From contig CAITJF010000156.1 of NCBI GenBank assembly GCA_903892645.1, positions 1 to 44,595 of the forward strand: DNA of 44,595 bases. Reading direction: 5' to 3'. The notes beneath the pieces are model-generated. The model was given only the letters and a program-made list of their open reading frames with translations. It ran no database searches and was not told the DNA's origin. Position numbers and translations under genes: made by a program. Below, in pieces: positions 1 to 44,595 of the stretch; within the stretch, counting starts at the first letter, position 1; each line of letters begins with the position of its first letter. Source of the stretch: an uncultured Nitrosomonadales bacterium. GTDB lineage: Bacteria > Pseudomonadota > Gammaproteobacteria > Burkholderiales > Gallionellaceae.

Positions 1-111
1 CAGGAGATTGATACGGCAATGAACAGATTGAACAACCGACCCAGAAAAAGACTTGAATACAAAACACCCAGTCAGGTATTCTTCAAGTCAGGCGTTGCAC
101 TTCAAACTTGA
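1..111 (+). pseudogene. IS30-family transposase, C-terminal fragment (cut by window edge)
   Basis: An open frame runs from base 1 to a TGA at 109-111. It encodes about 36 residues including NRLNNRPRKRLEYKTP and a final VFFKSGVALQT, the typical end of IS30-family integrases/transposases, where the conserved 'NNRPRK...TP' follows the catalytic Glu helix. The rest of the gene lies outside the window, so it cannot be judged whether the element is intact. It points the same way as the cellulose gene bcsG, 160 bp downstream. Confidence 0.8.
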
Positions 112-271
112 ACTCGCGCATATCATTAGTTTATTGCATGGCAAATAATGCCAGAACATAACATCTGGATTGAAAGTGCTCTTGGCGCGTTATACAAAAT
201 TCAGGACACTCCCCATGTGATTTCCGAATATTCTATACCGGTCGCCCATTAACTTGCAGGAGCCGTACTTA
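112..271. other. Intergenic stretch between IS30 tail and bcsG
   Basis: This 160-bp stretch contains no supported gene. It should include the right end of the IS30-type element just after base 111, but the other terminus is outside the window, so the inverted repeat cannot be delimited. A GCAGGAG at 256-262, about 10 bases before the ATG at 272, is a good ribosome binding site for bcsG. No convincing promoter was found. Confidence 0.5.
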
Positions 272-2131
272 ATGAACCAGCATGCCGAACAGAAATCTGA
301 AGCAGACACACTTACGGCTTCAACTGGAAATCGCATGGCCTCCCTTGCACAAGTTTCGCTGGGCATGTGGAGTTTCTACTTTATTGCGAAATTAGTTCTT
401 TATTGGCAAGAGCTGATTGGGTTTCACGTATGGGTAAACCTTGCTTTTGCCGCCTTCATTTTGCTTCCGGTAAAGCCTGTGCCTCTGTGCAGAGTAAAGC
501 AGGGGGTGACGGCGTTACTCGCAGTGGCGTTGCTGTATTACGATTCATGGTTGCCTGCAATCGGTCGTGTATTTTCTCAAGCCTCGCTGTTATCCGGTTT
601 TAGTATTACCTATCTAATTGAATTAGGGGGGCGTTTTATTAGCCTGCCTGTTGTTGCCATGCTGGGAATTGCCTGGGTAATATATTGGCTTGCTTCACGT
701 TGGGTACGGGTGGATGTAATAATTATCCCCGTGATGATGGTGATGCCGATAGCAACGTTTCTTTTGAGCCCTGCGTTGAGCCCTGTCGAACAACTTGATC
801 AGTCTGAACAAGCTACTCAGTCAATTCAATCAACCCAGCCAGATCAGCCACCTCAGCTAACCAAGCCCACGCAGTCAGCTCAACCACCCCAATCGGTTCA
901 ATCAGCTCAGCTAGCTAAGCTCACGCAGTCAACTCAATCAGCTCAGATAGCTATACCCGTACAGCCAGTTCAGTCAGCTCAGCATAGCGAAAAGGCTGAG
1001 AGTGATGTCGCTGCCAACGCAATCCCGGATATGGATAAAGTGTTACAGAAATTTTTTACACAAGAAGCGGGGCGCTCCGTTTCCTTCCCTATACCTAAAG
1101 CGGACACCATTCCATTCGATATTATTTTTATCCATGTTTGTTCGTTATCATGGGACGACTTGCGGGTAACTGGATTAGAGCACCACCCGTTGTGGCAACG
1201 TTTCGATATCATTCTAACTCACTTTAACTCAGCCTCTACTTATAGCGGACCCGCAGCGATCCGTATGCAGCGCGCCACATGCGGACAGTCTACGCATGCC
1301 AATCTGTATTCGCCCGCCCCAGGCAATTGCTACCTGATGGATAGTCTCAAACACAGCGGTTTCGAACCCGGTTTGGTGCTAAATCATGATGGGCACTTTG
1401 ATAAGTTTCTTCAGACCGTTCAAATACAAGGTCGCTTGAATGCTCCGCTTATGCCGCTTAACGGGGTTGCCATTACCCAGCATGCATTTGACGATACGCC
1501 CATTTACGAGGATTTGTCCGTGCTTGGCCGTTGGCTGGAAAATCGTCAGAAATCAAACAGCCCGCGCGTGGCAATGTATTACAACACAATAAGTTTGCAT
1601 GACGGCAACCACTTGGCCGGAGCCAATTCGAAGCTGAACAGTAGTGAGAATTACAAAATACGTCTGACCAAGCTATTGGACGATTTGGAAAAGTTTATGC
1701 AAAATATCGAAAAGTCGGGAAGACGTGCTGTTGTAGCGATGATTCCCGAGCATGGAGCGGCATTGCGCGGCGACAAAATGCAAATTGCCGGATTGCGTGA
1801 AATCCCCAGCCCGGCGATTACGCTGGTGCCCGTTGGAATCAAGGTTATTGGAGGCAATATCCAGCGTGAAGGGGATACGCTGTCAATTGCCAAGCCCACC
1901 AGCTATTTAGCGGTATCGCATATTATTGCGCGCCTGATGGAAGCCCCTCCCTACACGAAAAAAAGTTTTGCCCCATCGGATTACACCGCCGATTTGCCCG
2001 CCACGCCGTTTGTAGCGCAGAATGACGAAGTGGTTATGGCCGGCTACAAGCAACGTTATTATCTGCGCCAGGACGCATCGGAATGGATCGATTACACTGA
2101 TTTTGATACTGTGGCAAAAAACCATGAGTGA
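272..2131 (+). CDS. bcsG: Cellulose phosphoethanolamine transferase BcsG
   Basis: BcsG is an inner-membrane protein whose periplasmic domain moves phosphoethanolamine from phospholipid to cellulose. About 619 residues are read from ATG 272, preferred over an in-frame TTG at 254 because GCAGGAG lies at the right distance. Hydrophobic segments occupy residues about 30-165. The periplasmic catalytic domain follows from about residue 255. Family residues are visible: Cys290 in HVCSLSWDD, nucleophile Ser325 in TYSGPAAIR, and Glu493-His494 in IPEHGAA. They correspond to E. coli Cys243, Ser278 and Glu442-His443 of the zinc site. E. coli BcsG has 559 residues; the excess is largely a Gln/Ser/Thr/Pro-rich linker at residues 171-240. 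The end overlaps the next gene by 8 bases, and the gene converges on bcsB. Assignment is firm from the aligned motifs. Confidence 0.93.
   Translation: MNQHAEQKSEADTLTASTGNRMASLAQVSLGMWSFYFIAKLVLYWQELIGFHVWVNLAFAAFILLPVKPVPLCRVKQGVTALLAVALLYYDSWLPAIGRVFSQASLLSGFSITYLIELGGRFISLPVVAMLGIAWVIYWLASRWVRVDVIIIPVMMVMPIATFLLSPALSPVEQLDQSEQATQSIQSTQPDQPPQLTKPTQSAQPPQSVQSAQLAKLTQSTQSAQIAIPVQPVQSAQHSEKAESDVAANAIPDMDKVLQKFFTQEAGRSVSFPIPKADTIPFDIIFIHVCSLSWDDLRVTGLEHHPLWQRFDIILTHFNSASTYSGPAAIRMQRATCGQSTHANLYSPAPGNCYLMDSLKHSGFEPGLVLNHDGHFDKFLQTVQIQGRLNAPLMPLNGVAITQHAFDDTPIYEDLSVLGRWLENRQKSNSPRVAMYYNTISLHDGNHLAGANSKLNSSENYKIRLTKLLDDLEKFMQNIEKSGRRAVVAMIPEHGAALRGDKMQIAGLREIPSPAITLVPVGIKVIGGNIQREGDTLSIAKPTSYLAVSHIIARLMEAPPYTKKSFAPSDYTADLPATPFVAQNDEVVMAGYKQRYYLRQDASEWIDYTDFDTVAKNHE
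784..990 (+). repeat. Degenerate tandem repeat coding for a Gln-rich linker in bcsG
   Basis: The DNA repeats a short unit resembling CAGTCAGCTCAA/ACTCAA many times with drift. It encodes runs such as QSAQPPQSVQSAQ and TQSTQSAQ. It lies exactly between the last membrane segment and the catalytic domain of BcsG, so it is a spacer. Slipped-strand expansion or contraction in three-base multiples would change linker length without breaking the frame. Confidence 0.75.
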
Positions 2132-2942
2132 AAACAGCACGGTTCCAGGCAAAAATAACGCTGCCAAAAACAGCAATATGGATGCATACCTCGAAGAGCG
2201 GGCAAAACTCGACGCGCAGTTCGCCAACAAGTTCACCAAATTCATCACGGTCATGTTCACCGACCTCAAGGGCTCGACGACGATTGCCGAGAACGAGGGG
2301 GACATGGTCAGTCGCATGCTAATCAAAGCGCAAAACGATATCCTCCTGCCGGCAATTAAAGAGAATAACGGCGTTTTTATTAAATCAATTGGTGATGGCA
2401 GTTTGTCCTATTTTGAAAACGCGCTTGATGCCTTGCGTGCAGCAGCACGTATTCAGAAGGAGATGGACACCCTCAACATGTCGCATAAATTCAAGTTTCC
2501 GGTTTTTATGCGGGTTGGCATGCATTCCGGGAAATGCGTGGTCGAGGAAAACGATATCTACGGCGATGTTGTGAATACGGCGTCCCGCTTTGAATCTGCT
2601 GCCGATGGCGGAGGAATCCTGATATCCGAGGATACCTACAATGCATTGTCAGACAAATCGGAAATTTATTGCCGTTTTGACAAGCAAGTAACGCTCAAGG
2701 GCAAGAAGGAACCATATAACGCCTATAAGGCATTCTGGAACCCGCGTGAGGTCGAACTCGATAAAACACAAGGCAACCAAACGCCCGTCGCCGCGCCCAC
2801 CTCAAGGTGGAAACTTGCACTGCTTATCGTCATCCCTTTGCTGATCGTTCTTGTGTTTACCTTGTGGCGGCCGATCAAGGACAAAATATCAGTTAACAAG
2901 GACACCCGTTCCATCGAGCATAACGTCACCGAGTCCAAATAG
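2124..2942 (+). CDS. Tail-anchored class III adenylate/guanylate cyclase
   Basis: The protein has 272 residues from ATG 2124, whose ATGAGTGA overlaps the bcsG stop, so translation is probably coupled; a longer upstream frame would lie inside bcsG. A single class III nucleotidyl cyclase domain spans about residues 38-205. Metal-binding Asp47 is in MFTDLKGST and Asp91 is in SIGDGSL. The transition-state pair is Asn151 and Arg155 in NTASRFESA. One membrane segment follows at residues 229-248 with a short polar tail, so the catalytic domain faces the cytoplasm while anchored at the C-terminus. There is no HAMP or sensory domain. It makes cAMP or cGMP; the sequence alone does not settle which. Placement behind bcsG suggests a local signalling role near the cellulose machine, which is inference. 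Confidence 0.85.
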   Translation: MSENSTVPGKNNAAKNSNMDAYLEERAKLDAQFANKFTKFITVMFTDLKGSTTIAENEGDMVSRMLIKAQNDILLPAIKENNGVFIKSIGDGSLSYFENALDALRAAARIQKEMDTLNMSHKFKFPVFMRVGMHSGKCVVEENDIYGDVVNTASRFESAADGGGILISEDTYNALSDKSEIYCRFDKQVTLKGKKEPYNAYKAFWNPREVELDKTQGNQTPVAAPTSRWKLALLIVIPLLIVLVFTLWRPIKDKISVNKDTRSIEHNVTESK

Positions 2943-2945
2943 TCC

Positions 2946-5105
2946 CTAGCTTCCCGATGCCCGGCCCAGTTTTCGGCTGGCGCGATAGCGCCGGAGTGCC
3001 AGATAGATTGCGAAAGCAAGACCGATGCTCAGTAGTATTATCAGGGCATAGTACAAATACGGATGAGCGTAGAGATAGGATTCCAGCTTGGATACCTTGC
3101 CTTCTTTCCCTGTCGTGTATGACTCACCAACTTTGTAACTGTATACCTTGGGTTTTTGGAAATGCGCGCCCATGTCCACCAGCATCAACCCGCCTTCTGC
3201 CTGTACCTGTACTTCGGGTTCCAGTAGCGCCTGGCTGAATTTGAGCAGCGAGTTTCCGTTTTCTGCCGCAACAACCAGGACGGTGCGCCCTGTTTCAGAA
3301 GACGATTCAAATTCCATAAGGTAGCCGCGTCCATCGCCCATCTGGCTTGATTGTTTGCTGTGAGCTATGGTGTATTCCCCATCCCAATCACGCACAACGG
3401 GATAAGGGACATTTGACTTGTCGCCGATAAATAACGCGGATTTTTTTTCGAATTCGCGCGGTATCTTGCCCGGTGGTCCGATCACGATGAGGTCGCCCTT
3501 CAAGTCCTTGGGTGGTTTTGTGTCTATCTGCATTGCCAGCAGGGGAAACCCGTTTTTCTGGGTGATCATCCCGATCAGGTTCATGGTCGCGGCGACAGAA
3601 TCCGCATCGACCTCCGACAGGTAAATTTTGGATTCAAATCCATCCGGCCAGCGTGTGAACGGAAATCCGTTCAGCATGAATAACTCCAGTTTGGGCAACT
3701 CGACAAAATGGGGCATGTCTGGAAAAGTCAGGGTCGAGTTCTCAAAAATGGTGAGGAACATGTTGCCCAGCAGCGCCACATCGCATTCCTGGAGCGGCGG
3801 ATGCAATTCCACCCCGAAGGCAATGACGTTGTTTCCAGGCTTGAACAGATAGGTCGGGATATCGATGACGTAATCATCGAAGAATGAACCATCCCTGTTG
3901 CCGAGGTGGATGGCCTTGACCGCCTTGTCGTTGACTATGATATTGAGCGCCGAGGTATCGTGCAAACCAGCGCCGTAGGAAAAATTCAGGTGGATCTTGG
4001 CGCGCAGATTCTGCTGGATCATGAAGTCCACCGGCAGGCGGAAGTTGATGGTTTTACCGGTTGGGTTAATTCCCTTGAACGTGGTGGAAGGGAAATTCAG
4101 CGTCTTGAAAGCGTAGGTCTTGTTTGCATGCACCACCTCGCGTCCGCCATAGGCTTCAATATCGGGCATCTTGAAGCTGAAGGCGTTCAGTTCCTGAGAA
4201 CCCGGAAAACCGAAGGAAATATTTGCGAAAGTTTCGGCGGCGAGCTTGACGTGGTCATACTTCTCTCCGGTTACTGCCAACAGCACATGTTTGGTATCGA
4301 ACTGCCCATTTCCTGCGGGCAATGAAAAAATCTTGAGATAGCCGCCCTCGACCTTGCCCAAGCTCAACCCCCTGGCATTCAGGAAGTTGTTGACGAAAGC
4401 TTGGCGTCCCACCAGCACATTATCCACGCCTGGCTTGATATTTTGCGAAACGGTGAAGGTGACCTTGCGGTAATCGTAGCGCCGTGCGATTCCGGATGAC
4501 GCGATGCCAAGCGAGGTCAGGGATTCTGCGGACTGGTCTTCCGTGATCAGGTTAACATGGCCCTCCGGAAGGATTTTAGGGTCAAAAAGGAAGTCGGCAA
4601 CGCTCGACAGCGCCAGTGGCACGGCTTTCTCTTCATACTCTACTTCCAGGGTGGAATCCTTCAGGTTGATGGTCGTCCATAAGTCAGGAGAGCATGGTTT
4701 TTCGCATTGTTTGCCCAGAACCGGTATATGCTGGGAAGCGGCAAATGCAATCTTGTTGTAGCCCGGTTCGAGATATTGTATTGGCAGGTTTAACTTGACC
4801 AATACATCCGGGCTGGCCGGGTTCAGCTTGGCTTGCGCGACCGGAACATCGTTCACTTTGATCGCCAGCTGGGCGAGTTCACCCAGCAGATTGTTGGATG
4901 AGGTGTAATGCAGGTTAATGGCCGCTTTCTTGATAACCCAGCGGTCTGAAATGGGAATGTTAATAATCTTCTCGTCACTGGTGCAGGTGAGCGTGATGGT
5001 CGGCGAGGGTGCAAGCTTATCCAGGGGTATCTGCAGCGTCAGGGCCGTTGATACTGCCGGCAGCAACAGACCTAACAGAAAAGCAGAGAGTAAGCGTAGT
5101 GTCAT
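2946..5105 (-). CDS. bcsB: Cellulose synthase periplasmic subunit BcsB
   Basis: BcsB is the periplasmic, membrane-anchored partner of BcsA that guides the nascent glucan across the periplasm. From ATG 5105 the protein has 719 residues. It starts with a signal-like hydrophobic stretch (MTLRLLSAFLLGLLLPA), continues through alternating carbohydrate-binding and flavodoxin-like domains typical of the family, and ends in a transmembrane helix (YYALIILLSIGLAFAIYLAL) plus a basic tail, the part that docks on BcsA. ATG 5105 overlaps the bcsA stop as ATGA, which argues for this start; an in-frame ATG at 5144, preceded by a G-rich stretch, would add 13 residues. The stop lies only 3 bp from that of the convergent cyclase gene. 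No bcsZ or bcsC follows. Confidence 0.92.
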   Translation of the reverse strand: MTLRLLSAFLLGLLLPAVSTALTLQIPLDKLAPSPTITLTCTSDEKIINIPISDRWVIKKAAINLHYTSSNNLLGELAQLAIKVNDVPVAQAKLNPASPDVLVKLNLPIQYLEPGYNKIAFAASQHIPVLGKQCEKPCSPDLWTTINLKDSTLEVEYEEKAVPLALSSVADFLFDPKILPEGHVNLITEDQSAESLTSLGIASSGIARRYDYRKVTFTVSQNIKPGVDNVLVGRQAFVNNFLNARGLSLGKVEGGYLKIFSLPAGNGQFDTKHVLLAVTGEKYDHVKLAAETFANISFGFPGSQELNAFSFKMPDIEAYGGREVVHANKTYAFKTLNFPSTTFKGINPTGKTINFRLPVDFMIQQNLRAKIHLNFSYGAGLHDTSALNIIVNDKAVKAIHLGNRDGSFFDDYVIDIPTYLFKPGNNVIAFGVELHPPLQECDVALLGNMFLTIFENSTLTFPDMPHFVELPKLELFMLNGFPFTRWPDGFESKIYLSEVDADSVAATMNLIGMITQKNGFPLLAMQIDTKPPKDLKGDLIVIGPPGKIPREFEKKSALFIGDKSNVPYPVVRDWDGEYTIAHSKQSSQMGDGRGYLMEFESSSETGRTVLVVAAENGNSLLKFSQALLEPEVQVQAEGGLMLVDMGAHFQKPKVYSYKVGESYTTGKEGKVSKLESYLYAHPYLYYALIILLSIGLAFAIYLALRRYRASRKLGRASGS

Positions 5106-7351
5106 ACTGCGCCCAAAGCGCGTTGAATTGTTTTTGCCAGCCATTTATGCCCCCGCCATGTTTTTCGTAACATTACCCAAAGCATTGCAGCACTCTGGCT
5201 GGAACCCTTGGTTCCCATCCTTAACAAGCGCCACAGCATTTTCAATACGCCGCCGGAATTGGAGCGCTCCGCCCATTTTTCCAGCCAACGTTTGCTGTCG
5301 CCGTACACATATGCCACTGCTTCAGCATATTTTTCGGGGTTGAGCAGATACTCTGCCCCGCAGCTATACACCCCATTATTTTCAAATGGGCGCTGCAATT
5401 TTGCCTCGAATTGAAAAGTTCTGCCACGGCTATTTTGCACCTCCAGCATGACGCGCTCCTGATTGACCAGAGGGTAGGGTGTCTGCACCCGGAAGCTCAT
5501 TCCCTTGAGAGAAATATCACCGACTTCACCCGCCAGTTCCAGATTGAGGCGCGGGAAAGATACCTTGACCGGTTCCTTGACATTCACGCGATGGAAGAAG
5601 CGAATCTGCTTGCGCTCCCAGAACGCACCCAGCGATATGGTCAGCAGGAACAGGTTGTAGACACACCATACCCCCGTAATGATGAGCGTATCCCGCAGAA
5701 TCGGTTCTGAAAACCACTTGAAGGCTCCAATCACGATCGCCAGGCAGTTCACGGCAATGGCAATAAAGAAAATGATCGCCAGAGGATTCAGGGATTCATC
5801 GTCCTGGGTTTGCCCCTTCGGGGTCACCTTGAACGATGGCTTGCTCGGGTTGAGTATTACCGAGATTACGGCCGGAACCAGAAAAATTGCCTGCACGCTC
5901 TCATACAGCTCGGAAAAGAAAGGTTCGCGTGTCCGGCCGTAAAAGAAATCCATCAAAACAAATGTCGAGAGCACATAAGGCAGGCTGTACTGCAGAATTT
6001 GCATCAGGGAGGCATGGTAGATCGACAGGCCGAGAATCAGGAAAAGGGCCGGTGCAATGTAAAAAGTAAGGCGTGCAAACCCGAAAAACCAGAAAAAACA
6101 GGAATTGAAATAGCAGATGCGTTGTTGCAGGCTCAATCCGGGCGCCAGCAACGGGTTATTCATTATGAACAATTGCACCATGCCCTGTGCCCAGCGCGTG
6201 CGTTGCAGAATGTAATCGTCGTAGTTTTCCGGGGAAAGTCCGCAGATCATGGGCATATCCATGTAGGCGCTGTTGTATCCCTTGCTGTGCAACTGGAATG
6301 CGGTCTCGGCGTCCTCGGTGATGGTCTTGCCGGAAATGCCGCCGACTTCCATCAGGCAGCTGCGGCGCAGCAGGGCTGCGGAGCCGCAGAAGTAGCTCGA
6401 ATTCCAGAAATCAAGAGAGCGGTGGATTTCGCGGTAGAACATGTCGTTCTCACCGTTGGTGCTGCTGACGCTCGCCGCACTTTTTTCCACCGGGGTCGGG
6501 TTGATGAAAAAGTGCGGCGTTTGCACCACGAATAGCTTGGGGTCGGCCAGAAAGTATTCAACGGTGCGCGTCAGGAAATCGCTGGTCGGCACATGGTCGC
6601 AGTCGAGCACCAGGATCAGCTCGCCGTTGGTATGGTTCAGCACATGGTTGAGGTTGCCCGCCTTGGCGGAACGGTTGGTTTCACGGGTGATGTATTCAAC
6701 ATCCAGCTCTTGCGCCAATGCGCGCAAGCGATAATGGCGTTCCCATGCCTCTTGCGATGAACCCGGCTGATTGCGTTTGTTGAGAGTGCCGCCGTCGTCG
6801 CAGATGGTGATGCGCAGTTTGTTTTTGGGATAATCGAGCTGGGTGGCTGCGATAGTGGTGATACGGATAATTTCGTCGGATTCGTTGTAGGTGGGAATGA
6901 ACACGTCCACTGAGGGATATTTGGAAATATCCTCCGGCAACAGCGCCGGTCGGTTGCGCATCGGCCACAGGTTGACGAACATGCCAAGAAAATGGATGGT
7001 GATGGCATAGACCTCCGCGAGGTAAAGTAGTGCCATTCCCAGGAAATCCAGCGGACCGGTATAGACCAGGCTTTCGAAGCTGCGCCAGAGGAGGTAGCGC
7101 AATGCCAGGTATCCCGATAGCAGAATAAACAGGAAGCGCCAAGGCGGGCGCTTGAACAGCTGCCACCTGGACAACACAAACAGCAGAAGCAGGCAACCCC
7201 AACTCAGCAGCAGCTGGCGTTTAGCATCGAAATGCTCCATGGATATATCCAGCAGGTACAGCAGCATACCGGCGAAGAGGAATGCTAGCCCGGTTTTCAG
7301 CTTTTGCAGTAACCCATGGTGGCCTATCCATAGTGCAAATTTTGTTGTCAT
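5102..7351 (-). CDS. bcsA: Cellulose synthase catalytic subunit BcsA with PilZ domain
   Basis: BcsA is an inner-membrane GT2 synthase that polymerises UDP-glucose into beta-1,4-glucan and exports it; 749 residues. Family signatures appear in order: Asp185-Asp186 in ICDDGG, the DCD at 250-252, TED at 345-347 (catalytic base and acceptor site), QRTRW at 383-387, and the gating-loop motif FKVTPKG at about 507-513. A C-terminal PilZ domain follows, with Arg584-x3-Arg588 (RFFHR) and DISLKG at 612-617, so activity should need cyclic di-GMP. Membrane helices flank the glycosyltransferase domain. The upstream neighbour is a LapD-like c-di-GMP receptor on the same strand, 59 bp away, and bcsB follows with ATGA overlap. 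The ribosome binding site before ATG 7351 is weak, so coupling or a longer message is possible. Confidence 0.95.
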   Translation of the reverse strand: MTTKFALWIGHHGLLQKLKTGLAFLFAGMLLYLLDISMEHFDAKRQLLLSWGCLLLLFVLSRWQLFKRPPWRFLFILLSGYLALRYLLWRSFESLVYTGPLDFLGMALLYLAEVYAITIHFLGMFVNLWPMRNRPALLPEDISKYPSVDVFIPTYNESDEIIRITTIAATQLDYPKNKLRITICDDGGTLNKRNQPGSSQEAWERHYRLRALAQELDVEYITRETNRSAKAGNLNHVLNHTNGELILVLDCDHVPTSDFLTRTVEYFLADPKLFVVQTPHFFINPTPVEKSAASVSSTNGENDMFYREIHRSLDFWNSSYFCGSAALLRRSCLMEVGGISGKTITEDAETAFQLHSKGYNSAYMDMPMICGLSPENYDDYILQRTRWAQGMVQLFIMNNPLLAPGLSLQQRICYFNSCFFWFFGFARLTFYIAPALFLILGLSIYHASLMQILQYSLPYVLSTFVLMDFFYGRTREPFFSELYESVQAIFLVPAVISVILNPSKPSFKVTPKGQTQDDESLNPLAIIFFIAIAVNCLAIVIGAFKWFSEPILRDTLIITGVWCVYNLFLLTISLGAFWERKQIRFFHRVNVKEPVKVSFPRLNLELAGEVGDISLKGMSFRVQTPYPLVNQERVMLEVQNSRGRTFQFEAKLQRPFENNGVYSCGAEYLLNPEKYAEAVAYVYGDSKRWLEKWAERSNSGGVLKMLWRLLRMGTKGSSQSAAMLWVMLRKTWRGHKWLAKTIQRALGAV

Positions 7352-7410
7352 ATTTGGCTTTACGAACTTTTAGGATTGCTACGCCTAACAAAGCTCAAAA
7401 AAAGGGGCGG

Positions 7411-9372
7411 TCAATCCCATTTTGCCGGTTGAGCTACGCCATATCCCTTTACACCATCCACGCGGAGGCTCTTGAGCGTGTTCCGCTCTTCAATGGTTTC
7501 CACCGACTCGGCGATGACATAAATGCCGAGGCCGTGGGCGAACTTGGCCAGAGACTCGACGAAGAATTGGTTGTCCTTGTTTTCCTGAATGCCGCGGGTA
7601 TAGCTGCCATCGATCTTGATGTAGTCGAGCTTTAGCGTGCTCAGGTAGTTGAAGGATTGGAATCCTTTTCCAACTTGGTCAAGCCCGGTTTTGGCACCGG
7701 TCGCGGCAACACATTCCACCCAGCTGCGTAGCGCATCAAGATTGTCAGTGGCACCATGCTCCCTCAATTCAAATGCAATGCGTGGAGCTACATCCGCATG
7801 TTTGCGCAGGATGTCGCACAGCCAGGCCACGAAGCCACTGTCCTTGATCGACATCGGAAACAGGTTTACCGCCGCCACAATGTTCGCGTTTTCCGGGTGC
7901 CCAAGGCGTGCCAGTGTTTCGCTTACAACCTGCTTGTCAAAGTCCTGGGTAAGATGGAGGTGTTTAGCCATGGGGATGATGCGGCTGGCTGGAATTAGCT
8001 TCTCGTTGCTGTCGTAAATGCGCAGCAGCACCTCGTATTGGAGAATCTGGGTGTCGTCCTTGCAGGACATGATTGCTTGCCGATGCAGGATGATGCGGCG
8101 CTCCGCCAGCACGTTGCTTAGCACTTCCATCCAGTGCGATGCAGGGTGTAAACCAGTATCGTCAGTCTTCCTGCTGTCGCTGATATGAAACGCATTGGAT
8201 CCATTGATCTGGGATGTCCTCAGGGCCATATCGGCTTCCGACATTAATTGCCCAACAGTCTGTCCGTGGTAGATGGCGGCACCGACATGGCCAATATTGC
8301 TTGTGTCGGTCAAGCCGCGTTCCTGAAGTTTGACAAGGGACAGGGCAAGTTTTTCAGCAAGCGAACGCACACCTTCATCCACTAAATCCTGGGTCAGGAT
8401 AGCAAAGTTGGCATCGCTCAGGTGCGCCACGATATAGTGAAGATGGGGTGTTTCCTTGCAGACTTCTTCGAGCAGCGTACCGCACCCGCGTAGCAGTTCG
8501 ACACCAGCCCTGTATCCTTTGCGTTCGGTGAAATTCCGGAATTCGTGGAGCTCAATGAGAATAAGCGCGTTAGTGGATGAGGTTCTTCGTGTTTTTGTTA
8601 CCTGGGTTAGCTGAATATCGAAATATTTCCGGTTGGCGAGGCCGGTGAGCGCGTCAACATAGGTGTCGGCCTGCATGCGTTCCATGGCATCCGCCTGTTC
8701 CTTGAACATCTCCTTTACTTTGTTGGACATCATGTTCATGGCGCTGACGACATTGCGTAATTCAAGTGTCCATGGCATCTGGTCTTGTACCGTGTATTCA
8801 CGGTTGCAGATCGCCTTGGCCTGCGCTTCCACGGCGCGTAGCGGCTGCAATACATGGCGCAGGGCAATAATGCCAAGCAGCATGGCGAAACCGGAAAATC
8901 CGAGGAACCACCAGAAAGAGGTCACGCTGCTGCTCCACAGCGAGGAGTAGGCGTAACCAGGATTGGCGCTGACACGTATCTTGCCCCACTTTTTCCAGCC
9001 TGCCATGATTATGGCTTCGCCACGGGGTGTATCAAGGGCAATCCAGTTGATAAACCACGCGGGAACATCCTTCACGACGGCGGGTTGAATGCGCTCGATA
9101 ACAGTCTTTCCGTTGATATCCGTAATCACCACTTCACGGTAGTAGCCGCTGTCGGAAATAGCATTGATCTCACTTTCAACAAAAGCTATCTCGCCCTTTG
9201 CGATGTGTGGCGACAGGGACAGGCCCAGTGATGTCGCCGAATCTTGGGAAATGTTGCGCAGCTGGTTGTTAAGGTAACTGCGGGTGTTTTGTATATTGAT
9301 TACCACCGATCCGATAAACATCAGGATAAACAGCGTGGCAATTACGATGATTAGTTGGCGCAGAAGAGTCAT
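7411..9372 (-). CDS. LapD-like inner-membrane c-di-GMP receptor (degenerate GGDEF-EAL)
   Basis: The protein has 653 residues. An N-terminal transmembrane helix (about 5-25) precedes a periplasmic LapD_MoxY_N-type domain, with the typical GWKKWGKIRV and NPGYAY region at about 125-142. A second helix (about 152-172), a HAMP-like linker, a GGDEF domain (about 235-400) and an EAL domain (about 415-650) follow. The GGDEF signature is replaced by SDANF at 319-323, so cyclase activity is not expected. The EAL motif is EVL at 447-449, but the usual DDFGTG is LDQVGKG, with Gln566 at a metal-binding Asp. This points to a c-di-GMP sensor rather than an enzyme. LapD normally sequesters the protease LapG by its periplasmic output domain, and a LapG-like gene lies 43 bp upstream. 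The gene sits directly before bcsA. Confidence 0.85.
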   Translation of the reverse strand: MTLLRQLIIVIATLFILMFIGSVVINIQNTRSYLNNQLRNISQDSATSLGLSLSPHIAKGEIAFVESEINAISDSGYYREVVITDINGKTVIERIQPAVVKDVPAWFINWIALDTPRGEAIIMAGWKKWGKIRVSANPGYAYSSLWSSSVTSFWWFLGFSGFAMLLGIIALRHVLQPLRAVEAQAKAICNREYTVQDQMPWTLELRNVVSAMNMMSNKVKEMFKEQADAMERMQADTYVDALTGLANRKYFDIQLTQVTKTRRTSSTNALILIELHEFRNFTERKGYRAGVELLRGCGTLLEEVCKETPHLHYIVAHLSDANFAILTQDLVDEGVRSLAEKLALSLVKLQERGLTDTSNIGHVGAAIYHGQTVGQLMSEADMALRTSQINGSNAFHISDSRKTDDTGLHPASHWMEVLSNVLAERRIILHRQAIMSCKDDTQILQYEVLLRIYDSNEKLIPASRIIPMAKHLHLTQDFDKQVVSETLARLGHPENANIVAAVNLFPMSIKDSGFVAWLCDILRKHADVAPRIAFELREHGATDNLDALRSWVECVAATGAKTGLDQVGKGFQSFNYLSTLKLDYIKIDGSYTRGIQENKDNQFFVESLAKFAHGLGIYVIAESVETIEERNTLKSLRVDGVKGYGVAQPAKWD

Positions 9373-9415
9373 GATGCTTTCCTTAATAAATTATGCATTG
9401 CTAAATTAATTATTA

Positions 9416-10099
9416 TTATTCAGCCAATAAGAATTCTTTGCCCATGCGGGCATTCATTTCATTCCATAGATCAACATGGCCTGACGCTGCGGAGCGCCCA
9501 TCGCCGCGTTCCTTGGCAAGCCACAATCCGTCTCCATTGAAACTGTATATGGGAATCAGGTCGTTGCGCTCATTGGCCGGTTTGACCTCTCCGTCCAGGT
9601 TGTCGAGCACCAAAGGCATGGCATCGGGTCTGGGGTAGTAGGTCAGCACCATGTGCGCCTGATCGGCTGGTGGGAGAGTTGTGGCAGTGACGTAGGTGAT
9701 TTGCAACTGGTCTATGCTGACCCCAAGAGCCAGCAGCGTAAAGTATTTGCTGATTGCAAAGGCCGCATGGCCGCCACCGTTGCGCGCCAGCATTTCTACA
9801 GGGGTGGGCCAGTAGTTGCGCTTGCCCCAAAGCTCCATGTCGGATTTGAAGGGGATGCGGTTGAAAAAATCGTTGGTCAGTTCCAGCTTCTCGGCAACGG
9901 ACTTCCTTTTGTTGCTTGCGATCAATTTGGTCCAGGCAAGGAGCCGGCGGGGAGCGGTCGGACCGTATGTTGCCTCGGCGCCTATGAGGACTTTTTGCGT
10001 GAGCGCAACGACGTAGCTCTCCTCGGCGATCAGTGCCTGGGCGATAAGGAGAAAAATCATGCCGAGAGCGACACAGGATGGGAGATATTTAGTCTTCAT
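9416..10099 (-). CDS. LapG-like periplasmic protein lacking the catalytic cysteine
   Basis: The protein has 227 residues from ATG 10099 (MKTKYLPSCV...), giving a conventional signal peptide; an in-frame ATG at 10135 would add 12 residues. The body matches the bacterial transglutaminase-like cysteine proteinase family (LapG): LWGKRNYWPTPVEML, ISKYFTLLALG, HMVLTYY, LVLDNLDGEVKPA and YSFNGDGLW. In active LapG the sequence GGDCED carries the catalytic Cys and calcium ligands. Here it reads GGGHAA at residues 108-113 (bases 9761-9778), so Cys is His111 and the acidic residues are Gly or Ala. His149 and Asp166 of the triad remain. It therefore looks like a stable pseudoprotease, first gene of the unit lapG-like/lapD-like/bcsA/bcsB, and may act as a binding partner of the LapD-like receptor. 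Confidence 0.85.
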   Translation of the reverse strand: MKTKYLPSCVALGMIFLLIAQALIAEESYVVALTQKVLIGAEATYGPTAPRRLLAWTKLIASNKRKSVAEKLELTNDFFNRIPFKSDMELWGKRNYWPTPVEMLARNGGGHAAFAISKYFTLLALGVSIDQLQITYVTATTLPPADQAHMVLTYYPRPDAMPLVLDNLDGEVKPANERNDLIPIYSFNGDGLWLAKERGDGRSAASGHVDLWNEMNARMGKEFLLAE

Positions 10100-10498
10100 T
10101 TGGGTGTGATGGCGCGGCTTTCTTGCTGGGGGCATGTCCGCACATGTTCAGGGTAGCGGGATGAGGAACGCCATGGCGCTACGCAATTGGTGCATATTTA
10201 TTTTCAAGCATTGCCTTGAGCCTAAAGTGCTAATAATAGTAATTGGAATTTAGTTGATGCGATCACACTTTGCTATGTAAATTATTTTTTATTCTTATGA
10301 AATGTGTGCTGATCCACGTTTTAATTTCTCCTGGCACAGCCCGGTAAGATCGTAAGCGTAAACCGGGCAACAACTTATTATAAAATAACAGATTTTCCCC
10401 ATATGCACCATATGCCTGATTGACTATATGGTTATGCGATGCCTTCTCATGAGCCCATAGGTGCACGCTTTCGCTAGGGGTTGTATGTCTAACCCGCG
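10100..10498. other. Intergenic region, lapG-like to pgi; no gene seen
   Basis: About 400 bp with an AT-rich centre (10190-10310) that should hold the promoter of the minus-strand lapG-like/bcsA unit. I could not pick a convincing -35/-10 pair. A small minus-strand frame at 10263-10466 has no recognisable features and is not called. It also contains the inverted repeat at 10339-10368, which lies downstream of pgi. Confidence 0.5.
10339..10368. repeat. Inverted repeat with 7-bp stem downstream of pgi
   Basis: GCCCGGT at 10339-10345 pairs with ACCGGGC at 10362-10368 across a 16-base loop. It lies about 130 bp beyond the pgi stop in the direction of pgi transcription. There is no T-run next to it, so an intrinsic terminator is possible but not shown. 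Confidence 0.35.
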
Positions 10499-12157
10499 TT
10501 ATCTCAGCTGCTGTGTGGTGAGTTTACCCAAGTAGTGATTAATCAAGCCATTGGTCGAGGAATCGTGCGAGGAAGCACGCTGTTTGCCCTGAAGTTCCGG
10601 CAGTAATTTTCCGGCGAGTTGTTTGCCGAATTCGACGCCCCATTGGTCGAATGAATTGATGTTCCATACGATACCTTGCACAAACACCTTGTGTTCATAG
10701 AGGGCGATCAGCATTCCCAGTGTGTACGGGTCGAGTTTGTCAAACAGTAGCGTGTTGCTCGGGCGGTTTCCCGGAAATATTTTATACGGTAGCAGCGATT
10801 CCAGTACCGCACCGTTGAGTCCTTGCGCTGCGAGTTCGGTGCGAACCTCTTCAACGGTTTTGCCCAGCATCAGTGCCTCGGTCTGTGCGAAGCAGTTCGA
10901 CAACAGCATGGCGTGGTGCTCACCCATTGGATTATGGCTGACAAGCGGTGCGAGGAAATCGGTAGGGATCATGCGCGTGCCTTGGTGCAGTAGTTGGTAG
11001 AACGAATGCTGTCCATTGGTGCCGGGCTCCCCCCACACTACCATTTGAGTCGCGTAATCTGTTTCGTGGCCATCACGGTCTACGCACTTGCCATTGCTTT
11101 CCATTTCCAGTTGTTGCAGATAGGCGGGAAAGTGTTGCAGATATTGATCATAGGGCAGGACGGCGCACGAAGCGGCATCAAAGAAATTGGCATACCAGAT
11201 GCCGAGCATACCCATGATTACCGGCATGTTGCGCTCGAAGGGTTCTTCACGGAAGTGCTCGTCCATGGCATGGGCGCCAGCAAGCAACTGTTCGAAATTA
11301 TCCATGCCGATATAAAGCGCGATGGGCAGGCCTATGGCCGACCACAGGGAATAGCGGCCACCGACCCAATCCCAGAATTCAAATACGTTGTCTGGATTGA
11401 TGCCGAACCTGGATGTTGCGGCGAGGTTAGTCGAGATGGCCACAAAATGTTTTGCAACGGCCTCTTCATTGCCCAAATGTTTAACCAGCCATGCACGCGC
11501 GGAGCTTGCATTGGTAAGAGTTTCCTGGGTGGTGAAGGTTTTCGAGCTGACGATAAACAGCGTGATTTCCGGGTCGAGGTGCTTGAGGGTTTCCGCAATA
11601 TCCGTGGCATCCACATTGGAAACGAAGTGCGCGTTCAGTTGCGTGCTGCCATAAGGCTTGAGCGCCTCGCAGGCCATCAGCGGCCCCAGCGCGGAGCCGC
11701 CGATGCCGATATTTACTATGTCCCGGAACGGTTTGCCGGTATGCCCGCGCAACGAGCCGTTGCGCACGGCCTCGGAGAAACGGCGCATATGATCCAGCAC
11801 GCGGTGCACGTCCGGCATGACATCCTTGCCATCCACATAAACCTCAGTGCCGCGCGGCGCGCGCAATGCAGTATGCAACACGGCACGCTGCTCGCTGGTG
11901 TTGATTTTTTCGCCGTTGAACATGCGTGCAATCCACCCATCCAGCTTTGACTGGCGCGCCAGGTCCAGCAGCAGCGCAAGCGTTTCTTTCGTGATGAGGT
12001 TTTTCGAGTAATCCAGTAACAGGCCATCGAGTTGCAGCGAAAACTTTTCAAAACGCGCCGGGTCAGCACGAAACATCTCGCGCATGGTTTGTCGGCTTGT
12101 GACGGGTTGATGCGCCGATATGGCTTGCCAGGCAGGTGAATGGGTTAGATTTGACAT
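10499..12157 (-). CDS. pgi: Glucose-6-phosphate isomerase
   Basis: Pgi interconverts glucose-6-phosphate and fructose-6-phosphate in the cytoplasm; 552 residues, the usual length for the long bacterial form. Diagnostic stretches include [11 protein letters not shown] near residue 150, the [10 protein letters not shown] phosphate-binding segment, [13 protein letters not shown], the catalytic region around [15 protein letters not shown], and a C-terminal [14 protein letters not shown]-like motif (here [15 protein letters not shown]). It starts at ATG 12157 behind GGATTACAACC. It stands at the head of a block of sugar-phosphate and glycogen genes, although its stop is followed by 400 bp of non-coding DNA. 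Confidence 0.96.
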
Positions 12158-12288
12158 GGTTGTAATCCAATTATTTGCTGCACGTTAATCGGCGTGTAGT
12201 ACAAACAATTTGCTACGCGGGATCCTCGTAACATCAAACGAGAATGCTGCCCTGTAACATGCAAGCCGGGCATTAAATGCCGTTATTT

Positions 12289-12675
12289 TCAGGCATTGAG
12301 CTTTGCATCAATTTCCGCCTCGGCAGCTGTCCAGTCTGTCATTGCGTAATTGCTGTTAAATCCGTGCCGCTCGGCCAAAAAATAGGCAGCGGTGGCGATC
12401 ATCTGGTAACGTTCTTCGGGCGAGACGGTGATTTTTTTCACAGTCTTTTTTGGGGCAATTTTTGCGGCTGTGGCGGCTTTTGCAGCTTTTGGCGCACTCA
12501 CTTTTTTTGCCGGGACAGCAGCTTTTTTTACCGGGGTTGCTGCTACTTTTTTGGTGGCGGTTTTGGTTGCTGGTTTTACCGCAACAGCTTTTTTGGCGAG
12601 AGGTTTTTTGGCCGGTGTGCTGTTTGCGGTCTTGGTGGTGGCTTTCTTGCCGGTTGCTGTGCGCGATGTAGCCAT
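12289..12675 (-). CDS. DUF2934 protein with histone-H1-like Lys/Ala-rich N-terminus
   Basis: The protein has 128 residues. The first 80 or so are a low-complexity run of Lys, Ala, Thr, Val and Pro with KKA/AKK/VKK units, like the C-terminal tails of histone H1 and the AlgP/H1-like bacterial proteins. The last 40 residues (SPEERYQMIATAAYFLAERHGF through DAKLNA) match the short DUF2934 domain. The basic part could bind DNA or polyanions; the function of DUF2934 is unknown to me. An AAGGGAA lies before ATG 12675. The gene sits between glgB and pgi on the same strand, 39 bp after glgB, so co-transcription is likely. A five-base hairpin at 12269-12281 follows it. Confidence 0.8.
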   Translation of the reverse strand: MATSRTATGKKATTKTANSTPAKKPLAKKAVAVKPATKTATKKVAATPVKKAAVPAKKVSAPKAAKAATAAKIAPKKTVKKITVSPEERYQMIATAAYFLAERHGFNSNYAMTDWTAAEAEIDAKLNA

Positions 12676-12714
12676 GACAATTCCCTTTTTAGGTTGGTAA
12701 TACGGTGTTACAAA

Positions 12715-14892
12715 TTATGCCGGAGCCAGAATAATACAAGCCAGCGGGGGTAATTCTATTTCGGCGGAGTAGGGTTGTCCCATCCATGGTATTTGCTCGG
12801 CACGGATTTCGCCCGCGTTGCCGAGGTTGCTGCCGCCATAATAATACGAATCACTGTTGAAAATTTCCCGATAGGCGCGATCTAACGGCAGCCCGATGCG
12901 ATAACGGTGGCGCGGAACCGGGGTAAAGTTTAAGGCAGAAACGACTGTTTCGCCATTACGCCCATGGCGCAGAAAGGAAAGCAGCGAAAGATTGGTGTCA
13001 TTGCAGTCCATCCAGGAAAAGCCGCATTGTTCGAAGTCCTGTTCGTACAGCGCCGGCAGGCTGCGGTACAAGTGGTTCAGGTCGCGCACCATGTTTTGTA
13101 TGCCGCGATGGGATTCGAGTCCGAGTTGCCACCATTCAAGCTCCCAGCTTGAGCGCCATTCCAGACCTTGGCCGAATTCGTTGCCCATGAAATTGAATTT
13201 CTTCCCCGGGCTTAACATCTGGTAAGCCAGCAACAAGCGTAGATTGGCAAATTTCTGCCACGCATCGCCGGGCATTTTGTCGAGCAGTGAACCTTTGCCA
13301 TGCACGACTTCATCATGCGAGAACGGCAGCATGAAATTTTCGGTGTAGGCATAAAGCTGGCTGAAGGTAAGTTGGTTGAGGTGGTAACGGCGGTGTACCG
13401 GATCATGCTGCATGAAGCTGAGTGTGTCGTTCATCCAGCCCATGTTCCATTTCATGGAGAAGCCCAGCCCGCCGAGATAGGTCGGGCGCGATACGGCAGG
13501 CCACGAGGTGGATTCTTCGGCTATTGTCAACGCTCCCGGAAACAGGTCATGTGCCATGATGTTGAGCTCGCGCAGGAAATCAATGGCCTCCAGATTTTCG
13601 CGGCCACCGTATTTGTTCGGCAGCCATTCATTGTGCTTGCGCGAATAGTCGAGGTACAGCATGGAAGCCACGGCATCCACGCGCAGGCCGTCGAAGTGAA
13701 ATTGCGAAAGCCAGTAATGCGCGCTCGACAGCAGGAAGCTTTTCACTTCGTTGCGGCCATAGTTGAAGATGTGTGTGCCCCAGTCCTGATGGAAGCCTAG
13801 GCGCGGGTCTTCGTGCTCGTACAGCGCGGTGCCGTCGAAGCGCGCCAAGGCAAAAGCATCCTGCGGGAAGTGTGCCGGTACCCAGTCCAGCAGTACGCCG
13901 ACCCCCGCCTGGTGGCAGCTATCCACGAAATAACACAGGTCGTCTGGAGAGCCGAAGCGGCTGGTCGCGGCGAAATAGCCGGTAGTCTGGTAGCCCCAGG
14001 ATTCATCGAGCGGATGCTCCGAAACAGGCATCAGTTCGACATGTGTGTAGCCCATGTCTTTGACGTAAGGGATCAGGTGTTCGGCCAGTTCGCGGTAGGT
14101 ATAGTGGCGCCCATCCGGGTGGCGTTTCCATGAACCGGCATGGATTTCATAGGCATTGAGCGGGGCATGCAGCCAATCCCAGTGGCTGCGCTGCTCCATC
14201 CATGCCGCATCCTGCCATGTGTGCTCGATTTTTAACCCGGCGCGCGCGGCGGTGCCGGGGCGCAATTCGAAAGCGTTGGCATAGGGGTCGGTCTTGGTCA
14301 GCAATTTGCCAGCCACATTATAAATCTCGTATTTGTATAACGCGCCCTGTTCGATACCCGGAATGAATAGTTCCCATACGCCGCTGGAGCCATGCACTGC
14401 CATCGGATAAATGCGCCCATCCCAGCGGTTGAATTCGCCTACTACGCTGACCCGTTCGGCATTCGGCGCCCATACGGAAAAACGCACGCCGGGAATGCCG
14501 TCAATCTGCATGGCATGCGAGCCGAGGATGCGATAGCCCTGATGCAGCCTGCCTTCGTTGAACAGGTGCAGATCGAAGCTGGAGATTTGCGGAGCAAAGG
14601 CGTAGGCATCGTAGGCTAAACGCTGGCTGCCATTTTCCGTGATGCGAAACTGGTAGTGGTGAGGAGGTTCGCTGTTGCCATGCCATTCAAACAAACCATC
14701 GGGATGAACACGTTTCAGCGGCTCGCTACCCGACGCGGTTTCGAGACCAATTTCGCTTGCGTGGGGATTGAATACCCGCACCACATAACCATCTTTCTCG
14801 TGGTGTGGGCCGAGATAGGCGAGGGGGTCGTGCAAACGTCCCTGCAAAAGTAATTCGGCGCGTGGATCGGATTTGATGTGGGTTTTTTTCAT
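12715..14892 (-). CDS. glgB: 1,4-alpha-glucan branching enzyme
   Basis: GlgB adds alpha-1,6 branches to glycogen in the cytoplasm; about 725 residues from ATG 14892, compared with roughly 730 in E. coli. Longer frames start upstream at non-conserved sequence (14961) and would run into the divergent glgC. An N-terminal CBM48-type domain ([23 protein letters not shown]) precedes a GH13 barrel: [19 protein letters not shown] with the nucleophile Asp, the acid/base Glu in [10 protein letters not shown], and [10 protein letters not shown] with the stabilising Asp. The gene is divergent from glgC, and the DUF2934 gene follows. The upstream TATAAT at 14902-14907 (minus strand) would give a very short leader if it is the real -10. 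Confidence 0.95.
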
Positions 14893-14978
14893 GGTTGATT
14901 GATTATAACCACAATTTTGCAGACTATTGCCGTAATCTGATACAGTGCGCAAAGCAGTCAAAACTTGGTGCCATAATC
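14893..14978. promoter_or_regulatory. Divergent glgB/glgC promoter region
   Basis: The 86 bp between the two proposed ATGs must serve both genes. On the minus strand ATTATA at 14902-14907 reads TATAAT, a perfect -10, but with no clear -35 at 17 bp. On the plus strand TTGCAG (14917-14922) and TACAGT (14941-14946), 18 bp apart, form a weak pair for glgC. These are pattern matches only. Confidence 0.35.
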
Positions 14979-16259
14979 ATGTTACCGCAAGAGCAAATTC
15001 GCCTAGTGAGCTGGATGACCAAAAACACCTATGCCATGGTGCTGGCGGGTGGACGCGGTAGCCGCCTGCATCAATTGACGGACTGGCGAGCCAAGCCGGC
15101 GGTGCCGTTTGGCGGAAAATTCCGCATCATTGATTTCGTGTTGTCGAACTGTGTCAATTCCGGTATCCGGCGTATCGGCGTGGCCACGCAATACAAGTCG
15201 CACAGCCTGATGCAGCATATTCAGCATGGCTGGAGTTTTTTGAACGGCAACTTTGGCGAATTTGTAGATTTACTGCCCGCCCAGCAATGGGTGCAGGAAT
15301 CGTGGTATCAGGGCACTGCCGATGCGGTGTTCCAGAATCTGGATATCTTGCGCGAATCAAAACCCGATTATGTGCTGATACTGGCGGGCGACCACGTTTA
15401 CAAGATGGATTACGGCAAGATGTTGGCCTTCCATGTGGAAAAACGGGCCGATATGTCCGTTGCCTGCATCGAGGTGCCGATCAATGATGCCAAAGGGTTC
15501 GGCGTGATGGCGGTGGATGAAGATTCGAGGGTGGTGGATTTCAGCGAGAAGCCGGATCATCCCACGCCGATTCCCGGCAAGCCTGACTTGGCGTTGGCCA
15601 GTATGGGCATTTATATATTCAATATGGAGTTCCTGAGTGAGCTGTTGGTACGTGATGCGGGCGATCCAAACTCATCCCATGATTTCGGCAAGGACATCAT
15701 CCCGTATCTGTTGTCATCAGGCTACCGTTTATGCGCCCAGAGTTTCAGCAACAGCTGCGTAAAAATGGAGAGCGGTGCGCCGTATTGGCGCGATGTGGGA
15801 ACCATAGATTCCTACTGGGAGGCGAACATGGAGCTCACCAAGGTTACTCCCGACCTCAACATGTATGATCAGGAGTGGCCGATCTGGACTTATCAGGAAC
15901 AATTGCCGCCGGCCAAATTTGTGTTTGACGATGAAGAGCGCCGCGGCCAGGCGATTGATTCTCTGGTATCCGGCGGTTGCATCATCAGTGGCGCAACTGT
16001 GCGCCGCTCGCTGCTTTTCTCCAATGTACGCGTGCATAGCTACAGCAACGTCGAAGACTCGGTGATCCTTCCCAACGTCGAGATCGGTCGCAATGTCACG
16101 CTCAAGCGGGCGGTGGTGGACAAGAACTGCGTGATCCCGGATGACCTTGTCGTCGGGGTCGATAGCGCAGAAGATGCGAGCCGTTTTTTTGTAACTGATA
16201 AAGGCATTACGCTCATTACGCCGGAAATGCTGGGGCAGGATGTGCATGGTATTCGTTGA
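14979..16259 (+). CDS. glgC: Glucose-1-phosphate adenylyltransferase (ADP-glucose pyrophosphorylase)
   Basis: GlgC makes ADP-glucose from ATP and glucose-1-phosphate, the committed step of bacterial glycogen synthesis; 426 residues from ATG 14979. The upstream in-frame ATG at 14895 would overlap the divergent promoter region and add 28 residues absent from the family. The nucleotide-binding loop LAGGRGSRLHQLT is at about residues 19-31, then KPAVPFGGKFRIIDF, the GTADAV segment, the sugar-binding EKP, and a C-terminal left-handed beta-helix (IISGATVRRSLLFSNVRV onward) that in the family carries allosteric sites. No glgA is in the window. A GH57 gene follows after 45 bp. Confidence 0.95.
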   Translation: MLPQEQIRLVSWMTKNTYAMVLAGGRGSRLHQLTDWRAKPAVPFGGKFRIIDFVLSNCVNSGIRRIGVATQYKSHSLMQHIQHGWSFLNGNFGEFVDLLPAQQWVQESWYQGTADAVFQNLDILRESKPDYVLILAGDHVYKMDYGKMLAFHVEKRADMSVACIEVPINDAKGFGVMAVDEDSRVVDFSEKPDHPTPIPGKPDLALASMGIYIFNMEFLSELLVRDAGDPNSSHDFGKDIIPYLLSSGYRLCAQSFSNSCVKMESGAPYWRDVGTIDSYWEANMELTKVTPDLNMYDQEWPIWTYQEQLPPAKFVFDDEERRGQAIDSLVSGGCIISGATVRRSLLFSNVRVHSYSNVEDSVILPNVEIGRNVTLKRAVVDKNCVIPDDLVVGVDSAEDASRFFVTDKGITLITPEMLGQDVHGIR

Positions 16260-16304
16260 TCATGGCTGTGGGTACCCTGCCGTAAAGAATAGTATTCATT
16301 TTTC

Positions 16305-18020
16305 ATGACTAAACCCCTCGATCTGGTTTTTCTCTGGCATATGCACCAGCCGGATTACCGCGATTATGCCACCGGTGATTTCGTGTTGCCGTGGGTCTAT
16401 CTGCACGCCATGAAGGATTACACCGACATGGCCTATCACCTGGAAAAATACCCGCAGATGAAGGCGGTGGTAAATTTCGTGCCGGTGCTACTGGATCAGC
16501 TCGAAGATTACGCACAACAATTCGCCACCGGCCAGCTACGCGATCCGCTGTTGCGCTTGCTGGTGCGCGAGAACCTGAATGAATTGAGTGAAGCCGAGCG
16601 CGATCTTGTGTTCAACAGTTGCTTCCGCAGCAACCACCACAAGATGATCGAGCCGTATCCCACCTACCATCGCCTGTTTGAATTGTTCAAGACGCTTGAA
16701 CCGGCCGGCAGCGCGGGGCTTGTCTATTTATCCGGGCAATACATTGTTGACCTGATTGTCTGGTATCACTTGGTGTGGTGCGGCGAAACCGTGCGCCGCG
16801 AACATGATCTGGTTATCCGCCTGATGAGCAAGGATGAAGGTTTCGACTATGCTGACCGCAAGCTGCTGTTTGAATTGATCGGCCAGCTTGTTACCGGCAT
16901 TATTCCGCGTTACCGCAGGCTGGCCGAAAGCGGGCAAATCGAGATTTCCACCACACTGCATTACCATCCGCTTGCGCCGCTGTTGCTGGATCTCAACAGT
17001 GCGCGGGAAAGCGCGCCGGAGAGCAGCCTGCCGCAATCGCAGCGCTATCCCGGCGGAAAGAGCCGTGTGCAGGCGCATCTGGCTTCCGCCAGGGAAAGCC
17101 ATCGCACCCGTTTTGGGAACACCCCGCAAGGCATCTGGCCGGCTGAGGGTGCGGTTTCGACCGCGTTGCTGGAAGTGCTGGCAGAACAAAAGTGCCGTTG
17201 GGCAGCGAGCGGCCAAGGGGTGCTGGTCAACAGCCTGCGTGCTGTAAATCCATCCATACCTGGGTGCGCGCAATACCTCTATCGCCCCTACCAGTTGCAA
17301 GGTGCGGCAAGCGGCACGTATTGTTTTTTCCGCGATGATCACTTGTCCGACTTGATTGGTTTTGAATATTCCAGATGGTTTGGCAAGGATGCCGCACTGC
17401 ACTTTGTTTCCCAGCTCGAAACGATAGCGCAGCAGGCGCCCGAGGGCGAAACGCCGCTGGTAAGCATCATCCTCGATGGTGAGAACGCTTGGGAATCTTA
17501 TCCGTATAACGGCTATCACTTTCTGCAGGATATGTATTCCGTGTTGCAGGCACACCCGGAAATTTGCACCACGACCTATAGCGACTATCTGGACCGGCGT
17601 GATGCGCAAGGTGGACAAGGGTTTGCCAAGGACGGTGTATTGCCGCGTCTGGTTGCGGGCAGTTGGGTGTATGGTACTTTCTCCACCTGGATTGGCTCGC
17701 CCGATAAAAACCGCGCCTGGGATTTATTGTGTGTGGCGAAACAGAACTACGACATGGTAACGGCAAGCAGCCGCCTGAATGAGGCCGAGCTGAAAGCCGC
17801 CGAGAGGCAGCTGGCTTCATGCGAAAGCTCCGACTGGTTCTGGTGGTTTGGCGATTACAATCCTTCCCATGCGGTGGCGAGTTTTGACCGCCTCTATCGC
17901 AATAACTTGATGCAGCTTTACCGTTTGTTGAAATTGCCCATTCCGGCGATGCTGCACAACCCGATCAGCCAAGGCGGCGGAGCGCCGGAGGCAGGCGGCG
18001 CGATGCGGCGCGGCTCCTAA
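16305..18020 (+). CDS. Glycoside hydrolase family 57 protein (alpha-glucan active)
   Basis: The protein has 571 residues. The start LDLVFLWHMHQPDYRD carries the GH57 region I motif (HQP). Further conserved stretches are FNSCFRSNHHKMIEPYPTY, GIWPAEGAVS (region with a key Glu), GFEYSRWFG and LDGENAWESYPYNG (region with a conserved acidic residue). GH57 members are retaining alpha-amylases, amylopullulanases, 4-alpha-glucanotransferases or branching enzymes; this sequence does not allow choice among them. A cytoplasmic role in glycogen remodelling is inferred because glgC precedes it and malQ starts 8 bp after its stop. The C-terminus is Gly/Ala-rich and probably disordered. Confidence 0.85.
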   Translation: MTKPLDLVFLWHMHQPDYRDYATGDFVLPWVYLHAMKDYTDMAYHLEKYPQMKAVVNFVPVLLDQLEDYAQQFATGQLRDPLLRLLVRENLNELSEAERDLVFNSCFRSNHHKMIEPYPTYHRLFELFKTLEPAGSAGLVYLSGQYIVDLIVWYHLVWCGETVRREHDLVIRLMSKDEGFDYADRKLLFELIGQLVTGIIPRYRRLAESGQIEISTTLHYHPLAPLLLDLNSARESAPESSLPQSQRYPGGKSRVQAHLASARESHRTRFGNTPQGIWPAEGAVSTALLEVLAEQKCRWAASGQGVLVNSLRAVNPSIPGCAQYLYRPYQLQGAASGTYCFFRDDHLSDLIGFEYSRWFGKDAALHFVSQLETIAQQAPEGETPLVSIILDGENAWESYPYNGYHFLQDMYSVLQAHPEICTTTYSDYLDRRDAQGGQGFAKDGVLPRLVAGSWVYGTFSTWIGSPDKNRAWDLLCVAKQNYDMVTASSRLNEAELKAAERQLASCESSDWFWWFGDYNPSHAVASFDRLYRNNLMQLYRLLKLPIPAMLHNPISQGGGAPEAGGAMRRGS

Positions 18021-18028
18021 CCCTTCAT

Positions 18029-19543
18029 ATGTTAGCGGATCGCGCCGGCGGCATATTGCTGCATCTGACATCCCTTCCAGGTGCGTTCGGTGCGGGTGAC
18101 TTTGGCACGGATGCTTACAAATTTGTCGACTGGTTGGTAAGCGCCAACCAAACCTATTGGCAAGTTCTGCCCTTGGGCGAAATAGGCCCGGGAAACTCCC
18201 CGTACATGAGCAGTTCAGCCTTCGCCGGCAACATCCTGTTGATTGATCTCGCTGAATTGGCCAACCTGGGTTGGCTACTCCACGAGGACTTGATACCCCA
18301 TCCGGAATTTCGCGCCGACAGGGTAGATTTCGCACTCTTGCACTCGTTTCGCATGGAGCGGCTGCGCCGTGCCGCCGAGAGTTTTTTTATGAGCCGTCCC
18401 GATAAAATGCACAGGTCGTATGAAGAATTCTGCCTGGCAGAAGGCGAATGGCTGGAAGACTATGCATTATTCATGACGATTGCGGAGCGCGAAAATTGGC
18501 GCGAGTGGAATCACTGGCCGAAGGATATTGCACTTAGAAATTCGCAGGTGCTACATCGTCTTAAACAGGATTGCGCCGACAAAATTGGCTTCTGGAAATT
18601 CTGCCAATGGTGCTTTGCGCGCCAATGGTCAAGATTGAAGCATTATGCCAACGAGCGCGGCGTCCGCATCATCGGCGACGTGCCGATATTCGTGGCCTAT
18701 CAGAGTGCCGACGTGTGGTCGCACCAGAAGCTGTTTGAACTGGACGAAAATGGACGCCCATTCGTTGTCGCCGGTGTGCCGCCCGATTACTTCAGCGAGA
18801 CCGGGCAACTGTGGGGGAATCCGCTCTACCGCTGGGATGTTCACAAGGAGACCGGTTACGCTTGGTGGATAGCGCGTTTACGATATGCACTCCGGCAAGC
18901 AGACATGGTGCGGGTCGATCATTTCCGCGGCTTTGCCGCTTACTGGGAGATTCCGGCAGATGCCCCCAACGCCATTGTCGGCAAGTGGGAGCCAGGCCCC
19001 GGAGAGAAGCTATTTGCAGCATTTGAACAAGCTTTTCCGCGCCTGCCCATCATCGCCGAAGACCTGGGTTTGATCACCCCAGATGTGCTGGAACTGCGCG
19101 ATCAATTCAAGCTGCCCGGTATGCGTGTCCTGCAGTTCGCATTTGGCAATGGGGAGGCCAACCCCTTCTTGCCGCACCATTACGTGCCCAACACCGTCGC
19201 CTACACGGGAACTCACGACAATGACACCAGCATTGGCTGGTGGAACTCCTTGTCCGACCATGAGAAAATTTTTGCCCGGCAGTATCTCAGCATGGACAGC
19301 GACAGTGAGGCGATTAATTGGGTCATGATGCACGCCCTTTCCAAATCAGTGGCAAATATAGTCATCTTCCCCATGCAGGATGTGCTCGGCCTTTCCAGCG
19401 AACATCGCATGAACTTTCCAGGCCGACCGACCCGAAACTGGGAATGGCGTTTTTCATGGGACATGATCAAGCTGGAGCATACCTTGGCATTGGCGGAAAT
19501 GACTACTGAATACGGGCGCAGTGGTGAAAGTGCATTGAAATAA
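18029..19543 (+). CDS. malQ: 4-alpha-glucanotransferase (GH77, amylomaltase)
   Basis: MalQ transfers alpha-1,4-glucan segments between maltodextrins; 504 residues, the short bacterial/plant D-enzyme type. Typical features: RAGGILLHLTSLPG at the start, GNSPYMSSSAFAGN, DVPIFVAYQSADVW, VRVDHFRGF with the nucleophile Asp, IIAEDLG with the acid/base Glu, and YTGTHDNDT with the third Asp. The start ATG 18029 has no clear ribosome binding site and lies 8 bp after the GH57 stop, so translational coupling is likely. An IS5-type element is inserted about 117 bp downstream. Confidence 0.94.
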   Translation: MLADRAGGILLHLTSLPGAFGAGDFGTDAYKFVDWLVSANQTYWQVLPLGEIGPGNSPYMSSSAFAGNILLIDLAELANLGWLLHEDLIPHPEFRADRVDFALLHSFRMERLRRAAESFFMSRPDKMHRSYEEFCLAEGEWLEDYALFMTIAERENWREWNHWPKDIALRNSQVLHRLKQDCADKIGFWKFCQWCFARQWSRLKHYANERGVRIIGDVPIFVAYQSADVWSHQKLFELDENGRPFVVAGVPPDYFSETGQLWGNPLYRWDVHKETGYAWWIARLRYALRQADMVRVDHFRGFAAYWEIPADAPNAIVGKWEPGPGEKLFAAFEQAFPRLPIIAEDLGLITPDVLELRDQFKLPGMRVLQFAFGNGEANPFLPHHYVPNTVAYTGTHDNDTSIGWWNSLSDHEKIFARQYLSMDSDSEAINWVMMHALSKSVANIVIFPMQDVLGLSSEHRMNFPGRPTRNWEWRFSWDMIKLEHTLALAEMTTEYGRSGESALK

Positions 19544-19698
19544 CATACCTCGCAGCAGTACAGCGGCATCGCTTCTGCGCAGGATATGGTAGCGGCTGAG
19601 CATGTACAGACCTTGTTCCTCAATATTTTTTGCTGGAAGGCAAGACGGCTGAACTGTTATTAAGGAAACGCTGAACAAGTCAGCGAACTGAATGGGCT

Positions 19699-20625
19699 AT
19701 GCGCTATATGCGGAATGCAAATCAGATGAGAGTCAATCGTATGAAGCAAGCGACACTGGCAATGATGAATAACGGATTCGAGGCATATAGGAAGGCGACG
19801 CGCAAAGCGGAGTTTCTGTCACGTATGGACACCTTGGTTCCTTGGGCTGAATTCTGCGCGGTGATCGAACCGCACTACCCGAAGGCGGGAGATGGCCGCC
19901 GCCCAGTCGGATTGGAACGGATGCTCAGAATGTATTTCATCGCCAACTGGTTCAACCTGTCCGATGTGGCCTGTGAAGATGCGCTGTACGACGTACAGGC
20001 ATTTCGTGACTTCTGCCAATTCGATCTGGGGCGCGAGCGCGTACCGGATGCCACGACTCTACTGAAGCTCTCAGGTGGCACGATCGTCGATGCCACCATC
20101 ATTGTCGCCCCGAGTTCGACCAAGAACGCAGACAACGCCCGTGATCCCGAGATGCACCAGACCAAGAAGGGCAACCAATGGCACTTCGGTATGAAGGTAC
20201 ACATTGGAGTAGATAGCAAAACCGGCCTTACCCACAGCGCGAGCATCACCTCCGCCAATGTGCATGACAGCCAGGAGTTGCCGAACCTGCTACATGGCAA
20301 CGAGACGCGACTGTATGGTGACAGCGCCTACATTGGCCAGAAAGAAGTGCTCAAACAGATTGCACCGAAGGTGCGTGACTTCACCAATAAACGAGCCAGC
20401 CGCAACACACCATTGACCGATGCGGACAAGGAAACCAACCGCAGGAAATCACAGGTGCGAGCCAAAGTCGAACACCCGTTCCGTCCGCTGAAGAGTATCT
20501 ATGGATTTGCCAAGGTGCGCTATCGCGGCTTGATGAAGAATGCCAACCGTGCGTTCGCTTTGCTTGCTTTAATCAATCTCGACAAATGGGGATTGCCTCT
20601 GGCAGGACAGGTGCGCCCAGCGTGA
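19699..20625 (+). CDS. IS5-family transposase with internal deletion
   Basis: The frame has 308 residues from ATG 19699; the family-like start is probably Met at 19741 (MKQATLAMMNNGFEAYRK). DDE residues are visible: Asp in GGTIVDATII, Asp in YGDSAYIG, and Glu in RAKVEHPFR. Homologues of this type carry about 30 residues between TTLLKF and SGGTIVDATI (a helix ending near LSGGTIVDAT). Here they join directly as TTLLKLSGGTIVDATI at about 20056-20090. The frame is kept, so this looks like a clean in-frame deletion just before the first catalytic Asp; activity is doubtful. The size of the loss is from memory of the family, not an alignment. Confidence 0.85.
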   Translation: MRYMRNANQMRVNRMKQATLAMMNNGFEAYRKATRKAEFLSRMDTLVPWAEFCAVIEPHYPKAGDGRRPVGLERMLRMYFIANWFNLSDVACEDALYDVQAFRDFCQFDLGRERVPDATTLLKLSGGTIVDATIIVAPSSTKNADNARDPEMHQTKKGNQWHFGMKVHIGVDSKTGLTHSASITSANVHDSQELPNLLHGNETRLYGDSAYIGQKEVLKQIAPKVRDFTNKRASRNTPLTDADKETNRRKSQVRAKVEHPFRPLKSIYGFAKVRYRGLMKNANRAFALLALINLDKWGLPLAGQVRPA

Positions 20626-20643
20626 GCAAAATGATGGAGAAAT

Positions 20644-20666
20644 CCCCGGCATGAAGCCTGCCGGGG
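20644..20666 (+). terminator. Hairpin after the IS5 transposase
   Basis: CCCCGGCA at 20644-20651 pairs with TGCCGGGG at 20659-20666 across a 7-base loop, 19 bases after the transposase stop. The stem is strong, but no T-run follows, so it may be a terminator or a structure that blocks read-through within the element. Confidence 0.5.
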
Positions 20667-20736
20667 TGAGATAGCGATGAAAATGGATCAACTTTTTAAT
20701 AATTCGGGCACGTCTGAACTCTGCTTCGATACTTGT

Positions 20737-21456
20737 TCAGCGTTTCCTTAGTAGCGTAGCTTCGAGGTAAACATCCACCCCACCTGCAGGAGTGATGGTC
20801 GTAGCGGGGATGCTTATCCCATTGCGCCAATTCGTTATTGCCTGCTGCTTTGCGGCGCCCGTTACCAGAAATATTACTTGATGCGCTGCTCCCAAGCGGC
20901 ATGCGCTGAGCGAGACGCGTTGCGGCGGCGGCTTGGGCGAGTCGAATACCGCAATAGCGGCTGGAGCATTCGGCGTGTTGCCCAGTTCGTGACCGGGAAA
21001 CAGGCTGGCGGTGTGGCCGTCTTCACCCAGTCCCAGCAGTACCAAGTCAAAAAAATCAATTTCTTCCGCTATTCGCGCATAAGCGCTGGCTGCATTCTGC
21101 GCACCCATCTCCGCAGGAATAGGGTGAATCTGATCGGGCGGAATGGCGACATGATCCAGCCATGCCTGCGCGGCCATGCGGCTGTTGCGCTCCGCATGAT
21201 CGGGCGGCAGGCAGCGCTCGTCGCCGAAATACACATGCCATGCAGCCCAGTCTGTGTCGGCCTTGCGCAGCAACTCATATACCCGGCGCGGTGATGTGCC
21301 ACCGGCCAGCACGATATGGAATACCCCGCGCTGGCTGATGGCCTGCTGCGCGGCGCGCAGTATCGCTTGTGCTGCCGCCTGCTCCAGTTCGGCGGTTGTG
21401 CTGTAATCGTGCCAGCGGCATTGTTGCGGTGGAGCGCTGTTTGTTAATAAAGGCAT
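20737..21456 (-). CDS. pgl: 6-phosphogluconolactonase (DevB type), C-terminus rewritten by IS
   Basis: Pgl hydrolyses 6-phosphogluconolactone in the oxidative pentose phosphate pathway; 239 residues from ATG 21456 (a GTG at 21507 is less likely). Family motifs: LAGGTSPRRVYELL, WHVYFGDERCLP, LGLGEDGHTASLFPG and TPAGGVDVYL. The final codons AGG-AAA-CGC-TGA (20737-20748) lie inside the right inverted repeat of the IS5 element, so the insertion supplies the last three residues (RKR) and the stop. All recognised motifs precede this point, and the length is near the family norm, so activity is probably kept. The gene is divergent from gnd-zwf-glk, whose products act on either side of it. Confidence 0.9.
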   Translation of the reverse strand: MPLLTNSAPPQQCRWHDYSTTAELEQAAAQAILRAAQQAISQRGVFHIVLAGGTSPRRVYELLRKADTDWAAWHVYFGDERCLPPDHAERNSRMAAQAWLDHVAIPPDQIHPIPAEMGAQNAASAYARIAEEIDFFDLVLLGLGEDGHTASLFPGHELGNTPNAPAAIAVFDSPKPPPQRVSLSACRLGAAHQVIFLVTGAAKQQAITNWRNGISIPATTITPAGGVDVYLEATLLRKR

Positions 21457-21548
21457 ATAATCAGTTTGGTATTTATGATAACAATGATGCGATTCTACGG
21501 CTGGCACGAATTGGTTGCGTGATTTAATTGTTTCTTCAGGGGGATTTT

Positions 21549-22463
21549 ATGCAAATGGCGATGATAGGGCTGGGCAAAATGGGCGGCAACATGGTGCGCA
21601 GGTTGTGCCGGGGCGGCATTGAGGTGGTGGGGTATGACCGTGCCTCTGAGGTGGTCTCACAGCTTGCCAAAGAGGAGGGCATGCTGGCCGCTACCTCGGT
21701 TGAGGATGCTGTCACAAAATTATCCGGCCCGCGCGTGGTGTGGCTGATGTTGCCGAGCGGCGATCCGACCGAGCAGCAAATTCGCGCGCTTGCGCCGCTG
21801 CTGTCGAAAGGCGATATCATCGTGGACGGTGGCAACTCGAATTACCACGACAGCCAGCGGCGCGGCGCGTGGCTGGCGGAGCGTGGCATCGGCTTCATGG
21901 ATTCCGGTACTTCCGGCGGTATATGGGGACTGGAAAACGGCTATTGTCTGATGGTGGGAGCGACTGCGGAAGTAGCGCAAATAATGGCTCCCATCCTCAA
22001 GGTGCTGGCGCCATCCGCGGATCGCGGCTGGGCGCATGTGGGGCCGGTCGGTGCGGGACACTTCACCAAGATGATCCACAATGGCATCGAGTACGGCATG
22101 ATGCAGTCCTTCGCCGAAGGGCTGGAATTGCTGCGCGGCAAGAAGGAATTTGAGCTGGATCTGGCGCAGATTACCGAGCTGTGGCGGCACAGTTCGGTGG
22201 TGCGTAGCTGGTTGCTTGATCTCACTGCAGAAGCGCTGAAGCATGACCAGAAATTGACGGGAGTGGCGCCTTATGTGCCGGATTCCGGCGAAGGCCGCTG
22301 GACGGTGGTGGAGGCGATAGATCAAGGCGTCGCCGCGCCGGTGCTGACACTGGCGTTGCAGATGCGCTTTACCAGCCAGGACGGAACTGGTTACGGTTAT
22401 CGTTTGTTATCCACCATGCGCAATGCCTTCGGCGGACACGCAGTTAAACACACGAACGGATAG
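21549..22463 (+). CDS. gnd: 6-phosphogluconate dehydrogenase, decarboxylating (short form)
   Basis: Gnd oxidises 6-phosphogluconate to ribulose-5-phosphate, CO2 and NAD(P)H. From ATG 21549 it has 304 residues, the short class (about 300 residues) rather than the 470-residue E. coli type. The N-terminal Rossmann motif is MAMIGLGKMGGNMVRRL. Substrate-binding segments are VDGGNSNYHDSQRR, MDSGTSGGIWGLENGYCLMVGG-like, and GAGHFTKMIHNGIEYGMMQ with the catalytic Lys. AGGGGGATTTT before the ATG is a good ribosome binding site and excludes the upstream in-frame TTG at 21528. zwf follows after 12 bp. Confidence 0.93.
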   Translation: MQMAMIGLGKMGGNMVRRLCRGGIEVVGYDRASEVVSQLAKEEGMLAATSVEDAVTKLSGPRVVWLMLPSGDPTEQQIRALAPLLSKGDIIVDGGNSNYHDSQRRGAWLAERGIGFMDSGTSGGIWGLENGYCLMVGATAEVAQIMAPILKVLAPSADRGWAHVGPVGAGHFTKMIHNGIEYGMMQSFAEGLELLRGKKEFELDLAQITELWRHSSVVRSWLLDLTAEALKHDQKLTGVAPYVPDSGEGRWTVVEAIDQGVAAPVLTLALQMRFTSQDGTGYGYRLLSTMRNAFGGHAVKHTNG

Positions 22464-22475
22464 GGCGCCCTAAAA

Positions 22476-23981
22476 ATGAAAACCATCGAACCTTGTACGC
22501 TGGTGATCTTCGGCGCGGCCGGCAACCTGAGTCGGCTCAAGCTGATCCCGTCGCTGTTTCGCCTGGAGATGGCCAAGCGATTGCCGGAGCATGTGGTCAT
22601 ACTCGGTTGCAGCATCGAGCTGCGGCAGCGCGAGGAATGGATAGCCGAGGTCGTCAAGATGCTGGAGCCGGTCTATCCGCAGGGGATAGACAAACCAGCG
22701 CTGGAACGCTTTTGCGCCCGCATGCACTACCACGCCATTCCGCCCGGCGATAACGCAGCCTATCAGCGCCTGCAGCAGTTGCTGGAAGGGAATAAGACCT
22801 TCCCGCCCAATATGGTGTTTTACATGTCGGTCAGCCCGGCTGCGTTTCCGGATATCGTTGATAAATTGGGTAACGTGGAATTGCTCAAACAGAAACACGG
22901 CTGGCGCCGGGTGGTAATCGAAAAGCCCTTTGGCTACGATTTGTTGAGTGCACAGACTCTGCAAGGGAGCTTGTACAAGCATCTGAACGAACCGCAGATT
23001 TACCGCATTGACCATTATCTCGGCAAAGGCACGGTGCAGAACGTGATGGTATTCCGCTTCGCCAACCTGCTGCTGGAGCCGCTGTGGAACCACCATTACA
23101 TTGATCACGTGCAAATCACCCAATCCGAGACATTGGGTATTGGAGGGCGTGCTGGTTACTATGAAGGAGCCGGTGCGCTGCGCGACATGATCCAGAGCCA
23201 CTTGTTGCAGTTGATGGCTTTGGTGGCGATGGAACCGCCATTGACAATATCCGCCGAGCACTTGCGCGATGAAAAAGTGAAAGTACTGAAGGCGATACGG
23301 CCAATCACGCAAAATTCGGTGCATGCCCATGCGTTCCGCGCGCAGTACACCAGCGGCACTATGGATGGCCAGACGGTTCCCGGCTATCTGGAGGAGGATG
23401 GCGTGGCAGCGGATAGCACCACGGAAACTTATGCGGCAATAAAATTGTTTGTTGATAACTGGCGTTGGGCTGGGGTGCCGTTCTACCTGCGCACCGGCAA
23501 GCGCATGGCGGAGAACAGTTCGGCAATTTGCATCCGCTTCAAGAATCCGCCGCAGGATTTGCTGCGCCGCACGCGCAATGGCCCGCCGCAGCCGAACTGG
23601 ATCATGCTGGGCATCCAGCCCGATGACTGCATGAAAATGGAATTACAGGTCAAGATGCCGGGGCTGGACTTGCATACCCGCGCCATCAGCCTGGATGCTA
23701 CTTACCGCAAGGATAGTGACGAAGATTTCGACGCTTATGCCGGCCTGTTGCTGGACGTAATGCAAGGCGACCCTTCGTTGTTCCTGCGCATTGATGAAGT
23801 GGAAGCGGCATGGCGTGTGGTGGATCCCATCCTCAAGGTATGGGCGATGGAGCGCGACTTCATCAACACTTATCCGGCAGGCAGTTGGGGGCCTCGCGGC
23901 ACGTACCGGCTATTTGACCGCGAAGATCAGTTCTGGCGTCATTCATTAAATCTGGATGGCGCCGATTTGCTGGCCTACTGA
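22476..23981 (+). CDS. zwf: Glucose-6-phosphate 1-dehydrogenase
   Basis: Zwf oxidises glucose-6-phosphate to 6-phosphogluconolactone with NAD(P)+, the first step of the oxidative pentose phosphate and Entner-Doudoroff routes; 501 residues. It shows the nucleotide-binding start LVIFGAAGNLSRLKLIPSLF, the VVIEKPFGYD segment, the active-site signature RIDHYLGKGTVQN with the catalytic His, and the lower-domain RTGKRM. It is the second gene of gnd-zwf-glk and ends 5 bp before the GTG of glk. Confidence 0.96.
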   Translation: MKTIEPCTLVIFGAAGNLSRLKLIPSLFRLEMAKRLPEHVVILGCSIELRQREEWIAEVVKMLEPVYPQGIDKPALERFCARMHYHAIPPGDNAAYQRLQQLLEGNKTFPPNMVFYMSVSPAAFPDIVDKLGNVELLKQKHGWRRVVIEKPFGYDLLSAQTLQGSLYKHLNEPQIYRIDHYLGKGTVQNVMVFRFANLLLEPLWNHHYIDHVQITQSETLGIGGRAGYYEGAGALRDMIQSHLLQLMALVAMEPPLTISAEHLRDEKVKVLKAIRPITQNSVHAHAFRAQYTSGTMDGQTVPGYLEEDGVAADSTTETYAAIKLFVDNWRWAGVPFYLRTGKRMAENSSAICIRFKNPPQDLLRRTRNGPPQPNWIMLGIQPDDCMKMELQVKMPGLDLHTRAISLDATYRKDSDEDFDAYAGLLLDVMQGDPSLFLRIDEVEAAWRVVDPILKVWAMERDFINTYPAGSWGPRGTYRLFDREDQFWRHSLNLDGADLLAY

Positions 23982-23986
23982 TAACC

Positions 23987-24970
23987 GTGAACTTTTTTCT
24001 TGCGGGCGACATAGGAGGCACCAAGACGCTGCTGCAGATCAGTGCGGCAGGCGGGGCGCGCGAGCCATTGCTGCAAAAATCCTATTTCAATGCAGGGTAC
24101 GCCGGGCTTGCGGAAATTCTGGAAGAATTCTTGTGCGAGGCGGGGGCATCCGACATCGCCGCTGCCTGCTTTGCGCTGGCTGGCCCCGTTTCCGGCAGGC
24201 GGGTAAAGCTGACCAACCTGCCGTGGGAGGTGGATGCGGATGCACTGGCCGCGCGCTTTGCCATTGGCCGCGTATCCCTGACCAACGATTTCGAGGCCGT
24301 TGGATTGGGTGTTGCGGCATTGCAGCCAGCCGACCTGCTGACTTTGCAAGCAGGTAAGCCGCAAACACAAGGTGTGCGCGTGGTGGTCGGGGCGGGCACC
24401 GGTCTGGGAGTAGCCTGGTTGTCCTGGCAGGATGACAGTTATGCGGTGCATCCCTCCGAGGGCGGGCATATGGATTTTGCCCCGGTCGATACCATCCAAT
24501 ACGAGTTGTTGCAGTATTTGCAGCAACGCCACGGTCATGTTTCCTATGAGCGCATTGCTTCCGGCACCGGCATAGTGGCGATTATTCAATTTCTGCGCGA
24601 TACGGGTCGAGGTATGCCATCGGCGCAGCTTGTTGCAGCGATGGGAGAGGGTGATGCTGCGGCTGCGATAACACAATTTGCGCAACAGGGCGATGAACCC
24701 ATCGCACGCATGGCACTGGATTTGTTCCTTCAGATTTATGGTGCGTTCGTGGGCAATGTGGCGCTTGCCGTACTGCCGCGTGGCGGCATCTATGTGGCAG
24801 GGGGAATTGCGGGAAAAATTGCCGCAACCATGCGGCAAGGAGCGTTCCTGCACTCCTTCCTGAACAAGGGGCGTTTTACCGGGCTGCTCAAATCCCTGCC
24901 GTTGCACATCGTGGTCAATCCGCAAATCGGTTTGCTGGGCGCCGGCCTGACTGCACAGCGCATGGTCTGA
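23987..24970 (+). CDS. glk: Glucokinase
   Basis: Glk phosphorylates free glucose with ATP, feeding zwf or pgi; 327 residues in the proteobacterial Glk family. The ATP phosphate-binding loop is at the N-terminus (AGDIGGTKTLLQ), followed by AGPVSGRRVKLTNLPWEVD, LTNDFEAVGLG with the catalytic Asp, VGAGTGLGVAWL, and SEGGHMDFAP. It starts with GTG at 23987, five bases after the zwf stop. Glucose released from glycogen turnover by the nearby glucan enzymes could be its substrate. Confidence 0.93.
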   Translation: MNFFLAGDIGGTKTLLQISAAGGAREPLLQKSYFNAGYAGLAEILEEFLCEAGASDIAAACFALAGPVSGRRVKLTNLPWEVDADALAARFAIGRVSLTNDFEAVGLGVAALQPADLLTLQAGKPQTQGVRVVVGAGTGLGVAWLSWQDDSYAVHPSEGGHMDFAPVDTIQYELLQYLQQRHGHVSYERIASGTGIVAIIQFLRDTGRGMPSAQLVAAMGEGDAAAAITQFAQQGDEPIARMALDLFLQIYGAFVGNVALAVLPRGGIYVAGGIAGKIAATMRQGAFLHSFLNKGRFTGLLKSLPLHIVVNPQIGLLGAGLTAQRMV

Positions 24971-24973
24971 GGC

Positions 24974-25411
24974 ATGGCGTCAGTCGAAAAATCGGTGCTG
25001 ATCCCATATAGTGCGGAACAGATGTTCATGCTGGTGGACAATGTGGCGGATTACCCAAAGTTCCTCCCTTGGTGCGGCGGGGCCAGCGTCAGTTCGGTGG
25101 ATGGCGACACCGTGCATGCGACGGTGCATATTGATTATCACCACATCAAGCAGAGCTTCACCACGGAGAATGTGCGTCAGGCTCCCCATTGCATTGATAT
25201 CACGTTGAAGGATGGCCCGTTCCAGCATCTCGACGGCAGCTGGCATTTCATACCGCTTTCCGAATCTGCCTGTAAAATAGAGCTCAAGTTGCATTATGAG
25301 TTTTCCCACAAGCTGCTGGAAAAAGTGTTCGGCCCTATTTTTCATTACATCACCAACAGTCTGGTGGATGCTTTTGTCCACCGTGCAGAAAAGGTTTATG
25401 CGAGCAAATGA
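24974..25411 (+). CDS. ratA: RatA/COQ10-like START-domain protein
   Basis: The protein has 145 residues in the SRPBCC (START-like) fold. ASVEKSVLIPYSAEQMFMLVDNVADYPKFLPWCGGASV is the conserved start of the YfjG/RatA/COQ10 family, with a C-terminal amphipathic helix (GPIFHYITNSLVDAFVHRAEKVY). E. coli RatA was described as a ribosome association toxin, whereas the mitochondrial homologue binds ubiquinone; which applies here is not clear. The next gene, rnfH, overlaps by 4 bases (ATGA), the usual ratA-rnfH pairing. It starts 3 bp after glk, so it probably shares its message. Confidence 0.85.
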   Translation: MASVEKSVLIPYSAEQMFMLVDNVADYPKFLPWCGGASVSSVDGDTVHATVHIDYHHIKQSFTTENVRQAPHCIDITLKDGPFQHLDGSWHFIPLSESACKIELKLHYEFSHKLLEKVFGPIFHYITNSLVDAFVHRAEKVYASK

Positions 25412-25725
25412 GCGACAAGATCAACATTGAAGTGGTGTATGCGTTGCCGCACGAGCAGATATTGTTGCAGCTGCAAATGCCGCAACACACCACCGTGGCC
25501 GAGGCAATCAAGCTTTCCGGCGTCATGGGAAAGTATCCGGACATTGACCAGGGCAAGAACAAGCTCGGCATTTTCGGAAAATTGACCAAGGCAGATGCGG
25601 TGTTGCGTGACAAGGATCGTATAGAGGTTTATCGCCCGCTGCTTGCCGACCCGAAAGAAGTGCGCCGCAAACGGGCGGAAGAAGGCAGGGCCATGAAGAG
25701 GGGCGGCGGCGAAGCCGCTGCTTGA
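25408..25725 (+). CDS. rnfH: RnfH-family ubiquitin-like protein
   Basis: The protein has 105 residues in the UPF0125/RnfH family, a beta-grasp fold similar to MoaD/ThiS but without the C-terminal GlyGly. Recognisable parts are INIEVVYALPHEQILLQLQ, TTVAEAIKLSGV, NKLGIFGKLTKAD and DRIEVYRPLLADPKEVRRKRAEEG. The ATG overlaps the stop of the RatA-like gene. Function is unsettled; the name reflects linkage with rnf genes in other organisms, and none are present here. Confidence 0.88.
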   Translation: MSDKINIEVVYALPHEQILLQLQMPQHTTVAEAIKLSGVMGKYPDIDQGKNKLGIFGKLTKADAVLRDKDRIEVYRPLLADPKEVRRKRAEEGRAMKRGGGEAAA

Positions 25726-25730
25726 TTGCC

Positions 25731-26585
25731 ATGCTGGATTACGACCTGCATTGCCATTCCACTGTTTCCGATGGATTGTTGACGCCAACCGATCTGGTGG
25801 CGCGGGCTGCCGGGCGCGGGTTGAAATTTCTTGCGTTGACCGACCACGATGATGTCGACGGCTTGGCCGAGGCAGCGCAGGCCGCTGCACAGCACGGTAT
25901 CCAGTTCATCAACGGGGTGGAAGTTTCGGTGAGCTGGCGCAGCCACACCCTGCACATCGTCGGCCTGAATATTGATCCCACGTACCCGCCGCTGGCAGAA
26001 GGCCTGCGCGCCATCCGCAACGGGCGTGGCGCGCGCGCGGAACTGATGGCGCAATCGTTGGCCAAGGTTGGAATCGGCGGGGCGCTGGAAGGCGCCTACC
26101 GTTATGCGGCCAACCCAAGCATTATCGGACGCACGCACTTTGCCCGTTTTCTGGTGGAGAGTGGTTACTCCAAGGATGTGCGCAGTGTGTTCAATAATTA
26201 CCTGGTCAAGGGGAAACCGGGCTACGTGTCGCATCAGTGGGTAACGTTGCCGGATGTGGTTAGCTGGATACGCGGCGGCGGCGGCGTTGCCGTGCTGGCG
26301 CATCCAGGCCGTTACACTGCCGGCCGCAAGAAAATGGGCAGCACAACCTTGCGTGAGTTGCTGCGCGAATTTACCGATTTGGGCGGACAGGGGATCGAGG
26401 TGGTGAGCGGCGCCCACACGCCCGAGCAATATGCCGAGTTTGCCCGTTACGCCGAAGAGTTCGGTTTATTCGCCTCGTGCGGCTCGGATTTTCATGGCCC
26501 CGGTGAAAGCTACCGTGACTTGGGAGGCTTGCCCGATTTTCCGTTGGGCTGTCGCCCGGTGTGGCAGTTGTGGGAAGCAAAATAA
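25731..26585 (+). CDS. PHP-domain phosphoesterase (RNase AM / YciV type)
   Basis: The protein has 284 residues from ATG 25731, 5 bp after rnfH; an in-frame TTG at 25722 would overlap the rnfH stop. Metal-binding PHP motifs are clear: DLHCHSTVSDG at residues 4-14, ALTDHDDVDG near 40, VLAHPGRY, and CGSDFHGPG near the end. The family (YciV/TrpH) hydrolyses 3',5'-nucleoside bisphosphates and trims 5' ends of RNA fragments. It lies in a line of plus-strand housekeeping genes, and a palindrome at 26589-26627 separates it from the next gene. Confidence 0.88.
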   Translation: MLDYDLHCHSTVSDGLLTPTDLVARAAGRGLKFLALTDHDDVDGLAEAAQAAAQHGIQFINGVEVSVSWRSHTLHIVGLNIDPTYPPLAEGLRAIRNGRGARAELMAQSLAKVGIGGALEGAYRYAANPSIIGRTHFARFLVESGYSKDVRSVFNNYLVKGKPGYVSHQWVTLPDVVSWIRGGGGVAVLAHPGRYTAGRKKMGSTTLRELLREFTDLGGQGIEVVSGAHTPEQYAEFARYAEEFGLFASCGSDFHGPGESYRDLGGLPDFPLGCRPVWQLWEAK

Positions 26586-26588
26586 TAT

Positions 26589-26627
26589 GTAGGTTGGGTT
26601 ACGCGAAAAATCCGTTACCCAACCTAC
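26589..26627. repeat. Palindromic intergenic repeat
   Basis: GTAGGTTGGGT at 26589-26599 is matched exactly in reverse complement by ACCCAACCTAC at 26617-26627, and the pairing continues inward with one mismatch. It lies just after the PHP gene stop. Without a T-run it resembles a dispersed REP-type hairpin more than a plain terminator. Confidence 0.6.
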
Positions 26628-26654
26628 GGAACGAGATTCAATAAGGAATATTTT

Positions 26655-27299
26655 ATGGCGCAATTTTTTGTCATTCACCCGGAAAATCCGCAACCGCGCC
26701 TGATCAGGCAGGCCGCAGCCATGGTGCGCGACGGTGCGGTAATTGTATACCCCACCGATTCCTGCTATGCACTGGGCTGCCATTCCAGCGATAAGAGCGC
26801 GATGGCGCGCATCCTTCAGATACGGGGCCTGGATGACAACCACTACATGACGCTGATGTGCCGCGACCTGTCCGAGCTTGGCCGCTATGCGCGGGTGGAC
26901 AACGTGCAATTCCGCCTGCTGAAAAACAATACGCCGGGCAGCTACACCTTTATCCTCGAAGCCACCAGGGAGGTAAACAAACGTCTGCAAAATCCCAAGC
27001 GCAACACCATCGGCATACGCATTCCCGATCATCCGGTGGCGCTGGCGCTGCTGGAAGAATTGGACGAGCCTTTGTTAAGCTCCACCTTGATCCTGCCGGG
27101 TGAAGAGCATCCCTTGAGCGATGCGGACGAAATCCGCGCCTGTCTTGATCGCCGGGTTGACTTGGTGCTGGATGGCGGTGCGGTCGGGTTGGAGATGACC
27201 ACGGTGATCGACCTGACCGGCGAGGCTCCCGTGCTGGTGCGGCGCGGTAAGGGTAATGTCGCTCCGTTTGAAATTGCCAATTTGGAAATTGAGAAATAA
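26655..27299 (+). CDS. YciO-type Sua5/YrdC-family protein
   Basis: The protein has 214 residues. The Sua5/YrdC fold is seen in GAVIVYPTDSCYALGC, ILQIRGLDDNHYMTLMCRDLSEL, NTPGSYTFILEAT, TIGIRIPDHPVALALLEEL and VDLVLDGGAVG. The IRGLDDNH segment resembles YciO more than the KxR core of TsaC/TsaC2, so a role in threonylcarbamoyl-adenylate synthesis cannot be assumed. TAAGGAATATTTT precedes the ATG. The stop abuts the ATG of the next gene directly (TAAATG). Confidence 0.85.
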   Translation: MAQFFVIHPENPQPRLIRQAAAMVRDGAVIVYPTDSCYALGCHSSDKSAMARILQIRGLDDNHYMTLMCRDLSELGRYARVDNVQFRLLKNNTPGSYTFILEATREVNKRLQNPKRNTIGIRIPDHPVALALLEELDEPLLSSTLILPGEEHPLSDADEIRACLDRRVDLVLDGGAVGLEMTTVIDLTGEAPVLVRRGKGNVAPFEIANLEIEK

Positions 27300-27947
27300 A
27301 TGCAGCTCGACCAACTGATTCAAACTGTCGCCGTCGCGGCCCTTCCCATCGTTTTCGCCATTACCCTGCATGAGGCCGCTCACGGTTATGTGGCGCGCTA
27401 TTTCGGCGATATGACGGCTTATCAGCAGGGCCGTATCAGCCTCAATCCGATACGTCATATTGATATGGTAGGCACCATCTTGCTGCCCTTGCTGACGCTG
27501 TGGCTGGGCGGCATCCTGTTCGGCTGGGCCAAGCCGGTGCCGGTCAATTTCGGTGCGTTGCGCCGCCCCAAGCAGGACATGCTGTGGGTGGCCTTGGCAG
27601 GCCCTGCCGCCAACCTGTTTATGGCGCTGTGCTGGGGGTTGCTGGCAAAACTCGCATGGTCGTTTCCGGGCAATTATTTTGCCGAGCCGATGCTGGAAAT
27701 GGCGCGGATTGGGATTAAAATTAACGCTGTGCTGATCGCGCTAAACTTGCTGCCCCTGCCCCCGCTGGATGGCGGGCGCATTGCCGTCAGCATGTTGCCG
27801 CACCGGCAGGCATACAAGCTGGCGATGCTGGAGCCGTATGGCATGTTCATCCTGATCTTCATGGCGTTTACGCCGCTGCTGGGCTGGATACTGATGCCGC
27901 CGATAATCGGGCTGATGCGCTTAATAAGTTTTATTTTTGGATTGTGA
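27300..27947 (+). CDS. M50 site-2 protease-like zinc metalloprotease
   Basis: The protein has 215 residues, almost all membrane-embedded. The zinc motif HEAAH is at residues 24-28 (ITLHEAAHGYVARYFGD), and the second metal/active segment is NLLPLPPLDGGRI. GKTI-like GGILFGWAKPVPVNF is also conserved in this short M50B group (rhomboid-unrelated, SpoIVFB-like without PDZ or CBS domains). It should cleave peptide bonds in or near the inner membrane; the substrate is unknown. The ATG directly follows the previous stop codon, and trpS starts 6 bp later. Confidence 0.88.
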   Translation: MQLDQLIQTVAVAALPIVFAITLHEAAHGYVARYFGDMTAYQQGRISLNPIRHIDMVGTILLPLLTLWLGGILFGWAKPVPVNFGALRRPKQDMLWVALAGPAANLFMALCWGLLAKLAWSFPGNYFAEPMLEMARIGIKINAVLIALNLLPLPPLDGGRIAVSMLPHRQAYKLAMLEPYGMFILIFMAFTPLLGWILMPPIIGLMRLISFIFGL

Positions 27948-27953
27948 AAAACC

Positions 27954-29156
27954 ATGTTTGCTGATCGCGTGTTATCCGGAATGCGCCCCACCGGAAGTTT
28001 GCATTTGGGGCATTACCACGGTGTGTTGAAAAACTGGGTGGAGATGCAGCAGGAATTTGAATGCCTGTTCTTCGTCGCCGACTGGCATGCGTTGACCACA
28101 CATTACGACACGCCGCAGGTCATCGAACAAAACGTATGGGACATGGTGATAGACTGGCTGGCGGCGGGTGTTGATCCGGCGCGTGCCACGCTGTTCATCC
28201 AGTCCAGGGTGCCGGAACATGCCGAGCTGCACCTGCTGCTTTCGATGATTACGCCGCTCGGTTGGCTGGAGCGCGTGCCGACCTACAAGGATCAGCAGGA
28301 AAAACTTTCCGAGAAAGACTTGAGCACTTACGGCTTTCTCGGCTATCCGTTGCTGCAAAGTGCGGACATTCTCATCTACCGCGCCACGCAAGTGCCGGTG
28401 GGAGAAGATCAGGTGCCGCATATCGAGTTCACGCGCGAGATGGCGCGCCGCTTTAACCATATCTACGGGCGCGAACCGGGCTTTGAAGAAAAAGCCGAAG
28501 CGGCGGTCAAAAAACTCGGCAGCAAGAAGGCCAGGCTGTATAACGAGCTGCGCGTGCGCTTTCAGGAGCAGGGTGACGGCGAGGCGCTGGAATCCGCCAA
28601 GTCCTTGCTCGACGAGCAACAGAGCCTGAGCCATGGCGACCGCGAACGCCTGTTCGGCTACCTCGAAGGCGGCGGCAAGATGATCCTGTCCGAGCCGGAG
28701 GCCATGCTCACCGCAGCCTCGAAGATGCCCGGGCTGGACGGGCAGAAAATGTCCAAGTCGTACAACAACACCATCACGCTGCGCGAAGACGAGGCCAGTG
28801 TAACCAAAAAAATCCGCACCATGCCCACTGACCCGGCGCGTGTGCGCCGTACCGATCATGGCACTCCGGAAAAATGCCCAGTGTGGCAATTGCATTTGGT
28901 GTATTCGAATGAAGAAACCAAACAATGGGTGCGGCAAGGCTGTACCACTGCGGGTATCGGCTGCATCGAATGCAAGCAGCCGGTGATTGCCGCAGTGCTG
29001 GCGGAACAGGAGCCGATGCGCGAGCGCGCCCAGCAATACCTGGACGACCCCACGCTGGTGCGCAATATCATCGCCGACGGCTGCGAGAAAGCGCGCAAGC
29101 TGGCAGGCGAGACCATGCGCGACGTGCGCGAGGCGATGGGGCTGAGTTACAGCTGA
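27954..29156 (+). CDS. trpS: Tryptophanyl-tRNA synthetase
   Basis: TrpS charges tRNA(Trp); 400 residues, the longer form found in many beta- and gammaproteobacteria compared with 334 in E. coli. The class I signatures are visible as GSLHLGHYHG near residue 14 (HIGH variant) and KMSKSYNNTI. GMRPTGSLH at the start and PVGEDQVPHIEFTRE are typical of TrpRS. The extra length is an insertion between the Rossmann halves (EKAEAAVKKLGSKKARLYNELR through SLSHGDRERLFGYLEGGG). Confidence 0.95.
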   Translation: MFADRVLSGMRPTGSLHLGHYHGVLKNWVEMQQEFECLFFVADWHALTTHYDTPQVIEQNVWDMVIDWLAAGVDPARATLFIQSRVPEHAELHLLLSMITPLGWLERVPTYKDQQEKLSEKDLSTYGFLGYPLLQSADILIYRATQVPVGEDQVPHIEFTREMARRFNHIYGREPGFEEKAEAAVKKLGSKKARLYNELRVRFQEQGDGEALESAKSLLDEQQSLSHGDRERLFGYLEGGGKMILSEPEAMLTAASKMPGLDGQKMSKSYNNTITLREDEASVTKKIRTMPTDPARVRRTDHGTPEKCPVWQLHLVYSNEETKQWVRQGCTTAGIGCIECKQPVIAAVLAEQEPMRERAQQYLDDPTLVRNIIADGCEKARKLAGETMRDVREAMGLSYS

Positions 29157-29160
29157 CAGC

Positions 29161-29970
29161 ATGAGCCAATCCGAGCTACAACTTGTGCCGCTGGCGCGCA
29201 TTCACGGCGAACCCTTGCTGGAGATGCCAAAAGATTTGTACATCCCGCCGGATGCGCTGGAACTGGTGCTGGAGACTTTTCAGGGGCCGCTCGACTTGTT
29301 GCTGTACCTGATTCGCAAGCACAACCTGGATGTGCTCGACATTCCGATGGCGCAGCTCACGCAGCAATATATGGGCTACATCGAAGTGATGCAGCGCAAC
29401 CGTCTGGAACTGGCCGCCGAATACCTGCTGATGGCGGCGGTGCTGATCGAAATCAAGTCGCGTATGTTGCTGCCGCGCCCGCCAAAGGCCAGCGAGGATG
29501 GCGTGGAAGACCCGCGCGCCGAACTGATGCGCCGCCTGCTGGAATACGAGCAGATGAAGCTCGCCGCGCAGAAGCTCAACGAATTGCCGCAGGCCGGGCG
29601 CGATTTCGAGTTGGTGCAAGTGCTGATCGAGGAAACAGTGGTGCAGCGCCTGCCGAATGTCGCCGTGGAAGATTTGCGCCAGGCATGGCTGGCATTGCTG
29701 GCGCGCGCGAAACTGAACACGCACCACAAGGTGCGGCGCGAGGAGCTGTCGGTGCGCGAACAGATGACGCGCCTGTTGCGCCAGTTACGGCACGGCGAAT
29801 TCGAGATGTTTGAAAATCTGTTCGACGCGAGCGGCGGCATCCCGCAGTTGGTCGTCACTTTCATCGCGATCCTGGAACTGGCAAAAGAAACCTTGGTAGA
29901 AATCACACAATCCGAAACACTGGGGAATATTTATGTCCGAGCAAGCCGCAGCCTTACCGCAGCAGACTGA
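29161..29970 (+). CDS. scpA: Segregation and condensation protein A
   Basis: ScpA is the kleisin of the SMC-ScpAB condensin; 269 residues. The N-terminal kleisin motif is LVLETFQGPLDLLLYLIRKHNLDVLDIPMAQLTQQY, followed by LAAEYLLMAAVLIEIKSRMLLP and a C-terminal winged-helix part (FIAILELAKETLVEITQSE). It begins 4 bases after trpS and overlaps scpB by 38 bp. No smc gene is in the window. Confidence 0.93.
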   Translation: MSQSELQLVPLARIHGEPLLEMPKDLYIPPDALELVLETFQGPLDLLLYLIRKHNLDVLDIPMAQLTQQYMGYIEVMQRNRLELAAEYLLMAAVLIEIKSRMLLPRPPKASEDGVEDPRAELMRRLLEYEQMKLAAQKLNELPQAGRDFELVQVLIEETVVQRLPNVAVEDLRQAWLALLARAKLNTHHKVRREELSVREQMTRLLRQLRHGEFEMFENLFDASGGIPQLVVTFIAILELAKETLVEITQSETLGNIYVRASRSLTAAD

Positions 29971-30625
29971 AAAAGCCGCATCGTTGGTTGAGGCCGAAGC
30001 CTTGGCGCAAACTGATGCACTGCTAACCGTTCGTGCTGAGCTGGTCGAAGCATCCCCCGAAGTGGGCGTGGCACTGATTGATACGGCGCAACTCAAGAAA
30101 ACGCTGGAAGCCGCATTGCTGACCACGCAGGAACCGCTATTGCTGACTGAACTGAAAAAACTCAGCGATGCGCCGGTGGAAAATCGTCTCATCGAAGAAT
30201 TGCTGGAACAATTGGCGCAGGAATATTCGGGCAGCGGCGTGGAGCTCAACCGTGTGGCGAATGGCTGGCGTTTCCGCGCGCGCCCCGAGATGCAGCCCTA
30301 CCTGGATCGCCTCAACCCGCAGAAACCGCCGCGCTATTCGCGCGCGGTGATGGAAACGCTCGCCATCATCGCCTACCGCCAGCCGGTGACGCGCGGCGAC
30401 ATCGAAGAAATTCGCGGCGTGGCGGTATCCTCGCAAATTCTCAAGACACTGGAAGTGCGCGGCTGGATCGAAGTCATCGGCACGCGCGACACGCCGGGCA
30501 AACCAGAACTGTTCGCCACCACCAAACAATTGCTCGACGATCTCAACTTGCGCTCCTTGCAAGAGTTGCCTTCGCTGGAAGAAATCGGCTCGCTGCTGGA
30601 GCAAGGCGAGCAAACGGCGGCATGA
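29933..30625 (+). CDS. scpB: Segregation and condensation protein B
   Basis: ScpB forms the dimeric winged-helix partner of ScpA; 230 residues. The first 40 or so are Ala/Glu-rich and not conserved. The core runs from LKKTLEAALLTTQEPLLLTELKKL through YSRAVMETLAIIAYRQPVTRGDIEEIRGV, the family hallmark, and VRGWIEVIGTRDTPGKPELFATT. The ATG at 29933 lies inside scpA; later in-frame starts would leave the core intact, so the true start is uncertain. It ends 16 bp before the restriction-modification remnant. Confidence 0.92.
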   Translation: MSEQAAALPQQTEKAASLVEAEALAQTDALLTVRAELVEASPEVGVALIDTAQLKKTLEAALLTTQEPLLLTELKKLSDAPVENRLIEELLEQLAQEYSGSGVELNRVANGWRFRARPEMQPYLDRLNPQKPPRYSRAVMETLAIIAYRQPVTRGDIEEIRGVAVSSQILKTLEVRGWIEVIGTRDTPGKPELFATTKQLLDDLNLRSLQELPSLEEIGSLLEQGEQTAA

Positions 30626-30641
30626 TTTTTCTGTAAATGTC

Positions 30642-30814
30642 ATGGGTAATCAATTCTTCGAGCACACCATCCTCAACTCCCCCTACGACTATCCGTCTCG
30701 TCATTGGGAGCTTGGTCATGGGCATTCGATAAGCCTAAGTCTGTGCGGATTGCAGTGAAGGTCATCAATCACCCGGGTGATGAGGTGAATAAAGTGTTTA
30801 GGGCCGTGGCTTGA
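30642..30814 (+). pseudogene. Fused remnant of a restriction-modification operon
   Basis: Two short coding scraps in different frames are joined. From ATG 30642 the frame reads MGNQFFEHTILNSPYDYP and then SRHWEL, which is how BPTD_3080/type III-like restriction enzymes begin. It then loses identity and stops at 30756-30758. From about 30722 another frame reads AFDKPKSVRIAVKVINHPGD followed by EVNKVFRAVA and a TGA at 812-814, which resembles the C-terminal end of a partner DNA methyltransferase (or of the same enzyme). A deletion of several kilobases around 30713-30724 explains this. The family recognition is from memory; a protein search would settle it. The RelA/SpoT gene starts one base after the remnant. 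Confidence 0.65.
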
Positions 30815-30815
30815 T

Positions 30816-31853
30816 ATGGACAAAATTACGAAGCCAGCATTTCCTGGGGGCTCCAAGTCCCGAGTCAATCGAGCTGGCGACAATGTACGAAAAGGCACTC
30901 CAACATTGCAAGACTTGCAGGTTATTGATGAATGGCGTGCAGCGCACCGAGGCGTCCTAAACACGTTTCAAGCCATTCTGCGTAATCGTACTCGCGGCAC
31001 TGGTATCACGGTTGCACAACGCCACAAACGGAAGCGCACAATTTTCGATAAGCTTCACAGGTTACCAGGGATGCAACTCGCACGAATGGATGACGTTGCT
31101 GGGTTTCGATTGATTTTCAAGCACCTAAATGAACTTAACGACTTTCGTGCTGTATTTCACCGCGCGCACTTTAACCACAAGCGTCGTAATGATCTCAATA
31201 AGTATGATTACATAAAGCAGCCGAAGGGAACTGGTTATCGTGGCATACATGATGTGTACGAATACGACGTTAACTCAGCCATAGGGCAAAATCTTGCTGG
31301 GCTAAACGTCGAAATCCAATACCGAACCTTGGTACAACACGCATGGGCTACCGCTGTCGAGGTTATTGGCTTTATTACCGAGAGCCAGCCGAAATTCCAA
31401 AAAGGGGATAACCGCTATGAGCGTGCTATGGCTTTTGCCAGCGAGATTCTGGCGAGAGTACACGAGAAGCTCAAAGGCCCATTCCCTGATCTTCCAGATA
31501 GTGATCTGGTTTCGCAATTCATTGTTCTTGACAAAGAACTGGGCTTGCTCATGACACTTCGTGGACTGAATGCGGCTAATAGAGATGTCTCCAATAGACG
31601 AAACACAATCTTGATTTTTTCCGGTAGTGGTGAGCTTGAGATACGTACTTTCCGCGATGCGCCAGATGCTCTTCGAGCTTTGTTTGAGCTTGAACGCACC
31701 ATGCCAGAGAGAGATATCGTTCTCGTGCGTGCTGATACGAGCGAGGAAGTTCGACTCGCTTTCAGGAACTACTTTTCCGATGCCAGTGATTTCATTCGCT
31801 TGCTAGAAGAGGGATGTGCAAAGCTAACCAACCACCCATCTAGCACCTTATGA
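30816..31853 (+). CDS. RelA/SpoT-domain protein, stand-alone (p)ppGpp synthetase-like
   Basis: The protein has 345 residues. The synthetase core lies at about residues 65-190: QRHKRKRTIFDKLHRL (ATP-binding basic motif), ARMDDVAGFRLIF (metal Asp), YDYIKQPKGTGYRGIH (GTP-side loop with Tyr and His) and VEIQYRTLVQHAWATAVE (conserved Glu and RT). No HD hydrolase domain precedes it and no TGS/ACT follows, so it is a small alarmone synthetase type; the last 130 residues are not recognised. Related stand-alone enzymes make (p)ppGpp, (p)ppApp or act as toxins that pyrophosphorylate tRNA. The start one base after the restriction-modification remnant suggests it was once co-translated with that system. 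No obvious small hydrolase antitoxin is beside it. Confidence 0.82.
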   Translation: MDKITKPAFPGGSKSRVNRAGDNVRKGTPTLQDLQVIDEWRAAHRGVLNTFQAILRNRTRGTGITVAQRHKRKRTIFDKLHRLPGMQLARMDDVAGFRLIFKHLNELNDFRAVFHRAHFNHKRRNDLNKYDYIKQPKGTGYRGIHDVYEYDVNSAIGQNLAGLNVEIQYRTLVQHAWATAVEVIGFITESQPKFQKGDNRYERAMAFASEILARVHEKLKGPFPDLPDSDLVSQFIVLDKELGLLMTLRGLNAANRDVSNRRNTILIFSGSGELEIRTFRDAPDALRALFELERTMPERDIVLVRADTSEEVRLAFRNYFSDASDFIRLLEEGCAKLTNHPSSTL

Positions 31854-31885
31854 GTGTTAAGAAAATGCATTGATTCAATAATTCG

Positions 31886-32866
31886 ATGACTGACCCCCAA
31901 CAATTCCTGATCTACCAAAGCGAAGACGGCTCCACCCGCATTGATGTGATGCTGGAGGCAGAAACCCTTTGGCTGAACCAGAAGCAGTTGACCGAGTTGT
32001 TCGGCAAGGCCAAGGGCACTATCAGCGAGCACATCAAGCACATCTTTGAGGATGGCGAGCTGGCTGAAAATTCAGTTGTTCGGTTATTCCGAACAACTGC
32101 CGCAGACGGAAAACAGTACGAGGTGGCGCACTACAATCTGGACATGGTGCTGGCTCTGGGCTTCCGAGTGCGCAGCCCGGTCGGTGTGCGCTTCCGCCAG
32201 TGGGCCAACGACAAGCTGAAGGAATACATCGTCAAGGGCTTTGTGCTGGACGATGCGCGCTTGAAGAATCCCGGCAAGGGGCGGGATTACTTCGACGAGC
32301 TGACCCGCCGCCTGCAAGACATACGCACCAGTGAGCGGCGGTTTTACCAGAAGATCACGGACATCTACGCCACTAGCGTGGATTACGACGCCAGCCATGC
32401 GCTTACCCAGACGTTCTTTGCCACGGTGCAGAACAAGGTGCATTACGCCATCCACGGCCAGACTGCCGCCGAGTTGATCGCCACCCGAGCCGACAGCAAC
32501 CAGCCGAACATGGGGCTGACGACTTGGGAGGGGGCGCGCATCCGCAAGGCCGATGTGAGCATCGCCAAGAATTATCTGAATGAAGAAGAGCTACGCGCCC
32601 TCAATAACCTGGCCGAGCAGTATTTGATTTTTGCCGAGGGTCAAGCAACGCGGCGTATTGCCATGACCATGCAGGATTGGATCAGCAAACTGGAAGGCTT
32701 TCTGACATTGAATGACCGCGAGATATTGCAGGGCGCAGGTAAGGTGTCGGCTGAACTGGCCAAGGCTCATGCTGAACAGGAATTCGGCAAGTTCCGGGTA
32801 TTGGACGACCAGCATTTCGAGTCTGACTTTGACCGTATGGTGATGCAATTGCCCAAACCAAAGTAG
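31886..32866 (+). CDS. RhuM-family (virulence/phage-antirepressor-like) protein
   Basis: The protein has 326 residues. LWLNQKQLTELFGKAKGTISEHIKHIFEDGEL is the helix-turn-helix-like start of the RhuM family. It is followed by VVRLFRTTAADGKQYEVAHYNLDMVLALGFRVRSPVGVRFRQWAN, which resembles KilA/antirepressor-type segments, and a long C-terminal part (RRFYQKITDIYATSVDYD, AELIATRADSNQPNMGLTTW). The biochemical function is not established; RhuM genes are frequent on mobile islands and beside restriction-modification systems. It stands 32 bp after the RelA/SpoT gene and is followed by a nested palindrome, so the two genes form one small accessory unit. Confidence 0.85.
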   Translation: MTDPQQFLIYQSEDGSTRIDVMLEAETLWLNQKQLTELFGKAKGTISEHIKHIFEDGELAENSVVRLFRTTAADGKQYEVAHYNLDMVLALGFRVRSPVGVRFRQWANDKLKEYIVKGFVLDDARLKNPGKGRDYFDELTRRLQDIRTSERRFYQKITDIYATSVDYDASHALTQTFFATVQNKVHYAIHGQTAAELIATRADSNQPNMGLTTWEGARIRKADVSIAKNYLNEEELRALNNLAEQYLIFAEGQATRRIAMTMQDWISKLEGFLTLNDREILQGAGKVSAELAKAHAEQEFGKFRVLDDQHFESDFDRMVMQLPKPK

Positions 32867-32896
32867 CCGATGGATGAAGGTATGAAAAAAAGTTCA

Positions 32897-32989
32897 AACC
32901 TGAAAATGGCAGTTGAAATGCTAAAAAATCGCCCATGCTTCGACAAGTTCAGCACGAACGGTTTTTTAGCATTCACCAAATTTCAGGTT
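32897..32989. repeat. Nested palindromic element after rhuM (MITE-like)
   Basis: Outer arms AACCTGAAA (32897-32905) and TTTCAGGTT (32981-32989) enclose inner arms AATGCTAAAAAA (32917-32928) and TTTTTTAGCATT (32962-32973), all perfect. The centre contains TTCGACAAGTTCAGCACGAACGG, a sequence repeated in inverted, diverged form at 32993-33034. The T6 run gives it features of a terminator, but its two-tier symmetry is closer to a small non-autonomous element. Confidence 0.65.
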
Positions 32990-32992
32990 AGT

Positions 32993-33034
32993 CCGTTCGC
33001 CCTGAGCAGCCCGTGCAACGGGTGTGTCGAAGGG
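32993..33034. repeat. REP-like repeat facing the previous palindrome
   Basis: CCGTTCGCCCTGAGC at 32993-33007 and GTGTCGAAGGG at 33024-33034 resemble, in reverse orientation, the centre of the neighbouring palindrome (TTCGACA...TTCAG...CGAACGG). Between them is a small hairpin, CCCGT/ACGGG at 33010-33022. This pattern is common as a dispersed bacterial intergenic repeat. Confidence 0.55.
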
Positions 33035-33062
33035 AGCCAACTTTGTAACCGCCGGAATTAGA

Positions 33063-33881
33063 ATGAAACATATTTCTTCGCGCGATAACCCGTTCTTCAA
33101 AGAGCTGCTCAAGCTCGCCGGTTCGGCACGTCAGCGCCGCAAGGCAGGACAGACCCTGCTGGACGGGATACATCTGGTTCAAGCTCATCTCGCTTCCGGT
33201 AGCAAGCCGCAACATTTGCTGGTGACGCAGGCGGCCTTGCAGGATCACGAAGTGGCGGCATTGCTGAAAGAGTTTTCCGGTGTGCCGCTCACGCAACTGG
33301 ATGACAATTTGTTTGCCGATCTTACCGAACTCAAGACACCCAGCGGCATTCTTGCGCTGGTTGATTTACCCCACCCGATAGTGTCAGCCGCGCAGGGCCA
33401 TTTCTGTTTGCTGCTGGAGGATATACAAGACCCCGGCAATCTTGGCTCCATGCTGCGCTCCGCCGCTGCTGCGGGATGCGATGCGGTGTTTCTGTCCAAA
33501 GGTTGCGCCGATGCGTGGTCGCCCAAGGTGCTGCGCGCGGGGATGGGCGGGCATTTCGTGCTCAGCATCCACGAATCTACGGATTTGCTTGCTGTGGCTG
33601 CGGCATTTCAAGGCAAACTTTTTGCAGCAGCACTGGATGCAAAAACCAGCTTGTATGACTGCGATCTGCGCGGCAAGCTGGCTTTTGCAGTGGGCAATGA
33701 GGGGGCGGGTTTGTCCGAAGGACTGCTGGCTGCGGTCGATCAGCGCGTCATTATCCCCATGCCGGGAAAAGTCGAATCATTGAACGCTGCGGCTGCTGCG
33801 GCAGTATGCCTGTTCGAGGCCGTGCGGCAGCGCCAGCCTACCCGTTCTACAAAGGCGCCAGCGAGGTCTGGTAGCGTTTGA
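33063..33881 (+). CDS. TrmH/SpoU-family RNA 2'-O-ribose methyltransferase
   Basis: The protein has 272 residues from ATG 33063; an in-frame upstream start at 33024 would lie in the repeat. An N-terminal L30e-like substrate-binding part (MKHISSRDNPFFKELLKL, TLLDGIHLVQAHL) precedes the knotted SPOUT domain. Motif 1 is LEDIQDPGNLGSMLRSAAAAG with the conserved Asn and Arg, motif 2 is VGNEGAGLSEG, and motif 3 is IPMPGKVESLNAAAAAAV. It uses AdoMet to methylate ribose in rRNA or tRNA; the exact site is not deducible. The last 35 bases overlap the end of the convergent carbonic-anhydrase-like gene. Confidence 0.9.
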   Translation: MKHISSRDNPFFKELLKLAGSARQRRKAGQTLLDGIHLVQAHLASGSKPQHLLVTQAALQDHEVAALLKEFSGVPLTQLDDNLFADLTELKTPSGILALVDLPHPIVSAAQGHFCLLLEDIQDPGNLGSMLRSAAAAGCDAVFLSKGCADAWSPKVLRAGMGGHFVLSIHESTDLLAVAAAFQGKLFAAALDAKTSLYDCDLRGKLAFAVGNEGAGLSEGLLAAVDQRVIIPMPGKVESLNAAAAAAVCLFEAVRQRQPTRSTKAPARSGSV

Positions 33882-34368
33882 AATTTTCCACATAGTGCGC
33901 GGTGTTGGCGTGCATCGCCGCGATTTCTTCTTCGCGCAAGGTGCGCACCACTTTGCCCGGTGAACCCATCACCAACGAGTTATCCGGAATGACCTTGCCT
34001 TCGGTGACCAGCGTATTTGCCGCGATCAGGCAGTTGCGGCCGATCACGGCTTGGTTGAGGATCACACTCTTGATGCCGATCAGGCTGCCGTCACCGATAG
34101 TGCAGCCGTGCAGCATGACCAGATGGCCGACGGTGACGTTGTCGCCGACGGTGAGTGGTATTCCGGGGTCGGTGTGCAGCACGGCGCCATCCTGAATGTT
34201 GCTGTTTGCGCCGATGCGGATGGGTTCGTTGTCGCCGCGCAGCACCGCGTTGAACCAGATGCTGACGTTGTCCTGTAGGATGACCGTGCCGATGACGCTG
34301 GCATTGGGCGCGATGAAATGTCGTTGCCCGTGCAGTTCCGGTATGCGGTTTCCCAGCTTGTACAACAT
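33847..34368 (-). CDS. Gamma-carbonic anhydrase family protein (left-handed beta-helix)
   Basis: The protein has 173 residues in the YrdA/PaaY/gamma-CA group. Hexapeptide repeats run through most of the chain (IGTVILQDNVSIWFNAVLRGDNEPIRIGANSNIQDGAVLHTD...). Probable zinc ligands are the His in GAVLHTD and the two in VGHLVMLHGC. Many members lack measurable carbonic anhydrase activity, so the catalytic role is uncertain. It is the last gene of a minus-strand run behind adk and the GlcG-like gene, 2 bp after the latter, and it overlaps the convergent methyltransferase gene by 35 bp. Confidence 0.9.
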   Translation of the reverse strand: MLYKLGNRIPELHGQRHFIAPNASVIGTVILQDNVSIWFNAVLRGDNEPIRIGANSNIQDGAVLHTDPGIPLTVGDNVTVGHLVMLHGCTIGDGSLIGIKSVILNQAVIGRNCLIAANTLVTEGKVIPDNSLVMGSPGKVVRTLREEEIAAMHANTAHYVENFKRYQTSLAPL

Positions 34369-34370
34369 GG

Positions 34371-34811
34371 TTAGTTCTGGCTGATGGCGTCTGCGCCAGC
34401 TTGTGCGATCTGCCCGTCCTGGAACGAGCGCACGCCGCTGATGCCCAGCCCGCCGATGATTTTGCCATCGCGCAACAGCGGCACGCCGCCCTCGGCGGGG
34501 ATGACGCCGGGCAAGGCGAGATGGATTAGGCGTCCGCTTAACACCGCATCTTCCGAGGCCTTGGTCGGGCGCTGAAATGCGACAGCGGCGTGCGCTTTGC
34601 AGATGGCCGTTTCCACGCTGCCGAACTGGGTATCATGGCTGCGTTGCAGATAGAGCAGGTGGCCGCCATCGTCCACTACTGCGATCACCACTCGCCAATC
34701 ATTGCGCAGTGCTTCGGCTTCGGCGGCGGCAGCGATGCACTTGGCATCGGCAAGCGTGAGTATGGATTTGCTTGTCCTGTGCGGCTCGACGGGTGGTGCG
34801 GAACTGGCCAC
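34371..34811 (-). CDS. GlcG/HbpS-family heme-binding-like protein
   Basis: The protein has 146 residues in the DUF336 (GlcG/HbpS) family. Typical segments: LTLADAKCIAAAAEAEA, VVIAVVDDGGHLLYLQR, AICKAHAAVAFQRPTK, PAEGGVPLLRDGKIIGGLGISG. Family members bind heme or act in two-component sensing or glycolate-linked loci; the function here is unknown. The gene is tightly packed, 2 bp after adk and 2 bp before the carbonic-anhydrase-like gene, so it is part of their transcription unit. No signal peptide is evident. Confidence 0.85.
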   Translation of the reverse strand: MASSAPPVEPHRTSKSILTLADAKCIAAAAEAEALRNDWRVVIAVVDDGGHLLYLQRSHDTQFGSVETAICKAHAAVAFQRPTKASEDAVLSGRLIHLALPGVIPAEGGVPLLRDGKIIGGLGISGVRSFQDGQIAQAGADAISQN

Positions 34812-34813
34812 GA

Positions 34814-36263
<1,450 letters not shown>

Positions 36264-36264
<1 letters not shown>

Positions 36265-36452
36265 CACCGAAGCTGTTCGACTTCTTCCGGTGTCAGCGTG
36301 CGTGCTTCGTCTGCCAGCATCACCGGGATGCCGTCCTTGATGGCATAGGCGAGGAGGTCGGCTTTGCAGACCAGCTCCTGCTCGGCCTTGCGGTAAACCA
36401 GCGGGGATTTGCACAGCGGGCAGACCAGGATTTCAAGCAGCTTGGTGTCCAT
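36264..36452 (-). CDS. Trm112/UPF0434-family small protein
   Basis: The protein has 62 residues from ATG 36452 ([20 protein letters not shown]...). It carries the CPLC half of a zinc-ribbon-like fold and the family ending [16 protein letters not shown]. In bacteria this YcaR-type protein lies typically between lpxK and kdsB, as here; eukaryotic Trm112 is a methyltransferase activator, but the bacterial role is not established. The gene overlaps the end of lpxK by 20 bases and kdsB by one. Confidence 0.9.
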
Positions 36453-37425
36453 TCGGAGCGATCCTTTCCAGGATGTGTTGGGTAAGCGACGGGTTAACTT
36501 GCGCATCCACGCGCAGCACCCAGCATTTTTTTGTGGCGAATGTGGCACATTTTACCGCATCTTTTTCCGTCATGAGTATCGCATCGGCATTGGCATAGGC
36601 TAAATCCCCTGGCGTGTAGCGATAATGGTCAGGGAAGGGATGGGCCTGCACCACAAGCCCAAGATGGTTGAGGTGTGCGAAAAAGCGTTGCGGGTTGCCG
36701 ATCCCGGCGATGGCGTGCAGGTGCTGGCCGTGAAAATCGGCGGCGTATGCCGGGATGCTTGGGTTGAGCAGATTGTAGAAACGTGCGCCGTGCAATTGCA
36801 TGGCATATTCGCCTGCCGCAGGTGTTCCGCCATTAATGACTACCGCATCTGCCTCGGCCAGGCGAGATGGCAACTCACGTAACGGCCCGGCGGGAAGCAG
36901 GAAACCATTGCCGAAACGGCGCACCCCATCCACCACTGCGATTTCAACATCGCGTCGCAAACGGTAATGTTGCAGGCCATCATCGCTGAGCAAAATATCG
37001 CATTCCGGATGGGCGCGCAACAGCGAACGTGCGGCGGCAACGCGGTCTCGTCCGACCCATACCGGGCACAGCTTGCGTTGCGCCATTAGTACTGCCTCGT
37101 CGCCGGCCGCATCGGGATTGCTGGAAGGGTGTACGGCTTGCGGGGAGGAAGCCTTGCTGCCGTAGCCGCGGCTGATGATGCCGGGATGCCAGCCGTTATC
37201 CAGCAATTGCTGCGCCAGCCAGAGCGTGAGCGGGGTTTTGCCGTTGCCGCCGACTGTAATGTTGCCCACCACAATGACGGGAACCGGAAGTTTTTCGCCG
37301 CGCAGGATGCCGCTGCGGTAAAGCATGCGGCGCATGTTGGCCAGCAGGCGGAATATGAAGCTGACAGGCAACAGGGCGAGGTGGAGCGGGGTGGTGCGGT
37401 ACCAGTATTGTTGCAGCCGGTGCAT
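36433..37425 (-). CDS. lpxK: Tetraacyldisaccharide 4'-kinase
   Basis: LpxK phosphorylates the lipid A disaccharide at the 4' position on the inner membrane; 330 residues. An N-terminal membrane-associated helix ([18 protein letters not shown]) precedes the Walker A motif [20 protein letters not shown]. The downstream [39 protein letters not shown] and VVINGG segments are all family signatures. It lies 3 bp after the ExbD/TolR gene and overlaps the Trm112-like gene, giving the exbB-exbD-lpxK-ycaR-kdsB order known from betaproteobacteria. Confidence 0.95.
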
Positions 37426-37428
37426 CCG

Positions 37429-37842
37429 TTATTTTCGGCTGGTGGTGAAGGTAATGCGGCCATAGCCTGCCAAGCGCGCGGCCTCCATGATATTGATGGC
37501 CGCCTGGTGAGGAGATTTTGCATCGGCACTGATGACGATGGTGGGATCTTTTTGTTCACCCGCAGCTTTACGCAATGCTTGTGCCAGATCCTCCACATTG
37601 CTGAATGCGGTGGCTGCGTTGTTTACGGCATAATGTTCGGATGCATCCACCGAAACGCTGATTTGGCTGGCCGATGAGGCTGGTTGTTCGCCACTTGCCT
37701 GCGGCAAGTTAATCTGCAATTCGGAAAATTTGGCATAGCTGGTGGTGACCATGAGGAAAATCAGGATTACCAGCAACACATCTATCATCGGAATCAGGTT
37801 GATTTCCGGTTCCTCACGCATGCGTCCGCGCTGGAAGTTCAT
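37429..37842 (-). CDS. ExbD/TolR-type biopolymer transport protein
   Basis: The protein has 137 residues. One membrane helix near the N-terminus follows EPEINLIPMIDVLLVILIFLMVTTSYA, where the conserved Asp lies in the proton path. The remainder is a periplasmic domain (DPTIVISADAKSPHQAAINIMEAARLAGYGRITFTT). It works with the MotA/TolQ/ExbB protein to energise outer-membrane processes. ExbD and TolR cannot be separated from sequence alone, and no tonB, tolA or tolB is seen nearby. Confidence 0.9.
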   Translation of the reverse strand: MNFQRGRMREEPEINLIPMIDVLLVILIFLMVTTSYAKFSELQINLPQASGEQPASSASQISVSVDASEHYAVNNAATAFSNVEDLAQALRKAAGEQKDPTIVISADAKSPHQAAINIMEAARLAGYGRITFTTSRK

Positions 37843-37851
37843 AAATGGTTC

Positions 37852-38460
37852 CTAACCCCGGCGTGCGCCATGCATGATTTCCACCAGTTTGATCGCCTGC
37901 TGCTCCATCTCAATGACCAGGCTATCTACCTTGGCGCGGAAATGGCGGTAAAAAATCATGCTGGGCACCGCCACGATCAGGCCAAATGCGGTGTTATACA
38001 GCGCCACCGAGATGCCGTGCGCGAGAACGGCAGGGGTGTTGCCGACGGCTGTTTGTGCGCCAAAAATTTCGATCATTCCGACCACCGTCCCGAACAGGCC
38101 GAGCAATGGGCTGATTGTGGCGATCGTGCCCAAAGTGGTGAGAAAGCGCTCCAATTCGTGCGCGGCAGCGCGTCCGGCTTCTTCGATGGAATCTTTCATG
38201 ACCTCGGGTGAGCTTTTGACGTTCTTCAATCCTGCGGCAAACACGCGCCCGAGCGGGGAATCTTCCGCCAGGCGGGATAACATGGCATCGCTGACGCCGC
38301 GCTGCTTGAGTTCCTGCACGGTTTCGTCGAGCAGTTCTGCGGGTGCGACATTCTTGTTGCGCAGGAATGCCAAGCGTTCCGCGATCAAAGCGACGGCAAT
38401 CACTGAAGCAATAATCAACAACCAGATGGGCCAACCGGCAGCTTCTACGATAGCGAACAC
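37852..38460 (-). CDS. ExbB/TolQ-type proton-channel protein
   Basis: The protein has 202 residues from GTG 38460, chosen because GGAGAAG stands seven bases upstream and FAIVEAAGWPIWLLIIASVIAVALIAERL is the usual start. An ATG at 38526 would add 22 residues without a good ribosome site. Three membrane helices are visible, with the MotA/TolQ/ExbB signature in the second half (TLGTIATISPLLGLFGTVVGMIEIF and ISVALYNTAFGLIVAVPSMIFY). It is the first gene of the minus-strand unit, diverging from xseA. Confidence 0.9.
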   Translation of the reverse strand: MFAIVEAAGWPIWLLIIASVIAVALIAERLAFLRNKNVAPAELLDETVQELKQRGVSDAMLSRLAEDSPLGRVFAAGLKNVKSSPEVMKDSIEEAGRAAAHELERFLTTLGTIATISPLLGLFGTVVGMIEIFGAQTAVGNTPAVLAHGISVALYNTAFGLIVAVPSMIFYRHFRAKVDSLVIEMEQQAIKLVEIMHGARRG

Positions 38461-38809
38461 ACGACTTCTCCAAATATGCTTAAATTGAGCAGGCAGGACT
38501 GTATCTCGTCGCACCTGTTTGAGCAAGATTTCTACTGTAGATTTCTTCTGTAGCGGTGTCAGGTTAACCCGGCATGGCGTTAGCGGTTTTTATTTGTGCA
38601 CAGGAACTGTGGATAACTTTGTGTATAAGAAGTATGGAGTGATGCTTAACCCCTTATCAAATAACCTTTTTTGTCCTGCTGCTTATTTTTTGAACTTTAA
38701 AAGGCATATTAAAAACAATGTGTTGCTGTAAGTTAGTGATGCCCATGTGGGGTATCTAGCGGCAAAGTGGCGTAGTTCGTTGAGTTGTGGATTATTGTGG
38801 AATGTCAAT
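38461..38809. other. Divergent intergenic region with DnaA-box-like motifs
   Basis: About 349 bp, AT-rich in its right half, no gene supported. It must contain the promoters of the exbB/tolQ unit and of xseA. TGTGGATAA at 38608-38616 is a perfect match to the reverse complement of the DnaA box TTATCCACA. TGTGTATAA at 38620-38628 and TGTGGATTA at 38786-38794 each differ by one base. A lone palindrome ATTTCTACTGTAGAT near 38527-38541 is not repeated. Confidence 0.5.
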
Positions 38810-40093
38810 ATGTCTTTTGGCCTAGTTTCAAATGAAAAAAATCGCGTGCTCAGCGTGCGCGAACTCAATCTTGTAGCCAAGCAGTTGCTGGAAAACGGCT
38901 TGCCGTTGCTGTGGGTGCGTGGCGAGATTTCCAATTTTGTCTGTGCGGCTTCGGGGCATTGGTATTTTTCGTTGAAGGACGAGCAGGCGCAGGTGCGTTG
39001 CGTGATGTTCCGCCACAAAAACCAATACCTCGACTGGCAGCCGAAGAACGGTATGCAGGTGGAAGTATTGGCATTGGCCACGCTGTATGAGGCGCGCGGC
39101 GAATTCCAGCTGACGCTGGAGCAGATGCGCCCTGCCGGGCTGGGGGCGTTGTATGAGGCGTTCGAGCGGCTCAAGCGCAAGCTGGAAGGCGAGGGTTTGT
39201 TTGATGCCGCGCGCAAACGTACCTTGCCATATCTGCCGAGGCAAATCGGCATTGTGACCTCGCCGCAAGCCGCCGCGCTGCGCGATGTGCTGACCACGCT
39301 GTCCAGGCGCATGCCGGGCATCCCGGTGGTGCTGTATCCAACACCGGTGCAGGGCGAGGGTGCCGCGCAAAAAATTGCGCAGGCCATCCGGCTGGCGAAC
39401 GAGCGCGCCGAGTGCGATGTGCTGCTGGTATGCCGGGGCGGCGGCAGCATTGAGGATTTGTGGGCATTCAATGAGGAAGTGGTGGCTCGAGCGATTGCCG
39501 CGAGCAAAATTCCAGTGGTGAGCGGGGTGGGGCATGAGACCGATTTCACCATTGCCGATTTTGTCGCGGATCAGCGTGCCGCCACCCCCACTGCGGCAGC
39601 GCAACTGGTGGCGCCGGAGCGGCAGGAGTTGTTGCAACGCTTGCACCATGCCGCGCAGCGCTTGGCGCGCGGCAGGCAGCGCCAAGCTGAACGTGTGATG
39701 CAGCAACTTGATTTCTTGCAGCGCCGCTTGGTGCACCCGGCGCAACGGGTGCAGCAACAGGCGCAATATCTCGACCAGCTGCGGCAGCGCCTGTATAGGA
39801 CACGCCCGGATCCCGTGCAACTCGGCGCGCAACAAACAGAGTTAATACGCCGTTTGCGGGGGGCCATGCAGCACGCACTGGAGCGCCACAACACGCGGCT
39901 GCACGGCTTGCAGCAGCATCTGCTGCATCTCGATCCGCAACAGGTGCTGGCGCGCGGCTACAGCATGGTGCGCGATGAACACGGCGCGATTGTTTCGGAC
40001 AGTGCCGGCCTGCTTCTCGGCGCGCGCCTGGACATCACCTTTGCGCGCGGTTGGGCGCGCGCCGAGTTGAAGGACAAGGGCGAGGCAAGTTAA
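38810..40093 (+). CDS. xseA: Exodeoxyribonuclease VII large subunit
   Basis: XseA is the catalytic subunit of ExoVII, which degrades single-stranded DNA; 427 residues from ATG 38810 (an upstream GTG at 38747 would add 21 unconserved residues). An N-terminal OB-fold (LPLLWVRGEISNFVCAASGHWYFSLKDEQAQVRCVMF) precedes the catalytic core, with ALRDVLTTLSRRMPGIPVVLYPTPVQG, LLVCRGGGSIEDLWAFN and SGVGHETDFTIADFVADQRAATPTAAAQ. A long Gln/Arg-rich coiled coil of about 130 residues follows. xseB is not in the window. Confidence 0.95.
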   Translation: MSFGLVSNEKNRVLSVRELNLVAKQLLENGLPLLWVRGEISNFVCAASGHWYFSLKDEQAQVRCVMFRHKNQYLDWQPKNGMQVEVLALATLYEARGEFQLTLEQMRPAGLGALYEAFERLKRKLEGEGLFDAARKRTLPYLPRQIGIVTSPQAAALRDVLTTLSRRMPGIPVVLYPTPVQGEGAAQKIAQAIRLANERAECDVLLVCRGGGSIEDLWAFNEEVVARAIAASKIPVVSGVGHETDFTIADFVADQRAATPTAAAQLVAPERQELLQRLHHAAQRLARGRQRQAERVMQQLDFLQRRLVHPAQRVQQQAQYLDQLRQRLYRTRPDPVQLGAQQTELIRRLRGAMQHALERHNTRLHGLQQHLLHLDPQQVLARGYSMVRDEHGAIVSDSAGLLLGARLDITFARGWARAELKDKGEAS

Positions 40094-40138
40094 ACTCCGC
40101 GCCCGCACAAATTATCCGGAAAGCCCCCGTATGAAGTT

Positions 40139-41800
40139 ATGGAACATCTGAACAAGTCCTGCACGGGCGCATCCCGGCGCTGGCTTTGGCTGCTGGTGGT
40201 GGTCATCTGGTTCGGCAACATCGAATACCGCAAACTGATCGAGCCGGACGAAGGGCGCTATGCCGAGATTCCGCGCGAAATGGCAGTCAGCGGCGATTGG
40301 GTCACTCCGCGCCTGAACAACCTGAAATACTTCGAGAAGCCACCGTTGCAATACTGGGCAACGGCTACTGCTTACATCGTGTTCGGCGAGCATCAATGGA
40401 CATCACGCCTGTGGACTGCGTTGACCGGATTTGCCGGGCTGCTGCTGGTGTGGTTTGCCGGTACGCGCCTGTTCGGGCGCGAGGCCGGATGTTATGCGGC
40501 GCTATTGCTCTGCAGCAGTTTGCTGTATGCATTGATGGGGCACATCAACACGCTCGATATGGGCGTCACATTTTTCATTACGCTGGGCATCGTTGCGCTG
40601 CTGCTTGCGCAGCGGGATGGTGCGGATGCAAGTACTCGGCGCAACTGGATGTGGCTGGCATGGGTCACCCTTGGTTTGGCGGTTTTGAGCAAGGGGCTGA
40701 TGGGGCTGGTGTTGCCTGGCGCGGCGCTGGTGATTTATTCCATTTTGCAGCGCGACATCGGTTTGTGGAAACGGATGAATCTGGTGACCGGCCTGTTGCT
40801 GTGCCTGCTGGTTACCGCACCGTGGTTTTATCTGGTGATGAAGGCCAACCCGGAATTTTTCCAGCGCTTTTTTATCTACGAACACTACACGCGCTTCACC
40901 ACCAAGGAGCATGGCCGGTATCAGCCATGGTATTACTTCATCCCCATTTTGCTGATCGGTATGCTGCCGTGGACTATTCTGATGTTCGAGGCTTTACTGC
41001 GCACATGGAAAGGGAGTCACGCGCGGGTTGGTAAATCCTTCAACCCGGAGCGTTTTCTACTGGTGTGGGTAGTGTTCATCTATGTGTTCTTCTCAATGTC
41101 CGGTTCCAAGTTGCCGCCCTATCTGCTGCCGATGTTCCCGGCACTGGCGCTGTTGATGGGCAAACAACTGGCTGAGATGAACGAGCACAGGTTGTTCTGG
41201 TTAATTGCCCCGATATTGCCTGTGGTGGCGCTGGCGCTTGGGTTTGCGCCCTTTACCGCGCGGCTGGCGGATACGCCCCAGCAAGTGCAGATATATGGTG
41301 AATATTCCGTCTGGCTGACGGCTGCGGCATTGGTCTGGTTATTGGGTATGGTCACTGCACTTGTTCTGCTGCGCCGCCGCAACAAACCGGTGGCCGTGCT
41401 GGTGTTGGCGTTGAGTTCTCTGCTGGCCGCACAGATCGGCACATCCGGCTACAACACGATAGCGAAGGAGCGTTCCGCTTACATTATTGCCGAGGCGATA
41501 CGCCCTTATGTCAAGGCGGAGGTGCCGCTTTATTCAGTGGGCAACTACGAACAGACCTTGCCGTTTTATCTGAAGCGCACCTTCACTCTGGTGCAGTATC
41601 AGGATGAGATGGCATTCGGTATCATGCAGGAACCACAGCGCTGGATACCGGACATCGCCAGCTTCGCGAAGGTCTGGCAGGCACAACCGGCGGCGCTGGC
41701 GATCATGCAGGTATATATGTATTCGCAGCTCAAACAGCAAGGGTTGGCGATGAAAATTATTTACGAAGATACACAACACATTGTGGTGAGCAAACCATGA
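40139..41800 (+). CDS. ArnT/PMT-type membrane glycosyltransferase
   Basis: The protein has 553 residues with about 12 membrane helices. The conserved first periplasmic loop IEPDEGRYAEIPREMAVSGDWVTPRLNNLKYFEKPPLQYW carries the acidic pair used by GT83 (ArnT) and PMT-type enzymes that take undecaprenyl-phosphate-linked sugars. In E. coli ArnT adds L-Ara4N to lipid A. Here an SMR/ArnE-like protein and an ArnB-like aminotransferase follow, but arnA, arnC and arnD are absent, so the sugar and acceptor are not certain. A palindromic element starts at its stop codon. Confidence 0.87.
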   Translation: MEHLNKSCTGASRRWLWLLVVVIWFGNIEYRKLIEPDEGRYAEIPREMAVSGDWVTPRLNNLKYFEKPPLQYWATATAYIVFGEHQWTSRLWTALTGFAGLLLVWFAGTRLFGREAGCYAALLLCSSLLYALMGHINTLDMGVTFFITLGIVALLLAQRDGADASTRRNWMWLAWVTLGLAVLSKGLMGLVLPGAALVIYSILQRDIGLWKRMNLVTGLLLCLLVTAPWFYLVMKANPEFFQRFFIYEHYTRFTTKEHGRYQPWYYFIPILLIGMLPWTILMFEALLRTWKGSHARVGKSFNPERFLLVWVVFIYVFFSMSGSKLPPYLLPMFPALALLMGKQLAEMNEHRLFWLIAPILPVVALALGFAPFTARLADTPQQVQIYGEYSVWLTAAALVWLLGMVTALVLLRRRNKPVAVLVLALSSLLAAQIGTSGYNTIAKERSAYIIAEAIRPYVKAEVPLYSVGNYEQTLPFYLKRTFTLVQYQDEMAFGIMQEPQRWIPDIASFAKVWQAQPAALAIMQVYMYSQLKQQGLAMKIIYEDTQHIVVSKP

Positions 41801-41941
41801 AACCTCTGAATAGCCTGCTGTGCGATCAATCTGCTGCGTTGCGTGCTCACTCGCTCCTCGTCTATCTGCCAGATATGTCTCGTTGCTCGTTGCGCGGCGC
41901 CTTGCATATTGACCTGCTCGCGACGGTTCTCAGAGGTTTCA
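41798..41941. repeat. 144-bp element with perfect 12-bp inverted terminal arms
   Basis: TGAAACCTCTGA at 41798-41809 is exactly reversed and complemented by TCAGAGGTTTCA at 41930-41941. The inside is GC-rich and partly self-complementary, with repeated CGTTGC/GCTCG units. It fills the whole gap between the ArnT-like stop and the next ATG. The AGAGG of the right arm lies 7 bases before ATG 41943 and so acts as ribosome binding site. It may be a non-autonomous mobile repeat. Confidence 0.65.
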
Positions 41942-41942
41942 A

Positions 41943-42314
41943 ATGAACTTGGTCAGCTTCGGTCTGATTTTCACTGGCGTGATGCTTAATGCAGCTGCGC
42001 AGATATTGATGAAGGCGGGAACCAATGTCATTGGTCATTTCGAATTCAGCATGGAAAACATCCTGCCTATCGGTTTAAAACTGGCGACAGAGTGGCATAT
42101 CGCCGCCGCATTATTCTGTTACGCGCTCAGCGTGGTCATCTGGATACTCGCGCTGTCGCGCGTGCCCGTCAGCATTGCTTTTCCGATGCTGTCCATGGCT
42201 TATGTGGTGAATGCCGTGGCAGCTTGGTATCTGCTCGGCGAAGCCTTCAACCCGACCAAGCTGGTCGGCATGGGTGTGATTATTTTGGGCGTGATTATTA
42301 TTTCGCGGGCTTAA
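41943..42314 (+). CDS. SMR/EamA-type small membrane transporter (ArnE-like)
   Basis: The protein has 123 residues with four predicted membrane helices: FGLIFTGVMLNAAAQILMKAG, AALFCYALSVVIWILALSRV, VSIAFPMLSMAYVVNAVAAWYLLGEA and LVGMGVIILGVIIIS. The LNAAAQILMK and VPVSIAFPMLS segments are typical of the EmrE/ArnE group. In Arn systems ArnE-ArnF flips undecaprenyl-phosphate-aminoarabinose; the position between an ArnT-type transferase and an ArnB-type aminotransferase suggests such a flippase role, which is inference. A single gene could form a homodimer. Confidence 0.82.
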   Translation: MNLVSFGLIFTGVMLNAAAQILMKAGTNVIGHFEFSMENILPIGLKLATEWHIAAALFCYALSVVIWILALSRVPVSIAFPMLSMAYVVNAVAAWYLLGEAFNPTKLVGMGVIILGVIIISRA

Positions 42315-42356
42315 ACACCACACCGTCATTGATAGAACTACTAGCCATTCGACTAA

Positions 42357-42485
42357 GCCCGCAAGCGGGCAAGTCGCTGGTTATCCCGCGTAGGTGGGAA
42401 TTCAGTTGGTGAAAGAGTTTTCCCGCAGCGCGAGGCAAAACCTAAGGCATGTTAGATAAAACTGCTGGATTCCCACCTGCGCGGG
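42357..42485. repeat. Intergenic inverted repeats before the aminotransferase gene
   Basis: A short perfect palindrome GCCCGCAAGCGGGC at 42357-42370 is followed by a large pair. The arm at 42385-42405 (CCCGCGTAGGTGGGAATTC..) matches, with two mismatches over 21 bp, the reverse complement of 42465-42485 (..GGATTCCCACCTGCGCGGG). The second arm, with its following AATGACG, resembles a widely dispersed proteobacterial repeat. The 209-bp gap 42315-42523 holds no gene. Confidence 0.65.
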
Positions 42486-42523
42486 AATGACGAATTTATA
42501 AAATTCTTTTTACGGATATATCC

Positions 42524-43642
42524 ATGAGCAATTTTCTTCCTTTTTCTCGCCCAACCATAGATGAGGCCACCATCGCCGCAGTAGGTGAGGTACTGCGTTC
42601 CGGCTGGATCACCAGCGGCCCCAAGGTGCAGGAATTTGAAAGGCAGTTGTCCGAATACTTCGGCGGGCGTCCGGTGCGCACCTTCAATTCCGGCACCTGC
42701 ACCATGGAAATCGCCCTGCGCATTGCGGGCATCGGGGCAGGGGATGAAGTCATCACCACGCCAATTTCATGGGTGGCCACCGCCAACGTGATACTCGAAA
42801 TTGGCGCTACGCCTGTATTTGCCGACATCAATCCGGTCACGCGCAACATTGACCTGGACAAGCTGGAAGCCGCCATCACCCCGAAAACCCGCGCCATCAT
42901 CCCTGTGTATCTGGCGGGCAAGCCGGTGGATATGGACAGGCTGTATGCGCTTGCAACCAAATTTAAACTGCGCGTGGTGGAAGATGCGGCACAGGCCATC
43001 GGATCGAGTTGGAAGGGCAAACCGATAGGCTCCTTCGGCGATTTCGTCTCGTTTAGCTTTCAGGCCAACAAGAACATCACCACTTCCGAAGGCGGCTGTC
43101 TGGTGCTGAACAATGAAGAAGAAGCAAAGCTCGCGGAAAAATACCGGCTGCAAGGTGTCACGCGCAGCGGCTGGGACGGCATCGAAGTGGATGTGTTGGG
43201 CGGCAAGTACAACATGACCGACGTTGCCGCCGTGATTGGCCTGGGCCAGTTCGCGCAACTGGATGCGATCACCGCGCAACGGCGCAAACTGGCGCGACAT
43301 TATTTTAAGACGCTCGGTAAGGATTTCGAGAAACAGACCGGTGCGCAATTACCACTAGAGAATTTTGAGAGCGCTAACTGGCACCTGTTCCAAGTCGTGC
43401 TGCCGGAACGCATTACCCGAGCCGATTTCATGGCGCGCATGAAAGAGCGAAACATAGGCGTCGGTTATCACTATGCGCCGATCCACCTGTTTAAGCTTTA
43501 CCGCGCATTGGGCTTCAGGGAAGGCATGTTCCCGGTCGCCGAGCGCGTCGGGAAACAGATCGTATCGTTGCCGATGTTTTATGCGATGAATGAAAGTGAT
43601 GTCGAGCGCACGTGTGCGGCGATGCGTGAGGAGTTGAGATAG
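42524..43642 (+). CDS. DegT/DnrJ/EryC1-family PLP aminotransferase (ArnB-like)
   Basis: The protein has 372 residues. FLPFSRPTIDEATIAAVGEVLRSGWITSGP at the start closely resembles ArnB. PLP features: NSGTCTMEIALRIAGIG, DEVITTPISWVATANVI, VVEDAAQAIGSSWKG, and the Schiff-base Lys183 in FSFQANKNITTSEGG. It should transfer an amino group to a nucleotide-linked keto-sugar; ArnB makes UDP-L-Ara4N, but DegT relatives also make other 4-amino sugars. Together with the two preceding genes it suggests modification of a surface glycan or lipid A with an amino sugar. Confidence 0.88.
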   Translation: MSNFLPFSRPTIDEATIAAVGEVLRSGWITSGPKVQEFERQLSEYFGGRPVRTFNSGTCTMEIALRIAGIGAGDEVITTPISWVATANVILEIGATPVFADINPVTRNIDLDKLEAAITPKTRAIIPVYLAGKPVDMDRLYALATKFKLRVVEDAAQAIGSSWKGKPIGSFGDFVSFSFQANKNITTSEGGCLVLNNEEEAKLAEKYRLQGVTRSGWDGIEVDVLGGKYNMTDVAAVIGLGQFAQLDAITAQRRKLARHYFKTLGKDFEKQTGAQLPLENFESANWHLFQVVLPERITRADFMARMKERNIGVGYHYAPIHLFKLYRALGFREGMFPVAERVGKQIVSLPMFYAMNESDVERTCAAMREELR

Positions 43643-43717
43643 GGACGAGCTTGTTACTACTAGCCAGGTTGCTGGTTATGAGCGTAGTTGAAGAGCATAA
43701 TGGTTGCACTGGATGGC

Positions 43718-44269
43718 TCATGGGAGATTAGGTGGAAACGGTGGCTTGATTCGCTGCTGCTTCTTTCCGAACCAGACAATTTTTGCTGGTAGCTCAGTTC
43801 CGGCAAAGTCTATCAAGTCAGGCCAGTGAGGGTGTGGTCGTCGGACAAAAGGCGTTTTATAATCAGTTTGCCACCACCGATTTAATACCGTTACTGGTCG
43901 ATCAGGTGGATTTATTCTTTTCCTGTTATTAAGTGGAAGCTGAAGGAAGAAAGCGTGTAGCCATTCTGCATAGTCCAAAGAGGCAGATGTTATTTTCTGT
44001 TTCTTTCCTGATGGTTCAGCAGTGGCAACCTCTCCGAGCCAAATTTTTGCATTACGAGTAATGTCAGGTAATTTATGGTGGTTTGCTAAACGTGTTGCGA
44101 GACTATTGCTTAAACCGATGTATTGGAGCTTTCTGGCGCCGCGCTCATGACGTTTCTTTCCGATGCCCACGTATAGACCGCTGCTATAGCCATCATTCTT
44201 TGATGCATGAATAGCTTCAGGAATGGAGTATGGCCCATACCAGTCGATAATGATTGCGAAATGTCTCAT
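43718..44269 (-). CDS. GIY-YIG nuclease-like hypothetical protein
   Basis: The protein has 183 residues. The order GLY (31-33), a variable loop, YIG (50-52) in KLQYIGLSNSLATRLANH with Arg60, then Glu102 in YAEWLHAFFLQLPLNN, matches the GIY-YIG endonuclease core with its conserved Arg and metal-binding Glu. The long insertion between GLY and YIG and the basic, Pro-rich C-terminus (FVRRPHPHWP, KKQQRIKPPFPP) are unusual. No partner domain is seen. The substrate is unknown: DNA repair, phage defence or a selfish nuclease are all possible. AT content is higher than in the neighbouring genes, suggesting acquisition. Confidence 0.65.
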   Translation of the reverse strand: MRHFAIIIDWYGPYSIPEAIHASKNDGYSSGLYVGIGKKRHERGARKLQYIGLSNSLATRLANHHKLPDITRNAKIWLGEVATAEPSGKKQKITSASLDYAEWLHAFFLQLPLNNRKRINPPDRPVTVLNRWWQTDYKTPFVRRPHPHWPDLIDFAGTELPAKIVWFGKKQQRIKPPFPPNLP

Positions 44270-44428
44270 ATAGTTGCAATGCTCCCTGTGAACTATTGGT
44301 AATTCTTCAAGCGAACTCTCATTGCTGAATGGTGAGATTCTTTGCGATGCGTTTCATTTGTTAACTTCCATTACCCACTTTCTATCTGGGTTGGTGAGAT
44401 GGTCTGAGCACTAGGAAGAGAACTCGTT
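44270..44428. other. Intergenic stretch at right end
   Basis: This 159-bp AT-rich stretch shows no supported gene. An AGGGAG about 13 bases before ATG 44269 may serve the GIY-YIG-like gene. No clear promoter or repeat was seen. Confidence 0.4.
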
Positions 44429-44595
44429 TCATTGGGCAGCTCGGCAGCTATTTTCCTTGCTATAAAATTCTGGAAGAATTTTGCCAATATTTTTTGTTGG
44501 TATTACAGCTGATTTTCCAGCGGCAGATATTTTTATGTTGTTTGCTTTTCTAAGCGCTGCCCAGAAGGGCTCGAAGTTTTGAGCACAAACATGGC
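44429..44595 (-). CDS. Partial ORF running off the window, unrecognised
   Basis: On the minus strand a frame is open from the window edge (44593) to a TGA at 44429-44431, encoding 54 residues. They include NFEPFWAALRKANNI, SAAGKSAVIPTKNIG and KILPEFYSKE. The composition looks like real protein and no other frame here is open over the full stretch. It is too short to assign. It would be the 3' end of a gene upstream of the GIY-YIG-like gene on the same strand. Confidence 0.4.
   Translation of the reverse strand, partial: HVCAQNFEPFWAALRKANNIKISAAGKSAVIPTKNIGKILPEFYSKENSCRAAQ

Follow-up and report, generated by a model that had tools for sequence, protein, structure and literature searches.

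LapG is a protease that is held back by LapD. The LapG C135A variant is proteolytically dead and confers a hyper-adherent phenotype (PMC3032545). LapD binding has been measured with LapG dye-labelled at C135, and LapG itself has been shown, on purified LapD, to be a co-activating ligand of the receptor (PMC5231407). Cross-links to LapD involve the LapG positions A169, Y176, V205 and Y206 (PMC4359373). In the present study we examined a LapG-like protein without the catalytic Cys (pseudo-LapG), encoded beside a LapD-like receptor in a 44,595-nucleotide stretch of a Gallionellaceae genome (the whole stretch analysed is referred to as the window). No description of such pseudo-LapGs was found in the open-access literature, most subscription journals lying outside the search, and a literature search for any connection of LapG or BTLCP to cellulose, or to Gallionellaceae, found none.

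The pseudo-LapG and its locus

The original prediction of a LapG-family gene at 9416-10099 was correct in both coordinates and family identity, the gene being located on the minus strand. Its translation, which contains MLARNGGGHAAFAISKYF, also bears out the predicted changes in the active site: the GGDCED segment reads GGGHAA with His111 for the catalytic Cys, and the triad residues His149 and Asp166 are still present, leaving the Cys-His-Asp triad incomplete. Also gone are D134, E136 and D137 (P. fluorescens numbering), the LapG calcium-site acids beside the Cys, which are replaced by G, A and A, respectively. Family membership is real, although weak in Pfam, where the PF06035 score is 32.1 bits and the cut-off 27. 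Strong structural matches of the AlphaFold model (mean pLDDT 86.8) obtained with Foldseek were confined to LapG crystal structures (4fgq, 4u65; E ~1e-17). The protein therefore has both the fold and the family profile of LapG, although its 196 bits to the NCBIfam LapG model NF045674 fall below the equivalog cut-off of 320. It is the sole PF06035 protein of its genome.

Gene coordinates and domains confirm the predicted same-strand order lapG, lapD, bcsA, bcsB, with gaps of 43 nt between lapG and lapD and 59 nt between lapD and bcsA, and a 43 nt overlap of bcsA and bcsB (Table 1).

Table 1 Features of the window discussed in the text
Feature	Position	Strand	Remarks
BcsG family protein	254..2131	plus	
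Class III nucleotidyl cyclase	2022..2942	plus	convergent with bcsB here
BcsB	2946..5144	minus	domain profile searches
BcsA cellulose synthase	5102..7351	minus	PilZ RxxxR/DxSxxG, TED and QxxRW motifs
LapD-like receptor	7411..9372	minus	LapD_MoxY_N periplasmic domain and degenerate GGDEF-EAL; docking Trp kept
pseudo-lapG, Cys-less LapG-like protein	9416..10099	minus	227 aa, signal-peptide-like N-terminus
pgi	10499..12157	minus	constant upstream neighbour of pseudo-lapG/lapD in 4/4 genomes
Glycogen/starch cluster	12715..19543		glgB, glgC, GH57 protein, malQ-like gene
DDE transposase of insertion sequence	19699..20625		downstream of glycogen genes

A group of Cys-less LapGs under constraint

Eight Cys-less LapGs from two genera of the host family were compared with 63 other LapGs of the family and order, the named relatives being Nitrosomonadales MAGs. 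All 63 of the latter keep DCED. A homologue from the same genus as the window protein (71% identical) reads GGSPAS, two genomes of the second genus carry GASSED and GATAED, and four more copies in these two genera have AGSQAD (twice), AGSHAD and GGSHTD. With the motif masked, the eight formed one group in the tree (support 82/78), a single grouping in which we place moderate confidence. Open frames are intact in every copy, and pairwise dN/dS based on Nei-Gojobori counts in the window's subclade was 0.19-0.30 for pseudo-lapG, 0.13-0.19 for lapD and 0.10-0.14 for pgi, at synonymous distances of ~0.7-1.3. Cys loss was thus found to recur in relatives. Being common to eight grouped LapGs under constraint, it did not arise recently in the window protein, and the fact that relatives also lack the Cys rules out a sequencing error as well as a fresh mutation.

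Loss of the catalytic and calcium sites, together with a dN/dS somewhat above that of lapD and pgi, could indicate a relic, a lapG copy in slow decay beside a LapD that still does the work. We consider this unlikely given a dN/dS well below 1 over such synonymous distances, the eight intact frames and the LapD-facing residues kept in the window's subclade. A switch to a different nucleophile or metal for catalysis would fit the His at the Cys position in the window and the Ser in one sister, but among close relatives this site holds any of His, Pro, Ser, Ala and Gln, and with no conserved replacement this explanation is scarcely credible.

More widely, 369 genomes were sampled across the class and 83 PF06035 places in them were read, comprising 78 with DCED, one with DCEE, one cut by a contig end and three with Ser for Cys. 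Two of these three are LapGs (GDSED; L266:1258-1956 and L268:4526-5242) in one genus of another family; a LapD-like gene adjoins one of them, and the other copy has also lost the catalytic His. In a relative from the family of that genus the motif is still GDCED, and LapD follows a neighbour that has a similar LysR-like look. This separate Cys-to-Ser case in another family shows that the Cys has been lost beside LapD more than once, without bcs. The third Ser case is a 647 aa protein (L267:7772-9715) in which a caspase domain and a PEGA domain are joined by a weak BTLCP-like segment that lacks the Cys (GDSED).

Sequence conservation at the LapD-binding face

The Cys-less LapGs comprise subclade A, the window's type, present in four genomes, and subclade B, containing the others. 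In all four subclade A genomes the pseudo-lapG/lapD pair is located beside pgi. Subclade A has lost D119, D134 and C135 (P. fluorescens numbering), and its members from the genus of the window also lack E136 and D137; these five positions, plus 233 in one member, are those that are invariant in the 63 active LapGs but changed in subclade A. Both H170 and D187 are kept, as are the cross-link positions 169, 176, 205 and 206, which read A/S, Y, I/V and Y, respectively. The LapD partner of the window carries the receptor hallmarks listed in Table 1, and its docking Trp lies in GWKK, the three sister LapDs having GWKQ. In contrast, subclade B consists of orphan genes in which Tyr replaces the catalytic His and the LapD contacts are lost.

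The retention of contacts in A and their loss in B, our main sequence argument, suggests that subclade A still binds LapD. Against such binding we count the change of a few other well-conserved positions in subclade A (122, 181, 196, 197 and 236) and the Gln to Lys replacement in the window LapD relative to the usual GWxQ. On balance the LapD-binding face appears to be kept in the window pseudo-LapG, which is most likely a member of a small, stable LapG pseudoprotease subfamily without proteolysis. Orphan pseudo-LapGs that have lost Cys, His and LapD contacts are located at L032:257-958, L033:6848-7543, L036:10748-11455 and L038:9481-10230, and a LysM-M23 peptidase gene occurs near an orphan copy in one genome, with a similar-looking gene near another.

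The adjoining cellulose synthase genes

A cellulose switch was part of the original prediction, in which a pseudo-LapG under the control of LapD would bind to BcsB or to the export complex and so gate the synthesis of cellulose, which depends on c-di-GMP. Consistent with such a switch are the tight same-strand lapG-lapD-bcsA-bcsB arrangement, the c-di-GMP and catalytic motifs kept in BcsA, the presence of bcsZ-bcsC on another contig of the genome, and the precedent of the distant BTLCP HvyA, which controls the Caulobacter capsule but needs its catalytic triad to do so (PMC4241560). However, three of the four genomes carry the pair but no cellulose synthase: only the window's genome has bcsA, and neither bcsA nor bcsC was found in the other three, one of which is only 73% complete. 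What lies downstream of lapD in these three is Sel1-repeat genes, sapC together with a second lapG/lapD, or an active lapG. A bcsA was detected at E <= 1e-100 in 40 of 158 family genomes. Ten bcs clusters of the family were read besides that of the window, and lapG was absent from all of them. A GGDEF-EAL protein, or a fragment of one, occurs close to two of these ten; the single one that was tested is of the HAMP/PAS kind and not of the LapD type.

We consider the switch very unlikely: a dead LapG that is kept and is probably a binding protein survives from the original prediction, but its action on cellulose or BcsB does not. A recurrent LapG-bcs link is rejected for the 158 family genomes, in which Cys loss tied to bcs was sought and not found, the constant partners being LapD and pgi. 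Homologues that are bcs-linked and keep GGDCED, which had been named as refuting evidence, were not found either, as no other bcs-linked homologue was found.

Of the seven closest family bcs clusters, six have a class III cyclase immediately upstream of bcsA and five contain bcsG. The window differs in that its bcsG and cyclase are convergent with bcsB, from which it appears that bcsAB were inverted or re-inserted behind lapD, a position that is peculiar to the window's genome among the four. The bcsZ-like GH8 gene and bcsC of this genome lie beside glycogen phosphorylase (L263, G000:C149). Between lapD and bcsA there is a T-run after lapD and no terminator-like hairpin above chance, making co-transcription of the two genes plausible. 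A local rearrangement has probably brought the bcs genes to their place after lapD, where they are probably transcribed together with it as passengers. That LapD and pseudo-LapG form a protease-free c-di-GMP module, wired here to cellulose synthesis by a new operon, seems quite improbable. The loci of other family genomes in which the cyclase precedes bcsA are L167 and L169-L173, and in one genome the cyclase is fused to a Ser/Thr kinase domain.

Proposed role of the pseudo-LapG

No active LapG was found in the window's genome, a draft assembly from which one could be missing, and no LapA retention module above cut-off was found in any of the four subclade A genomes, likewise drafts from which an adhesin could be missing. 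The best below-cut-off retention_LapA match in the window's genome is a 269-aa protein resembling a FecR-domain protein. The only candidate there for a type I secretion partner was rejected: it is an LssB-like transporter that scores below cut-off and has no adjoining adhesin. An active LapG is also present in the three sister genomes, and in one of them (L037:8805-12323) pseudo-lapG, lapD and active lapG lie in a row in the same direction.

The sister LapGs, together with a fold and conserved core that are largely kept, would suit a pseudo-LapG that shields the substrate from active LapG by covering either the cleavage site of the adhesin or its retention module. Such shielding is quite unlikely, however, considering the lack of above-cut-off retention modules, the lack of any active LapG in the genome of the window, and the fact that the residues lost are those of the catalytic site.

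We favour a LapD-binding pseudoprotease, a competitor beside active LapG and a pure LapD co-ligand in the window's genome, at a probability of roughly 0.55. Loss of the Cys from a gene kept beside LapD suggests binding rather than cutting, and a Cys-less LapG could still act on LapD because C135-modified LapG binds LapD and LapG activates it. LapD bound to c-di-GMP would expose its Trp loop and bind the pseudo-LapG encoded next door. With active LapG present, the two would be rivals for LapD, and the threshold of adhesin release would shift, competition being the simplest idea for the sister genome with all three genes in a row. Since neither an active LapG nor an above-cut-off retention module was found in the window's genome, the ligand role alone remains for it there, and pseudo-LapG may act in the periplasm as the second ligand of a LapD coincidence detector, stabilising its c-di-GMP-bound state. 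A natural, conserved non-cutting LapG would separate the protease and ligand roles, and would allow one to ask what LapD does with its ligand but without the protease.

Comparison with known systems

The bcsA-bcsB-bcsG clusters of the same bacterial family contain the same genes as the window, including the usual class III cyclase, but in the window bcsAB point towards bcsG and the cyclase from behind lapD, and bcsZ-bcsC are on the other contig. HvyA of Caulobacter is, like the window protein, a BTLCP; it limits capsule and so is tied to a surface polysaccharide, but unlike the window protein it depends on its catalytic triad (PMC4241560). The c-di-GMP receptor LapD and the window LapD are alike in LapD_MoxY_N, degenerate GGDEF-EAL and docking Trp, and differ in that the latter has GWKK for GWxQ and a pseudoprotease as partner. 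The LapGs of Pseudomonas fluorescens and Legionella pneumophila, ~41-43% identical to the window protein over the aligned structures, share with it the fold, the triad His and Asp, the LapD-contact positions and the lapG-lapD order, whereas the window protein is without the catalytic Cys and the DCED calcium acids, has Asp119 replaced, and is encoded by a gene that does not adjoin adhesin or type I secretion genes.
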